DNA of 54,955 nucleotides. Origin: Endomicrobiaceae bacterium. GTDB taxonomy: Bacteria; Elusimicrobiota; Endomicrobiia; Endomicrobiales; Endomicrobiaceae. Made by a program: the position numbers and the translations under genes. Shown piece by piece: positions 1-54,955 of this stretch. The DNA is taken from NCBI GenBank assembly GCA_028711215.1, contig JAQTSO010000006.1:1-54955 (forward strand). Reading direction: 5' to 3'. Below the pieces are notes generated by a model that worked only from the letters and a program-made list of their open reading frames with translations, searched no databases and was not told the origin of the DNA. The first letter of the stretch is position 1. Each line of letters begins with the position of its first letter.

Positions 1-1
1 A

Positions 2-703
2 GTTGTATGTTCTAAAACGAATAAAGCAGATGTATATATTATGGGAAACATAGGTGACGATAATTACGGTAAAATAGTGAAAGAATCAATGTCCGGACTT
101 AATATAAACAGCCAACATTTATATACGGTAAAAGGTGTAACGGCACATCATATAATAAATATAGACGAAAATGGTGACAGATATTTTAAACCGAATAGTT
201 GGCATGATGGTGTTTGGAAAGATTATGTTATAAGTGACAGCGATAAAATATTTATGAATGGCATGGATGTTGTGGCAACAACTTATTATGAGTCAACTTT
301 CAAAGATATTTTAGAGATTAGAAAAGATTCGGGATTTTTATTGTCTGTTGATTTTCATGATGAAAAGATTGATATGTCATGGGAAAAATATTTAAATAAT
401 ATTGATTTATTTTTCATTAGTGGCAACAACCAAAAATTAGAGCAATTGGAACGATGGTCAAAAAACTTTCATACGGTATTTACCGCAACACTCGGGAAAT
501 GTGGCAGCATTACATATCATAAAGGTAATAAATATAAATGTGATGCAATAAAAGTCAGTGAAGTTATTGACACAACCGGATGTGGCGACAGTTACCAGGG
601 GGCATTTATAGTTGATTATATGTTAAACAAGGATATTAAAAGTGCTATGGCTAAGGGATCCGAATCTGCTGCAATAACCTTGTCATTTGTCGGTGGATTT
701 TAA
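2..703 (+). CDS. PfkB-family sugar kinase, fructoselysine 6-kinase-like (5' end outside window)
   Basis: The reading frame is open from the left edge, so the start codon lies outside the window and the first in-frame ATG at 41 is internal. The visible part covers most of a ribokinase/PfkB fold. It has an IGDDNYG segment near the N-terminus, a GVTA segment typical of the substrate lid region, and a C-terminal DTTGCGDS motif, the anion hole and catalytic Asp of PfkB kinases (usually DTxGAGD). The layout resembles FrlD, which phosphorylates fructoselysine on the 6-hydroxyl using ATP, but the substrate cannot be settled from sequence alone. The gene ends 81 bases before der and appears to be a separate unit, since a possible promoter sits in the gap. 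Confidence 0.75.
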   Translation, partial: VVCSKTNKADVYIMGNIGDDNYGKIVKESMSGLNINSQHLYTVKGVTAHHIINIDENGDRYFKPNSWHDGVWKDYVISDSDKIFMNGMDVVATTYYESTFKDILEIRKDSGFLLSVDFHDEKIDMSWEKYLNNIDLFFISGNNQKLEQLERWSKNFHTVFTATLGKCGSITYHKGNKYKCDAIKVSEVIDTTGCGDSYQGAFIVDYMLNKDIKSAMAKGSESAAITLSFVGGF

Positions 704-711
704 ATCGTATT

Positions 712-741
712 TTGTTGTATTAGAAACACAAATATTATAAA
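712..741 (+). promoter_or_regulatory. possible sigma70-type promoter before der
   Basis: TTGTTG (712-717), an 18-base spacer and TATAAA (736-741) lie between the sugar kinase stop and der. An AAGGA ribosome binding site follows at 771-775. The match is partial and the region is AT-rich, so this is a weak call. Confidence 0.3.
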
Positions 742-784
742 ATCCGTAATTATGGTAAAATTTGTTTTTAAGGATTAATCAAAC

Positions 785-2110
785 ATGCATAAAAAAATAG
801 CAATAGTCGGCAGACCAAATGTAGGTAAATCAACTTTATTCAACAGATTTGTAGGCAAAAAAAAGGCAATAATTCACAGTATGCCGGGTACAACCAGGGA
901 TAGAAATGATTTTATTGTTAATTGGAAAGATAAAAGTTTTATTGTTACAGATACGGCAGGTTGGAGCAGTGACGTTAGTGAATTTTCAAAATCAATGAGC
1001 CAACAGCTTGATGTGGCTATACAGGGCTGTGATATTGTTCTTTTTCTGGTTGATGGCAAAGACGGAGTTCATCCTTTTGAACCTTCGATTGCAAAAACTC
1101 TCAGAAGCAGTCAAAAAGATGTTATTTTAATTGTAAATAAAATAGATACATTTGCCGAAGAAGTGAAAACTTATGATTTTTATAGTTTAGGGTTTGACCA
1201 GATGATTTCGGTTTCTGCTACTCATGGCAGAAATATGATAGAATTGTTAGAAACAATTTGTGATAAAATAGGAAATGACGGTTATGTAGACAAAGAAGAT
1301 AAAATTTTAAAAATTATTTTTGTCGGTAAACCTAATGTAGGTAAATCATCGCTGGTTAATGCAATAGTTAAAGAAGAAAGGTGTATTGTACATAATACTC
1401 CCGGTACGACGAGAGACTCGTTAACTGTACACGCAACACATAAAGATACCGATTATTTGCTTATAGATACTGCAGGACTTCACAGAGGCAATAAAACAAA
1501 AGATGATATGGAATATTTATCAACTTTAAGTACAAATTATGCATTGGATGATGCAGATATTGCTGTTTTAGTTGCGGATGCATCACAGGGGATAGGAGAA
1601 ACAGAAGCAAAAATTGCAGGACTTATTATAGAAAAAAAGAAACCATGTATAATTGCAGTAAATAAATGGGATTTAATAGAAGATAAAGAAGATCAGGTTA
1701 AATTATTCCAGCAACAATTAGAAGAAAAGTTAAAATTTTTAGACTGGTCTGACATTATTTTTATATCTGCAAAAACAGGACAAAGGATAGACAGAATTTT
1801 CAGACTGGCTCCTTTAATTTATGAACAATATTCAAAACTTTTAACACAGCAGGAATTAAATGATGCAATAAGAACCGCTACGGCTAATAAACCGTTGCAA
1901 AGAAAGGGTAAATTAGTGAAAATTAAAGAGTCAGAACAATTAATTTCAAAACCGCCTACGTTTAGATTTTCTGTTAATGATTTAGAATTATTACATTTTT
2001 CATACAGGAGATACATTGAAAATTTTTTAAGAGAAAGATTTTCGTTCCAAGGCACTCCGATAGTTTTAAAGTTCAGACAATATACTAAATCAAATAAGGA
2101 AAATAGATGA
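785..2110 (+). CDS. der: ribosome-associated GTPase Der (EngA)
   Basis: Der is a double GTPase needed for late 50S ribosome assembly. Two G domains are visible: the first with GRPNVGKS (about residues 9-16), PGTTRD, DTAGW and NKID, the second with GKPNVGKSS (about 181-189), PGTTRD, DTAGL, NKWD and SAKTG. A KH-like C-terminal domain follows. At 441 residues it has normal family length. AAGGA at 771-775 precedes the ATG by nine bases. Its stop overlaps the plsY start by four bases (ATGA), so der, plsY and gpsA are probably translated in a coupled way from one mRNA. Confidence 0.96.
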   Translation: MHKKIAIVGRPNVGKSTLFNRFVGKKKAIIHSMPGTTRDRNDFIVNWKDKSFIVTDTAGWSSDVSEFSKSMSQQLDVAIQGCDIVLFLVDGKDGVHPFEPSIAKTLRSSQKDVILIVNKIDTFAEEVKTYDFYSLGFDQMISVSATHGRNMIELLETICDKIGNDGYVDKEDKILKIIFVGKPNVGKSSLVNAIVKEERCIVHNTPGTTRDSLTVHATHKDTDYLLIDTAGLHRGNKTKDDMEYLSTLSTNYALDDADIAVLVADASQGIGETEAKIAGLIIEKKKPCIIAVNKWDLIEDKEDQVKLFQQQLEEKLKFLDWSDIIFISAKTGQRIDRIFRLAPLIYEQYSKLLTQQELNDAIRTATANKPLQRKGKLVKIKESEQLISKPPTFRFSVNDLELLHFSYRRYIENFLRERFSFQGTPIVLKFRQYTKSNKENR

Positions 2111-2715
2111 AGACAGCAATATATTTGCTTATGGCTTATTTATGCGGGGCGATACCGTTTGCGTTTATAATTTCAAAATATTTTAAAAGTGTAGATATAA
2201 GAAAATGCGGATCGGGAAATCCGGGAGCAACAAATGTTTTCAGATCAGTTAGTAAACCATTGGGTATTTTGACATTTGTTTTAGATGCTTTAAAAGGATT
2301 TATTCCTGTTTATTTTGCCGGTTTTATAAATCCTTCAATTTATTTTATTTTAGCGGTAGCTTTGGTTACAGTAATAGGTCATGTTTATACTGTTTTTTTA
2401 AATTTTAAAGGCGGCAAAGGTGTTGCAACGGGTTGTGGTGTATTTATCGCTTTTGCACCAATGGTAACAGTTATATGTTTTTTGATTTTTGCAATAACTT
2501 TGTTTATTTCAAAATATGTTGCACTTTCATCAATGTTTGCTGCAATTGCACTTCCAATAATTTTAAAAATATTTAATTATCAGGACGTAATTGTTTTATT
2601 TGCCGTAATTCTTGCGATGATTGTTATCATAAGACATTTAAGTAATATAAAGAGAATACTTAACGGTACTGAAAATAAAATTGTGTTAAAGAAAAAAGAG
2701 GTAAAACAAATATGA
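2107..2715 (+). CDS. plsY: glycerol-3-phosphate acyltransferase PlsY
   Basis: PlsY is an inner-membrane enzyme that moves an acyl group from acyl-phosphate to the 1-position of glycerol-3-phosphate, the first step of phospholipid synthesis. The three conserved family segments are recognisable: a GSGNPGATNVFR loop near residues 36-47, an FKGGKGVATG loop in the middle, and a C-terminal segment containing RHLSNIKR. Several hydrophobic helices make up the rest of its 202 residues. It overlaps der upstream and gpsA downstream by four bases each. The pairing with gpsA is logical because GpsA makes its glycerol-3-phosphate substrate. Confidence 0.95.
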   Translation: MKTAIYLLMAYLCGAIPFAFIISKYFKSVDIRKCGSGNPGATNVFRSVSKPLGILTFVLDALKGFIPVYFAGFINPSIYFILAVALVTVIGHVYTVFLNFKGGKGVATGCGVFIAFAPMVTVICFLIFAITLFISKYVALSSMFAAIALPIILKIFNYQDVIVLFAVILAMIVIIRHLSNIKRILNGTENKIVLKKKEVKQI

Positions 2716-3707
2716 AAATATCTGTTTTGGGTGCAGGCTCATGGGGAACGACATTAGCATGCGTATTGGCTGATAACGGACATGATGTCTCTATTTGGGA
2801 ATTTGATAAAACAGTTGCCGATAAATTAAACAAAGAAAGAGTTATTCCTTTTATAGGCGGTGCTGAGATACCAAAAAATATTATAGTTACAAATGATTTA
2901 AACATAGTATCATCTCAGGGAGCGGTATTAATAGTCGTTCCGTCACATGTTTTAAGATCAACTCTTTTGACAATTAAAAAATTAAAAATAGATATGAAAA
3001 ATAAACTGGTTATAAGTGCCACAAAAGGTATTGAAAATGATTCATTGCTGAGAGCTTCCGAAATTATTGAAGAAATTTTTCCTGAGCAAAAAAATAATGT
3101 AGTTGCTTTATCAGGTCCCAGTCATGCAGAGGAAGTTTCTAAAAAAATGCCTACTGTAATTGTTTCTGCATCAAAAAATGATAAAAATGCTGTTTTATGC
3201 AGAGATTTATTTATGAATGATTACTTAAGGGTATATACTCAAGATGATATAATAGGAGTTGAATTGGGGGCCTCTTTAAAAAATGTTTTTGCTATCGCCG
3301 GCGGAATTATTGACGGTCTCTCTTTTGGTGATAATACTAAGGCAGCAATAGTTTCAAGAGGGCTCAAGGAACTTGTTAAATTAGGTGTATTATTAGGCGG
3401 AGATAAAAATACATTTTACGGGTTATCAGGAGCGGGAGATTTGATGGTTACATGTTTTTCTAAACATTCAAGAAACAGAAGTTTAGGAGAAATGATAGCA
3501 AAAGGAAAAACATTGCAGGAAGCAGAAAAAGATTTAAAGATGATTGCTGAGGGTGTAAAAACAACAATTAGTGCCTATGAACTCGGTAAAAAATATAATG
3601 TGGAACTTCCGATAATAAATGAAGTTTATGAAGTATTATTTAAAAATAAATCTGCTAAACAAGCAGTTATGGATCTTATGACAAGAGCCCCAAAAGCAGA
3701 AATTTAG
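2712..3707 (+). CDS. gpsA: NAD(P)+-dependent glycerol-3-phosphate dehydrogenase GpsA
   Basis: GpsA reduces dihydroxyacetone phosphate to sn-glycerol-3-phosphate in the cytosol, feeding the adjacent PlsY. The protein opens with a Rossmann signature, GAGSWGTTLA. It then shows SATKGIE, LSGPSHAEEV and a C-terminal NTFYGLSGAGDL segment followed by CFSKHSRNR, all typical of the family including the catalytic Lys region (GASLKNV). Its length, 331 residues, is normal. An AAGAGGT ribosome binding site lies at 2696-2702 inside plsY, and the start overlaps the plsY stop. Confidence 0.96.
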   Translation: MKISVLGAGSWGTTLACVLADNGHDVSIWEFDKTVADKLNKERVIPFIGGAEIPKNIIVTNDLNIVSSQGAVLIVVPSHVLRSTLLTIKKLKIDMKNKLVISATKGIENDSLLRASEIIEEIFPEQKNNVVALSGPSHAEEVSKKMPTVIVSASKNDKNAVLCRDLFMNDYLRVYTQDDIIGVELGASLKNVFAIAGGIIDGLSFGDNTKAAIVSRGLKELVKLGVLLGGDKNTFYGLSGAGDLMVTCFSKHSRNRSLGEMIAKGKTLQEAEKDLKMIAEGVKTTISAYELGKKYNVELPIINEVYEVLFKNKSAKQAVMDLMTRAPKAEI

Positions 3708-3743
3708 GAGTTTTAACAACAAACTTTAGCCGGAGAAAAAAAT

Positions 3744-4001
3744 ATGACAAAAAATGATTTAATTAACAAATTGGCAGAGATAATGCCGTCAAAAAAAAAT
3801 GCAAGTGAAGCTGTTAATAAGTTATTTGAATCTATTTTAACAGCTTTAAAAGACGGTCAAAAAGTTGTTGTAACCGGTTTTGGCAGTTTTAATTTAAAGG
3901 TTACAGAAACTAAAAAAGGCAGAAATCCAAAAACGGGTGAAGTTGTTATGATCCCGCCTAAGAAAAAAATAAGATTTAAACAGTCTAAGGAAGTATTTTA
4001 A
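3744..4001 (+). CDS. hup: HU-family nucleoid DNA-binding protein
   Basis: This is a short (85 residues), basic protein of the HU/IHF family, which bends and compacts DNA as a dimer. The N-terminal helical dimerisation part begins MTKNDLINKLAE. The signature GFGSFNLK stretch and the DNA-binding beta arm (KKGRNPKTGEVVMIPPKKKI) follow. A GGAGA ribosome binding site precedes the ATG. It lies 36 bases after gpsA in the same direction, so it may be transcribed with that block. Whether it acts as HU or a more specific IHF-like protein cannot be told. Confidence 0.93.
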   Translation: MTKNDLINKLAEIMPSKKNASEAVNKLFESILTALKDGQKVVVTGFGSFNLKVTETKKGRNPKTGEVVMIPPKKKIRFKQSKEVF

Positions 4002-4011
4002 CTAATAAATA

Positions 4012-4025
4012 TGAAAATATTTTCA
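4012..4025. repeat. perfect 14-base inverted repeat after HU gene
   Basis: TGAAAAT followed directly by its reverse complement ATTTTCA lies 10 bases after the HU stop. It has no T-run, so it is a poor intrinsic terminator. It could be an operator or a chance AT-rich palindrome. Confidence 0.3.
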
Positions 4026-4088
4026 ATATATAGGGTGACAAAATATTCCGATAGATACACTGATGAGTCTGCAAAAATAATTTATTGT

Positions 4089-4116
4089 TTGTGATATCTT
4101 AGGATTGTTGTAAAAT
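4089..4116 (+). promoter_or_regulatory. possible promoter of the MerR-type gene
   Basis: TTGTGA (4089-4094), a 16-base spacer and TAAAAT (4111-4116). Transcription would begin within about three bases of the ATG at 4126, giving a nearly leaderless message. Confidence 0.35.
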
Positions 4117-4125
4117 ATAAATGTT

Positions 4126-4461
4126 ATGGATATTAAAAAATATTTATCAATAAGTGAAGTTGCAGAAAGAGTTCATGTTAAAGCCCATACACTTCGTTAT
4201 TGGGAGAAAGAAAAATTGCTTAAGCCTGAAAGACATTCCGGTTTAAGAAAATATTCCACAAAAGACATTGACCTAATTAATGAGATAAAAGATTTATTGT
4301 ACAATAAGAAAATTACGATATCAGGTGTTAAGAAAATTTTAAAGGGTGATAAGAGAGTAAAAGACCCTCAACTTAAGTTGTTTAAAGACATACAGGATAT
4401 AAGTTCGTTAAAAGCTATTAAAGAAGATATTAAGGAAATTTTAAATATTTTAAAACAATAG
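4126..4461 (+). CDS. MerR-family transcriptional regulator (short)
   Basis: The N-terminal half is a MerR winged helix: ISEVAERVHVKAHTLRYWEKE (motif RYWE), then RKYSTKDIDLI, with an extended helix after it. At 111 residues it is short and has no obvious C-terminal effector domain or metal-binding cysteines, so any ligand is unknown. No ribosome binding site precedes the ATG. A -10-like TAAAAT ends nine bases before it (4111-4116, with TTGTGA 16 bases upstream), so its mRNA may have almost no leader. tRNA-Pro follows ten bases after the stop. Confidence 0.85.
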   Translation: MDIKKYLSISEVAERVHVKAHTLRYWEKEKLLKPERHSGLRKYSTKDIDLINEIKDLLYNKKITISGVKKILKGDKRVKDPQLKLFKDIQDISSLKAIKEDIKEILNILKQ

Positions 4462-4470
4462 TAGTTTCGT

Positions 4471-4544
4471 CGGGGCGTAGCGCAGGTGGCTAGCGCACTC
4501 CCTTGGGGTGGGAGAGGCCGCTGGTTCAAGTCCAGTCGCCCCGA
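4471..4544 (+). tRNA. tRNA-Pro (anticodon GGG)
   Basis: A complete cloverleaf can be drawn. The acceptor arms CGGGGCG (4471-4477) and CGCCCCG (4537-4543) pair perfectly, with discriminator A at 4544. The anticodon arm is CTCCC-TTGGGGT-GGGAG, placing anticodon GGG in the loop. The T arm carries TTCAAGT between GCTGG and CCAGT. CCA is not encoded. It lies just after the MerR-type gene on the same strand. Confidence 0.97.
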
Positions 4545-4595
4545 TATAAAAATTGCTTTTAAAATAAATAAAAAATATAGTCAAAATGTAAATTA

Positions 4596-5777
4596 ATGAA
4601 AAAATCCATATTAATATTATTTACAATTTTTATATTTTTACATTCAGAAAATATTATTGCGATAAATACTAATGATTCTTCCGGTTCACAAGAACTCTAT
4701 CAAAATATTAATTTGGGTTCTTTTGGACAGCAAAACACATGGGTTAACTTGGATTCAAATATCGGTTATATTGCTCCTAATGAAATTGTATATGAAGATT
4801 CTTTAACCAGTGAAATTGAAATAGTCGCAGAATCCCCGTATTTTGATTTCTTTAATTATATTCCTGACACAAACAGTAAGTTGCTTTCACTTGATGACGA
4901 TAATAAAATAATCATTAAAAATGAATCTCAAATTTTGTTGCAAACACAATATGCCGATTTATACGGCAATGAAATATTAAATGATTATCCAAAAATTTAC
5001 TATAGAATAAAAAACAGCGGTGATTCTTTTGTTGAAACTAAAATGGATAATGTAACAGGTAATACATTTTCAAAGGTTTTGAACATTGATTATGGAGAGT
5101 ACGAATATTACTGTACGGCAACAAATGATAATTATCCGGGGATTTATCAGTCCGAAATTCAAACTTTTATAGTTACCGAAAGACCGCACACATTTTTAAA
5201 TTTAAACCCGAATACACAAAATGATAATGCAAATCCAAATGTCGGTATTTCTTTTAGTTGGACAGCAACAAAAGGAGTGCCTACCGATACACTCTCATAT
5301 GTATTTTGTATAGGAACAAATATCAACGATTTCTCAGAGATTAATTTAAATATAAATAATGATTATATAATTAACACTTTGCAATCGAGGACAAGATATT
5401 ATTGGAAAGTGAAGGTGGCAAATCAATATGGAGTTGAACTTCTAAATCCTGAAATTTTTTCATTTATTACTCTGGGAGAAATAATCAGAATATATAATGC
5501 CCCAAATCCTTTTAATCCTCAAAAAGGTGAAAATACAAGGATATTTTTTGAAATGCCTGAAAACGGTTCTGCACAATTGGATATATATTCGGAATATGGT
5601 GATAAAATAAAAACGATTTCATTGAATAATTTACTTCAGGGAAGTAATGAGGTTGCATATGACGGCAGAGACGGCAACGGCAGAGTTTTATACAACGGTA
5701 CATATTTGTGTATTTTAAAGAAAAAATATTCAGGGCAGACAAAAACGGAAAAATGCAGACTTTTAATAATAAAGTAA
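4596..5777 (+). CDS. secreted protein with fibronectin-III-like and FlgD/T9SS-type C-terminal domain
   Basis: The 393-residue protein starts with a signal peptide (basic MKKS followed by a hydrophobic stretch to about residue 22). The central part is low-complexity beta-rich sequence. Around residues 200-295 it has a fibronectin III-like layout (FSWTAT, YYWKVKV, FSFIT). The last 95 residues begin YNAPNPFNP and continue through a DIYSEYGDKIKTI strand, GRDGNGR and NGTYLCIL. That is the FlgD-like Ig / type A sorting domain pattern seen on cell-surface cargo. Its 3' end overlaps the PorV-like gene by 25 bases. I infer a surface or secreted protein; no enzymatic domain is recognisable. Confidence 0.7.
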   Translation: MKKSILILFTIFIFLHSENIIAINTNDSSGSQELYQNINLGSFGQQNTWVNLDSNIGYIAPNEIVYEDSLTSEIEIVAESPYFDFFNYIPDTNSKLLSLDDDNKIIIKNESQILLQTQYADLYGNEILNDYPKIYYRIKNSGDSFVETKMDNVTGNTFSKVLNIDYGEYEYYCTATNDNYPGIYQSEIQTFIVTERPHTFLNLNPNTQNDNANPNVGISFSWTATKGVPTDTLSYVFCIGTNINDFSEINLNINNDYIINTLQSRTRYYWKVKVANQYGVELLNPEIFSFITLGEIIRIYNAPNPFNPQKGENTRIFFEMPENGSAQLDIYSEYGDKIKTISLNNLLQGSNEVAYDGRDGNGRVLYNGTYLCILKKKYSGQTKTEKCRLLIIK

Positions 5778-7546
5778 TATTATCTGTAATATCGTGTTTT
5801 CTTGCGGTTGTTAATCTGTATCCGCAAGGGGCAAGAAAAAACTTTCTTTCACACGGGCCGTCAGTTTCTTCTTTTGCACAGGGAGAAACAGTTTTAAATA
5901 ATAACGACGATCCTGCAATAATATTTTATAACAGTTCATTATTATCTTTTTTTAATTACAATTCAGTTTCACTTGGCAGATATAATTTGTTTGACGGGAC
6001 ATCATATAATTCAGTTTCGGTAAGTTTAAATTTAACGGATAATTTTAATTTAGGATTGTCGGTTATTAATTTGTCAAGCGGTGATGTTGAAATCAGGCAA
6101 GATCCGTTTGATGTTCCCAGAAATATACAGACTAATCAATGGGCTTACATATTGGCATCTTCTTATCTGATTAATCCGATTAATACTGCGCTAGGAGTTA
6201 ATTTAAAATATATTATTATGGATTTATATGAAAAAAAAGATGCCGGATCGGCTTTTGATGTTTCGCTGTCAAAATTTATAAATAATATAGATATGTTTAG
6301 CACGCAAACAACAATTGGATTTGGGCTATCCGCACAAAACATTGTCGGAACCGGTGTAAAATTAGATACTTACAGAGAAGATTTTCAGAAAATTTTTGTA
6401 CTGAGTTCAATGATAAAGATTCCCGTTAAATTCAGACTAGAATCAAAAGATACTGTTGCATTGTCATTAGATGCAAGAAATGAAGATTCAAATACGGAAT
6501 TGTTTACAGGGTTGGAATACTGCATATCGGATAAATATGCTTTGAGAGTCGGATATTATTGCGAACATATTACTGCGGGTTTTGGAGTTGATATAGCGAA
6601 TTTAGTTGTTAATTATTCGGCTGATTTTAATGAAATAGACTTAATCAATAGATTTTCACTTTCGTATAAGTGGATGCAAAGAAAGATTTATAAAGTAAAT
6701 GATGGTTTAGATATTGAAGCAAAAAATGTTATTGAAGAAGATAAAATATCAAGAATTGAAGCAGAAAAAATGTTTGCCAAGGCAAAAAAATTCTATTCAA
6801 ACGGACAGTATTTATATGCGACAGAAAATTTACAAAAACTCATAGTTAAATATCCAAATCATGAGTCTTCAATGTTTTTTTATCAAAAAATAAAAAAGAA
6901 AATGAAAGAGGATTCAGTATCAATGTTAGTCAGCGATTTTAGTTCATATACATATGCATCCGGATATGTTAATTATTATGAAGGTGATTATTATCAATGT
7001 GCAAAGGAATGGATGAAATATTTGCAATTCGATAAAGAAAATAAAGAAATATCAGAGAGATTGAAACAAGTTAATAATATTTTGGCAAACGAACTTTTAA
7101 AACAGCAAAAAATTGCATTTGAAAAACAAGCAAATGAATTTTTACAGACCGGTATTGATAAATTTAATAAAAAACAATGGATTGCCTGTATAAAACAAAT
7201 GGAAAAATTACAAACATTTGTCCAGTCTTCGAAATTCACAACATCATTTAATTTTTATGAGATAGCAAAAGATTATATTGATAAATCGGTTGCAGAACTA
7301 ATGGCTACGGTACAAAAAATTAAATGTGAAACATCAGGTCAGGAAAGTGTTCAGACGCAGTCAGCCGAAATACAGGAAATAGATGAGAAAACAGCAGATG
7401 TAAAATATCGGGAAGGACTAAGTCTGTATGCGAACGGGAAACATGTTGAAGCCGAAAGAATGTGGGAGTTAACACTCAGACTTAATCCAAACCATACAAG
7501 AGCAATAAATGCATTGAATCGTTTGAGAAATCAGAGTAAATTATGA
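5753..7546 (+). CDS. PorV/PorQ-like outer-membrane barrel fused to TPR repeats
   Basis: I place the start at the ATG at 5753, not the in-frame ATG at 5708, because it gives a clean signal peptide (MQTFNNKVILSVISCFLAVV). Residues about 30-310 resemble PorV/UPF0164 barrels: a DDPAIIFYNSSLLS segment near the N-terminus and alternating strands such as LGVNLKY and YALRVGYY. From about residue 330 on, the sequence is helical, with TPR-like units (MFAKAKKFYSNGQYLYATENLQKL, and a clear one at the C-terminus containing YANGKHVEAERMWE and LNPNHTRAINAL). The gene starts inside the upstream cargo-like gene, suggesting translational coupling. PorV shuttles T9SS cargo in Bacteroidota; that role here is inference. 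Confidence 0.65.
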   Translation: MQTFNNKVILSVISCFLAVVNLYPQGARKNFLSHGPSVSSFAQGETVLNNNDDPAIIFYNSSLLSFFNYNSVSLGRYNLFDGTSYNSVSVSLNLTDNFNLGLSVINLSSGDVEIRQDPFDVPRNIQTNQWAYILASSYLINPINTALGVNLKYIIMDLYEKKDAGSAFDVSLSKFINNIDMFSTQTTIGFGLSAQNIVGTGVKLDTYREDFQKIFVLSSMIKIPVKFRLESKDTVALSLDARNEDSNTELFTGLEYCISDKYALRVGYYCEHITAGFGVDIANLVVNYSADFNEIDLINRFSLSYKWMQRKIYKVNDGLDIEAKNVIEEDKISRIEAEKMFAKAKKFYSNGQYLYATENLQKLIVKYPNHESSMFFYQKIKKKMKEDSVSMLVSDFSSYTYASGYVNYYEGDYYQCAKEWMKYLQFDKENKEISERLKQVNNILANELLKQQKIAFEKQANEFLQTGIDKFNKKQWIACIKQMEKLQTFVQSSKFTTSFNFYEIAKDYIDKSVAELMATVQKIKCETSGQESVQTQSAEIQEIDEKTADVKYREGLSLYANGKHVEAERMWELTLRLNPNHTRAINALNRLRNQSKL

Positions 7547-7562
7547 AATTAAATTTTGTTTC

Positions 7563-7589
7563 AAAATCAATATATTTTTAATTGATTTT
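7563..7589 (+). terminator. AT-rich hairpin, possible weak terminator
   Basis: AAAATCAAT (7563-7571) and ATTGATTTT (7581-7589) form a 9-bp stem with an AT-rich loop, followed by TAAG, not a long T-run. It lies 17 bases after the PorV-TPR gene. Its right arm contains the -35 box of the bamA promoter. Confidence 0.35.
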
Positions 7590-7610
7590 TAAGTGGTATT
7601 TTAATATAAT
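7582..7610 (+). promoter_or_regulatory. sigma70-type promoter for the bamA-lpx operon
   Basis: TTGATT (7582-7587), a 17-base spacer and a consensus TATAAT (7605-7610). The spacing is ideal and the gene downstream, bamA, has a good ribosome binding site about 40 bases on. Confidence 0.65.
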
Positions 7611-7651
7611 TCCAGGAATATAATTTAAAATTTAAAGGAAGGCTTTATATA

Positions 7652-9928
7652 ATGAAAAAATTACTAGTTGTATTTATATCTTTGTTTTTTACCACAGTTT
7701 TGTTTGCAACATCTGATGGTTTTAAAATTAAAACGGTTGTTATTGAAGGTGTAAAAAATGTTAAACCTAAAACGGTTTTGTCAGAAATTGTAACAAAAAA
7801 AGGAAAAGTATATACGGAATCTATTGCAAGAGAAGATATAAGAAAAATACTTGCTTTAGGGAGCTTTGAAAATGCCGAATTGTACGTTGATAAACAAAGT
7901 AAAATTATAAAGTTTATTGTTTCGGAAAAACCCTATATAAAGAAAATAATTGTTAAAGGCAATAAACAATTTTCTGCCGGTAAATTAAAAGGTGAAGCAA
8001 CCATTAAGGAAAAAGGGTTTTTTGATAAAGTTGAACTTGAAGAATCAAAGAGAAAAATTTTAACATTATACAGGGATAAAGGATATGCTGACTGCGAAAT
8101 AGAAGCTTATCCTACAACTGATGTAGACTCAAATATCATGACGGTAACGTTTTTGATAACAGAAAATAATAAAATTTTGATAGGCGATCTAATCGTTGAC
8201 GGTTGCAAGTCTTTCAAATCTAAAAAAATTAAGAAACTTGCCAAAACAAAAAGAAAAAAAGTGTTTAAAGAAGATACTTTAAAAAATGATATTGCCACTA
8301 TAACTAAGTTTTATAAAAATCGCGGGTTTATGGATTTTTCTGTAGATGAACCTAAAATAACATATAACGAACAAAGAACAAAAATGTTTATTACTTTGAC
8401 AATAGATGAGGGTCCAAAATATAAAATAGGTAATATATCATTTCAGGGGAATTATGTAGTTTCTGAAAAAGAATTGGTAAAACATTGTGAAATTAAAAAG
8501 AATGAGATTTTTAACCAGGAAAAAATAGCTTTAACTTTGAATAAGATATATGAGGATTATTCAAACAGGGGATATTTGCAATCGTACATAGTTCCGGATT
8601 TTAAAAAAACAGATAATGACGGTATCGTCGATGTTGTTTATGATATTCAGGAAAATAATAAAGTTTATGTGGGTGATATTTTTATAGATGGGCTTGTAAG
8701 TACAAGAGAGGCAACAATCAGGAGAGAAATTTTACTTAAACCGGGTGATGTTCTTTCTTCCGGTAAAGTAAGAAGAAGTATGGAAAAGATTTATAATTTG
8801 GGATTTATAGACGGAGCAGAACCCAATATACTACCTACAAATACTCCTGATATTATGAACTTGGCATTTAGTATAACTGAAGGCAAACCGGGTATGATAA
8901 CAGCCGGTGCAGGATATTCTTCCATAGACCAATTTGTCGGTTCCATACAATTACAGCATATGAACCTTTTTGGAAGAGCCCAAAAATTAAACTTGTTGTG
9001 GGAATTTGGTGCAAGAAGACAAAATTACCAAATAGACTGGACTGAACCTTGGTTTTTAAATAAAGCTATGAGTCTCGGATTATCAGTTTATAATATGGAA
9101 AGATTAAGAGATTATCATTATACAACAGATGCCTATAAAGAAGGAAGAACCGGTGGCTCTGTAAAAATAGGACCGAGAATTTCAGAAAATACATCTCTTG
9201 TTTTTGGATATACATATGAAAATGTTAATATTTTTGACATACAAGATGAGGATCTTAAACAAGAAATTTTAAATGATCCTGATTTGGCAAGAGACAAGAC
9301 TTCAAGTGTTTTAACTCAGATAATATACGATTCAAGAGATTATGTTTTTGATGCATCAAAAGGTGCAAAATATTCATACGGTGTGACTGTTGCCGGCGGA
9401 CCTTTTGGCGGTAATGTTCATTACTTAAGAAATTCAGCCAGAGGAACATGGTTTTTTCCTACATTTTGGAAATTCATTTTTTCAGTGAATGTTAATCTTG
9501 GATACATAGAAAGTTACGGTGATTCAAGCGATGTTCCTTTATATGAAAAATATTATGTTGGTGGTGCTGACACAATCAGAGGATATAAATATAGAACAGA
9601 AATTGGTCCATATGAAGGCGGAAAGGTAATATCAGTTGTGAATTTTGAGTATAAATTCCCGATAGTTCAAGAAAATAAAAAAACTATATTGCAAGGTGCG
9701 TTTTTCTACGATCTGGGAGGAACGTGGAAAACTTTAAATGATATACATATGAAATTTGCTACAGATAATCCGGATAATAATGAGTATTATTTAAAATCAG
9801 GTGTTGGGTTTGGAATAAGATTTGCAACTCCGGTATTCCCGTTAAGACTTGATTGGGGATATGGATTAAATCATAAGCCGGGTGAAGATTTGCAACAGTT
9901 TTATTTTACTATAGGTAATGCATTTTAA
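7652..9928 (+). CDS. bamA: outer-membrane protein assembly factor BamA (Omp85)
   Basis: BamA is the core of the machine that folds and inserts beta-barrel proteins into the outer membrane. The 758-residue product has a signal peptide (MKKLLVVFISLFFTTVLFA), then about five POTRA repeats to roughly residue 420, recognisable by recurring G-F-D/GYAD and I.V.EG-type strands. A 16-strand Omp85 barrel follows, with YVGGADTIRGY in the L6 region (the conserved VRGF/IRGY motif) and a terminal FTIGNAF ending in Phe, the usual BAM recognition signal. AAGGAAGG precedes the ATG. lpxD follows after 11 bases; the chaperone gene skp, often placed between them, is absent. Confidence 0.95.
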   Translation: MKKLLVVFISLFFTTVLFATSDGFKIKTVVIEGVKNVKPKTVLSEIVTKKGKVYTESIAREDIRKILALGSFENAELYVDKQSKIIKFIVSEKPYIKKIIVKGNKQFSAGKLKGEATIKEKGFFDKVELEESKRKILTLYRDKGYADCEIEAYPTTDVDSNIMTVTFLITENNKILIGDLIVDGCKSFKSKKIKKLAKTKRKKVFKEDTLKNDIATITKFYKNRGFMDFSVDEPKITYNEQRTKMFITLTIDEGPKYKIGNISFQGNYVVSEKELVKHCEIKKNEIFNQEKIALTLNKIYEDYSNRGYLQSYIVPDFKKTDNDGIVDVVYDIQENNKVYVGDIFIDGLVSTREATIRREILLKPGDVLSSGKVRRSMEKIYNLGFIDGAEPNILPTNTPDIMNLAFSITEGKPGMITAGAGYSSIDQFVGSIQLQHMNLFGRAQKLNLLWEFGARRQNYQIDWTEPWFLNKAMSLGLSVYNMERLRDYHYTTDAYKEGRTGGSVKIGPRISENTSLVFGYTYENVNIFDIQDEDLKQEILNDPDLARDKTSSVLTQIIYDSRDYVFDASKGAKYSYGVTVAGGPFGGNVHYLRNSARGTWFFPTFWKFIFSVNVNLGYIESYGDSSDVPLYEKYYVGGADTIRGYKYRTEIGPYEGGKVISVVNFEYKFPIVQENKKTILQGAFFYDLGGTWKTLNDIHMKFATDNPDNNEYYLKSGVGFGIRFATPVFPLRLDWGYGLNHKPGEDLQQFYFTIGNAF

Positions 9929-9939
9929 GAGGGTTGAAT

Positions 9940-10974
9940 ATGAAATTGACATTGGAAGAATTAGCAAAAATTGTTGATGGCAATCTTGTAGGCGATGCCA
10001 GTATTATAATAAAAGGTGCATCAAGTCTTTCTGATGCATGTGACACTGATATAACTTTTTTCGGAGATAAAAAATTAGAAAGTTTAGTATCAGTAACAAA
10101 AGCAGGTGTAATACTTTATCCAAATAGTATTTCTTATGACAAATTAAAAAACAAGAATTTAATTTTAGTTGCAAATCCATATTTAGCTTTTTCAAAGATT
10201 TTAACAATAATAGATAATGAAAGATTATCATATTTCAAATCGGGAATCAGTTCAAAAGCAACCGTTTCTCAAACTGCAAAAATAGGGCAAAATGCATCAA
10301 TAGGTGACAATGTTATCATAGAAGATAATGTTATCATAGGGGCCAATACAAAAATTTTGCCGAATGTTTATATTGGTTCAAATACTATTATAGGGAATGA
10401 TTGTTTAATTTACCCTAATGTGACAATAAGAAATAATATAAAAATCGGCAATGCCTGTATATTCCATCCCGGTGTTGTTATCGGCGGAGACGGCTTTGGT
10501 TATAAAACTGTCGGTAATGAAGTTTTTAAAATACCGCAGATAGGAACTGTAGAAATAGGCAACAATGTTGAAATAGGGGCTAATACAACAATAGACAGGG
10601 CGACAACCGGAAAAACTGTTGTCGGGGACAATACAAAAATAGATAATTTGGTTATGATAGCGCACAATGTTAAAATCGGTAAAAATTGTACAATTGTCGC
10701 TCAGGTTGGTATTGCCGGTTCAACAGAAGTGGGAGATAATGTTGTACTTGCAGGACAAGCGGCAATTGTAGGTCATATAAAAATAGGAAATAATGTTATG
10801 GTTGGCGGTCAGTCCGGAGTTATGAACGATTTAGAAGATAAAGCAGTTGTATTCGGCAGTCCGGCACAACCGATCAGAGAACATATGAAGATGTTCGCAA
10901 TTATGAAGAAATTGCCGGAAATATACAGTAAATTAAATAAGTTGGAAAAACTTTTAGATAAGAAAGAGGATTAA
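9940..10974 (+). CDS. lpxD: UDP-3-O-(hydroxyacyl)glucosamine N-acyltransferase LpxD
   Basis: LpxD adds the second hydroxyacyl chain in lipid A synthesis. After an N-terminal uridine-binding domain, the protein is a left-handed beta helix of hexapeptide repeats (many IG.N/IGDN units). The catalytic His sits in MIAHNV (His242 from this start), and HPG.VIGGDGFGY is present. A TTG at 9934 is in frame, but GAGGG would then touch the start codon. From the ATG at 9940 the spacing is about six bases, so I use 9940. Because of the gnnA/gnnB-like genes downstream, its real substrate may carry a 3-amino group. Confidence 0.94.
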   Translation: MKLTLEELAKIVDGNLVGDASIIIKGASSLSDACDTDITFFGDKKLESLVSVTKAGVILYPNSISYDKLKNKNLILVANPYLAFSKILTIIDNERLSYFKSGISSKATVSQTAKIGQNASIGDNVIIEDNVIIGANTKILPNVYIGSNTIIGNDCLIYPNVTIRNNIKIGNACIFHPGVVIGGDGFGYKTVGNEVFKIPQIGTVEIGNNVEIGANTTIDRATTGKTVVGDNTKIDNLVMIAHNVKIGKNCTIVAQVGIAGSTEVGDNVVLAGQAAIVGHIKIGNNVMVGGQSGVMNDLEDKAVVFGSPAQPIREHMKMFAIMKKLPEIYSKLNKLEKLLDKKED

Positions 10975-10981
10975 TTTTTTT

Positions 10982-12313
10982 ATGGCGAAACAGACTACAA
11001 TATTAAAGGATGTAATTGTAGAAGGGATAGGATTACATACCGGCAACAATAGTAAAATTGTTTTTAAGCCTGCACAGGCAAATTACGGGATACATTTTGT
11101 CAGAGTTGATTTACCGGGCAAACCAGATTTATTGGCTAATTGGCAAAATTTGTCTGATGAAGTTGCAATAAGAGGAACAATTATTGAAAATAACGGCGTT
11201 AAAATGTATACGGTTGAACATATACTTGCAATTTGTTCTGCTCTTAAAATTGATAATTTGATTGTTGAGATAGATAACAATGAACCTCCTATATCGGACG
11301 GCAGTGCAAAATTACTGACACAGGAAATATTGTCCGCAGGCATAAAAGAACTTGATGCACAAAGAGAATATTATATTGTCAAAGAACCGGTTACTTTTAG
11401 TGACGGGAAAACAACAATTACTGCATATCCTTCAGATAAATTTGAAATAGATTGTACAATCGGATTTGAACATCCTTTTTTGGCAAATCAACAAGGGAAA
11501 TTTGTGATAACGGAAGAAACATTTATAAACGATATTGCGCCGTCGAGAACTTTTTGTTTTGATTTTGAAATAGAAGCACTTCAGGCAAACGGTCTTGCAA
11601 AAGGCGGAAGTTTAGAAAATGCAATTGTTATAGGTCCGGCAGGAATTTACAATAAAGAACCTTTGAGATATCAAGACGAATTCGTAAGGCATAAAACATT
11701 GGACATAATCGGTGATTTATATTTATTGGGTAAGCAAATAAAGGCAAAAATAGTTGCAGTAAAACCCGGGCATAAAAATAACGGACTGTTTGTTAAAGAA
11801 TTTATAAAAAAAGCAATTTTGGTTAAAGATGAAAATAAAGCGGAGGAAAAAGTGCAAGAACAAATAGTCGGTGAAAGAATCATAAATAGCGCAGAAATTC
11901 AAACAATTATTCCGCACAGATATCCGATTTTAATGGTTGACAGAGTAAAACTTACTGATGACACAAAAAGGGCAACGGGATATAAAGCTGTCAGCGGTAA
12001 CGAGGGTTTTTTTCAGGGACATTTTCCGGGTCAGCCGATTATGCCCGGAGTTTTGATAGTAGAAGCAATGGCACAGACATCCTGTGTGCTATTTTTATCA
12101 AGACCTAATATGAAAAATAAATTAGCTTATTTTATGGGAATAGACAATGTTAAATTCAGAAAAACAGTTATTCCCGGAGATATGCTGGAACTAAAAATAG
12201 AAGTAATCAAAGACAGTGGTACTAAAGGTAAAGTAAAAGGCGAGGCTTTTGTTGACGGAAAACTTGTTACAGAAGCAGAATTTATGTTCATTTTAGTGGA
12301 TAGAGGGGCTTAA
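10982..12313 (+). CDS. lpxC-fabZ: bifunctional LpxC deacetylase / FabZ hydroxyacyl-ACP dehydratase
   Basis: Two enzymes are joined in one 443-residue chain. Residues 1-280 are LpxC, the Zn-dependent deacetylase that commits UDP-3-O-acyl-GlcNAc to lipid A. Zinc ligands fit His80 (TVEHILA), His237 and Asp241 (RHKTLDIIGDL), with His264 in KPGHKNNG. After a short charged linker, residues about 300-443 are FabZ, with PHRYPILMVDR and the active-site His347 and Glu361 in GHFPGQPIMPGVLIVEAMAQ. Such fusions are known in Bacteroidota and some other phyla. The arrangement ties lipid A flux to fatty acid elongation. Confidence 0.96.
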   Translation: MAKQTTILKDVIVEGIGLHTGNNSKIVFKPAQANYGIHFVRVDLPGKPDLLANWQNLSDEVAIRGTIIENNGVKMYTVEHILAICSALKIDNLIVEIDNNEPPISDGSAKLLTQEILSAGIKELDAQREYYIVKEPVTFSDGKTTITAYPSDKFEIDCTIGFEHPFLANQQGKFVITEETFINDIAPSRTFCFDFEIEALQANGLAKGGSLENAIVIGPAGIYNKEPLRYQDEFVRHKTLDIIGDLYLLGKQIKAKIVAVKPGHKNNGLFVKEFIKKAILVKDENKAEEKVQEQIVGERIINSAEIQTIIPHRYPILMVDRVKLTDDTKRATGYKAVSGNEGFFQGHFPGQPIMPGVLIVEAMAQTSCVLFLSRPNMKNKLAYFMGIDNVKFRKTVIPGDMLELKIEVIKDSGTKGKVKGEAFVDGKLVTEAEFMFILVDRGA

Positions 12314-12315
12314 TT

Positions 12316-13080
12316 ATGATACATCAGACAGCTATTGTAGATAAATCGGCAATTATAGGACAAAATGTGGAAATAGGTCCGTATGTAATTATAGGAGAAG
12401 GAGTTTCAATCGGAGACGGAACAATTATAGGACCTCATGCAATTGTTGAATATTCAGATATCGGTAAAAACTGTAAATTATTCGGACATGCCATAATAGG
12501 GACTGAGCCTCAACATTTAAAATACGCAGGCGAAAAAACAAAGACCATCATAGGTGATGGTTCTGTAATGAGAGAATATGTAACCGTTAACAGAGCAACA
12601 AGTGATACAGGAAAAACAATTGTCGGTGAAAATTGTTTGTTAATGGCATATGTTCATATAGGTCATGACAGCGTTTTAGGAAATAATGTAATTATTGCAA
12701 ATGCTTGTTCAATAGCCGGGCATGTTGAAATTGCAGATAATGTTGTGTTCGGAGGCATGGCTGCAGTTCACCAGTTTACGAAAGTCGGCAGAAATGCAAT
12801 TATCGGTGGCGGTTCAAAGGTAAATATGGATATAATTCCTTTTGTCGAAACGCATGGAGACAGGGCAAAACTCGTCGGATTAAATCTTATAGGGCTTAAA
12901 AGACATAAAATGTCATCAGAGACTATTGATGCGATAAAGCAAGCATATAGAACACTCTTTATGTCAAAATTAACATTGGAAGAAGCATTATCGAGACTTA
13001 TTGAAGTTAAAGTAGCCGAAGTGCAAGAAATAGTAACATTTATCAGAAGATCTCAAAGAGGGATTGCCAGAAACAGATGA
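12316..13080 (+). CDS. lpxA: acyl-ACP--UDP-sugar O/N-acyltransferase LpxA
   Basis: LpxA catalyses the first acylation of the UDP-amino sugar in lipid A synthesis. The 254-residue chain is a left-handed beta helix (IGPYVIIGEG, IGDGTIIGP) with the catalytic His117 in VHIGHDS and AGHVEI, GGMAAVHQF and GLKRHKM segments typical of the family. The usual QDLKY motif reads QHLKY (residues 66-70), so the Asp that lies near the acceptor sugar in E. coli LpxA is His here. The gene overlaps lpxI by four bases. The acceptor may be UDP-GlcNAc3N instead of UDP-GlcNAc (inference from gnnA/gnnB-like neighbours). Confidence 0.94.
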   Translation: MIHQTAIVDKSAIIGQNVEIGPYVIIGEGVSIGDGTIIGPHAIVEYSDIGKNCKLFGHAIIGTEPQHLKYAGEKTKTIIGDGSVMREYVTVNRATSDTGKTIVGENCLLMAYVHIGHDSVLGNNVIIANACSIAGHVEIADNVVFGGMAAVHQFTKVGRNAIIGGGSKVNMDIIPFVETHGDRAKLVGLNLIGLKRHKMSSETIDAIKQAYRTLFMSKLTLEEALSRLIEVKVAEVQEIVTFIRRSQRGIARNR

Positions 13081-13901
13081 AGAATGAAAAGTATATAGGT
13101 TTAATTGCCGGTGGCGGCAGATTTCCCGTTCTTGTTGCTCAGGAAATACAAAAACAGGGTAATAAATTGTTTGTTATCGGTATAAAAGAAGGTGCAGATT
13201 CTGAAATTGAAAAAATTTCAGAAGATTTTGCTTGGATTTCTGTCGGTCAATTGCAGAAAGGTATTGATCTTTTAAAAGAAAGAAATATTAAGGTTGTAAC
13301 AATGGTTGGAAATGTAAAACATGCACATATTTATTCAGCATTGAAAATGGATTTCAGGGCAATGAAATTAATGGGTTCCTTGATTAATAAAAAGGCAGAT
13401 ACGATTTTTGGTGCCATTGCAAAAGAATTTAAAAAAGATGAAATAGAATTTTTGCCTTCTCATATTTATTTAAAACATTTTCTTGCTCCGGAAGGATTAA
13501 TTGTAGGTAAAAAATTAAATTCAGATGAAAATAAAGATGTTAATTTTGGGTTTACTATTGCCAAAAGTATAGCCGGACTTGATATAGGACAAACAGTTGT
13601 AGTAAAAGACAAATCTGTTCTTGCTGTTGAATCAATTGAGGGAACAGATGAATGTATAAAGAGAGCATATGCTTTGGGGGGCGATAATGCAATTGTAGTA
13701 AAAGTTGCAAAACCAAACCAGGATTTCAGATTTGATGTTCCGGTTATAGGGTTAAATACAATTGATACATTAAAAAATAATAAAATCAGAGCAATGATTA
13801 TTGAAGCAGGTTCTACTTTAATTTTAGATAAAGATGAAGTTATAAAAAAAGCCAAAGAATATGGAGTTACTATATTGGCTATTTCAAAAACGGAGGACTG
13901 A
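13077..13901 (+). CDS. lpxI: UDP-2,3-diacylglucosamine pyrophosphatase LpxI
   Basis: LpxI (formerly DUF1009) cleaves UDP-2,3-diacylglucosamine to lipid X and UMP, and replaces LpxH in many bacteria. The sequence begins with GLIAGGGRFPVLVA and has MVGNVKHAH, GFTIAKSIAGLDIGQTVVV and GTDECIKRA segments characteristic of that family. Its 274 residues are normal length. It is coupled to lpxA (ATGA overlap) and its stop TGA shares a base with the ATG of the FadL-like gene, so the operon continues. No lpxB is visible in the window. Confidence 0.93.
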   Translation: MKNEKYIGLIAGGGRFPVLVAQEIQKQGNKLFVIGIKEGADSEIEKISEDFAWISVGQLQKGIDLLKERNIKVVTMVGNVKHAHIYSALKMDFRAMKLMGSLINKKADTIFGAIAKEFKKDEIEFLPSHIYLKHFLAPEGLIVGKKLNSDENKDVNFGFTIAKSIAGLDIGQTVVVKDKSVLAVESIEGTDECIKRAYALGGDNAIVVKVAKPNQDFRFDVPVIGLNTIDTLKNNKIRAMIIEAGSTLILDKDEVIKKAKEYGVTILAISKTED

Positions 13902-15022
13902 TGAAGAAATTAGTGAATTTGTTAATGGTTGCAGTTTTTGTTTTATCAGCTGGTAGTTTGAGTTATGCAAGAGGACCTTTTATTACACCGGGTGCAAGAG
14001 CTACAGGTTATGGAACTGCTTTTGTATCAATAGCTGATGATTTAACAGCAATTTATTGGAACCCTGCAGGACTGGCATATCAGAAAAATACACAAATGAT
14101 GCTTTCTTCTTACTACGTTTCTGTCAATGCAACTTCTAACGATACAAGCGGATATCCTACAAAATATGAAACATCTGCAATAGTTCCTTTTTTGGGATTT
14201 TCTACTCCATTAAATAAAACAACGGTTATGGCATTTGGTGTTTATGTTTCAGGAGGAGGAGGAGGAAAAGTAGCCAATATATTTCCCTATCAACTTGAAG
14301 GTGAGCAAAGTTTTATGGTTTATAATGTATCTGTTGCAAAAAATATTAATGATAAATTATCTGTAGGTGTTGGTATTGAAGGCATCGAAATGAGAGATAA
14401 GTTAGTTTGTAAAATTCCTTATGCTATGATGGGATTACCTTATCCGGGAGTTAGTAATATTGATTATTCAAGAGGTGCATTTGGATTTCAAGGAAATATC
14501 GGTATAATGTACAAACCTGTTGAAAAATTAAGTACAGGTTTTATATTAAGAAGCGGGACTTATATTAGTTTGCCAAAAGAGCCAAATTCATCAAACCCTT
14601 CATTTGTAGACGGATATACGTATCCGATGACTATGGAACTGGGTGCCTCGTATAATGTTTTGAATCCGTTAACAGTTGCAGTCGCAGTTGCATATAACAA
14701 ATATTCTTGGACCAGCACTGATTATAATGACACAGTTCAATTTAGAATTGGTACAGAATATAAAGCCACAAAACAATTATCATTGAATTTGGGTTTTTTC
14801 ACAGATCCTAATATTTATAAGAACTCAGACTCTTACACTATAACAAATGTAGATATGTACAACATGAACTATCTTTGTATTGGTGCAGGATACGATATTA
14901 CTACGGCAATGAAAGTAGGATTAACATATACACATTCATTTACTCAAGATGTTGTAAATAATGGTATAACTTATCAATATCCTGTTGATATGGGTAGATT
15001 TGATGTTAGTTTTAAATTTTAA
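13901..15022 (+). CDS. OmpP1/FadL-like outer-membrane beta-barrel protein, copy 1
   Basis: A signal peptide (about residues 1-23, ending in SLSYA) is followed by GARATGYGTAF and NPAGLAY, the N-terminal hatch signature of the FadL/OmpP1 family of hydrophobic-compound channels. TPLNKTTVMAFGVYVSGGGGG corresponds to the conserved P..GLG..V.FG region. The rest is amphipathic beta strands, ending in VSFKF with a C-terminal Phe. The start overlaps the lpxI stop by one base and has a GGAGG ribosome binding site. A close paralogue follows. A related alternative is a PorV-type barrel, which shares the NPAGLA motif. Confidence 0.75.
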   Translation: MKKLVNLLMVAVFVLSAGSLSYARGPFITPGARATGYGTAFVSIADDLTAIYWNPAGLAYQKNTQMMLSSYYVSVNATSNDTSGYPTKYETSAIVPFLGFSTPLNKTTVMAFGVYVSGGGGGKVANIFPYQLEGEQSFMVYNVSVAKNINDKLSVGVGIEGIEMRDKLVCKIPYAMMGLPYPGVSNIDYSRGAFGFQGNIGIMYKPVEKLSTGFILRSGTYISLPKEPNSSNPSFVDGYTYPMTMELGASYNVLNPLTVAVAVAYNKYSWTSTDYNDTVQFRIGTEYKATKQLSLNLGFFTDPNIYKNSDSYTITNVDMYNMNYLCIGAGYDITTAMKVGLTYTHSFTQDVVNNGITYQYPVDMGRFDVSFKF

Positions 15023-15123
15023 AAGTTGATATTATTAGATTATCGATTCTAAAATGGTTAGAAGAATTGGATTTGTTGCAAGCGGAAAAATATGTGGAAT
15101 AGTTTGCAGTATGGTACCGTCTT

Positions 15124-15169
15124 GTTCAAAGTGAACGACCGCTCTTTAAATGACTGTTTGTTTAAAGAG
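15124..15169 (+). promoter_or_regulatory. structured leader with two stem-loops between FadL-like genes
   Basis: The 197-base gap 15023-15219 holds a hairpin GTTCA-AAG-TGAAC (15124-15136) and a 9-bp perfect stem CTCTTTAAA / TTTAAAGAG (15142-15150 and 15161-15169) with a 10-base loop. No T-run follows, so it is not a clear terminator. It ends 50 bases before the second FadL-like ATG and may be a leader RNA element, an attenuation structure or a processing site. It matched no riboswitch consensus that I know. Confidence 0.4.
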
Positions 15170-15219
15170 TTAAGGGTGGACCAAAGCTATAACTAATTCA
15201 TAAATACAACGGGGGACTG

Positions 15220-16338
15220 ATGAAAAAATTAGTAAATTTTTTAATGGCTGCAGTTTTTGTTTTATCAGCCAGCAGTTTGAGTTATGCAAAAGGTATTTTT
15301 ATTCAACCGGGCGCAAGATCTGCAGGTTATGGACAGGCTTTTACGGCAGTCGCAGATGATTTAACGGCAATTTTTTGGAACCCTGCCGGACTTGCATATC
15401 AAAAAGATACACAAGTTATGACTTCGGTTTTTTACATAGATTATGATGCTACTTCAAATGGTCCGATGTTTAATAAATTTGAAACTTCAGCCATACTTCC
15501 TTTTGTAGGATTTTCAACCCCGATAGATGAAACTACAATAATAGCATTTGGTGCTTATGTTTCCGGCGGAGGGGGAGGGAAACTCAAACAATTGGTTGCT
15601 CCTGATACATATGCAAAAATAGAAGGACAGTACAGTTTTATGATTTATAATGCTTCAATTGCAAAAGAAATATATAAAGATTTGTCTGTTGCCGTAGGTG
15701 TTGATGTTATAAATATGAATGAAAAACAAGAATTTGAAAATTTACCATATACGAATTATTCAAGAAACGGGTATGGTGTTCAGGGAAATGTCGGGTTGAT
15801 GTATAAACCAATTGAAAAATTAAGTACAGGTTTAGTTTTCAGAAGTGGAAGCTCAATAAGTCTTTCAGATGTTGCAGGTATGGATAAACATTACAGATAC
15901 CCTATGACGATAGAAGGTGGTTTTGCATATAAATTATTTGACAGTTTAAATTTTGCTTGTGCAGTTGCACATGCTCAATATTCTTGGACATCTGCTTCAT
16001 ATGTTGATACCACAATTATTAAAATAGGTGCAGAATATTTGGCTACAGATAAATTATCAATACTTTCCGGTTTCTACAATGATCCTGATATATATAATAC
16101 CGCTGTATTGTATAACGGTCAAACTGCCAATGTAACTAACGTCAACATGTATAATATGAGATATGTGAACATAGGTGTCGGATATAAATTTACAAAATCA
16201 TTTAATGCAGTATTAATGTACAGCCATTCGTTCACACAAGATGTTTCAGCTGTTGATCCTTTTACGCATGTGCTAACAACTTATAAATATCAGATAGATT
16301 TATTTAAAATGGATTTAAATTATAAATTTGGTATTTGA
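15220..16338 (+). CDS. OmpP1/FadL-like outer-membrane beta-barrel protein, copy 2
   Basis: This is a tandem paralogue of the preceding barrel, with a nearly identical signal peptide, NPAGLAYQK, and the same GFSTPxxxTTxxAFGxYVSGGGGGK block. The middle and surface-exposed loops differ more, as expected if the copies bind different ligands. The ribosome binding region (GGGGGACTGATG) also closely matches that of copy 1 (GGAGGACTGATG), so the duplicated segment reached upstream of the start. It ends just before a strong terminator, which closes the bamA-lpx operon. Confidence 0.75.
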   Translation: MKKLVNFLMAAVFVLSASSLSYAKGIFIQPGARSAGYGQAFTAVADDLTAIFWNPAGLAYQKDTQVMTSVFYIDYDATSNGPMFNKFETSAILPFVGFSTPIDETTIIAFGAYVSGGGGGKLKQLVAPDTYAKIEGQYSFMIYNASIAKEIYKDLSVAVGVDVINMNEKQEFENLPYTNYSRNGYGVQGNVGLMYKPIEKLSTGLVFRSGSSISLSDVAGMDKHYRYPMTIEGGFAYKLFDSLNFACAVAHAQYSWTSASYVDTTIIKIGAEYLATDKLSILSGFYNDPDIYNTAVLYNGQTANVTNVNMYNMRYVNIGVGYKFTKSFNAVLMYSHSFTQDVSAVDPFTHVLTTYKYQIDLFKMDLNYKFGI

Positions 16339-16369
16339 AAATTGTGTAGTGAAAAATTAAAATGTTTTT

Positions 16370-16403
16370 GAAAGGTTGAATGATTTTAATCATTCAACCT
16401 TTC
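16370..16403 (+). terminator. strong intrinsic terminator ending the bamA-lpx-fadL operon
   Basis: A perfect 14-bp stem, GAAAGGTTGAATGA (16370-16383) with TCATTCAACCTTTC (16390-16403), closes a 6-base loop (TTTTAA). It is followed by GTTTAATTTTATG, a T-rich but interrupted tail. Confidence 0.85.
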
Positions 16404-16508
16404 GTTTAATTTTATGTTTTTTTGAGTTTATTTTTTATATAATATAAAAAGTTGGTTTTAAAAAATATAAAATTAATTTAAATATATGTCAGCACTAGGA
16501 GAAATGTT

Positions 16509-17600
16509 ATGATTCCGTTAGTTCATCCGATTTTTGGTAAAGAAGAGAAGAAAATTATCAACGAAGTAATTGATTCAAGAGTTGTTGCAAGCGGAAAATA
16601 CGTTGAACAATTTGAACAGCAATTTGCAAAGTTATCAAATGCAAAGTTTGGAGTAGCATGTTCAAACGGTACAACAGCTTTGCATGCGGCATTACTTGCC
16701 TGTGGAGTTAAAGCAGGAGATAAAGTTATAACAACACCGTTTACATTTATTGCTACTGCAAATTCAATTCTGTTCTGCGGTGCTAAACCGATATTTGCAG
16801 ATATTGACCCTGAGACTTATAATATTTGTCCGAAAAGCGTAGAAAAAATATTAAAAACACAAAAAGTAAAAGCAGTTGTATGTGTTCATTTATACGGGCT
16901 TGCAAGTGATATGGGAGCTTTACTTAAATTAAAGAAGAAATATAAATTTGCGTTAATTGAAGATGCATGTCAGGCACATTTGGCAGGATACAACGGAAAA
17001 ATTGTTGGTGCGATAGGTGATGCCAGTGCTTTTTCATTTTATGCCACAAAAAATATGACAACGGGTGAAGGCGGAATAATTTTAACAAACGATAAAAATA
17101 TTAATTCTCTTTCAAGACAATACATTAATCATGGCAGATCCGGTCATTCAACACATACAGTTTTAGGATATAACTACAGATTAACAAATATTTCTGCCGC
17201 TATGGGAATAGTACAGTGCAAGCAAATTCAAAAATGGACTAAACAAAGAATAAAAAATGCAAGTAAACTATCAAACGGATTGAAAAATTTAGATTTTATA
17301 CAGGTTCCTATTGTTCAAAAAGGATATACTCATGTTTTTCATCAGTATACTGTCAGAATTAAAAATGGTTTAAGAGATAGTTTTATGAAATATCTACAAG
17401 ATAACGGAATAGGATGCGGAGTTTATTATCCTGAAGTTATTTATAAACAACCGCTTTATAAAAATTTGGGATACAAAGGAATTTTGTGCCAGGAAGCTGA
17501 ACAAGCAGTAAAAGAAGTTTTATCATTGCCGGTACATCCTGCACTTTCAGATAAAGACATAAAATTTATTATAAATACAATAAAGGATTTTAAGAGTTAA
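16509..17600 (+). CDS. gnnB: DegT/DnrJ/EryC1-family sugar aminotransferase, probable GnnB
   Basis: This is a PLP-dependent aminotransferase acting on a nucleotide keto-sugar. The PLP-binding Lys is Lys181 in SFYATKNMTTGEGG, with EDACQAHLA carrying the Asp that contacts the cofactor ring. Its 363 residues suit the family. It follows the lipid A operon and is two bases from a Gfo/Idh/MocA oxidoreductase. In Acidithiobacillus and Leptospira the same pair, GnnA and GnnB, makes UDP-GlcNAc3N for lipid A. That context is the main basis for the name; a WbpE-type role in another amino sugar is possible. AGGAG precedes the ATG, and a TATATAATATAA block at 16436-16447 may hold the promoter -10. Confidence 0.68.
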   Translation: MIPLVHPIFGKEEKKIINEVIDSRVVASGKYVEQFEQQFAKLSNAKFGVACSNGTTALHAALLACGVKAGDKVITTPFTFIATANSILFCGAKPIFADIDPETYNICPKSVEKILKTQKVKAVVCVHLYGLASDMGALLKLKKKYKFALIEDACQAHLAGYNGKIVGAIGDASAFSFYATKNMTTGEGGIILTNDKNINSLSRQYINHGRSGHSTHTVLGYNYRLTNISAAMGIVQCKQIQKWTKQRIKNASKLSNGLKNLDFIQVPIVQKGYTHVFHQYTVRIKNGLRDSFMKYLQDNGIGCGVYYPEVIYKQPLYKNLGYKGILCQEAEQAVKEVLSLPVHPALSDKDIKFIINTIKDFKS

Positions 17601-17602
17601 AA

Positions 17603-18547
17603 ATGGATAAAATTAAAACGGCAGTCATAGGAGTCGGCTCATTAGGTCAGCACCATGCAAGAATATTATCACAACATGAAAATTCAGATTTGGTTGCTGT
17701 GGTTGATGCAAGCGAAGAAAGAGGGAAACAGATTGCAAATTCTTGGAAAACAGTTAATTTTACAAAACCGGAAGCTATTATAAATAAAGTTCAGGCAGTT
17801 GTAATAGCTGTTCCGACTCCTTATCATTACGACGTAGCAAAGAAATTTTTAAACGCAGGCGTTCATTGTTTAATTGAAAAACCGATTACTGTCGAAGTTG
17901 AGCATGCCGATGAATTAATTCAAATAGCACAAGATAAAAAATTGATTTTACAAGTAGGACATATTGAAAGATTTAATCCTGCTTTTACTGCAGCACAATC
18001 TTATATCGAAGAACCAAAATTTATAGAAGTTACACGTATAGGACCGTATGACCCCAGAATGAATCATATAGGAGTTATATTAGATTTAATGATTCATGAT
18101 TTGGATATTTTACTAAATATAGTAAAGTCCGAAGTTATATCTGTTGAAACATATGCCGCCAAAGTTGTATCCAATTATGAAGATATTGCAAAATCTAGAA
18201 TAAGATTTGAAAACGGATGTGTTGCTGATGTTTCTATAAGCAGGGTATCTATGGAGAAATCCAGAAAGATGGGAATATTTCAGAAAGACAGTTACGTTTC
18301 AGTTGATTATGCAGCTAAAATTGTAAAAATATATTCAAAGAGAAAAGATATTGCCGGATTAAAAACTTTGGAAGATGTTGAAATAATTCAACCTGAGGTT
18401 GCACCAAAAGAACCCCTGTTTTGTGAATTAGATCATTTTTTACAATGTATTAAGGAAAATAAGCAACCTATGGTAACCGGTGTGCAGGGAAGAAATGCGC
18501 TGAAACTGGCACATTATATACTTAACAATATAAAGTATTTAGACTAA
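17603..18547 (+). CDS. gnnA: Gfo/Idh/MocA-family oxidoreductase, probable GnnA
   Basis: This NAD(P)-dependent sugar dehydrogenase has an N-terminal Rossmann segment (AVIGVGSLGQHHARI, residues 7-21) and the family's EKPI motif with Lys93, then HIERFNPAF and a C-terminal alpha/beta substrate domain. At 314 residues it matches GnnA. GnnA oxidises the 3-hydroxyl of UDP-GlcNAc so that GnnB can aminate it. The pair follows lpxD, lpxC-fabZ, lpxA and lpxI; a gnnA gene also lies among lpx genes in Acidithiobacillus. I infer amide-linked acyl chains at both positions of lipid A. The exact substrate is not proven by sequence. Confidence 0.68.
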   Translation: MDKIKTAVIGVGSLGQHHARILSQHENSDLVAVVDASEERGKQIANSWKTVNFTKPEAIINKVQAVVIAVPTPYHYDVAKKFLNAGVHCLIEKPITVEVEHADELIQIAQDKKLILQVGHIERFNPAFTAAQSYIEEPKFIEVTRIGPYDPRMNHIGVILDLMIHDLDILLNIVKSEVISVETYAAKVVSNYEDIAKSRIRFENGCVADVSISRVSMEKSRKMGIFQKDSYVSVDYAAKIVKIYSKRKDIAGLKTLEDVEIIQPEVAPKEPLFCELDHFLQCIKENKQPMVTGVQGRNALKLAHYILNNIKYLD

Positions 18548-18566
18548 TAATATAAATTTTATTTTA

Positions 18567-18595
18567 TTGCAAAACTAATAGTTTTAATGTATACT
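18567..18595 (+). promoter_or_regulatory. promoter for the PorV-like/M6 protease pair
   Basis: TTGCAA (18567-18572), a 17-base spacer and TATACT (18590-18595), lying between gnnA and the PorV-like gene. No ribosome binding site is visible before the ATG at 18630. Confidence 0.5.
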
Positions 18596-18629
18596 TAAAA
18601 TGTATTAAAAATCAAAAATACAATAAAAC

Positions 18630-19526
18630 ATGAAAATAAAAATTCTATCTGTCTTTTTTCTACTTGCCTTTGTTAGTGTTAAACTACTAGCAGGTGGTGG
18701 CGTTGGTAGTACCGCTTTTCAAGTTTTAACGATACCAATGACCGCTTCGGATGCTGCCTTATCAAATACAAATATATCAAGCATTGCATCAGCTACATCA
18801 AACCCGTCAGTAATCCCGTTTTCTCCATATTCTCTTATTGTAACACATGCCGTTCATATTGAAAATACAGGATATAGCGTCGCATGTTTTAATGTGCCGA
18901 TTAATAAAAATTCCGGTATAGGGGTATCGATTGTATATTTTGATTTGGGCAGTTTAACAAGAATGTCAGAAACAGGCGTTGAACAAGGTACTTTCGGGGC
19001 AAGTGATAAGGTTGTGAGTTTATCATACGGTTTAAAAGTAAATCAAACAATTTCTGCAGGCGTTTCCGTAAAATATTTACAACAGGAAATAGATACTGTT
19101 TCCTACAGCGCATTTGCCGGTTCGTTAAGCGGAATATATTTTATAAATGAAACTTTTTATTTTGGTTCCGGTTTAAATAATTTCGGATCTCAAGTTAACG
19201 GTTTTAATTTGCCGACTAATTTTTATTTCTCGGTTATCGGTAATGTATCTGACGCATCATCGGTTATAGCACAGTTTGACAGTTATTATAATGATGATAT
19301 CAGCGATTTTAAATTGGCTGCCGAAACAAAATTTGAAAATTTGAAATTCAGAATAGGATATAAGTTTCCTTTAATTAAAAATGAAGTTGATAATACGACA
19401 GAATTTATATCAAATTTAACGGCCGGATTAGGTTTGGATTTTGATTTTTTATCTGTAGATTATGCATGGTTGCCTAAGGGAGATGTCGGGACAACCCATA
19501 TGTTTACTTTAGTCGTTAAATTCTAA
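18630..19526 (+). CDS. PorV/PorQ-family outer-membrane protein
   Basis: A signal peptide (MKIKILSVFFLLAFVSVKLLA) is followed by GGGVGSTAFQVLTIPMTASDAALSNT and TSNPSVIPF, the PorV/PorQ signature region (mature N-terminus with A.AALG.T and a NPA-like turn). Repeated beta-strand segments such as GIGVSIVYFDLG and VSLSYGLKVNQTISAGVSVKYL follow, and the chain ends VVKF. At 298 residues it is short for PorV and closer to PorQ. It precedes by 15 bases a protease with a sorting-type C-terminal domain, so the two are probably co-transcribed and functionally paired. Its role in cargo export is inference. Confidence 0.72.
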   Translation: MKIKILSVFFLLAFVSVKLLAGGGVGSTAFQVLTIPMTASDAALSNTNISSIASATSNPSVIPFSPYSLIVTHAVHIENTGYSVACFNVPINKNSGIGVSIVYFDLGSLTRMSETGVEQGTFGASDKVVSLSYGLKVNQTISAGVSVKYLQQEIDTVSYSAFAGSLSGIYFINETFYFGSGLNNFGSQVNGFNLPTNFYFSVIGNVSDASSVIAQFDSYYNDDISDFKLAAETKFENLKFRIGYKFPLIKNEVDNTTEFISNLTAGLGLDFDFLSVDYAWLPKGDVGTTHMFTLVVKF

Positions 19527-19541
19527 AATGGTGCAATTACT

Positions 19542-22106
19542 ATGAAAAAAATTAAAAATATTTGTTTTTACCTTTTGGTTTTGTTTGTTTTAATTTATGC
19601 ATCGGGTGTTTCTTTTGCAGTTATTGCAAATCCGCAGTTTATAGAGACTTCCCAGCCTGACGGTTCTAAAATTCAAATACGGTTAAAAGGTGATGAATTT
19701 TATCATTGGAATGAAGATGTTGCAGGCTATACGGTTTTAAAAGACAATCAAAGCAAATATTGGGTTTATGCCGAACAGAACGCAGACGGAAGTTTAAAAC
19801 CGTCAGCTAATATTGTGGGTAAAAATTTTCCTGTTTCTGTTCAAAAATCTTTGAAAGATGAAACAAAATTGGCGAAAGCAAGACAAAAAAAAGTAATTTA
19901 TAAAACAAAATCCCAGCAACAAATAAATTCCGGCAATTCTTCAAATTATTCAAAGGCTCCATATATAACAGAACAATTAACTAAAACTAATTTAGTTATT
20001 TTAGTCCAATTTAATGATGTGAAATTTACAACAAATATTCCGTTTAAAACTTCAACGCAATCACAAATTATACAAGCATATAATAATTTATTTAATCAGA
20101 CCGGTTATTCTGTTGATGGGGCAAAAGGCTCTGTTTTTGATTTTTTCAAAGAAGCATCATACAATAAAATAAATATGCAATCAGTAATTACGACTATAGT
20201 TACGTTAGATAACGACTATAGTTATTATTATGAAAATAATATGGAACATGTACAAGAAATGATAACTGAAGCTTTGGCAAAACTTAAAGCTTCAGGTTTT
20301 AATTTTAAATCAGTATGGCCGACATCAAGTACTCCTGATAATTTTACAGTCGTTCATGCCGGAGGCGGAGCTGAATATTCGACAAATGCCGGCATATGGT
20401 CACATATGGGCTTTATACCTGACACAACAATTGACGGCATTACATTTTCAAGATATCATACAGTACCTGCAAGAAGAGGATTTGATTTATTTCCTGATAC
20501 GCAAGGTATCACAGTAATAGGCGTCATTTGCCATGAATCTATGCATTTTTTCGGTGTTCCTGATTTATATGATTACACATATACAAGCGCAGGAGTCGGG
20601 TCATTTTGTTTAATGGCCGGAGGCAGTTGGAATACATCGAGCGGACCTTCAGGAAATATGCCTGCACATCCAAGTGCATGGATAAAATATATTCTTGGCT
20701 GGATTAATCCTAAAACGCCTGTTACGGGCGTAAATGCTATTGCAACTTCAGGCACATCTCCTGAAGGTTTTTATATACTCCAAAGTCCTAATTTCAGTTC
20801 ATATGAATATTTTTTAGTAGAAAACAGGCAAGCCGTCGGATTTGATTATGCTTTGCCTGAATATAATGCAAAAAGAGGGCTTTTAATTTACCATGTAGAT
20901 GAATCCCGTTTTGATTTTAATGATCCTATGAATCCGCAAAAGAATAATAATGACAGAACTCATTATTTGGTAGCGTTAGAACAGGCAAGCGCCGGAACAT
21001 GGGATTGGAAGACATACAGTTTGGCGAATGATCCATATTATCAGGGCTCTTCGGAAGACTATTTTAGATCTGATACGGTTTCCACATTTAACGACACAAA
21101 CACATCGTCGCCTGACAGCAGAAGTTATTATCTTGATAATTCCGGAGAAAGGATTAATTCCGGGATACAGGTATCTGGAATTTCAAATAGCGGGACTAAT
21201 ATGTATTTTATATTTGGACAATATTCGCCGGATTATGATGCTTTTGTAGATTCTTTGTCAGATACAGGGCTTAGTTTTGTCAACAGGATTATGGGCTATC
21301 CTCAGAATACAACAAAAATTTTATTGAAAGAAAAATTAATAAGCGAATCTGAAAAAACAAGGCTTAGTCAATATTTCTTGCCTACAGTGCAAGGCGCCAA
21401 TAATGCAGGTTTAATGGGGACTATGTATTCCGATTACCAAAGCGGAAGTGTTTGCGGTATTCCAAACGGGTCAATGGGAATTGTTTCATCAACAAATGCC
21501 GGTTTAATAATCCAGCTGAATTATAATTTGACGGAAACAAGCCAAACTTATAAAACAGTCGGTAATATTACAGAAAACAATGAAAATCCTTTAGTGTCTA
21601 AAACATCTGTAAGCGGCACTTCAAATAAAAGATTTACAGGGACAGATGCAATTTTAGATATACAAAATGCTCTTGAAAATTATGGCTATCTGATGCCTAA
21701 TCTTTCAACTATGAGATCAAATCAATCATATAATATAGAAGAAGTTTATGAAACAACGGATGTGTCATCCAGAAAAGGATTAACTTATTTCCCCGGAGAA
21801 CAATCTGTAACATTTACGGACTTGGCAAATGTAGTTTATTACCCGAATCCTGTAAGAAATTCAAAGCTGTCAATAATTAATTTGCCGTCTAACCAGCAAA
21901 ATTTAAGTATTCAGTTTTTCACAGTTTCAGGTCAATTGATTAAAATGTTTTCTGTCGGTGATACAACATTAATGGGCAGCGGAAGCAGAATGCTTGAATG
22001 GGATTGTAAAAATAAATCAGGTAGTGACGTTGCACAGGGAGTTTACTTCATGATGATAAGAACAGATTCGGATAAATTGATTAAAAAGATAGCCGTTATA
22101 AGATGA
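19542..22106 (+). CDS. secreted M6-family metalloprotease with sorting-type C-terminal domain
   Basis: After a signal peptide (about 1-26) comes a propeptide-like region and then an M6 (immune inhibitor A-like) peptidase domain. The zinc site is HESMHFFGVPDLYD (His331, Glu332, His335; Asp341 as likely third ligand) with a Met-turn at SFCLMAGG. A segment of about residues 360-540 carries SPNFSSYEYFLVENRQ and GLLIYHVDE, also typical of M6 proteins. The last 90 residues start NVVYYPNPVRNSKL and end with a short basic tail (KLIKKIAVIR), the pattern of T9SS type A / FlgD-like Ig domains. It is 854 residues long and directly follows a PorV-like gene. Confidence 0.85.
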   Translation: MKKIKNICFYLLVLFVLIYASGVSFAVIANPQFIETSQPDGSKIQIRLKGDEFYHWNEDVAGYTVLKDNQSKYWVYAEQNADGSLKPSANIVGKNFPVSVQKSLKDETKLAKARQKKVIYKTKSQQQINSGNSSNYSKAPYITEQLTKTNLVILVQFNDVKFTTNIPFKTSTQSQIIQAYNNLFNQTGYSVDGAKGSVFDFFKEASYNKINMQSVITTIVTLDNDYSYYYENNMEHVQEMITEALAKLKASGFNFKSVWPTSSTPDNFTVVHAGGGAEYSTNAGIWSHMGFIPDTTIDGITFSRYHTVPARRGFDLFPDTQGITVIGVICHESMHFFGVPDLYDYTYTSAGVGSFCLMAGGSWNTSSGPSGNMPAHPSAWIKYILGWINPKTPVTGVNAIATSGTSPEGFYILQSPNFSSYEYFLVENRQAVGFDYALPEYNAKRGLLIYHVDESRFDFNDPMNPQKNNNDRTHYLVALEQASAGTWDWKTYSLANDPYYQGSSEDYFRSDTVSTFNDTNTSSPDSRSYYLDNSGERINSGIQVSGISNSGTNMYFIFGQYSPDYDAFVDSLSDTGLSFVNRIMGYPQNTTKILLKEKLISESEKTRLSQYFLPTVQGANNAGLMGTMYSDYQSGSVCGIPNGSMGIVSSTNAGLIIQLNYNLTETSQTYKTVGNITENNENPLVSKTSVSGTSNKRFTGTDAILDIQNALENYGYLMPNLSTMRSNQSYNIEEVYETTDVSSRKGLTYFPGEQSVTFTDLANVVYYPNPVRNSKLSIINLPSNQQNLSIQFFTVSGQLIKMFSVGDTTLMGSGSRMLEWDCKNKSGSDVAQGVYFMMIRTDSDKLIKKIAVIR

Positions 22107-22128
22107 ATTTGTTAAATCAAAAAAATAA

Positions 22129-22656
22129 TTAAATTTTTGTTACGGTGTCATTGAACTTTGTTAAAGTAATTTTTAGCAAAGTTTTTATTTGTTTTTTGTA
22201 TATGGGATGAATCAGATTCGGCGATATTTCATTAAGAGGTTGTAAAATAAAGAGACGATTTTGAATTTCTTTATGCGGCACTGTCAGTTTTTTTTCTTTG
22301 ATAATTTTATTGCTATAAAACAAAATATCCATATCAATAATTCTTGGTCCCCACTTTACGGTTTTTACTCTTCCTAAATAATTTTCTATTTCTTTTATAC
22401 GGTTTAATAATTCTTTCGGGGTTAAATATGTTTTGAATTTACCGACCAGATTATAAAAATCTCTTTGTTCCGGACCTACAGGGGAAGTTTTGTAATATGA
22501 AGATATTTTAATTTGGTTAATATTATTTCTTGCTAATTCGGCTAAAGCTTTTTCTATATTTCTTTTTCTGTTATTTATATTGCTTCCAAAGGACAAATAA
22601 ACGGGATAATATTTTGATTTTGATACAGCTGATTTACTACTGAATTTATTGTTCAT
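22129..22656 (-). CDS. folK: 2-amino-4-hydroxy-6-hydroxymethyldihydropteridine pyrophosphokinase (HPPK)
   Basis: FolK transfers pyrophosphate from ATP to hydroxymethyl-dihydropterin in folate synthesis. The sequence shows YLSFGSNINNR near residue 21, a TSPVGPEQRDFYNLV segment, GPRIIDMDILFY (the HPPK signature with the Mg-binding Asp pair) and a VPHKEIQNRLFILQPL stretch. The N-terminal 17 residues before YPVYLSFGSN are an unusual basic, Ser/Lys-rich extension. It is the last gene of the leftward group but is separated from dapL by a terminator, so it may need its own promoter. Confidence 0.92.
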   Translation of the reverse strand: MNNKFSSKSAVSKSKYYPVYLSFGSNINNRKRNIEKALAELARNNINQIKISSYYKTSPVGPEQRDFYNLVGKFKTYLTPKELLNRIKEIENYLGRVKTVKWGPRIIDMDILFYSNKIIKEKKLTVPHKEIQNRLFILQPLNEISPNLIHPIYKKQIKTLLKITLTKFNDTVTKI

Positions 22657-22674
22657 TTTCGTTTATACTTCCAT

Positions 22675-22713
22675 AAAAAAATTACAATTGCATAATACAA
22701 TTGTAATTTTTTT
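22675..22713 (-). terminator. intrinsic terminator after the lysine operon
   Basis: ATTACAATTG (22681-22690) and CAATTGTAAT (22698-22707) form a perfect 10-bp stem around a 7-base loop, extended by A6 on one side and T6 on the other. It is symmetric and would work on either strand; gene order makes it the end of dapL transcription. Confidence 0.8.
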
Positions 22714-22730
22714 GTATGTTCATATATTTA

Positions 22731-23894
22731 TTACCATTTTAACTTAGAAATTCTTTCAAGCGCCTGTTTTATTCTTGGAATAGGTACCGTAAGAGCAAAT
22801 CTTACATATCCTTCACCTGAAACACCCATTCCGTTGCCCGGAGTACAAACTATCGCGCATTCATCAAGTAATTTTCCGACAACCTGAGCAGATGTATATC
22901 CTTTCGGTATTTTTGCCCAAACATAAAATGTTGCTTTTGGTTTTGTTATCTGCCAGCCTAGTTTTGATAATCCGTCGCAAAGAACGTCTCTTCTTTCTTT
23001 ATACATTTTTCTCATATATTCAACGCAATCCTGAGATGATGTTAATGCGCAGATACCTGCTTCCTGAACAGCCTGAAATGCTCCGGAATCATAATTGTCT
23101 TTAACTTTTGCAATACCGGCAACGATATCTTTATTCCCGCAAACCCAGGCAATTCTCCAGCCTGTCATATTGTATGTTTTGGATAAAGAATGAAATTCGA
23201 CTCCCACTTCTTTTGCGCCGGGTATTTCAAGAAAACTCATAGGTTTTTCTTCATAATACATTTCTGAATATGCATTATCATAAGCGACTATAATATTATT
23301 TTTTTTGGCAAAATCAACAAGTTTAACCAAGAATTCTCTAGGGGCAACGGCAGATGTCGGATTATTCGGGTAATTAATAAATATGATTTTAGCTTTTTTT
23401 AAAATATCCTGCGGAATAGCATCCAAATCAGGTAAAAAATTATTTTGTTCAAGTAACGGCATAAAGTACGGAACGCCGTCAGTAAAGATAGTTCCTGTAT
23501 TGTAAACGGGATAGCCCGGTTCCGGTATTAAAACAACGTCGCCCGGATTTATAAATCCCAAGTGTATATGACCTATGCCTTCTTTTGAACCTATTAAAGT
23601 ACAGACTTCGTCGGCCGGATTGAGTTCAACATTAAATCTTGATTTATACCAATCAGTTATAGCCGTTCTGAATGACAACATACCGGCCCCGAAAGGGTAT
23701 TGATGATTTGCAGATTTAGAAAGAGCTTCTTGTCCGGCTTTAATTATATGTTCAGGCGTAGGCATGTCAGGATCGCCGACTCCCAAAGCGATAATATCTG
23801 CTCCTCTTGCGATAGCTTCTTTTTTCTTCCTGTCGATTTCAATAAAAAGATAAGGCGGTAATTTTTTTAATTTATCATTGTACTTAATTCCCAT
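22731..23894 (-). CDS. dapL: LL-diaminopimelate aminotransferase DapL
   Basis: DapL converts tetrahydrodipicolinate directly to LL-diaminopimelate with glutamate as amino donor, bypassing the acylated DapD/DapC/DapE steps. This fold-type I PLP enzyme shows GVGDPDMPTPEHI, IGSKEGIGHI, NYPNNPTSAVA and the PLP Lys in HSLSKTYNMTGWR. The length of 387 residues agrees. The surrounding lysA, dapF, dapA and dapB genes and the absence of dapD/dapE genes in the cluster support DapL over a generic aspartate or alanine aminotransferase. GGGAG precedes the ATG. Confidence 0.9.
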   Translation of the reverse strand: MGIKYNDKLKKLPPYLFIEIDRKKKEAIARGADIIALGVGDPDMPTPEHIIKAGQEALSKSANHQYPFGAGMLSFRTAITDWYKSRFNVELNPADEVCTLIGSKEGIGHIHLGFINPGDVVLIPEPGYPVYNTGTIFTDGVPYFMPLLEQNNFLPDLDAIPQDILKKAKIIFINYPNNPTSAVAPREFLVKLVDFAKKNNIIVAYDNAYSEMYYEEKPMSFLEIPGAKEVGVEFHSLSKTYNMTGWRIAWVCGNKDIVAGIAKVKDNYDSGAFQAVQEAGICALTSSQDCVEYMRKMYKERRDVLCDGLSKLGWQITKPKATFYVWAKIPKGYTSAQVVGKLLDECAIVCTPGNGMGVSGEGYVRFALTVPIPRIKQALERISKLKW

Positions 23895-23922
23895 TTTTCG
23901 ATTCTCCCGTTGTTTTTGAATA

Positions 23923-24699
23923 TTATTTAAGATTCAGTACATCTCTCATATCATATAAACCTGCAGGTTTATTGTGGAGCCATTTGGCGGCTCTTAAAGC
24001 TCCCAAAGCAAGATTTTCTCTTGAACTTGCTTTATGAGAGATTTCTATTCTTTCACCGATGCCTGCAAAATAAATTGTATGTTCACCGACTACGTCTCCG
24101 CCTCTTACGGCATGAATTCCGATTTCTCCCTGTTTTCTGAGAGCATCTGCTCCGTGTCTTCCGTAAATTGCATTTTTATTTAAATCTTTCTGCATGCCTT
24201 TAGCAACAGCTTCTGCCAAACGCAGAGCTGTTCCCGAAGGGGAATCTTTCTTTTTATTATGATGGATTTCTACTATTTCAACATCATAGTTAGACATTTT
24301 TTCTGCCAGATTTTCAACTAATTCCAATAAAATATTTATGCCGGTTGACATATTCGGAGATGTGACTACAGGTATTTTCTTAGCCGCATTTTTTATAATT
24401 TGCATGTGCTCATCAGTTAATCCGGTTGTTCCGATTACCATTGAAGCGCCTTTATTTACGGCTATTTCCAAACATTTCATAGTGTTTACAGGTGCCGTAA
24501 AATCAACAAGAATATCTCCTTTGTTGACTATATTTTCCATCTGTGATGACTTTGTTATAGGCGGATTTCCTGTTCCGATTGCAGGGCTTGAGTCAATATC
24601 AACGGCACCGACAATCTTCATATCAGAGTCTGCTTTTGCCAACTGTGTGATTGATCTTCCCATTCTGCCGTCGGCACCGCAAATTATTATATTTGCCAT
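23923..24699 (-). CDS. dapB: 4-hydroxy-tetrahydrodipicolinate reductase DapB
   Basis: DapB reduces the DapA product to tetrahydrodipicolinate, the DapL substrate. Seen features are the nucleotide-binding GADGRMGRSI, the VDFTAP and GTTGLT motifs, SPNMSTGIN, and the catalytic EIHHNKKKDSPSGTAL stretch with its His pair and Lys. RGGDVVGEHTIYFAG and ISHKASSRENLALGAL complete the signature. The length is normal at 258 residues. An AAGGAG ribosome binding site lies before the ATG, 13 bases after the dapA stop. Confidence 0.95.
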   Translation of the reverse strand: MANIIICGADGRMGRSITQLAKADSDMKIVGAVDIDSSPAIGTGNPPITKSSQMENIVNKGDILVDFTAPVNTMKCLEIAVNKGASMVIGTTGLTDEHMQIIKNAAKKIPVVTSPNMSTGINILLELVENLAEKMSNYDVEIVEIHHNKKKDSPSGTALRLAEAVAKGMQKDLNKNAIYGRHGADALRKQGEIGIHAVRGGDVVGEHTIYFAGIGERIEISHKASSRENLALGALRAAKWLHNKPAGLYDMRDVLNLK

Positions 24700-24712
24700 A
24701 CGAACTCCTTTT

Positions 24713-25588
24713 TTACTTTATAAGACCGTAGTTTAATAAAGTTTTTCTTAAAATTTCTTTGTTTCCATCCGAAATAGGACACATCGGAAGTCTCAGATCT
24801 CCCGAACACAGTCCCATCATTTCCATTGCAGTCTTTACAGGTATAGGATTTGTTTCTATAAACATTGCTTTTACTATAGGAAAAAGTTTATAGTGCATTT
24901 TTTGAGCTGTTTGAAAATCGCCTTTTAAAACGGTATTTACAAGATCTGCAACTTCTTTCGGCATTATGTTTGATAATACTGATATAACTCCGACTCCTCC
25001 GATAGACATTAACGGCAATGTAAGAGAATCGTCGCCCGACAACAATGTAAGATCAGGTGATAAAACTTTTATTTGGGACATTTGGTCTAAGGAACCTGAA
25101 GCTTCTTTAACTGCTACTATATTTTTGCAGTCTTGTGCAAGTTTTGCAATTGTTTTAGGTTCAATGTTAACAGAAGTTCTTCCCTGTATGTTGTAAAGAA
25201 TAATAGGTATTTTAACGGCATTTGCAATTTCTCTATAGTGTAAATACAAACCCTGTTGAGTCGGTTTGTTGTAATATGGGGAAACAAGCAAAACTCCGTC
25301 ACAGCCTACTTCTTCGGCATGTTTTGAAAGTCTAATAGCTTCTGTTGTCGAGTTAGAACCTGTTCCTGCAAAAACTTTTAATTTGCCTTTTGCAAATTTT
25401 ACTGCAGCTTCAATAACCTCATCATGTTCCTGATGGGACAGTGTTGCAGATTCTCCTGTTGTTCCGCATGGGACAATGCCTGTAATGCCGGCTTCATATT
25501 GTAGTTTAATAAGTTTTTCAAAAGCATCAAAATCAACTTTTCCGTTTTTAAACGGTGTTACTATTGCTGTGTACGAACCTGAAAACAT
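24713..25588 (-). CDS. dapA: 4-hydroxy-tetrahydrodipicolinate synthase DapA
   Basis: DapA condenses pyruvate with aspartate semialdehyde, the first committed step to lysine and diaminopimelate. The Schiff-base Lys161 is in AVKEASGSLDQ, with GTTGESATL (residues 42-50) and YYNKPTQQGLY present. Tyr132 of the catalytic triad is in LYNIQGR, where a Pro is more common than Gln. Its 291 residues are normal for the family. Its ribosome binding site is AGGAG, and it is 18 bases after dapF in the same transcript. Confidence 0.96.
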   Translation of the reverse strand: MFSGSYTAIVTPFKNGKVDFDAFEKLIKLQYEAGITGIVPCGTTGESATLSHQEHDEVIEAAVKFAKGKLKVFAGTGSNSTTEAIRLSKHAEEVGCDGVLLVSPYYNKPTQQGLYLHYREIANAVKIPIILYNIQGRTSVNIEPKTIAKLAQDCKNIVAVKEASGSLDQMSQIKVLSPDLTLLSGDDSLTLPLMSIGGVGVISVLSNIMPKEVADLVNTVLKGDFQTAQKMHYKLFPIVKAMFIETNPIPVKTAMEMMGLCSGDLRLPMCPISDGNKEILRKTLLNYGLIK

Positions 25589-25606
25589 AAAATCTCCTAT
25601 TCTTTT

Positions 25607-26425
25607 TTATTCTGCTTTTACTGCTCCCGTAAATGCTACTATTGCAGGTCCTTCCAAAAATACATTTGAAATTTTTGATTTTTCAAATATACATGATACA
25701 GAAAGATTATCTTTGCCTCTTGTAATTATTTTTACCGGAACAGAAACCTTGCCTTTCAATGCGGAAATTATTGAAGATGCAGTTACGCCTGTTCCGCAGG
25801 CAAGAGTTTCATCTTCTACTCCTCTTTCATAGGTTCTTACAAAAATTGTATTTTCTTTTGCAATCTCCACAAAATTTACATTTGTTCCTGCAGGCGCAAA
25901 ATATTCGTGGTATCTTATAAGTCTGCCGTATTTAAAAACATCAATGGTCTCAATATCATTCACAAATATTACGGCATGCGGAACACCTGTATTTAAACAT
26001 GATATTTCGAATTTCTTACCGTCTATTTCCAAATTAATATCAAGTTTTAAATCTTTAGGGTCATACAGTGCCAGATTAACTACGGTGTCTGATTTTATTT
26101 CCGCTGTTATCAAACCTGCATCAGTTTCAAACTTCATATTTGTTTTAACAATTCCAAGTTCATACGCAAATCTTGCTATTGACCTTCCGCCGTTACCGCA
26201 CATACTGGCATGGGAACCGTCGGAATTATAATATCTCATTCTGAAATCAGCCTTGTTGCTTTTTTCCAATAAAATTAAACCGTCTCCTCCGATACAATAT
26301 CTTCTGTCGCAAAGCTTTAATGCTAATGCAGAATGTTCATGTTCCGAGATTAAATTATTTCTGTTATCAATCAAAACAAAATCATTTCCGGCAGCCGTTA
26401 ACTTATAAAAATTAATAGTTCTCAT
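25607..26425 (-). CDS. dapF: diaminopimelate epimerase DapF
   Basis: DapF interconverts LL- and meso-diaminopimelate without a cofactor, using two cysteines as acid and base. Both are visible: Cys76 in MCGNGGRS and Cys210 in LACGTGVTAS. The N-terminal KLTAAGNDFVLID segment and NSDGSHASMCG are family signatures. It has 272 residues. Its start overlaps the lysA stop by four bases, so the two are coupled. meso-Diaminopimelate is needed for peptidoglycan as well as for lysine. Confidence 0.96.
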   Translation of the reverse strand: MRTINFYKLTAAGNDFVLIDNRNNLISEHEHSALALKLCDRRYCIGGDGLILLEKSNKADFRMRYYNSDGSHASMCGNGGRSIARFAYELGIVKTNMKFETDAGLITAEIKSDTVVNLALYDPKDLKLDINLEIDGKKFEISCLNTGVPHAVIFVNDIETIDVFKYGRLIRYHEYFAPAGTNVNFVEIAKENTIFVRTYERGVEDETLACGTGVTASSIISALKGKVSVPVKIITRGKDNLSVSCIFEKSKISNVFLEGPAIVAFTGAVKAE

Positions 26426-27675
26426 AAATATTTTTCCAAATTTTCTTCTAATCTCAGTAAATCTTCAAATTCATCTCTTCTTCTTATGTGGATAACTTTT
26501 TTGCCGTCCACTATAATTCCTCGTGATCTTTTTCTTGAATTATACTGGGATGACATTGCAGATCCGTAAGCCCCGATGCATTCAACGGCAATTAAATCTC
26601 CCTGTTCAAGAAGAGGAAATTTTCTGTCTTTTGCTATAAAATCACCGCTTTCGCATATAGGGCCGACTATATCCAGAGTTATCGGTTTTTTTGAAGTCTT
26701 TTTTACCGGTAATATATTGTGATAAGCATCATACAAAGTCGGTCTTATTAAATCGTTCATGCCTATGTCTACTATAAGAAAATTTTTATTGCCTGATTTT
26801 TTTCTGTAAATAACTTTTCCCAGCATAACTCCCGTATTACCGATAATTGATCTTCCAGGTTCAACTATGAGAGTTTTATCTTTATATTTGCCGAAAACAG
26901 ACATTACGGCTTTTTTTAATTCAATCGGTTTTGGCGGTTTTTGATTTTTTTCATATTTAATACCGAGTCCTCCGCCAATATCAATATATTTTAAATGAAT
27001 ATTTAAGCTTTCAAGTTTATCTATCAGCTTTGAAATTTTTAAAGCAGCCAGTTTATACGGTTCAATTTTTAAAATTTGAGAGCCTATATGAGTATCTATA
27101 CCGATGATTTCAATATTTGCCATTTTTGAAGCCGAAATGTACATATCTATGGCATCCTCATATTTTATGCCGAATTTCGTACCGTGTTTTCCGGTTGCAA
27201 TATATTTATGTGTATCAGGATCAACATTCGGGTTAACTCTAAAAGCAATTCTTGCTTTTTTATTCATTTGTTTTGCAATTTTATTTATAGCACATAATTC
27301 TTCATATGACTCAACATTAAACATTAAAATATTACTTTCTAATGCATATTTGATTTCTTCTGCCGTTTTACCTACTCCGGAATAAACTATTTTTTGAGGA
27401 TTAATACCGGCCCTTAGTACTTTAAATAATTCACCGCCGGATACAATGTCAGCTCCGGCACCGAGATTGGAAAGAATTTCAAGTAATGTTTGATTGGAAT
27501 TTGCTTTAACCGCATAACAAACAATGTCGTTGTTAAAAGCTTTCTTATAACTGTTAAAGTTATTTAATATTAGTTTTTTTGAATATACATATGTTGGTGT
27601 GTCACACAACTCAGCAAGTTTCACTGCTGATATTTGTTCTATGAACAACTCGTTTTTTATGTATTTTATGCCCAT
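26422..27675 (-). CDS. lysA: diaminopimelate decarboxylase LysA
   Basis: LysA removes CO2 from meso-diaminopimelate to give lysine. This fold-type III PLP enzyme has the PLP Lys57 in YAVKANSN, a GVGKTAEEI segment, HIGSQI, DIGGGLGI, EPGRSI and CESGDF with the active-site Cys from the partner subunit. I start at the ATG at 27675; a TTG four codons upstream overlaps the GGGAGGGG ribosome binding site and is unlikely. It is the first gene of the lysA-dapF-dapA-dapB-dapL operon, with a good promoter just upstream. Confidence 0.95.
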   Translation of the reverse strand: MGIKYIKNELFIEQISAVKLAELCDTPTYVYSKKLILNNFNSYKKAFNNDIVCYAVKANSNQTLLEILSNLGAGADIVSGGELFKVLRAGINPQKIVYSGVGKTAEEIKYALESNILMFNVESYEELCAINKIAKQMNKKARIAFRVNPNVDPDTHKYIATGKHGTKFGIKYEDAIDMYISASKMANIEIIGIDTHIGSQILKIEPYKLAALKISKLIDKLESLNIHLKYIDIGGGLGIKYEKNQKPPKPIELKKAVMSVFGKYKDKTLIVEPGRSIIGNTGVMLGKVIYRKKSGNKNFLIVDIGMNDLIRPTLYDAYHNILPVKKTSKKPITLDIVGPICESGDFIAKDRKFPLLEQGDLIAVECIGAYGSAMSSQYNSRKRSRGIIVDGKKVIHIRRRDEFEDLLRLEENLEKYL

Positions 27676-27700
27676 AGCCCCTCCCAAGATTAACGGTAGA

Positions 27701-27730
27701 ATGATATCAAATATAGGATAAGAGTGTCAA
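27701..27730 (-). promoter_or_regulatory. promoter for the lysA-dap operon
   Basis: On the minus strand, a consensus TTGACA (27725-27730) is followed by an 18-base spacer and TATCAT (27701-27706). The lysA ATG lies 25 bases further on. Confidence 0.65.
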
Positions 27731-27745
27731 TAAAATTTATAAATG

Positions 27746-27785
27746 ACAAACACCTGCCATATATAACTTAAAGGCAGGCATTTGT
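27746..27785 (-). terminator. hairpin terminator after the Spy-like gene
   Basis: CCTGCC/GGCAGG forms the GC core, extended after a 2x2 internal loop by ACAAA/TTTGT. It lies 26 bases past the minus-strand Spy-like gene and upstream of the lysA promoter. The T-rich tail is modest. Confidence 0.55.
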
Positions 27786-27810
27786 TGTTTAGCAGTCAAC
27801 GGTTTGTTTT

Positions 27811-28323
27811 TTATTCTTCCATTGGCATTGGAGGATGCATATCACCTTTCATTTTTTTCATTTTCTTCATTTTAGGCCTTTTTGCCTCAAGTTTTGTAAA
27901 TTGTTCGGCAGTAAGAAGTTTCCTCATTTCTATGGGCATATTTGCTCTTTCCGCAGTCATTGACCCACCGATTTCTTTAATGTCATTTTTTAAACCCTCA
28001 ATTACGGTCATATCATAGTTTTCCTTTGTTAATTCGGTTCTCATGGCATCTCTTTTCTCTTTCATCTGTGTTCTGAACATGTTGATTTTTTCTTCATGGT
28101 TTTTTCTTAATGTTTCAAGTTTTGTTTTTTGTTCAGGAGTTACTTTTAAATCCTCCATCATTTTATCTGCCATTTTTTCTCTTTTCTGGCACATTTTACA
28201 ACTTTGTCCTTTTTCATTTTTGTTCATACATTTCATGCCTGTGCATTCACCGGCAAACATGGTTGAAACACAAAACGGTAAAAGCAACAAACAACTGAAA
28301 AAAAACTTCCTAAAATTTTTCAT
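27811..28323 (-). CDS. Spy/CpxP-like periplasmic protein, Met- and Cys-rich
   Basis: A signal peptide (MKNFRKFFFSCLLLLPFCVSTMFA) leads into a short Cys/Met-rich segment (CTGMKCMN, CKMC). A helical domain with LKVTPEQKTKLETLR and a LTAEQF (LTxxQ) motif follows, as in Spy/CpxP/CnrX-type periplasmic proteins, which act as chaperones or metal sensors. The C-terminus is basic, then Met- and Pro-rich (MHPPMPMEE). The Met/Cys clusters suggest metal binding, perhaps copper, but that is inference. It is divergent from htpX, another envelope stress gene, and an AAGGAG site precedes the ATG. Confidence 0.72.
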   Translation of the reverse strand: MKNFRKFFFSCLLLLPFCVSTMFAGECTGMKCMNKNEKGQSCKMCQKREKMADKMMEDLKVTPEQKTKLETLRKNHEEKINMFRTQMKEKRDAMRTELTKENYDMTVIEGLKNDIKEIGGSMTAERANMPIEMRKLLTAEQFTKLEAKRPKMKKMKKMKGDMHPPMPMEE

Positions 28324-28360
28324 AAATAATCTCCTTTTTTTTGGTAATTACTTTCGTTAG

Positions 28361-28393
28361 ACATTGTTCAAATATAAAATGTTACAACATTGT
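28361..28393. promoter_or_regulatory. possible operator overlapping the htpX promoter
   Basis: AATGTT-AC-AACATT is an inverted repeat at 28378-28391 that covers the -35 box of htpX. ACATTGT occurs twice in direct orientation (28361-28367 and 28387-28393), 26 bases apart. It lies in the shared region between htpX and the divergent Spy-like gene. Confidence 0.35.
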
Positions 28394-28410
28394 ACTTAAT
28401 TTTGTATAAT
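28382..28410 (+). promoter_or_regulatory. promoter for htpX
   Basis: TTACAA (28382-28387), a 17-base spacer and consensus TATAAT (28405-28410), 30 bases before the htpX ATG. Confidence 0.6.
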
Positions 28411-28439
28411 GTCATAAATGTTTAAGGATGGTTCAGTGC

Positions 28440-29303
28440 ATGAATAAAATTAAAACATTCCTGCTGTTGTTATTATTAACATTACTTTTTATTTTTATTG
28501 GTAATATGATAGGCGGAAACACCGGTATGATGTTCGGTTTTATGTTTGCGGTTATCATGAATTTTACTTCGTATTGGTTTTCAGATAAAATTGTTTTGTC
28601 TATGTATGGAGCAAAAGAAATTTCTTCAGAATCAGAACCGAAACTTTATCAAATTATAAAAGAACTTGCCACAGAGGCAGATATACCGACTCCAAAACTT
28701 TACTATATAAAAAATAATATGCCAAATGCTTTTGCAACCGGCAGAGATCCGGAACATGCGGTTGTTGCAGTAACCGAAGGGATTTTGAAACTTTTGGATG
28801 AAAGAGAATTAAGAGGGGTTATAGCACACGAAATATCGCATGTAAAGAATAGAGATATTCTAATCGGTTCAATTGCCGCCACAGTGGCAGGCGCAATTAT
28901 GATTATTGCAAGATTTGCTTTCTTTTTTGGTGGTGGACGAAATAATAAGAATATTGTTGCGATGATTTTAATGATGATACTTGCTCCTATAGCTGCGATG
29001 TTTATTCAAATGGCTATTTCTCGTTCAAGAGAATACATAGCAGACCGGACGGGAGGAACTATTTCAAAAGATCCGCTTGCTTTAGCTAATGCTTTAAGAA
29101 AGCTTACACAGAGCAATGAAAAATTAAATAATCAGGTCAGTCCGCAAACGGCGCATATGTTTATAGTTTCCCCGTTTTCTTCAAAAAACGTAAGTAATTT
29201 ATTTTCAACGCATCCGCCCGTGCAAGAGAGAATTAAAAGATTGGAACATATGGCAGATGCAGTCAGTGAAGAAAAATATAAAATTCCAAAAGTAATTTAC
29301 TAA
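28440..29303 (+). CDS. htpX: membrane zinc metalloprotease HtpX
   Basis: HtpX is an inner-membrane M48 protease that degrades misfolded membrane proteins. Two hydrophobic segments open the chain, the zinc motif HEISH lies at His130-Glu131 to His134, and two further hydrophobic segments follow. SREYIADRTGG supplies the third zinc ligand (Glu). I start at the ATG at 28440 (MNKIKTF), which matches the usual HtpX N-terminus. The ATG at 28428 sits directly on the AAGGA site and would add four residues. The gene leads a unit with rlmN and a patatin-like gene. Confidence 0.94.
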   Translation: MNKIKTFLLLLLLTLLFIFIGNMIGGNTGMMFGFMFAVIMNFTSYWFSDKIVLSMYGAKEISSESEPKLYQIIKELATEADIPTPKLYYIKNNMPNAFATGRDPEHAVVAVTEGILKLLDERELRGVIAHEISHVKNRDILIGSIAATVAGAIMIIARFAFFFGGGRNNKNIVAMILMMILAPIAAMFIQMAISRSREYIADRTGGTISKDPLALANALRKLTQSNEKLNNQVSPQTAHMFIVSPFSSKNVSNLFSTHPPVQERIKRLEHMADAVSEEKYKIPKVIY

Positions 29304-29312
29304 AGGGACAAA

Positions 29313-30365
29313 ATGAAAACATTAAGAAAACCATTTATTTTAGACGTAGAACCGAAACAACTTTACTCTGTTTTAAAACCTTTAGTTGTTGAAGAATACA
29401 GGATTAAACAAATTATAGAGTGGCTTTATGTTAAAAAAGTTTCTTCTTTTGAAAAATTTTCAAATTTACCGAAAGACGTTAGAGGTAACTTGGAATCATC
29501 TTTTTATGTAAGAAGTTTTCAAAATGTTATAAAACAGGAATCAATTCTTGACGGTACAATCAGATACACATTTAAAACTTATGACTCTCATTATGTATAC
29601 GCTGTTTATTTACCGACAGAATCAACAAAATCAGTATGTATTTCCACGCAGATAGGTTGTCCCGTGTCATGTAATTTTTGTTCATCAGGGAAAATTAAAT
29701 TTGTCAGAGATTTATCAAGAGGAGAAATTTTAGAACAAATTATACATATAGAAAATGACAGAAATGAGCGAGTTTCCGGTGTTTTATTTATGGGAATGGG
29801 AGAGCCATTTTTAAATTATAATAATTTGACATCCGCAATTGAAAGTATAATTTCAAAAAATGAATTAAATATAGGCAAAAGGCATATAACTGTTTCTTCT
29901 GTCGGTATTATACCGGCCATAAAAAATTTGGCAAATGCAATGTATGGAGTCAGATTTGCTTTGTCTTTACATGCAACTGATGATAAACAAAGAAAAAAAA
30001 TCATTCCAAATAACTTTGACAGTAAAATATCTGAATTATTAAAGACATGTAAATATTATCTAAAAAAAACAAATTCCAGAGTAACAATAGAGTATGTTTT
30101 GCTTAAAGGGTTCAATGATACGTCTTCAGATGCACACAGGCTTGCCAGACTTATGAGAACTGCACGCTTGATAGAACCTTCGGTTCAAGTTAATTTAATA
30201 CCGTATAACCATGCAAATAAAAATGATTATCAAGCTCCGGAACAAGTTACAGTTTTAACTTTCAAAAAGATATTAAAGTTAAACGGTATAAATGTTAATA
30301 TAAGAGAAGCAAAAGGTCTTGATATCGGTGCCGCATGCGGTCAACTGGGTTATACGGCAAAATAA
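29313..30365 (+). CDS. rlmN: 23S rRNA/tRNA (adenine C2) methyltransferase RlmN
   Basis: RlmN is a radical SAM enzyme that methylates C2 of A2503 in 23S rRNA (and A37 in some tRNAs), aiding translation accuracy. The cluster cysteines are Cys116, Cys120 and Cys123 (IGCPVSCNFCSSG). The methyl-carrying Cys342 is in GAACGQLG near the C-terminus, separating RlmN/Cfr from other radical SAM proteins. GVLFMGMGEPFLNY is the conserved GGMGEPLL-like motif. Its 350 residues are normal. AGGGA precedes the ATG, nine bases after htpX. Confidence 0.95.
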   Translation: MKTLRKPFILDVEPKQLYSVLKPLVVEEYRIKQIIEWLYVKKVSSFEKFSNLPKDVRGNLESSFYVRSFQNVIKQESILDGTIRYTFKTYDSHYVYAVYLPTESTKSVCISTQIGCPVSCNFCSSGKIKFVRDLSRGEILEQIIHIENDRNERVSGVLFMGMGEPFLNYNNLTSAIESIISKNELNIGKRHITVSSVGIIPAIKNLANAMYGVRFALSLHATDDKQRKKIIPNNFDSKISELLKTCKYYLKKTNSRVTIEYVLLKGFNDTSSDAHRLARLMRTARLIEPSVQVNLIPYNHANKNDYQAPEQVTVLTFKKILKLNGINVNIREAKGLDIGAACGQLGYTAK

Positions 30366-30388
30366 TTTTGTGTATAAGGAAATTTAAC

Positions 30389-31327
30389 ATGAAAAAAGCT
30401 ATAGCATTGGGCGGCGGCGGAGCAAGAGGTTTGGCACATCTTGGAATATTAAAAGTTTTTGAAGAAAACGATATAAAGTTTGATATGATTGCAGGCACTT
30501 CCATGGGTTCAGTTATAGGAGCACTTTATGCTATAGAACAGAATGTTGATAAAATACAAAAGACATTAAAGGATTATTTATTTAATAAAATGTTTTCTAA
30601 ACTTAATATGGAAAAATTACAGGGAGATTCAGAGTCTACTTCTGCCAAAAGTCTTATAAGAAAAGCGAGAGAATTTGTAAAGTACGGTGCATCCAATGAA
30701 TCAAATTCTTTTTTTGTTAACTCAATGTTGGAAGATATGATTAATACTATAATACCTGACATTGATATCAAAGATACAAAAATTCCTTTGGCATGTGTGG
30801 CAACAGACATTACAAACGGGAAAGAAAAAATTTTTACAAAAGGGTCATTGAGAAAAATAGTTTTGGCATCAACTTCGATCCCCGGAGTCTTTCCTCCGGT
30901 AAATATAGACGGGATTTGGTATACGGACGGTGCACATGTTAATGTTACTCCCGTTTCGGTAGCAAGATTAATGGGGGCAGATTTTGTAATCGGGTCTGAT
31001 GTGAAAAGCAAACTAAAAACATTAGACGTGGTTCCGGTAAATTCCAGAGATATTATGAACAGATGTAATTTTATTGCAAATCATTTGTTTTATGAAATAT
31101 TAATAAAAGAAGCTAATGTAGTGTTAGAACCGAATATAAAACAGATTTCCTGGTCCGAATTTAATAAGTTTAATTTAATGGTAAATGAAGGGGAAAAAGA
31201 AGCAAAATCAAAATTATCGATTATAAAACAGGAAATCAATAAATTAAATTCTCCAATTTCACAATGTAAGAGATTGTTTAAAAAATTTTTGTTTTCCAAA
31301 GATAATTTAAGAGCAGCTATATACTGA
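30389..31327 (+). CDS. patatin-like phospholipase (RssA family)
   Basis: This is a Ser-Asp dyad lipid acyl hydrolase. The oxyanion loop LGGGGARGLAH (residues 7-17) precedes the nucleophile Ser38 in GTSMG, and the catalytic Asp180 lies in DGAH. A start at 30335 is possible but lies inside rlmN and adds an unrelated peptide. The ATG at 30389 has AAGGA eight bases upstream and gives the usual family N-terminus. At 312 residues it resembles RssA/YchK. No signal peptide is seen, so it is probably cytosolic or peripheral. Its stop abuts that of the convergent FAD oxidase with no bases between. Confidence 0.9.
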   Translation: MKKAIALGGGGARGLAHLGILKVFEENDIKFDMIAGTSMGSVIGALYAIEQNVDKIQKTLKDYLFNKMFSKLNMEKLQGDSESTSAKSLIRKAREFVKYGASNESNSFFVNSMLEDMINTIIPDIDIKDTKIPLACVATDITNGKEKIFTKGSLRKIVLASTSIPGVFPPVNIDGIWYTDGAHVNVTPVSVARLMGADFVIGSDVKSKLKTLDVVPVNSRDIMNRCNFIANHLFYEILIKEANVVLEPNIKQISWSEFNKFNLMVNEGEKEAKSKLSIIKQEINKLNSPISQCKRLFKKFLFSKDNLRAAIY

Positions 31328-32806
31328 TTATTTTATCTTGAAAATATTGTTTTGTCCTAGTATATTTGACGAATCTAAGGATAGTTTAAATCTTCTCATT
31401 TCTTCTATTCCTTTTTTGCCCAACATTGTTTCTGCAAAAGGATGCTTTGTTTTACCTATGCCGTGCTCTGCTGATACGGTTCCTCCCAGTTCAACTGCTT
31501 TTTTGGCAATTTCTAAATATATATTACGGCACTTTTCATATTCCTCTTTTGACTTAGCAATAAGATTTGCATGTAAATGGCTTTCTCCAATATGTCCGAA
31601 CGTTAAATGCATTAATTTTGCCTGATTAAATTTGTCCTCACAAAAATATATCATTTCTTCAAGTTTGTTATGGGGAACGGCAATATCTGTTCCTACTTTA
31701 GGTATCTTATATTTTTTTACAAGTTCGTTTACTCTTTCAGGTATTTTATGTCTGAATTTTCTAAATTCTTCCTGTTCTTTTTCATTAGTCGCAAACCAAA
31801 CATTATTTATGTCAATCCCGTAATTCTCAATAATTTTTATCCATTTATCTAATAGTAAGTCATAATTTGTTTTCTTGCAATCTTGTTCAAAAAGAATTCC
31901 CGCATCTAAATCGCCTGGCATCATAGGATAATCTTTTTTTATTAATTCCAAAGCGTTTCTATCAAAATATTCTATAGAAAGTGCATTGATATCATTTTCT
32001 GAAATTTGTTTTTTTGAAAGATTTCTTATTTCTTTGACAAAATCCCAGGATTTTTTTCTGTCATCAAAAAATATAATTCCGCCGAACAGTGTTTCAAAAG
32101 GTTGAATTAAAACAATTTCGGCTGAAACGATAACTCCTAAAGTTCCCTCATTGCCGATAAAAACATCAATTAAATCAGCATTTTTATAATTAAAATACCC
32201 TGTTGCATTTTTTATGTTTGGCAGTTTGTAATCAGGCAATTTAATTTTTTTATCACCTTTGCTTGTCTGAAATGTTATTTCGTTATTGTTGTTTGCAAAT
32301 ATGATTCCTCTTTTTATATATGCAAGTGAGCCGTCCGGAAATACAATTTCAACGGCATTGATATAATCTCTTGTTGTTCCGTACTTAAAACCGCGCCCGC
32401 CTGATGCATTTGTAGCAATATTACCGCCTATAGTTGCATTTTTTTCAGTCGGGTCAGGCGGATACATCCATCCATTTTTTAAAACATAATTTTTAATATC
32501 GCTGACGAAGGTTCCCGCTCCGACTTTTAAAACTGCTTTTTTGTCAGTGATTGGCTTGATAACGCCTATATTGTTTAGTCTTTCGGTTGATAATATAATG
32601 CCGCCAAATGCCAAACAACCTCCGGTAACTCCGGTCGCACCGCCGACAACTGTAACTGGAGTATTAGTTTTGGTTGCATCTTGCAGTAAATCAATAACAT
32701 CTTTGTTTGATTCTGCAATTGCAACTTTTTCGGCATATGCACCCAATACGCCTGAACTGTCTTCAAAATAATGTTGTATAAACTCAGTATTTGTTTTAAT
32801 TAACAT
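31328..32806 (-). CDS. FAD-linked oxidase, GlcD / D-lactate dehydrogenase-like
   Basis: An N-terminal PCMH-type FAD-binding domain shows VVGGATGVTGG (a Gly-rich loop), PPDPTEKNATIGGNIATNASG and DVFIGNEGTLGVI. The C-terminal FAD-oxidase domain has TFGHIGESHLHANL with the conserved His pair and HGIGKTKH near the end. Together these fit the GlcD/D-lactate dehydrogenase (cytochrome-type) family, oxidising D-lactate or glycolate with an electron carrier acceptor. No partner Fe-S subunit lies next to it. The ATG directly follows a minus-strand TATAAT by six bases and has no ribosome binding site, so the message is probably leaderless. Confidence 0.85.
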   Translation of the reverse strand: MLIKTNTEFIQHYFEDSSGVLGAYAEKVAIAESNKDVIDLLQDATKTNTPVTVVGGATGVTGGCLAFGGIILSTERLNNIGVIKPITDKKAVLKVGAGTFVSDIKNYVLKNGWMYPPDPTEKNATIGGNIATNASGGRGFKYGTTRDYINAVEIVFPDGSLAYIKRGIIFANNNNEITFQTSKGDKKIKLPDYKLPNIKNATGYFNYKNADLIDVFIGNEGTLGVIVSAEIVLIQPFETLFGGIIFFDDRKKSWDFVKEIRNLSKKQISENDINALSIEYFDRNALELIKKDYPMMPGDLDAGILFEQDCKKTNYDLLLDKWIKIIENYGIDINNVWFATNEKEQEEFRKFRHKIPERVNELVKKYKIPKVGTDIAVPHNKLEEMIYFCEDKFNQAKLMHLTFGHIGESHLHANLIAKSKEEYEKCRNIYLEIAKKAVELGGTVSAEHGIGKTKHPFAETMLGKKGIEEMRRFKLSLDSSNILGQNNIFKIK

Positions 32807-32812
32807 GTGCTT

Positions 32813-32842
32813 ATTATATTAATTTAAAATGTTTTTTGCGAA
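32813..32842 (-). promoter_or_regulatory. leaderless promoter of the GlcD-like gene
   Basis: Minus strand: TTCGCA (32837-32842), an 18-base spacer and TATAAT (32813-32818). Only six bases separate the -10 box from the ATG, so transcription would start at or next to the start codon. Confidence 0.55.
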
Positions 32843-32852
32843 ATGATTTTTA

Positions 32853-32881
32853 TTGTATAAAAATTTAAAAAATACTATAAT
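32853..32881 (+). promoter_or_regulatory. promoter for the citrate-synthase-like gene
   Basis: TTGTAT (32853-32858), a 17-base spacer and consensus TATAAT (32876-32881), divergent from the GlcD-like promoter. A strong AGGAGGT lies at 32912-32918 before the ATG. Confidence 0.65.
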
Positions 32882-32922
32882 CAGCAGTTAATATAAGGAT
32901 GTAATATTTTCAGGAGGTCAGA

Positions 32923-34296
32923 ATGTTAATTTATAATAAAGATAAAAGAATGCTTGAACCGGAAGAATATCATTTTGAACTTCAAGATGTAAAAGAACCT
33001 AATCTGTTAAGGGAAACTTTTTCTTATACTGATATTCCAAAAATATCTTTTAATGGTACTGTTGTGCCAATGAATCCGCCGGAAAATATATTCATGACTG
33101 ATACAACTTTTAGGGATGGACAACAGGCGTTACCACCTTTTACGGTTCAGCAGATAGTAGATTTGTTTGAATTAATGCATAGGTTGGGCGGACCAAACGG
33201 AATGATTAGGCAAACAGAATTTTTTCTTTACTCCGATAAAGACCGAGAGGCTGTTAGAAAATGCCAGGAAAAAGGGTACGATTTTCCTATAATTACTTCG
33301 TGGATAAGGGCAACAAAGAGTGATTTTAAATTAGTAAAAGATATGAATATTCACGAAACCGGTATTTTAACATCATGTTCTGATTATCATATTTTTTTAA
33401 AACTCAAAAAAAACAGAAGACAAGCATTAGATATGTATTTAGATATTGTAAAAGCCGCATTGGAAGAAGGAATAGTTCCAAGGTGTCATTTTGAAGATAT
33501 TACAAGAGCAGATTTTTATGGATTTGTAGTTCCTTTTGCCAGAGAACTTATGAAACTTGCAAAACAGGCAAATATACCGATTAAAATAAGAGCCTGTGAT
33601 ACTTTAGGTTTTGGTGTCGCCTATCCGGGTTGTGCTATGCCAAGAAATGTAAATGGTATTATGTATGGACTTACGCATCATGCAGGAGTGCCTTCTGAAT
33701 GGTTAGAGTGGCACGGCCATAACGATTTTTACAGAGCTTTAACAAACGCTACATTTGCATGGTTGTATGGTTGTTCCGGAGCAAACGGCACATTGCTTGG
33801 AGTTGGGGAAAGAACAGGTAACACTCCCATAGAAGCTTTAGCACTGGAATATGTTGCTTTAAGAGGCGACAATAACGGTATGGATTTGGCTGTTATAACG
33901 GAAATTGCCGATTATTTTAAAAATAAATTAGGCTATCAGATACCAAGTATGCAACCTCTAGTAGGTGCACATTTTAACAGTACACGAGCAGGCATACATG
34001 CCGACGGATTATTAAAAGAACAGGAAATTTATAATATTTTTGACACGCATACTATTTTAAACAGGGCACCTGAAGTTTCTATTACGGATAGAGCAGGTCT
34101 TGCCGGTATTGCATATAATATTAATACAAGACATCCTGCTTTTAAGAACAGTGACAATAAAATTGATAAAATGCACCCCGGTGTTGCAAAAATAAATGAA
34201 GAAATCATTAAGCAATTTAGTTTTGGAAGGGTTAATCCTCTTAACGATGATGAGTTGTTTGAATTAGTACAAAAATATATTATAGAAAACAAATAA
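32923..34296 (+). CDS. DRE-TIM carboxylase-type acyltransferase, probable Re-citrate synthase
   Basis: The 457-residue protein belongs to the Claisen-condensing branch of the DRE-TIM metallolyases (isopropylmalate, homocitrate and Re-citrate synthases). It shows the DTTFRDGQQ metal/substrate motif, HFEDITRAD, a HGHND metal pair and GVGERTGN. The N-terminal extension before the barrel and the LGGPNGMIRQTEFF stretch look to me like the Re-citrate synthase group of anaerobes, not LeuA, which has an allosteric C-terminal domain missing here. Re-citrate synthase makes citrate from acetyl-CoA and oxaloacetate, giving glutamate precursors. Homocitrate or isopropylmalate synthesis remains possible. 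It has its own promoter and an excellent AGGAGGT site. Confidence 0.65.
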   Translation: MLIYNKDKRMLEPEEYHFELQDVKEPNLLRETFSYTDIPKISFNGTVVPMNPPENIFMTDTTFRDGQQALPPFTVQQIVDLFELMHRLGGPNGMIRQTEFFLYSDKDREAVRKCQEKGYDFPIITSWIRATKSDFKLVKDMNIHETGILTSCSDYHIFLKLKKNRRQALDMYLDIVKAALEEGIVPRCHFEDITRADFYGFVVPFARELMKLAKQANIPIKIRACDTLGFGVAYPGCAMPRNVNGIMYGLTHHAGVPSEWLEWHGHNDFYRALTNATFAWLYGCSGANGTLLGVGERTGNTPIEALALEYVALRGDNNGMDLAVITEIADYFKNKLGYQIPSMQPLVGAHFNSTRAGIHADGLLKEQEIYNIFDTHTILNRAPEVSITDRAGLAGIAYNINTRHPAFKNSDNKIDKMHPGVAKINEEIIKQFSFGRVNPLNDDELFELVQKYIIENK

Positions 34297-34323
34297 TTCT
34301 TAAAAAATATTTCTAACAAAACC

Positions 34324-34737
34324 ATGCTTAAAAATATGAAAAATTTTGTATTTGTGATTTTGGCAATGTTCTTGTTTTCAGGAATATTTGCCGAACCTAT
34401 CAATAATGCAAATACCAAAAAACAAATTCTTAAACTTACAGAGTTACAGAAAAATAAATTAGAATATTTTCAAATGGAATTTGATTCTAAAATTTCAGTT
34501 TTAAATAAAGATTTATCTTTAAAAAGAAAACTATTTTCGGAAGAACTTATAAAACCCGGTGATAAGGTTGATGTTTTACTGTTGGAACAGTTGGCTGATG
34601 AAATTAAGTATTTAGCAACAACAGTTGAACAATTGTGGATGGATACGGAGCTTAATATAAGAAATTCAATGTCTTATGAGCAGTATGCCGAATTTAAATC
34701 AAAACAAGAAAATCAAAAAAACAATAAGAGAAAATAG
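34324..34737 (+). CDS. small Spy/CpxP-like periplasmic protein
   Basis: The 137-residue chain has a signal peptide (hydrophobic FVFVILAMFLFSGIFA) and then an almost entirely helical, charged mature part. LTELQKNKLEYFQ and MSYEQYAEFKSKQ resemble the two LTxxQ-like motifs of Spy/CpxP proteins. It lacks the Cys/Met clusters of the larger homologue at 27811-28323. The start could also be the ATG at 34336; neither has a clear ribosome binding site. It follows the citrate-synthase-like gene by 27 bases and converges on queA. A chaperone-like or metal-sensing role is only suggested by family. Confidence 0.55.
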   Translation: MLKNMKNFVFVILAMFLFSGIFAEPINNANTKKQILKLTELQKNKLEYFQMEFDSKISVLNKDLSLKRKLFSEELIKPGDKVDVLLLEQLADEIKYLATTVEQLWMDTELNIRNSMSYEQYAEFKSKQENQKNNKRK

Positions 34738-34743
34738 TTTCTG

Positions 34744-35820
34744 CTACTGAATAAACATTGAATCCCCATATGAAAAAAATCTATATTTACGATCAATAGC
34801 TTGTTTATATGCAGATAAAATGAAATCACGTCCCGCAAAGGCACTAGCCATTAGCAAAGGTGTTGAACATGGCAGATGCAGATTTGTTATCATTGATTTA
34901 ACGATTTTGAAATTATATCCCGGATATATGAAAATATCAGTTTGACCGTTGCATGATTTAATTGCCGATAAATTGTGCTCATTATAAATGCCGTAAATAT
35001 TTGCAATAGTTTCTAAAGTCCTGACAGTAGTTGTCCCAACGGCAATAATTCTTTTATTTTCGGAAATTGCATTATTTATTATTTTTGCATTAAGTTCGTC
35101 TAAAATATATGATTCCGGCAACATTTTATGTGCAGAGATTTCATCAGTTGCTATTGGTTTAAAAGTACCCCAGCCGACATGCAGTATAATTTCTGCTATT
35201 TTGACATTTTTATTTTTCAATTTATGAAGGATATCTTTTGTAAAGTGTAAGCCGGCTGTTGGTGCTGCAATTGCACCCTGAGAATTTGCATAAACTGTCT
35301 GATATCTTTCCCTGTCGAAACTTGATAACTCTTGAGCTAAATTATCTTTTCTTTTTATATATGGAGGTAATGGCATAAGTCCATATTTTTCAAGCAGAGC
35401 TAAAATATTGTTTTTATTAAAATTAACTGTTTTATGTTTTTGATTCTCTGCATTTGATACAACGCATTCATATCCGTCTTCAAAATATACGATGTCACCT
35501 GATTTAACATAAGGTTTCAGCAGTACAGTATGTGTAGCACCAACAGATGTCGGGTTTAAAAATAGAATTTCAACTTTGCCACCGGTTTTCTTTTTTCCAT
35601 ATAATCTTGCAGGTACAACTTTTGTTGTGTTAATTACCAAACAATCATCATCATTTAATATATCGACGATATCTGAAAAATTGCGGTGATTGATAGTTTG
35701 TTCTTTTCTGTCTAATACAATAAATTTTGAATTTTCTCTTTTCTCGGTTGGAAATTGTGCTATAAGTTCTTCGGGAATAATATAATCATAATTTTGTAGT
35801 AAGTTGTCGCTATTTTTCAT
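34744..35820 (-). CDS. queA: S-adenosylmethionine:tRNA ribosyltransferase-isomerase QueA
   Basis: QueA transfers the ribose of SAM to preQ1 in tRNA to make epoxyqueuosine. Family segments are visible in order: YIIPEELIAQFPTEKRENSK, NTTKVVPARLYGKK, YQTVYA, APTAGLHFT, VGWGTFKPI, IAVGTTTVRTLE and the C-terminal NLHLPCSTPLLMASAFAG with YGDSMFI. At 358 residues it is complete. It overlaps the upstream SpoIID-like gene by 11 bases, so both are probably on one leftward transcript. Presence of QueA implies queuosine modification in this organism. Confidence 0.96.
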   Translation of the reverse strand: MKNSDNLLQNYDYIIPEELIAQFPTEKRENSKFIVLDRKEQTINHRNFSDIVDILNDDDCLVINTTKVVPARLYGKKKTGGKVEILFLNPTSVGATHTVLLKPYVKSGDIVYFEDGYECVVSNAENQKHKTVNFNKNNILALLEKYGLMPLPPYIKRKDNLAQELSSFDRERYQTVYANSQGAIAAPTAGLHFTKDILHKLKNKNVKIAEIILHVGWGTFKPIATDEISAHKMLPESYILDELNAKIINNAISENKRIIAVGTTTVRTLETIANIYGIYNEHNLSAIKSCNGQTDIFIYPGYNFKIVKSMITNLHLPCSTPLLMASAFAGRDFILSAYKQAIDRKYRFFSYGDSMFIQ

Positions 35821-36946
35821 ATATTACACTTTCAATCTTAGTTTTCGGATAATAGTATTTTAATATATCTTTGTAGGAAAAACCTTTTTCTGCCATTCCT
35901 TGTGCTCCACATTGACATAATCCAATCCTGTGGCCCCAGCCTTTTCCCGTAAATATAAAATCAGTTCCTTTTTTATTTATATTTTTTATCATGGCACTTT
36001 TTATGAGGCTTGAATTTACTGCTAATCTGAATTTGTAAGTATTTAATTTTAATGTCCCTTTTTTATGTTTTATTATTACAAATTCTTTGGCATGTCCGGG
36101 AGTATTGCCGGATAATTTTATATTTTTGATAATATCAATTTTATATCCGGCATTTAGCAATTTTTTTCTTATTGTTGTTTCAGAAATTGTACAATTCCAT
36201 TTGTTATGAGGACTTTTTGAACAATATTTATCCTTTCTTCCTTTTAAATAGTCAGGAGTTTCATTGCTCCAATCCCATATGCTTTTCGGGTCTTCCGTAT
36301 AACCTCCGCAACTTGCATGAAAAACAGTTTGGGCAATCTCTCCTTTAAATGTTGCAACCAGCCCGATGGTAGCATCAATTGCCTTATTGCATTTTTCATT
36401 TTCTACGCTTGCACCGCCGTAAACTTGGCAATGTACGTCCGAACATACATTAAAATTATCAGATGAATGTCTCTGTAGATTTTTAATAACATAACTTCTG
36501 CTGATTACTGCCTGAGCTTTTAATGTTTCTATATCCCAGGAAGGATTAACTTCTTTTGGCAAAACACCCTTCAAATAATCTTCAATACTTAATTCATTTA
36601 TAATATTAAGGCTTCTGTTTTTGGACAATCTGATTATAATATTACCCCTATAGAGATTTTTATTAACAAGCAGATATGAACCGCTTTTGATTTTAACGGG
36701 TAAAACTAAATTGTATTTGCCAATAGTTATCTTATCACCAAGAATTTTTATACTGATTTTTCCGGGAGAAAGATGTAATGCTTTTTCAGAATTTCTAATT
36801 GAATATTTTTTATCAGAAGCAATGTTTATTGATTCAGCATCAATTAATATGCCAACATTAATAATTTCTTTTGTTGTTAAAACAGCAAATACATTGGTTG
36901 TAACAAAAAAAAGAATTGTAATAATAAATATGACAGAATTCTTCAT
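35810..36946 (-). CDS. SpoIID/LytB-domain protein, probable peptidoglycan lytic enzyme
   Basis: From the ATG at 36946 the chain starts with a signal peptide or anchor (MKNSVIFIITILFFVTTNVFA). A TTG at 36985 is in frame but gives no sensible N-terminus. The SpoIID domain follows: LSIEDYLKGVLPKEVNPSW, LKAQAVISRSYVI, FHASCGGYTEDPKSIWDW, and at the end GKGWGHRIGLCQCGAQGMAEKG with YYPKTKIE. SpoIID enzymes are lytic transglycosylases acting on denuded glycan strands; no sporulation is implied in a Gram-negative. A -10-like TATCAT lies nine bases before the ATG and there is no ribosome binding site. It overlaps queA. Confidence 0.9.
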   Translation of the reverse strand: MKNSVIFIITILFFVTTNVFAVLTTKEIINVGILIDAESINIASDKKYSIRNSEKALHLSPGKISIKILGDKITIGKYNLVLPVKIKSGSYLLVNKNLYRGNIIIRLSKNRSLNIINELSIEDYLKGVLPKEVNPSWDIETLKAQAVISRSYVIKNLQRHSSDNFNVCSDVHCQVYGGASVENEKCNKAIDATIGLVATFKGEIAQTVFHASCGGYTEDPKSIWDWSNETPDYLKGRKDKYCSKSPHNKWNCTISETTIRKKLLNAGYKIDIIKNIKLSGNTPGHAKEFVIIKHKKGTLKLNTYKFRLAVNSSLIKSAMIKNINKKGTDFIFTGKGWGHRIGLCQCGAQGMAEKGFSYKDILKYYYPKTKIESVIYEK

Positions 36947-36955
36947 GATTCTAAA

Positions 36956-36985
36956 ATGATAGCACAAAACGTTAAATATTTCCAA
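36956..36985 (-). promoter_or_regulatory. near-leaderless promoter of the SpoIID-like gene
   Basis: Minus strand: TTGGAA (36980-36985), an 18-base spacer and TATCAT (36956-36961). The ATG follows nine bases after the -10 box. Confidence 0.45.
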
Positions 36986-37019
36986 TGTTTTTGGTTAGTA
37001 AAATATACACAAAAAACAG

Positions 37020-37069
37020 TTGACTTGTTTTTTTTTTTTTGATAAAACATACATAGTGTTATTATAAAG
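37020..37069 (+). promoter_or_regulatory. promoter region with a 13-base T tract
   Basis: TTGACT (37020-37025) is followed by an uninterrupted run of 13 T (37028-37040), then GATAAAAC; TAAAAC at 37043-37048 sits 17 bases from TTGACT. A second arrangement is TTGATA (37039-37044) with TATAAA (37064-37069). The gene at 37084 has GGAGGA just before its ATG. Confidence 0.45.
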
Positions 37070-37083
37070 AGTTTGGAGGATGT

Positions 37084-37614
37084 ATGAAAAGAGCAGTGTT
37101 GGTGTTGTTTATGATTATGTTGGGTGTTAATTTTGCATATACGGCAGTTACTGTATCAATAGGTGAATACAAAAAAGTGTATAAATCTAGTGCCAGATTC
37201 GGCATAGATGCTGACGAGGACGTTATCATTGAATCTAATGGTATGAAAATTGTTGTTCCAAAGGGTCAAAAAGTAATAGTTAGGGCGGATGTTAATGAAA
37301 AGGGAGAAACAATAATAAGCATATCCGGATCCAGTTTCAAAGATATAAATGTTAATGGTTATGACCTAAGTTCAAATGAAAAAAGTTTTTTTACCATAAA
37401 TGCTAAAACGGGAGAAATACTTGTTGTTGATGGCTATTTAACAATAAAAGATCCTAAAGGACATATGCTTTTTGCTGCAAAAAATGTTCCGTTTACTATT
37501 GATTTAACTACAACATTGAACACAGATTCACCTATAAATATAATAAAAAAGATTTCAAATGAAGACGAAAAAAGACAAGAAATTGAGGACTTAAGCCCTT
37601 CTGCACCAAGATAA
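37084..37614 (+). CDS. exported protein of unknown function
   Basis: I do not recognise a family with certainty. The 176 residues open with a signal peptide (MKRAVLVLFMIMLGVNFAYT). The mature part is beta-rich (VIIESNGMKIVVPKGQKVIVRAD, FFTINAKTGEILVVDGYLTI), faintly like the FecR-type periplasmic beta domain, and ends in a charged, Pro-containing tail. It has no cysteines and no lipobox. It lies 24 bases before an outer-membrane barrel gene, and both precede the polysaccharide genes, so a periplasmic role in the same envelope system is plausible but unproven. Confidence 0.5.
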   Translation: MKRAVLVLFMIMLGVNFAYTAVTVSIGEYKKVYKSSARFGIDADEDVIIESNGMKIVVPKGQKVIVRADVNEKGETIISISGSSFKDINVNGYDLSSNEKSFFTINAKTGEILVVDGYLTIKDPKGHMLFAAKNVPFTIDLTTTLNTDSPINIIKKISNEDEKRQEIEDLSPSAPR

Positions 37615-37638
37615 TATTTTATTAAGGAAGTGATAAAG

Positions 37639-38748
37639 ATGAAAAAAGTAATTGTAGTTTTATTTTTAGTTTTTAGTTTTTCAAATGTATATGCAAATGC
37701 TAATTTGAGGTATTCTATATTTGAAAGTTTAATGTATGACAGCAATATTTATCAATCAAATGAAAACTTGGTGGGTTCTGCAATAAGTTCAACACAATTG
37801 TTTGTTGATTATTTGTCACAGATTCCAAATAGTGCTCTTAAATTAGGGTTAGGTGTCAATGTTGGCTATAATGCCTACACTGAAAACAACAGTAAGAACA
37901 ACTATATGAATGCCGGATTAAATATGTCCTTAAAAAATGATTATTTCCGGTTTCATAATGACTTCATTTATACTTCAGAACAAGCATCTAATGCACTTAC
38001 TGAAAGAGCAGAAAGAATAAATAACGAAGTTTTATTCGGGTTTAGGACGAAAATGGAAAAAATGCTTTCTATTGGTGTTGTAATATCAGATGTTGTTGAC
38101 CATTATTTAACATCAGAAGAAGATTTACTAAGCAGAAACCGTCTTAATGCAGGGTTGCAGTTTTTCTATAACGTATCTCCAAAAACATCTATATTTGTTG
38201 AAAATGTGATATCGTTTACCAATTATGAAAAAAGTGATGTAAACAATTCAACCGAAAACAGCTTGGCACTTGGTGTTGATGGTAATGTTACCGCAAAAGT
38301 GAGCGGAAATATTAAATTTTCATATGATAAGAGAGATTATGTAAGAGATAATATTGAATCTGCAAATCTTTTTGGATATATGGCACAATTGGTTTATGAA
38401 CCGACAAAAATGACATCAGTAACCATAGTAGGTAAAAGAAAAATGGAAGAAACAACATATGGTATAAACAGATATTACATAGCAACCGGCGGGAATTTGT
38501 TGTTAACAAAACAATTATTCAGAAAACTGGATACCTCTTTAATGTTATCGTACGAAAACATGATGTATCCTTACGGGTTAACTAAAAGAGAGGATAATTT
38601 CTATAGAGTACGACCATCAATAAGCGGACAATTGATTGAAAAATTTTTAGTAACGGTTTGGTATCAGTTTAAAAACAGACAATCTAATATTGAAGAAATG
38701 AAATATTCCGATAACATGGTAGGATTAGACGTAAAATTTTCTTTTTAA
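37639..38748 (+). CDS. outer-membrane beta-barrel protein next to polysaccharide genes
   Basis: The chain begins with a signal peptide (MKKVIVVLFLVFSFSNVYA). I start at the ATG at 37639, eight bases after AAGGAAG; a GTG at 37630 would abut that site. After ANLRYSIFESLMYDSNIYQSNENLVGS come regular amphipathic strands to the end VGLDVKFSF, whose terminal Phe suits BAM recognition. The MYDSNI..... pattern and overall build resemble barrels found beside exopolysaccharide loci in other bacteria, which are thought to act in polymer export. Specific function is unknown. A terminator follows. Confidence 0.65.
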   Translation: MKKVIVVLFLVFSFSNVYANANLRYSIFESLMYDSNIYQSNENLVGSAISSTQLFVDYLSQIPNSALKLGLGVNVGYNAYTENNSKNNYMNAGLNMSLKNDYFRFHNDFIYTSEQASNALTERAERINNEVLFGFRTKMEKMLSIGVVISDVVDHYLTSEEDLLSRNRLNAGLQFFYNVSPKTSIFVENVISFTNYEKSDVNNSTENSLALGVDGNVTAKVSGNIKFSYDKRDYVRDNIESANLFGYMAQLVYEPTKMTSVTIVGKRKMEETTYGINRYYIATGGNLLLTKQLFRKLDTSLMLSYENMMYPYGLTKREDNFYRVRPSISGQLIEKFLVTVWYQFKNRQSNIEEMKYSDNMVGLDVKFSF

Positions 38749-38773
38749 TATATTTTTTAACAAGTGAAAAATG

Positions 38774-38804
38774 AACAGACGGCAAATTCTTAATGCTGTC
38801 TGTT
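38774..38804 (+). terminator. intrinsic terminator after the barrel gene
   Basis: AACAGACGGCA (38774-38784) pairs with TGCTGTCTGTT (38794-38804) over 11 bp with one G-T pair and a 9-base loop, followed by TTATTTTGTTT. Confidence 0.8.
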
Positions 38805-38839
38805 TTATTTTGTTTAAGATAAAATTGATTTTAATAAGA

Positions 38840-39886
38840 TTAATTTTCTGACTTTTTTAAAATCCAAACGCTATATGGCGGTATCATAGATTTTTTAATT
38901 ATTTTTTTAAGTTTAGTTTGTTTACTAAACAGTACTTTAATATTTGATTTTAGAAAATCTTTATGAATTTTTACATATTTATCATGCTGGTTTATTAAAA
39001 TAATATAAATTGTATTTTCATACAAATAAGTTTTTACCTGTAAAGGTTTATAGATTTGAGGAGTTTCAATTTCTTTGCCGTTTTCAATTAATTTTGTAGT
39101 TTTTGATATTTCAGACACAACTTCTTTAATATCCTGCCAATTTTCAGGTTTTGCCTTTGGCAATGGTATGTCTTTTGAAGTGTAAATAAAATAAAATAAC
39201 CCTGTTGCTCCGTTAAATATTGCATCATATGACATAAATCTTATTTCATCTTTGGTAGGGAATCTCCCGATTCTGTCATTATCAGGTCTGAATTGCTTGT
39301 ATTCTTTCCAGTCAAAAATTTGGATTACTGCCCATAAAGGCTTATCCTTTAATCCGATTTTAATAAATTCCTCTTTTGCCAATGCTATTTGTTTACCGAG
39401 CGATTCTAATCTAAAATGTGGAACAGGGTACCAATCAACCATTAAAATGTCAGCTATATCATAAAAAGGCATTTCTGTTTTTCCCTGCCCGATTACAAAA
39501 GTTGTTTTGTATTTAGGGAAAAAAAGTTTTGTTTTATTATCTATATCTTTTAGAGTATCACGAGAGATAGAGTTTACGTCAGGTTCATCATATAAATACC
39601 AAGCACTAACCGGCAAGTCTAGGGAAGTTTTTTTGTTAAACGTTTTAAAAAATTCCTGAGGATTGGCAACAATTTTCATGTTTTGTTTTTTTGCCTCATC
39701 AGCAAGTGCAGTAATTGTTGCGATATCTTTTTTATATGTTTGTATTGTGTTAAACCCGGCGTCTTTTACAACAGCAATATCCTGCGGATTATCTACGCCG
39801 TAAATGCCAAGCGTAAAATCTTCCGCATAAACTGATACAGTTAACAGGCAAAATAAAGTAATTGTTAGTTGTTTTATTGTGTTCAT
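38840..39886 (-). CDS. secreted TIM-barrel, glycoside-hydrolase-like protein
   Basis: A signal peptide (MNTIKQLTITLFCLLTVSVYA) precedes what looks like a (beta/alpha)8 barrel: FTLGIYGVDNPQDIAVVKDAGFN at the start, SAWYLYDEPD around residue 100, ILMVDWYPVPH and LWAVIQIFDW. The YDEPD acid resembles the catalytic or binding Glu of glycosidase-like barrels. A small beta domain ends the chain (YSVWILKK). No CAZy family can be named from sequence alone. It overlaps the sugar transferase gene upstream by four bases, so it is coupled to polysaccharide synthesis and may trim the polymer or a precursor. Confidence 0.6.
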   Translation of the reverse strand: MNTIKQLTITLFCLLTVSVYAEDFTLGIYGVDNPQDIAVVKDAGFNTIQTYKKDIATITALADEAKKQNMKIVANPQEFFKTFNKKTSLDLPVSAWYLYDEPDVNSISRDTLKDIDNKTKLFFPKYKTTFVIGQGKTEMPFYDIADILMVDWYPVPHFRLESLGKQIALAKEEFIKIGLKDKPLWAVIQIFDWKEYKQFRPDNDRIGRFPTKDEIRFMSYDAIFNGATGLFYFIYTSKDIPLPKAKPENWQDIKEVVSEISKTTKLIENGKEIETPQIYKPLQVKTYLYENTIYIILINQHDKYVKIHKDFLKSNIKVLFSKQTKLKKIIKKSMIPPYSVWILKKSEN

Positions 39887-41199
39887 TTTAATACAGTATC
39901 CTTAATAAACATTCGTTTTGCTGTTTTTAATATAATTTCCAAATCCAAAAAAATTGAACGGTTTTTTATATACCAAATATCATAAGATAATCTTTTATAA
40001 GCATCATCAAAAACAATATCGGAGTTTTTATTTTCAAAAAATGATTTATCCTGAACGCAATAAACAACAGGAGCTTTATGATTTAATTGTGCGTGTCCCG
40101 TTAAACCGGGGGTAACCATGGTTCTGACAGGATTATTTGCGATATGTTTATTTATAAATTGATGTTCTTTGTTCCATATCGGGCGCGGACCTACAAAAGA
40201 TATGTCTGCTTTCAATATATTTATTAATTGAGGAATTTCATCAAGTCTGAAATTTCTCAAGATTTTTCCCAATTTTGTTATTTTTTCTGTAGTGGGAACC
40301 ATTGTCCTGAATTTATATATGTAAATTGGGATTCCCATTTTTCCAACCCTTTCTTGTGAAAATATCGGACTATTTTTATCTATGATTTTTATTAAAATAT
40401 AAATTAAAAACATTATCGGTAAAAAAATTACTAATAGAATTAGACTGGTCAAAATATCAACAGTTCTTTTTATAACTGAATATATAATATAATTTATGGT
40501 ATTTGTAGTTATGCCTTGAAACAACCAGATACTGTCTTTTATCCCTTCAATGGGGGTTCTATGTAAAAAATCTTCAAAGAAAATAAAATCTGTTTTAACT
40601 TCAATGTTTTTTATTAAAAATTTTTCAAAAACCGTAGTTAACAGATGGGTATCATTAGATAAAAGAGAATTGGATACAATAACCAATTCAGTATCTTTTG
40701 GAACATCATCACAATGTCTATCAAAACTTGCAATAATTTTATAATAAGGAGAATTCAGTAATTCTTTTTTTAATCTGGCTAAGGTTCTGTTTTTACCTAT
40801 TAGAACAACATTTATTTGTTTTTTTATTATAACAACATATAATCTTCTTGATATTATAATGTATAAATAATAAATAATAAATATAAGAATTAAATTTGTT
40901 TTTGGGGTAACAACTTTAAAAATAGGGGCTAAAAAATAAATTACTGTTGATGAAAAAAGAAAGGTAAATACAAAAGCTATTGCCAAATTTGAATATTCTA
41001 TTTGTTTTTTGTGTAATATCTTAAAATCATAAAATGAAAATATAAGTAAAACCAAGGTTATGATTAAAAAAGCAGGTATTAATACAAAACAGTTGGCTAT
41101 GAAAAAACTTACATTATATGAACTACTTCTTGTGGCAAGTACAATTAACGCAATGATTAAAAAAATAACAAAGTCTAATAATAAAAAAAGTATTCTCAT
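39883..41199 (-). CDS. polyprenyl-phosphate sugar-1-phosphate transferase (WbaP/WcaJ-like)
   Basis: This inner-membrane enzyme starts polysaccharide repeat synthesis by moving a sugar-1-phosphate from UDP-sugar to undecaprenyl phosphate. The N-terminal third holds about four to five hydrophobic helices, followed by a CoA-binding-like cytosolic region (VVLIGKNRTLARL). The C-terminal catalytic part is clear: KRTVDILTSLILLVIFLP, FSQERVGKMGIPIYIYKFRTM, LRNFRLDEIPQLINIL and SFVGPRP. At 438 residues it has the full-length WcaJ build. It lies downstream of the tyrosine phosphatase gene on the same strand. Confidence 0.9.
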   Translation of the reverse strand: MRILFLLLDFVIFLIIALIVLATRSSSYNVSFFIANCFVLIPAFLIITLVLLIFSFYDFKILHKKQIEYSNLAIAFVFTFLFSSTVIYFLAPIFKVVTPKTNLILIFIIYYLYIIISRRLYVVIIKKQINVVLIGKNRTLARLKKELLNSPYYKIIASFDRHCDDVPKDTELVIVSNSLLSNDTHLLTTVFEKFLIKNIEVKTDFIFFEDFLHRTPIEGIKDSIWLFQGITTNTINYIIYSVIKRTVDILTSLILLVIFLPIMFLIYILIKIIDKNSPIFSQERVGKMGIPIYIYKFRTMVPTTEKITKLGKILRNFRLDEIPQLINILKADISFVGPRPIWNKEHQFINKHIANNPVRTMVTPGLTGHAQLNHKAPVVYCVQDKSFFENKNSDIVFDDAYKRLSYDIWYIKNRSIFLDLEIILKTAKRMFIKDTVLK

Positions 41200-41268
41200 T
41201 TATTTATTCTGCCCTATTTTCAACAAATTTGTAAATTGCTTTAATGATGTGTTTTTTTTTGAAAACAT

Positions 41269-41715
41269 TTAATTTATTTTCTGTAATATCTTTAAAACAG
41301 CTTCTTTAATTTTTATTGCAATCTTATCAAATTGTTTGCCGGTTTTTCCTATAGGGTCAGGCATATCTTCTTTTGTATTTACAGCAAATTCTAAAAATAA
41401 ATGTATCTTGTCTATAAATTCTGAATATTTATCAGTGAGTATTTCTAATTGTTCAGTTGTCATTACTAAAATTAAATCGCTAGTGGCAACATCATCTCTG
41501 TTAATTAAAGTTGGAATGTGTTTTTTATATTCAATACCGTTTTTCAATAGAAAATCTATGTTTTTTTGAGGCATAGGATAATCCTCAAAAGCAAAAACAC
41601 CCCTGGATATTACTTCAATACCGGTAATTGTACTATCTTTTACAACTTTTTTCAAAAGTTCCTGAGCCAGAAAACTTCTGCAAACATTAGCATGACAAAC
41701 AAAACATACTTTCAT
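41269..41715 (-). CDS. low-molecular-weight protein-tyrosine phosphatase
   Basis: The active-site loop C(X)5R is at residues 7-13 (CHANVCRS) and the general acid is Asp120 in MPDPIGKT. The size (148 residues) and layout match Wzb/Etp-type phosphatases, which dephosphorylate the tyrosine-rich tail of Wzc-type kinases in capsule and exopolysaccharide systems. The loop has Ala where Gly is more usual (CxGNxCRS). A partner kinase tail appears at the right edge of the window. The ATG lies seven bases after a -10 box and has no ribosome binding site. Confidence 0.9.
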   Translation of the reverse strand: MKVCFVCHANVCRSFLAQELLKKVVKDSTITGIEVISRGVFAFEDYPMPQKNIDFLLKNGIEYKKHIPTLINRDDVATSDLILVMTTEQLEILTDKYSEFIDKIHLFLEFAVNTKEDMPDPIGKTGKQFDKIAIKIKEAVLKILQKIN

Positions 41716-41722
41716 GTCTAAG

Positions 41723-41752
41723 ACTATATCAAATTATAAATGGTGTTATCAA
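41723..41752 (-). promoter_or_regulatory. leaderless promoter of the tyrosine phosphatase gene
   Basis: Minus strand: TTGATA (41747-41752), an 18-base spacer and TATAGT (41723-41728). Seven bases separate the -10 box from the ATG. Confidence 0.55.
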
Positions 41753-41761
41753 TAATCTTTT

Positions 41762-41770
41762 TGATATAAT
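41762..41770 (+). promoter_or_regulatory. extended -10 promoter of the polysaccharide operon, leaderless
   Basis: TGATATAAT is a perfect extended -10 (TG, one base, TATAAT at 41765-41770), with no good -35. Seven bases later comes the ATG of the first glycosyltransferase at 41778. Confidence 0.6.
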
Positions 41771-41777
41771 AACACAC

Positions 41778-42602
41778 ATGGATAATCAACAGTTTTCATT
41801 ATTGATGTCAGTTTATGCCAAAGATAATCCAAAATGGTTTAAAGAGGCTATTGAAAGTATTATTAATCAGACTGTTAAACCGATGCAAATTGTTTTAGTT
41901 ATTGACGGTCCAATAAACCAAGAGTTGCAGGATGTTATTTATTTATATAATCAAAATGTAACTTTAAAATTTGACATATTAAAATTAGAAAAAAATTCCG
42001 GACTTGGAATTGCACTTCAAAAAGGGCTTAAAATTTGCAAATACCCGTTAGTCGCCAGAATGGATAGTGATGATATAAGCCTTCCTTCCCGTTTTGAACT
42101 ACAATTGAAGGAATTTAACAGTAATTCTAATTTAAGTATATTAAGTGCTTATATTCAGGAAATTGACTGTAATACAAAATCAAAATTAAATATAAGAAAA
42201 GTCCCCTTAACCGATGCAGAAATAAAAAAATATATAAAAACAAGGTCTCCTTTTAATCATCCATCTGTAATGTTTAAAAAAGAGAATGTTTTAAAAGCAG
42301 GCAATTATCAAGAGTTTCATTTCATGGAAGATTATTATCTATGGATAAGAATGGTAAAAAATAATTTTGAAATGAAAAACATACCTGACATATTATTGCA
42401 AATGAGAGTTAATCCTAATTTATATTCCAGAAGAGGCGGATATAAATATTTTATAAGCAATAAGGCTATTTGTGATGAAATGCTAAAGCTAAACCTTATA
42501 ACTTATCCATATTATTTGTTTAATATTGCTGTTCGTTTTACAACGCAAGTTTTAATGCCAAACTATTTAAGGAAATTTTTTTATAAAAAGGTTTTAAGAT
42601 AA
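41778..42602 (+). CDS. glycosyltransferase family 2, AmsE-like
   Basis: A GT-A type inverting glycosyltransferase of 274 residues. FSLLMSVYAKDNPKWFKEAIESI and QIVLVIDGP form the nucleotide-sugar binding start, and VARMDSDDI holds the DxD metal site. The KNSGLGIALQKGLK and HPSVMFKK segments fit the AmsE/WcaA-like subgroup. It is the first gene of a long rightward operon and is divergent from the tyrosine phosphatase. No ribosome binding site is seen; the promoter -10 lies right before the ATG. The sugar and acceptor are unknown. Confidence 0.88.
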   Translation: MDNQQFSLLMSVYAKDNPKWFKEAIESIINQTVKPMQIVLVIDGPINQELQDVIYLYNQNVTLKFDILKLEKNSGLGIALQKGLKICKYPLVARMDSDDISLPSRFELQLKEFNSNSNLSILSAYIQEIDCNTKSKLNIRKVPLTDAEIKKYIKTRSPFNHPSVMFKKENVLKAGNYQEFHFMEDYYLWIRMVKNNFEMKNIPDILLQMRVNPNLYSRRGGYKYFISNKAICDEMLKLNLITYPYYLFNIAVRFTTQVLMPNYLRKFFYKKVLR

Positions 42603-42605
42603 AAA

Positions 42606-43706
42606 ATGAAAAAAATAGTTTATGTCATATCAACTCTTAAAAAAACGGGTCCAACGTTAGTTTTATTTAACTTAGTGAAAAATTTGGATTTAAATAAATT
42701 TAAACCCGTTATTGTGACTTTGTCTTCGGAGCAGTCGGATACAATGATTGAGGAATTTAAAAGTCTTAATATTGATATTTTTTGTATTAATTTAAACAGA
42801 ATAAAAGGTTTTATATTTGGCGGATTTAAAATAAAAAAAATAATTAAGCGTATAAATCCGGATATTGTGCATTCTCATTGTTTTAGATCATCTTTATTTT
42901 CAGGACTATTTTTGTATGAATATAAAAGAATTGTTACCATACATTGTGATTATAAAACAGATTTTATAATGGCATACGGTAAATTTACAGGATATATAAT
43001 GTATTTTTTAATGCATTATTCATTGAAAAAGATAAAAAACAATATTTGTTGTTCAAAAATGTTAGCGGATATATTAAATTACAGATACCATAATATGAAT
43101 TTTAAATATATTGATAACGGAATAGATACTGAAAAATTTTATGTTGTTGACAGTAAATATATATTGAGACAAAAATTATCTTTGCCATATGATAAAAAAA
43201 TATTTATATGGATTGGGGCTTTCATTGCAAGAAAAAGTCCGGAAACTCTGGCTAAATCCATCAGTTTATTAGAACAAAAAAATATGTTTTTTTGTTTTTG
43301 CGGAGAAGGTAAATTGAAAGAAAAATGCAAGAATATGCTTTCTGAAAATAAAAATGTATTATTTACGGGTTCAGTTAATAATATTGACGAGTATTTAAAA
43401 GCTTCCGACTATTATATTTCAACTTCTTTTTCCGAGGGTCTGCCAAATTCCGTTCTTGAAGCAATGTCATGCGGATTGCCTGTTATATTATCCGATATTA
43501 TACAGCACAGATATGTTTTTAAAAATGTAGATTGTTATTATTTCGCCGCAGGAGACAGTAAAGATTTATGTAATAAAATAACTGCTGTTTCAAACAATGA
43601 TTATGAAAAATATTCAAAAGAATCAGTAAATATTGTTAAAAATAATTTTTCGGCATCTGCAATGAGTGCTAAATATCAAAATTATTATTTAATTTTTGAG
43701 GATTAG
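42606..43706 (+). CDS. glycosyltransferase family 4
   Basis: A GT-B fold retaining glycosyltransferase of 366 residues. The N-terminal domain begins IVYVISTLKKTGPTLVLFNLVK and has DIVHSHCFRSS. The linker CDYKTDF... leads to the C-terminal nucleotide-binding domain with KIFIWIGAFIARKSPETLAKSI and the EGLPNSVLEAMSCGLPVI motif, the E(x)7E of GT4 enzymes. It starts three bases after the AmsE-like gene. Donor and linkage cannot be read from the sequence. Confidence 0.9.
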   Translation: MKKIVYVISTLKKTGPTLVLFNLVKNLDLNKFKPVIVTLSSEQSDTMIEEFKSLNIDIFCINLNRIKGFIFGGFKIKKIIKRINPDIVHSHCFRSSLFSGLFLYEYKRIVTIHCDYKTDFIMAYGKFTGYIMYFLMHYSLKKIKNNICCSKMLADILNYRYHNMNFKYIDNGIDTEKFYVVDSKYILRQKLSLPYDKKIFIWIGAFIARKSPETLAKSISLLEQKNMFFCFCGEGKLKEKCKNMLSENKNVLFTGSVNNIDEYLKASDYYISTSFSEGLPNSVLEAMSCGLPVILSDIIQHRYVFKNVDCYYFAAGDSKDLCNKITAVSNNDYEKYSKESVNIVKNNFSASAMSAKYQNYYLIFED

Positions 43707-43710
43707 TTTA

Positions 43711-44844
43711 ATGGGTTTTTTTAAATTACATTTTAGTATACAGATATTTTGTCTTGCCATAATTTTTATGCTATTTGAGGGAGGTGGGTATCTTGGCGTA
43801 GGCGGGTACTATGCTCCTGTAATAATACTTGTTATTATTGCTGCTTTTATGACTGCTTTTCGACACGGAATTGTTTTTAGAAGAGAACATTTTTATATAA
43901 GCATACTGTTTATTATAATGATATTGCATCTTAATGCCAGTGTTGAATATATTGAATCATCACGTCTTATATGGGGCTATATACTGTTGTTTGTTATGTT
44001 TTTTTCACTTGTTTTATATAGAGCACAAATAGATGATTTGAAATATATAAAAACTTCTATTATTCTGTCTGCTTTTATAATTTCATTTTTTATAATTGTG
44101 ATGAGAAAAGAATACGGTTTGAGCGGTCGTTATACTTTGGATCTTGTAGGTCTGACTGATCCGAATCATGTTGCATCATTTTTGACATTAGGTTTGGTTT
44201 TGAATGTAAAAGAAATTTTTTTCTCATTTAAAAAATCCAATAAATTTATTTATATTTTAAGTTGTATAATTATACTTTTAGCAATAATGTTTACAGGTTC
44301 AAGAGGAGCATTCATATCATTAATATTATCTGTGCCGGTACTTTTTTTTGCAAAATTTAAGAAATTTTTCATTGGAATGTTTTTTTCGGTTTTTATATTT
44401 GGATTATCTTTTTTGATTTTGCCGGATTATTTAACGAATCGTTTTCTAGTAGATTCTTATAATGACGGTAGTAACCAGGCAAGAATAAGGTTGTGGCTTG
44501 GAACTGTTGAGAAAATTTCGCTTCATCCAATTGTCGGATATGGTGCTGTTCGAAGTAAAAACATAACGAGGATTGGTGCTGCTCATAATACTTTTCTTGC
44601 TTTTGCTTTACACTTTGGGTTATTGGGTTTATTAATGATGGTTTTTATATTATGGAAAATTTTCATAAATTGTTTACATAAAAGTATGTATTTATTTCTT
44701 GCTGTTTTTATCAATTTAATGGTCAACTCAATAATATTAGAGAATACAAATACAATGCCTTTTTGGTTTACGCTTGTATTTTTAGCTTATGCTGTAAATT
44801 ATAAATTAAAAAATCCAGAGGTTAATTTATGGAACGAGATTTAA
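43711..44844 (+). CDS. Wzy-like O-antigen/polysaccharide polymerase
   Basis: A polytopic membrane protein of 377 residues with roughly ten or more hydrophobic helices and a larger loop near residues 245-295 (containing ARIRLWLGTVEKI and PIVGYGAVRSKN), followed by GAAHNTFLAFALHFG. This is the Wzy_C/WaaL layout of O-antigen polymerases and ligases. In a locus with a Wzx-like flippase it most likely joins repeat units in the periplasm; a ligase role cannot be excluded. The ATG at 43711 has GAGGA eight bases upstream. A TTG at 43696 overlaps that site and the preceding gene. Confidence 0.8.
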   Translation: MGFFKLHFSIQIFCLAIIFMLFEGGGYLGVGGYYAPVIILVIIAAFMTAFRHGIVFRREHFYISILFIIMILHLNASVEYIESSRLIWGYILLFVMFFSLVLYRAQIDDLKYIKTSIILSAFIISFFIIVMRKEYGLSGRYTLDLVGLTDPNHVASFLTLGLVLNVKEIFFSFKKSNKFIYILSCIIILLAIMFTGSRGAFISLILSVPVLFFAKFKKFFIGMFFSVFIFGLSFLILPDYLTNRFLVDSYNDGSNQARIRLWLGTVEKISLHPIVGYGAVRSKNITRIGAAHNTFLAFALHFGLLGLLMMVFILWKIFINCLHKSMYLFLAVFINLMVNSIILENTNTMPFWFTLVFLAYAVNYKLKNPEVNLWNEI

Positions 44845-45863
44845 TATCAGTGATTGTTCCCATATATAAAACTGAAAAATATCTTCGCCGTTGTGTGGAG
44901 AGTATTTTAATACAAACCTATAAAAAATTAGAAATAATTTTGGTAGATGACGGTTCACCTGATAAATGTCCAAAAATTTGTGACGAATATGCAAAGAAAG
45001 ATGATCGTATAAAAGTAATACATAAGGAAAATGGTGGATTAGCAAGTGCGAGAAATGCAGGATTAGATATTGCAACGGGTTGCTATATAAGTACTGTTGA
45101 CAGTGACGATTGGATAGAATGTCAAACATATGAGACAGTCATGGTAATAATGCAAAGACATAATCCAGATTTAATAAAGTGGGGTTATTATAAAGTATCA
45201 GGTAAAAATAAAAGAATCCCTAAAAAAATAAATTACACTTCAGGATTGCTGTATGGGGATGATAAAGAAAAGTTTTTATTAGATACTTTAAGTTCTCAGG
45301 CAATGGGCAATAATGTAGTTACATGTTTATTTAAAAGAGAAATTATTGTCAATAAACGTCTCCATATACCTGAGAATATTTCTATGGAGGAAGATTTGTA
45401 TTTTTTAACATCATATCTTTTAAATTGTAATAATGTTTATATATTGCCAAATGTATTTTTATATAACTATTTTCAGAATCAACGGTCAATAACAAAGAGT
45501 TATAGTGATAAATATAGAGATAGTATTTTAATTGCTGTAAAAGAAATGAAACAGTTGCTGAAAAAAACAAGTAATAGCTCTGAAAATTTATATAAAGCAT
45601 ATATGTCACACTTAGTAGAAACAATATTTTATCTAATAATGATAATTGAAAAAAGCAATAAGCCTTTATCGGAAAAAGAACAAGAGTTGAAAGAATTTAT
45701 AATGAACCCGGACATCAGACCATATATTTCAAATCTGCCGATAAAAAAATATAGTTTTTATAAAGTAGTTATTTTCTATTTAGTCAAAAAAGGTTTTTAT
45801 AAAACAACTTTTATTATTATGAATTTATTATTATTTATGTATAAATTGAAAAATATAAAGTAA
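44829..45863 (+). CDS. glycosyltransferase family 2
   Basis: A GT-A enzyme of 344 residues that overlaps the polymerase gene by 16 bases. It begins LISVIVPIYKTEKYLRRC, then has ILVDDGSPDKCPKICDEYA, HKENGGLASARNAGL and TVDSDDWI with the DxD-like site. A charged middle and an amphipathic C-terminus with a hydrophobic final stretch suggest peripheral membrane attachment. The next gene is a related GT2 with the same N-terminal motifs. Sugar specificity is unknown. Confidence 0.9.
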   Translation: MERDLISVIVPIYKTEKYLRRCVESILIQTYKKLEIILVDDGSPDKCPKICDEYAKKDDRIKVIHKENGGLASARNAGLDIATGCYISTVDSDDWIECQTYETVMVIMQRHNPDLIKWGYYKVSGKNKRIPKKINYTSGLLYGDDKEKFLLDTLSSQAMGNNVVTCLFKREIIVNKRLHIPENISMEEDLYFLTSYLLNCNNVYILPNVFLYNYFQNQRSITKSYSDKYRDSILIAVKEMKQLLKKTSNSSENLYKAYMSHLVETIFYLIMIIEKSNKPLSEKEQELKEFIMNPDIRPYISNLPIKKYSFYKVVIFYLVKKGFYKTTFIIMNLLLFMYKLKNIK

Positions 45864-45907
45864 AAATAATATTGAAATAATAAATTAGAAATCTCTGGGG
45901 TTGGTTT

Positions 45908-46894
45908 ATGGTACAAAATGTAGTATCGATTATTATTCCCGTATATAATGCCGAAAAATATTTGCGAAGATGTCTGGATAGTGTTTTCAGACAGACTTAT
46001 AACAAACTTGAAATTATTTTAGTTGATGATGGCTCAACGGATGGCAGTGCTAAAATATGCGATGAATATGCTGAAAATGACAGTCGTATAAAAGTTATAC
46101 ATAAAACAAACGAAGGGGTATCAAGTGCAAGAAATGAAGGACTTAAAATTGCAAACGGCGAGTATATTGCTTTCATTGATGCGGATGACTATATTAAAGA
46201 AGATATGTTTGAATATCTTACCGTATTGATGGAAAATAATTCTGCTCAAATAGCAATATGTAATTATTGCGAATATACGGGCAGTAAAATTCATAATAAA
46301 AATATTATAGAAGAAAAAAACTTGGTATTGTCCAACAATGATGCTTTGCCGATGATTTTTACATCTTTGACTTTTGCCTGTTGGAATAAAATGTTCAAAG
46401 CGGAATTATTTCAAAATGAGTTTTTTCGCACTGATATATCAATGGGTGAGGATTTGGATATTGTGTTTAGATTGTTTCTTAAATCAAAAAGGATATGCAT
46501 AGGTAATGAAATAAAATATTTTTATAGCAGAGAAAATTTAAAAAGCAGTACAAAACAGGTTTTTAATGAAAATAAATTATCGGTTTTTAAAATGCTTGCA
46601 GGTATATCGGAATATGCAAATTCAATAAAAAATGAAACTTTGTACAGTCTGATATTATTTTCTAAAATATGCCATGCAGTTGATTTTTTAAAACAAATTA
46701 TAAAATCCGGATGTAATAATAAGAAAATTGTACTGGATTTACAAAGAATTGTTCGTGAAAATATTTTATTTTTTTTGAAAAGTAAACGTGCTTTTGGCGA
46801 CAAATTATTTGCTTTAAGTGTTTTTGTGAATTTTGACTTGACAAAATCAGTATGTAAAGTGGCGGAACCAATCTATAGAATGCTACGTAAATAG
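45908..46894 (+). CDS. glycosyltransferase family 2 (paralogue)
   Basis: This GT2 of 328 residues shares its first 100 residues closely with the previous gene: VVSIIIPVYNAEKYLRRCLDS, ILVDDGSTDGSAKICDEYA, SSARNEGLKIANGEYI and FIDADDYI. The C-terminal halves differ. That suggests gene duplication followed by divergence of the acceptor-binding part. A GGGG site precedes the ATG. It sits in the middle of the polysaccharide operon, upstream of two pyruvyl transferase genes. Confidence 0.9.
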   Translation: MVQNVVSIIIPVYNAEKYLRRCLDSVFRQTYNKLEIILVDDGSTDGSAKICDEYAENDSRIKVIHKTNEGVSSARNEGLKIANGEYIAFIDADDYIKEDMFEYLTVLMENNSAQIAICNYCEYTGSKIHNKNIIEEKNLVLSNNDALPMIFTSLTFACWNKMFKAELFQNEFFRTDISMGEDLDIVFRLFLKSKRICIGNEIKYFYSRENLKSSTKQVFNENKLSVFKMLAGISEYANSIKNETLYSLILFSKICHAVDFLKQIIKSGCNNKKIVLDLQRIVRENILFFLKSKRAFGDKLFALSVFVNFDLTKSVCKVAEPIYRMLRK

Positions 46895-46977
46895 AAAATT
46901 TTACATTGCGTTTTTTTATAGACAAATAAATTACATGATTTAAGATAAAGCTAAAAAAAATTACTTAAGGATTAAAT

Positions 46978-48210
46978 ATGAAAAAAACAGTAACATTATA
47001 CTATCATGCCGGAAGTAAAAATCACGGGTGTGAAGCTATTGTAAGGAGTACTTTAAAAATATTGCAAGATTATGACGTGAATCTTTTTTCTTTCCGCCCA
47101 GAAGAGGATAAATTTTTTCAAATTCCCGTCAATGTTTTGCCATTGATAATTAACAATACAAATCAAAAAACTAATAAGAAAACAATAAAGCAATTAATAG
47201 TATTGATACTTCAAAAATATTTTCCAAAATATATTCTAGTTTTTTTAATAAGATTAAGGAGACAAGTTGCCGGAATAAATTATGATAAGAATATGTATTC
47301 ACTTTTATTAAATGATAAGTCAGAAAAAACAATTTCTATAGGCGGTGATAATTACTGTTATGAAGAAATGATTAATTTACTTTATTTCTTAAATAAATCT
47401 TTGTGCGAAGTCGGGAAAAAAACTATTTTATTGGGTTGCTCTATTGAACCAAAAACAATAAAAAACAATAATTATTTAATAAAAAAGGACTTGTTGTCAT
47501 ATAGTTTAATAATTGCACGAGAATCTTTAACATATAATGCATTGCTTGAAAATGGCATTAATAAAAATACTCATTTAGTCCCTGATCCGGCATTTGTGTT
47601 AGACACTATAATTCCATTGAATTTACCAAAAGAATATATCATTGGAAACACTGTAGGTATAAATATCAGCCCCATGGTACAAAAATTAGAAAAAACTAAA
47701 GATATAACATATAAAAATATTGTAAAACTTATTAATAATATTTTGGCTGATAGTGACATGAATATTGCTCTTATTCCCCATGTTGTCCGTGACAGTGATA
47801 ATGATAAAAATCCACTTGAAAAACTTTATAAGGAATTTAAAAATACAGGCAGAGTTTGTTTTTTTCAAGAGGATTATAATTGTATGCAAATTAAGGGTAT
47901 AATTTCAAAATGTAGATTTTTAGTTGCTGCAAGAACTCATGCATCAATAGCAGGATATTCTTCTCAAGTTCCGACACTTGTAATAGGTTATTCGGTTAAA
48001 TCAAAAGGAATTGCTAAAGATATTTTCGGAACTTATTCGGATTATGTTATTTCAGTGCAGGATCTTAAAAAAGAAGATGATATATTAAATTCATTTAAAA
48101 AATTAATGTATAAAGAAGAAGAAATAAGACAGCACTATAAGAATTTTATGCCAAGTTATATAGAAAAAGTTTGGCAGACAAAAGATTTAATAGAAAAACT
48201 AAAAGATTAA
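46978..48210 (+). CDS. polysaccharide pyruvyl transferase, copy 1
   Basis: This belongs to the CsaB/WcaK family, which moves pyruvate from phosphoenolpyruvate to a polysaccharide sugar as a ketal. Seen are LYYHAGSKNHGCEAIVRST at the start, SIGGDNYCYEE, LGCSIEP, ESLTYNALLENGI and the C-terminal CRFLVAARTHASIAGYSSQVPTLVIGYSVKSKG block with the conserved Arg-x-His. It is 410 residues long with no signal peptide, so it acts in the cytosol. AAGGA precedes the ATG. The following gene is a divergent copy. Confidence 0.9.
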   Translation: MKKTVTLYYHAGSKNHGCEAIVRSTLKILQDYDVNLFSFRPEEDKFFQIPVNVLPLIINNTNQKTNKKTIKQLIVLILQKYFPKYILVFLIRLRRQVAGINYDKNMYSLLLNDKSEKTISIGGDNYCYEEMINLLYFLNKSLCEVGKKTILLGCSIEPKTIKNNNYLIKKDLLSYSLIIARESLTYNALLENGINKNTHLVPDPAFVLDTIIPLNLPKEYIIGNTVGINISPMVQKLEKTKDITYKNIVKLINNILADSDMNIALIPHVVRDSDNDKNPLEKLYKEFKNTGRVCFFQEDYNCMQIKGIISKCRFLVAARTHASIAGYSSQVPTLVIGYSVKSKGIAKDIFGTYSDYVISVQDLKKEDDILNSFKKLMYKEEEIRQHYKNFMPSYIEKVWQTKDLIEKLKD

Positions 48211-48249
48211 AAATATGATGGATGAAGGGAAGTTATAAAAGGAGTTAAA

Positions 48250-49455
48250 ATGAAAAAAGTTTTAATAGTTATCGTGGCAGCAAAATATAATATGGGTTCC
48301 CAAATGCTGTTAAGGGGTATTGCAGGTATCGTTAAAAATGCAGGTGCTGATTTGATTGATATATCATCGGCAGATATTAAGCATGGTGAAAGTTTAGGGA
48401 TACCGTTTGTCGATAACTATATTCCCAGGTTTTATAATATTTTTAGCAATTATTTCGTCTCCAAGATATTTGGATTATTACGTAGGCTTACAAATAATTT
48501 AGACTTGATTACTATTTTAAAAAGTTATTTATTGATCAAAAATATGAAAAAATACAATTTAATTATACTTGTTGCTGCCGATAATTATGATCATACTGTC
48601 GGAAGAAATCCATTAGATGTTTTTGTGAATTATCTTAATAAAATGGGAAATCGTCCGAAAATATTACTTTATGATTTTTCTATGAAAATGGAAAATATTA
48701 CAAAGCATTTAATAAATACAATCTCAAAAATAGATGCTTTAACCGTACGTGATACTCTTTCTTTTAATAATCTTAAAGAATTTTCTCCTAAAGAAAAGAT
48801 TTTTTTATTTTCGGATCCGGCTTTTGCGGTTAGTGCAAGCAAAATAGAACTTGATGGTATTTCTTTTGACTCTTTTGACAAAGAGTATGTCGGACTAAAT
48901 CTAAGTGCTCTTGTAGCAGGAGCATTGAATACAGATAAATATAAAAAGGTTATGGAATCTGCTTGTAAACTGATAGATGAAATTTTGATGAAAGATAAGC
49001 TTAACATTATTTTTATTCCACATGTTATGCAAAATGCAGATCTTTCAATATTGCGATATTTATATAATATATATAAACATACAAACAGAGTTTACTTAAT
49101 ATCCGATGAAAAACTAAATGGTCCACAGCTTAAATATATAATATCAAAATGTCGTTTTTTTATAGGAGCAAGAACTCATTCTACTATAGCAGCATACAGC
49201 TCTTGTATTCCTACTTTAGTTTTGGGGTATTCTATAAAGTCTTTGGGTATTGCCAAAGATTTATTTGGTACATATGATAATTTTGTTATTAATGTAAATT
49301 CCTTGCAAAGTGATACTAACCGTCTTGCCGATGGGTTTAATTGGCTTTATAGTCACGAGCTTGAAATTAAAAATAAACTAAAAGAAATTATGCCTTCTTA
49401 TATTGAAAATTCTGAAAGAGTAGGATTGCTTATATCTAAATTATTAGGAAAATAA
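48250..49455 (+). CDS. polysaccharide pyruvyl transferase, copy 2
   Basis: This is a paralogue of the preceding gene, 401 residues, with KKVLIVIVAAKYNMGSQMLLRG at the start. The strongly shared C-terminal block is CRFFIGARTHSTIAAYSS, PTLVLGYSIKSLGIAKD and FGTYDNFVI. The first half differs in sequence, and GGDN is replaced by AADN. A second copy may pyruvylate another sugar, or one copy may have shifted substrate. AGGAG lies before the ATG. It is followed three bases later by the flippase gene. Confidence 0.88.
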   Translation: MKKVLIVIVAAKYNMGSQMLLRGIAGIVKNAGADLIDISSADIKHGESLGIPFVDNYIPRFYNIFSNYFVSKIFGLLRRLTNNLDLITILKSYLLIKNMKKYNLIILVAADNYDHTVGRNPLDVFVNYLNKMGNRPKILLYDFSMKMENITKHLINTISKIDALTVRDTLSFNNLKEFSPKEKIFLFSDPAFAVSASKIELDGISFDSFDKEYVGLNLSALVAGALNTDKYKKVMESACKLIDEILMKDKLNIIFIPHVMQNADLSILRYLYNIYKHTNRVYLISDEKLNGPQLKYIISKCRFFIGARTHSTIAAYSSCIPTLVLGYSIKSLGIAKDLFGTYDNFVINVNSLQSDTNRLADGFNWLYSHELEIKNKLKEIMPSYIENSERVGLLISKLLGK

Positions 49456-49457
49456 AG

Positions 49458-50966
49458 ATGAATCAAAGAAAAGCAGGTGCTATATTGTCGTATGTCGGGA
49501 TATTTGGCAATACTGTTGCAAGTTTTATTTTTATTCCAATATTAATATCATTATTGGGAAAAGAACAATTTGGACTTTATCAACTTGTTGGTTCAATGAT
49601 AGCATATCTTATGATAATGGATTTTGGACTTGCAAATACTACCACAAGATATTATTCCATATATATGGCGCAAGGTAATGAAAAGTCTAAGGAAAATTTA
49701 CTTGCCACCACAGGCATTTTATATTGTCTTATATCAGTTTCTATAGTAATTGCAGGGATATGCGGAATTGATTACCTTATATCTTTTTATACCAATACAT
49801 TATCTCCTCAAGATATAGCTGTAGCTAAAAAAATGTTTTATATTTTATTGGTAAATGTTGCAATTGTTATTCCTGCAAATATTTTTACAGCTATTATAAA
49901 CTCTCATGAAAAATTTATTTTTGCAAAAAGCCTGACAATTTTTACGATGATATTTAGACCTTTAACCATATTACTATTTTTATTAATTAGCACAAATGTT
50001 ATTACAGTGGTTTTAGTTCAAACAGTGTTCAATATTTTAATTGTAGCGGCGAATATTTATTTTGCTTTATTTATTTTGAAAGCAAAATTTAAATTACATT
50101 TTTGGGATGGTAAACTTGTAAGGGAAATTCTAATATTTTCATTTTTTATATTTATTCCAGGAATAATGAACTTGGCATATTGGAAAACGGGACAAATAAT
50201 ATTGGGAGCAGTATCCGGAGCTAACACAGTGGCTGTTTATGCCATAGCGATATTAATAGCTAATGCATATATTTCGCTTTCTGCGGCAATAAGCGGTGTA
50301 TTTTTGCCAAAACTTTCTGCTATTACCGCAAAGACAAGTGATATGACGGAGATCAATAATATTTTTATAAGCAGCAGCAGAATACAATTTTTACTGTTGG
50401 CATTGTTTTTAAGCGGTTTTATAGTTTATGGCAAACAATTTGTGTTTTTCTGGCTGGGAGAATCTTTTATAAGCGGATATTACTTTGCTTTAATTTTGAT
50501 GGTGGGATTGTTTATTGGTTTAGTTCAAGGTGTAGGCGGACCAATAGTACAGGCAAAAAATAAACATGCTTTTAGATCTATTGTGTATTTTTTCTTAGGA
50601 CTTGCCAATATTGCGATTTCTATACCCATGGCGAAACTTTACGGCGGTTTAGGTTGTGCAATAACAACGGGATTTTGTTTGCTTTTGGGACAAACTGTTA
50701 TTATGAATATTTATTATCATAAAATAGGAGTGGCGATATTTAAATTTTTTCGAGAAATATTTTTTAGTTCATTCATTGTTTTGGGAGTTTCTATTGCAGG
50801 AATAATTATAAAGTACTATTGGGCTTGCGATAATTTATATTCTTTTTTGTTGCAAATATTTATTTTTACTTTAATGTATACAACTCTTATGTGGAAATTA
50901 TTTATGAATGATTATGAAAAAAATCTTGTCTTGAAACCTTTATTCAAGGCTTTAAATAAGGTATAA
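49458..50966 (+). CDS. Wzx-like polysaccharide flippase
   Basis: A membrane protein of 502 residues with about 12-14 hydrophobic helices and short charged loops, of the MOP/PST exporter type. The N-terminal region carries RKAGAILSYVGIFGNTVASFIFIPILISLLGKEQFGLYQL, a pattern common to Wzx flippases. It would turn the lipid-linked repeat unit from the cytosolic to the periplasmic face for the Wzy-like polymerase encoded upstream. It begins three bases after the second pyruvyl transferase. Confidence 0.9.
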   Translation: MNQRKAGAILSYVGIFGNTVASFIFIPILISLLGKEQFGLYQLVGSMIAYLMIMDFGLANTTTRYYSIYMAQGNEKSKENLLATTGILYCLISVSIVIAGICGIDYLISFYTNTLSPQDIAVAKKMFYILLVNVAIVIPANIFTAIINSHEKFIFAKSLTIFTMIFRPLTILLFLLISTNVITVVLVQTVFNILIVAANIYFALFILKAKFKLHFWDGKLVREILIFSFFIFIPGIMNLAYWKTGQIILGAVSGANTVAVYAIAILIANAYISLSAAISGVFLPKLSAITAKTSDMTEINNIFISSSRIQFLLLALFLSGFIVYGKQFVFFWLGESFISGYYFALILMVGLFIGLVQGVGGPIVQAKNKHAFRSIVYFFLGLANIAISIPMAKLYGGLGCAITTGFCLLLGQTVIMNIYYHKIGVAIFKFFREIFFSSFIVLGVSIAGIIIKYYWACDNLYSFLLQIFIFTLMYTTLMWKLFMNDYEKNLVLKPLFKALNKV

Positions 50967-50972
50967 AATGTT

Positions 50973-51995
50973 ATGAATAATTTAGACAGAAACTGCTCCT
51001 TGGATATTTTTAGATACTTTTGTGCCTTGCTTGTAGTTGCGATTCATATTCATCCTTTTATGGATGTTAACTATTCAATGGGATATTTGGCTACTCAAAT
51101 TATTCCAAGAATAGCAGTTCCATTTTTCTTTGTATTATCAGGATACTATTTTATACAGAATTTATACAACAATAGTTCCGTATTTAAAACCGTAAGAAAA
51201 ATTTTTATTGTTTATATTCTATGGAGTGTTATATATCTTTCTATTTATATTTTTAACTCAATTTCTAATTCGGTTCCGTTAATTGTTATTATAAAAGAAT
51301 GTATGCTAAAATTCTTTATTCTTGGTTCTTATTACCATTTATGGTTTTTTCCTGCTTTGTTTTTTGCAATGGGTACAGTATTTATAGCGCATAAATTAAA
51401 ATTTTTAAAACTGTTATTTATAATTTCATTAATATTTTATATTATTGGCTGTATCGGTTGTTCATGGTATGAGATTGGCAATAAAATTACGTTTTTATCA
51501 ACTATTATAAACTTGCATGAATTTAACATTATTAGAAGAATTTTATTTATGGGGTTGCCGTTTTTTATGGTCGGGTATTTGTTAAATATTTTTAAAACAA
51601 AATATGGAAGTTTTATAAATAAAAAACTCATGTTGATTTTGATAATAACTTCAATATGTTTTTTAATAGAAATATTTTTTGTTATTAAATTGGGATTACA
51701 GAAAAACATTATATTAACATTTTTTTTATATCCTTTACTTACTATATTAACAATAATTTTATTAAAAAATCCGTTGCAAAAATTGCAAAATATTGCTTAT
51801 AAAGCCAGAATCACATCAAATTTTATTTATTATTCACATCCCTTGATAATTATTTTTATATCAATAATTTTTCAAAAAATTGGAATTACTGTTAAAGAAA
51901 CATTGATGTACATTGTAGTTTGTTTTATTACAAGTATGATAGGATATATAATTGCAAAAATAGATAAATTTCATATAAATAATGTTGGTGTATAA
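50973..51995 (+). CDS. acyltransferase 3 family membrane protein
   Basis: A 340-residue protein with about ten hydrophobic helices. The first helix contains LDIFRYFCALLVVAIHIHPF, matching the acyltransferase 3 signature (Arg14, then His24 or His26 near the helix end), and PRIAVPFFFVLSGYYF follows. Family members add acetyl or other acyl groups to sugars on membrane-bound glycans. In this locus it probably O-acylates the polysaccharide. The ATG is preceded by a weak AAGG. Confidence 0.85.
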   Translation: MNNLDRNCSLDIFRYFCALLVVAIHIHPFMDVNYSMGYLATQIIPRIAVPFFFVLSGYYFIQNLYNNSSVFKTVRKIFIVYILWSVIYLSIYIFNSISNSVPLIVIIKECMLKFFILGSYYHLWFFPALFFAMGTVFIAHKLKFLKLLFIISLIFYIIGCIGCSWYEIGNKITFLSTIINLHEFNIIRRILFMGLPFFMVGYLLNIFKTKYGSFINKKLMLILIITSICFLIEIFFVIKLGLQKNIILTFFLYPLLTILTIILLKNPLQKLQNIAYKARITSNFIYYSHPLIIIFISIIFQKIGITVKETLMYIVVCFITSMIGYIIAKIDKFHINNVGV

Positions 51996-52034
51996 AAAAT
52001 TGAGAACTACAAAAAAAAGTTCTGGTGGATGGAA

Positions 52035-53189
52035 ATGTTAAAAATAACTGATAAATCAAAATGTTGCGGCTGTAATGCCTGCGGGAATATATGTCCGAAA
52101 GATGCGATTAGCATGCAATATGATAATGAAGGTTTTTTATACCCGTATGTAAATGAAAATGAATGTATTAAATGCGGATTATGTCTAAAAATTTGTCCCA
52201 TAATAAATGAATATAAAAAAGACAAAAATTATAAATGCGATTTTATAGGCGGGTATAATAAAGATATAAATATTTTGAAAAATAGTTCATCCGGAGGAAT
52301 TTTTTGGTTATTGGCAGAAAATATTATTGTAAAAAAAGGTGTTGTCTACGGAGTTGAGCTGGGTGATAATTTTTATGTTTTTCATAACAGGTCTGAAACT
52401 TTAAATGGAACTGAGAAATTTATGAAGTCAAAATATCTTGAAAGTAATATAGGCTTAATATACCGAAAAGTAAAAAATGATTTAGACAATAAGCTTTATG
52501 TTCTTTTTTCGGGGACACCTTGTCAAATTGCAGGATTATATTCTTATTTAGGTAAAGAATATGCTACTTTGTACACTTGTGACGTTATATGTCATGGAGT
52601 CCCTTCCAAAGTTGTATTTGATAAATATATACAAGAACTGAACATTAGTCAAAAAGCTAAAGCAGTATCAATATGCTGGCGAGATAAAATTAAAGGCTGG
52701 GGTCCGCCAAACATGGTTACTGTTTATTTTAATAACAATGAGAAACTGACGACTCCGTCTATGAAGAATCCTTATCAGGCAGGATTTCTTAAAAATCTTT
52801 ACTTGAGACCGTCATGTTATAAATGCAACTGGGCAAAATTACCAAGAATAGGAGATATTTCACTAGCTGATTTTTGGGACTATGAAGGCAAGTTATCAAA
52901 CGATAATAAAGGTTTATCTATAATTATATTATCCTCTGCAAAAGGAGTTCAATTATTTAATGAAATTAAAAAATATATTGAGTATGAATTTGTTACCGAA
53001 CAAATTATTACTAAAAAAAGCAGACATGTCCATTTACCGCCACTAAATAATAAAAAAAGAGATTTGTTTTTTAGAAATTTAAATAAATATTCTTTTAAAA
53101 GATTATCAAAAAAATATATTTATAATATAACATTAAGAAAAGTGCTCTCTGCAATAAAAAAAAATATATGCAAAATTATAAAAAAATAA
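52035..53189 (+). CDS. FrhB-type (coenzyme F420 hydrogenase beta family) iron-sulfur protein, copy 1
   Basis: The protein opens with two 4Fe-4S motifs, CCGCNACGNICP and CIKCGLCLKICP. These are followed by the N- and C-terminal FrhB domains: SSSGGIFW, FSGTPCQIAGL, CDVICHGVPS, SICWRDKIKGW, RPSCYKCNWAKLPRIGDISLADFWDY. FrhB carries FAD and passes electrons to F420 in methanogens; homologues in polysaccharide loci have no agreed reaction. I use the ATG at 52035 since the paralogue downstream starts with the same MLKITDKSKCCGC; the ATG at 52029 sits on the GGTGGA site. Length is 384 residues. Confidence 0.85.
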   Translation: MLKITDKSKCCGCNACGNICPKDAISMQYDNEGFLYPYVNENECIKCGLCLKICPIINEYKKDKNYKCDFIGGYNKDINILKNSSSGGIFWLLAENIIVKKGVVYGVELGDNFYVFHNRSETLNGTEKFMKSKYLESNIGLIYRKVKNDLDNKLYVLFSGTPCQIAGLYSYLGKEYATLYTCDVICHGVPSKVVFDKYIQELNISQKAKAVSICWRDKIKGWGPPNMVTVYFNNNEKLTTPSMKNPYQAGFLKNLYLRPSCYKCNWAKLPRIGDISLADFWDYEGKLSNDNKGLSIIILSSAKGVQLFNEIKKYIEYEFVTEQIITKKSRHVHLPPLNNKKRDLFFRNLNKYSFKRLSKKYIYNITLRKVLSAIKKNICKIIKK

Positions 53190-53207
53190 CAAGGATTTTC
53201 ATAAAAA

Positions 53208-54404
53208 ATGTTGAAAATAACAGATAAATCAAAATGTTGCGGATGCGGAGCATGTTATAATATTTGCACAAGTAATGCTATCACTATGCAAGAAGACAAT
53301 GAGGGATTTCTATATCCCGTTATAAATGCTAATTTTTGTATAAAATGCGGTTTATGTATCAATGCCTGTCCGATACTAAAAAAACAAAAAGACAGTGAAA
53401 CATTAGAAATATACGGTGCAAAAAATAAAAATATAAAAGAGCAAAAAATAAGTACTTCAGGCGGTATGTTTTCTATACTTGCAAATTATATATTGGATAA
53501 CAATGGAATTGTATTTGGAGCCAGTTATAACGAAAAGTGGGAAGTAGTTCATACATATATTGATAATAAAAACAGTTTAGATATTTTAAGAAGATCAAAA
53601 TATGTACAAAGTAATATCGGAAATACCTATAAACAAGCAAAAGAATTTTTAGAAAATAATAAAATTGTTTTATTCTGCGGAACACCTTGCCAGACAGCAG
53701 GGCTTAAAAGTTTTTTAAATAAGGATTTTAGTAATCTTTACTGTATGGATATTTTTTGTCATAGTGTGCCGTCTCCGAAAGTATGGAAAATATTTTTGGA
53801 ACAAAATTTCAATATCAGCAATATAAGCTCAATTGATTTTAGAAGTAAAGATTTCGGATGGGATAAAAGTTATTTAAAAATAATTTTAAAAAATAATAAA
53901 GTCTATCCGTATTTACCTATATATATAAAATTAATAACTTTATTTTTTCCTGAAAAACTTAGAATAAAGTTGTTAACCGGTTTATATTCTCTGTCTTTTA
54001 GAAAAGGGTTTTTGTCTGCTTTGTATTCAAGACCTTCTTGTCACAACTGCAGTTTAAAGGGGAAGCATAAACAGAGCGATATCAGCATAGGAGATTTATG
54101 GAGAATTTTTGAGATAGCCCCGCAGATGTATGATAAAAACGGAGTTTCCGTAATAACTCTCAATTCATTGAAAGGCACATTATTATTTGAACAAATAAAA
54201 AATAATTTAACGTTTACAAAAATAAATTTTGATAAAATGGTTAAGTACAATCCATACTTTTTGAACTCGATCGGTGCACATCCCGGAAGACGAGAATTTT
54301 TTGACAGTTACCAAACAGAGTCCTTAAATGATTTAATTAATCGTTTATTGTACGGACCATTTTTCAAAAGATGTTTCAATTTTTTAAAAAATCAGTTAAA
54401 ATAA
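53208..54404 (+). CDS. FrhB-type iron-sulfur protein, copy 2
   Basis: This tandem paralogue of 398 residues has the same order: CCGCGACYNICT, where the usual Pro after the fourth Cys is Thr, and CIKCGLCINACP. Then come STSGGMFS, FCGTPCQTAGL, DIFCHSVPS, FRSKDFGWD and RPSCHNCSLKGKHKQSDISIGDLW. A hydrophobic/aromatic insert of about 40 residues (LPIYIKLITLFFPEKLRIKLL) near residue 240 is absent from copy 1 and may contact the membrane. AAGGA lies 12 bases before the ATG. A redox role in sugar modification is inference. Confidence 0.83.
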   Translation: MLKITDKSKCCGCGACYNICTSNAITMQEDNEGFLYPVINANFCIKCGLCINACPILKKQKDSETLEIYGAKNKNIKEQKISTSGGMFSILANYILDNNGIVFGASYNEKWEVVHTYIDNKNSLDILRRSKYVQSNIGNTYKQAKEFLENNKIVLFCGTPCQTAGLKSFLNKDFSNLYCMDIFCHSVPSPKVWKIFLEQNFNISNISSIDFRSKDFGWDKSYLKIILKNNKVYPYLPIYIKLITLFFPEKLRIKLLTGLYSLSFRKGFLSALYSRPSCHNCSLKGKHKQSDISIGDLWRIFEIAPQMYDKNGVSVITLNSLKGTLLFEQIKNNLTFTKINFDKMVKYNPYFLNSIGAHPGRREFFDSYQTESLNDLINRLLYGPFFKRCFNFLKNQLK

Positions 54405-54546
54405 TAATAAATATTTTAATTTTAATACCATAAAACTATACCTTATATAATATAATTATTCTGCATAGAACTCAAAATTTTATAAATTATATCGTTTATG
54501 ATACAATAAATATATGTAATTGAAAGATATATTTGGAGGGGATTTT

Positions 54547-54783
54547 ATGGAACTAGGCAAAGAAATGGGAAAATTAAGAAAAAATATAAAACTTACACAG
54601 GTTGAATTATCGAAAAAAACTAAGGTTGGGTTAAGATTAATAAGGTATATTGAACAGGGCGGAAAAAATTTTAGATATGATAAGCTTGATTTATTGTTAA
54701 ATTTTTTTGGATATCATTTAGAGATTGAAAAAGACGAACCAAAGATGTCTTATACTGTAGAGCAATTAGAACTTAAACTATAA
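54547..54783 (+). CDS. XRE-family / HipB-like DNA-binding protein
   Basis: A 78-residue helix-turn-helix protein. MGKLRKNIKLTQVELSKKTKVGLRLIRYIEQGG is the HTH domain, followed by RYDKLDLLLNFFGYHLEI, typical of the y4mF/HipB-like group that often partners HipA toxins. No toxin gene accompanies it in view. I start at the ATG at 54547, with GGAGGGG five bases upstream; a TTG at 54520 would put that site inside the gene. It may regulate the neighbouring polysaccharide genes. The 142-base gap before it is extremely AT-rich, with a weak TACAAT at 54502-54507 and no other clear signal. Confidence 0.8.
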   Translation: MELGKEMGKLRKNIKLTQVELSKKTKVGLRLIRYIEQGGKNFRYDKLDLLLNFFGYHLEIEKDEPKMSYTVEQLELKL

Positions 54784-54809
54784 AGATTTATTTGAATTCT
54801 GTTTGTTTT

Positions 54810-54955
54810 TTATTTATAGTAATGGTAGTTTTTGTAATAGCCGTACTTACCGTAAGTTAAACCTTCCTGTTTAAAATGAGTAATAACCGCACCAAGTATT
54901 TTTATATTGGCTTTTTGTAATTTATCAATTGCCAACTTTGATAGTTTAGCATTGG
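54810..54955 (-). CDS. C-terminal tail of a Wzc-like polysaccharide tyrosine kinase (start outside window)
   Basis: The minus-strand frame is open from the right edge to a TAA at 54810-54812. It encodes a tail reading AKLSKLAIDKLQKANIKILG, then AVITHFKQEGLTYGKYGYY and KNYHYYK. The LG.V stretch followed by a C-terminal cluster of seven tyrosines is the hallmark of bacterial tyrosine kinases (Wzc/CapB/Etk), which autophosphorylate the cluster to control polymer assembly. Only 48 codons are visible, so the kinase domain itself cannot be checked. It converges on the XRE gene and fits with the Wzb-like phosphatase at 41269-41715. Confidence 0.8.
   Translation of the reverse strand, partial: NAKLSKLAIDKLQKANIKILGAVITHFKQEGLTYGKYGYYKNYHYYK

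Follow-up and report, generated by a model that had tools for sequence, protein, structure and literature searches.

The window, a stretch of 54,955 nucleotides that makes up one whole contig, comes from a rumen elusimicrobial bacterium with a 2.2-Mb genome, available as a draft of 168 contigs rated 99.6% complete with 8.8% contamination. Assignment of the contig to this lineage is supported by the FrhB and polysaccharide pyruvyl transferase (PSPT) trees described below. Based on the ORF list and Pfam, the same-strand run at 41778-54404 is a Wzx/Wzy capsule locus with two PSPTs and two FrhB-type proteins inside it, in the order GT2, GT4, Wzy/ligase, GT2, GT2, PSPT1, PSPT2, Wzx, acyltransferase, FrhB1, FrhB2. 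The run is preceded by an initiating sugar transferase in the opposite orientation. Also ahead of it is a small gene recognized by eye as tyrosine-phosphatase-like. The capsule assignment follows from an EPS_sugtrans-like gene (39883-41199), a Wzy_C domain (43696-44844), a Polysacc_synt flippase (49458-50966) and the glycosyltransferases. The features discussed here are:

41778..46894, + strand: upstream part of the run (GT2, GT4, Wzy/O-antigen ligase, GT2, GT2), which puts the module in a Wzx/Wzy capsule locus
46978..48210, + strand: PSPT1 (PS_pyruv_trans), 410 aa, class A, predicted GT-B fold; PF04230, 127 bits
48250..49455, + strand: PSPT2, 401 aa, class A; PF04230, 67 bits
49458..50966, + strand: Wzx-type flippase for lipid-linked oligosaccharides, the third gene of the recurring module; PF01943 (Polysacc_synt)
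50973..51995, + strand: membrane O-acyltransferase (Acyl_transf_3); PF01757, 65 bits
52029..53189, + strand: FrhB1, 386 aa, a ferredoxin-like 2[4Fe-4S] domain followed by an FrhB flavin domain with four further conserved cysteines; PF04432, 72.5 bits
53208..54404, + strand: FrhB2, 398 aa, same architecture as FrhB1; PF04432, 76.2 bits
53904..53993, + strand: hydrophobic, basic insert of FrhB2, approximately residues 233-262, from alignment, predicted structure and hydropathy

A first-pass annotation of this DNA had placed two pyruvyl transferases and two FrhB-type proteins at 46978-54404; the ORF positions are exact and Pfam agrees (cut-offs of 25.3 bits for PF04230 and 23.3 bits for PF04432), adding Fer4 domains in both FrhB1 and FrhB2. 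A profile search of the 2.2-Mb genome found no copies of PF04230 or PF04432 beyond the two of each in the window.

Twelve cluster cysteines are invariant in 71 FrhB sequences, including both window copies, with eight in the ferredoxin domain and four in the flavin domain (in FrhB2, 10/13/16/20, 44/47/50/54 and 161/184/278/281). This pattern fits the layout of Fsr, where two clusters lie in the ferredoxin domain and one beside the FAD (PMC10229431). The SKYxxS and GTPCQ motifs, common to the FrhB set and to solved FAD-binding flavoproteins, are kept throughout. The AlphaFold model of FrhB2 (pLDDT 93.8) has 18 PDB fold matches at E ≤ 0.001, all 18 of them FrhB-family proteins: components of F420-reducing formylmethanofuran dehydrogenase and CO dehydrogenase, Fsr, Frh, complexes related to heterodisulfide reductase, and HCAR. 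By likeness of fold and motif, FrhB1 and FrhB2, which are 38% identical, are FrhB-family flavoproteins that are predicted to bind FAD. The extra hydrophobic insert that had been noticed in the second copy is real and clade-wide. The segment from FRxK to RPSC spans 61 residues in FrhB2, the longest among 71 relatives (median 40), and 54-58 residues in the other members of the elusimicrobial FrhB2 clade. It is modeled, at lower confidence, as two short helices; a transmembrane helix was ruled out by hydropathy, the best 19-residue Kyte-Doolittle mean being 1.02.

In gut anaerobes, the usual annotation of FrhB-type genes is F420 hydrogenase subunit, yet some of the hosts, this one included, seem to be without F420. 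In the host genome (99.6% complete), cofD has no match and cofG has matches only below the cut-off. We therefore consider F420 an unlikely partner of FrhB1 and FrhB2, F420 uptake being a possibility, and ferredoxin is probably the electron donor. An F420-dependent enzyme, the function given in the annotation, was judged unlikely on the evidence of the same two genes.

The two PSPTs, which share 31% identity, belong by profile to PF04230, and a pyruvate ketal would be the product predicted from family membership. CsaB binds PEP through R148, R306, H308 and K328 (PMC10435577), and these align with R181, R319-x-H321 and K341 of PSPT1, for which the AlphaFold model (pLDDT 90) has GT-B fold matches. 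PSPT1 and PSPT2 both carry R, R, H and K at these positions and so fall in class A, like WcaK. Neither reaches the CsaB equivalog TIGR03609, scoring 56.7 and 48.1 bits against a curated cut-off of 213. On the PSPT tree, the closest relatives of PSPT1 are Oscillospiraceae PSPTs, and PSPT2 forms a clade with L018_14280 and L033_6064 (support 100). Most FrhB-linked PSPTs belong to class B, in which CsaB R306 is replaced by S (58 S versus 14 R near FrhB) and K328 by R; over the alignment, the two replacements occur in near-equal numbers. Classes A and B stand apart on the tree. Among PSPTs of the host's order that are distant from FrhB, 17 of 20 have RxH. Class B thus seems to be tied to FrhB, as does one class A branch that includes the PSPTs of the window.

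We compared 91 loci with 101 FrhB ORFs. The 80 named loci are the best 80 matches to the window's FrhB2, to which others were added, so the sample represents the subfamily of FrhB2 rather than FrhB at large; neighbor counts are based on all ORFs, overlapping ones included. Of the 101 FrhB genes, 79 have a PSPT no farther than 3.5 kb away and 49 directly adjoin one; a Wzx adjoins 50, whereas GT2 and GT4 genes adjoin only 10 and 7, respectively. In an unbiased clustering of neighbors, only PSPT and Wzx showed strong enrichment at distances of up to three genes from FrhB, with odds ratios of 14 (p 5e-16) for the large PSPT class, 6.6 for the class containing PSPT2 and 37 for Wzx; no strong enrichment next to FrhB was seen in the 91 loci for sugar-nucleotide enzymes or glycosyltransferases. 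The FrhB substrate is therefore probably the PSPT product or a lipid-linked unit rather than a nucleotide sugar. The proposal that the two families recur together in capsule loci of anaerobes is borne out by these counts, but the unit of PSPT and FrhB that was envisaged is incomplete, because the conserved unit also includes the flippase. Nineteen of the 101 FrhB genes have no PSPT within 6 kb, and several of these are at locus ends; FrhB stands alone in L045, L047 and L060, for example, and has only a Wzx alongside in L082 and L086. Of 84 genomes in the host's order, 8 contain PF04432. These 8 hold 11 FrhB genes; judged by coordinates, 8 have a PSPT no more than about 5 kb away, and among the other three is one that stops about 120 bp short of a contig end. 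A distant DNA search with Clostridium and Prevotella genes, which has low sensitivity, found no FrhB match in E. coli O-antigen and capsule clusters.

The copy numbers of the two families also track one another. Among loci of at least 12 kb, two or more PSPTs are present in 9 of 10 loci with two FrhBs but in 3 of 68 with a single FrhB (Fisher p 1.2e-8; some loci are close relatives and hence partly non-independent), in agreement with the earlier view of the two copies as matched sets. In the lone exception, L018, the contig end cuts through the PSPT gene. Three ORFs contain both PSPT and FrhB domains by Pfam. Two are from closely related Clostridia and have the order PSPT-FrhB (L080, at 3152-5449, and L084), and the third, from Melainabacteria (L099), has the reverse order FrhB-PSPT. 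Gene fusions commonly link consecutive steps of a pathway.

Three elusimicrobial genomes share the recurrent block PSPT2-Wzx-FrhB1-FrhB2, and a second PSPT is present in one of them. PSPT2 orthologues precede Wzx-FrhB1-FrhB2 in two genomes besides that of the window (L018 and L033), and the acyltransferase that sits inside the window's block is missing from both. The order in L033, PSPT(class B)-PSPT2-Wzx-FrhB1-FrhB2, with an overlapping PSPT at 5087-6142, indicates that the two-plus-two layout recurs, although the first PSPT there is of a different class from PSPT1. FrhB1 forms a clade with L018_11604 and L033_8832 (support 100), and FrhB2 groups with sequences from L021, L014 and L028 as well as L018_10327 and L033_10001. 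With paralogues 31-38% identical and orthologues in other genomes, recent tandem duplication was ruled out, and FrhB1/FrhB2 and PSPT1/PSPT2 are, as judged from their sequences, pairs of old paralogues. Pairwise distances between FrhBs correlate with those between neighboring PSPTs (Mantel rho 0.24, p 0.003) and neighboring Wzx proteins (rho 0.29, p 0.001), and show no significant Mantel correlation with GT2 or GT4 distances. Weak correlation is expected because capsule loci are mosaic. Unlinked trees with chance co-occurrence, or FrhB proteins without flavin and substrate sites, had been named in advance as grounds for abandoning the idea of a joint system; what we found instead were correlated trees, enrichment, and conservation of both the cysteines and the fold.

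The joint occurrence, matched numbers and occasional fusion of PSPT and FrhB across many gut anaerobes suggest that the two form a two-step pathway. Fusions and matching copy numbers, together with the lack of enrichment for any sugar-nucleotide enzyme, point to the product of PSPT as the substrate of FrhB. PSPTs use PEP, and the relatives of FrhB belong to the flavin oxidoreductases; a lactyl ether is the simplest product that the two could make together. Each PSPT would transfer an enolpyruvyl group from PEP to a sugar hydroxyl of the lipid-linked glycan as an ether (or ketal), on the cytoplasmic side and just ahead of flipping by Wzx. Reduced ferredoxin would pass electrons through the three [4Fe-4S] clusters to the FAD of the partner FrhB, which would reduce the enolpyruvyl group, or open the ketal reductively, to yield a lactyl (1-carboxyethyl) ether. 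With two pairs, two such groups would be formed, on separate sugars or positions. Action of FrhB on the pyruvyl group to yield a lactyl ether is the most likely reaction. The overall reading, in which two parallel PSPT/FrhB pairs modify the lipid-linked repeat unit in this way before it is flipped, is one that we favor tentatively, at somewhat less than an even chance; we are slightly more hesitant about the broader proposal that PSPT and FrhB form a dedicated and widespread anaerobe pathway for lactyl ethers on capsule sugars.

A role for FrhB as a glycan reductase is supported by the presence among the fold matches of HCAR, which reduces an organic substrate. PSPT genes are present in Klebsiella K22 and K37, yet the capsules of these two types are without pyruvate (PMC4616057); the K22 polysaccharide contains 4-O-[(S)-1-carboxyethyl]-GlcA, and that of K37 is said to differ in acetylation alone (PMC3857182). 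These data pair a lactyl ether with a PSPT gene and so support the lactyl reading, but they show no FrhB there. In the excerpted text of the Klebsiella survey, one 'coenzyme F420 hydrogenase' is counted across all cps loci, with no K type named (PMC4616057), so that at most one of the near-identical K22 and K37 loci could hold an FrhB as annotated there. Our guess is that two nitroreductase genes of the Klebsiella cps loci belong to K22 and K37.

A less likely alternative is that the PSPTs make ordinary pyruvate ketals and the FrhBs carry out a separate reduction, for example of a keto group or a deoxygenation, on a sugar of the repeat unit, the two being coupled only through finishing the unit before it is flipped. 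Every CsaB PEP-binding residue examined is kept in PSPT1 and PSPT2, a full canonical set that is typical of ordinary ketal transferases and counts against a lactyl ether, as does the occurrence in some loci of FrhB alone or paired with Wzx and no PSPT. The PSPT also appears to be replaceable, with class A or class B accompanying the same FrhB2 clade, and HCAR-type relatives of FrhB reduce varied substrates. Direct PSPT-FrhB fusions in both orders and matched copy numbers speak against independent reactions, and no enzyme family that could supply a keto sugar is enriched beside FrhB.

It is improbable that FrhB is non-catalytic on the glycan and instead controls PSPT or Wzx in anaerobes as a redox sensor or as a partner in electron transfer. 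Such a role would suit the tighter adjacency of FrhB to Wzx (odds ratio 37) than to PSPT and conserved cysteines for three clusters (12), but gating would not require one FrhB per PSPT, and the flavin-domain landmarks SKYxxS and GTPCQ, shared with solved enzymes, are kept throughout. Least probable is hitch-hiking, in which PSPT, Wzx and FrhB move between capsule loci as a cassette with no biochemical link. The high mosaicism of these loci and the weak correlation among the three trees (rho 0.2-0.3) speak for such movement; fusions, copy-number matching and sharp enrichment at one to three genes in several phyla speak against it, and the glycosyltransferase genes of the same loci show no fusion, matching or positional enrichment.

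An association of FrhB with polysaccharide loci was published in 2023 and termed a previously uncharacterized functional link: K00441 (FrhB) genes are enriched near LPS/EPS genes and tied to mucin carriers (PMC10267222, in the excerpted text). The mucin-association locus of Bacteroides dorei in that report resembles the window in having an FrhB-type gene within LPS/EPS clusters; the paper does not contain the word 'pyruvyl', and its excerpted text describes neither a mechanism nor fusions (PMC10267222). The first-pass description of the system as undescribed is thus too broad with regard to the polysaccharide link, and stands for the pyruvyl connection as far as that paper goes. We found no report of the pairing of FrhB with PSPT in the open-access papers searched. 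This pairing gives FrhB a concrete candidate reaction and would correct its annotation as an F420 hydrogenase. Butyrivibrio EPS has 1-carboxyethyl (lactyl ether) sugars. We know of no established route to lactyl ethers on anaerobe polysaccharides, and the lactyl ether pathway, if true, would explain their synthesis.

The window FrhBs share with the F420H2-oxidase half of Fsr, with FrhB/FpoF and with HCAR the fold, the 2[4Fe-4S] ferredoxin domain, and the flavin domain with a third cluster (PMC10229431), but differ from them in having no hydrogenase or sulfite reductase partner; their genomic partners are PSPT and Wzx. The ketal pyruvyl transferases CsaB, WcaK and Pvg1 have in common with the window PSPTs the family PF04230 and the PEP-binding R, R-x-H and K. 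In contrast to CsaB and WcaK, the window PSPTs are far under both equivalog cut-offs and are accompanied by FrhB, which neither CsaB nor WcaK is, to our knowledge, known to need; most of their FrhB-linked relatives, but not the window proteins themselves, further differ from CsaB by the R to S and K to R replacements. The likeness to MurA and MurB lies in the proposed logic, a PEP-dependent enolpyruvyl transfer followed by flavin-dependent reduction to a lactyl ether. No MurA or MurB domain is found in the window proteins, for which Pfam gives only PF04230 or PF04432/Fer4. MurA and MurB act on UDP-GlcNAc for peptidoglycan, with an FAD reductase that uses NADPH, whereas a lipid-linked glycan substrate and a ferredoxin donor are proposed for the locus. 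We infer that PSPT and FrhB may be a convergent, ferredoxin-dependent counterpart of MurA and MurB, alike in proposed chemistry only, and would thereby provide a convergent version of a step in peptidoglycan synthesis.

A very divergent class A PSPT, the class with CsaB-like PEP residues, adjoins an FrhB that is likewise very divergent, at 8772-11367 of the compared locus L015 (genome G066). This pair suggests that the association of PSPT with FrhB is older than the FrhB subfamily sampled here.

The Wzx flippase and FrhB reading frames overlap or abut as pairs in three loci (L046, L082 and L086). A PSPT is present in L046, at 11148-12290; none was found within 6 kb of the pairs in L082 and L086. 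Eight further loci have FrhB without a PSPT within 6 kb (L060, L062, L066, L071, L098 (Acidaminococcaceae), L045, L047 and L070), and in the four that were inspected (L060, L070, L045 and L047) the FrhB neighbours are housekeeping-like genes. The FrhB and PSPT frames lie in adjacent fragments in L017 (3274-4458, genome G077) and in the Ruminococcus albus plasmid locus L024 (9209-13442), and these split frames are apparently broken genes.

In the window, FrhB2 is followed immediately, at the contig end, by a gene for a small HTH_3 protein (54520-54783), which could be the first member of a toxin-antitoxin or regulator gene pair. Locus L014 (3-10415, genome G001), from the same genus, is a capsule locus that is apparently allelic to that of the window. 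It is bounded on one side by a related GT2 and on the other by an FrhB2-type gene adjoining Wzc-like genes, and its interior is different: the genes there include a radical-SAM-like one and two for PSPTs, one of class B and the other a divergent member of class A.
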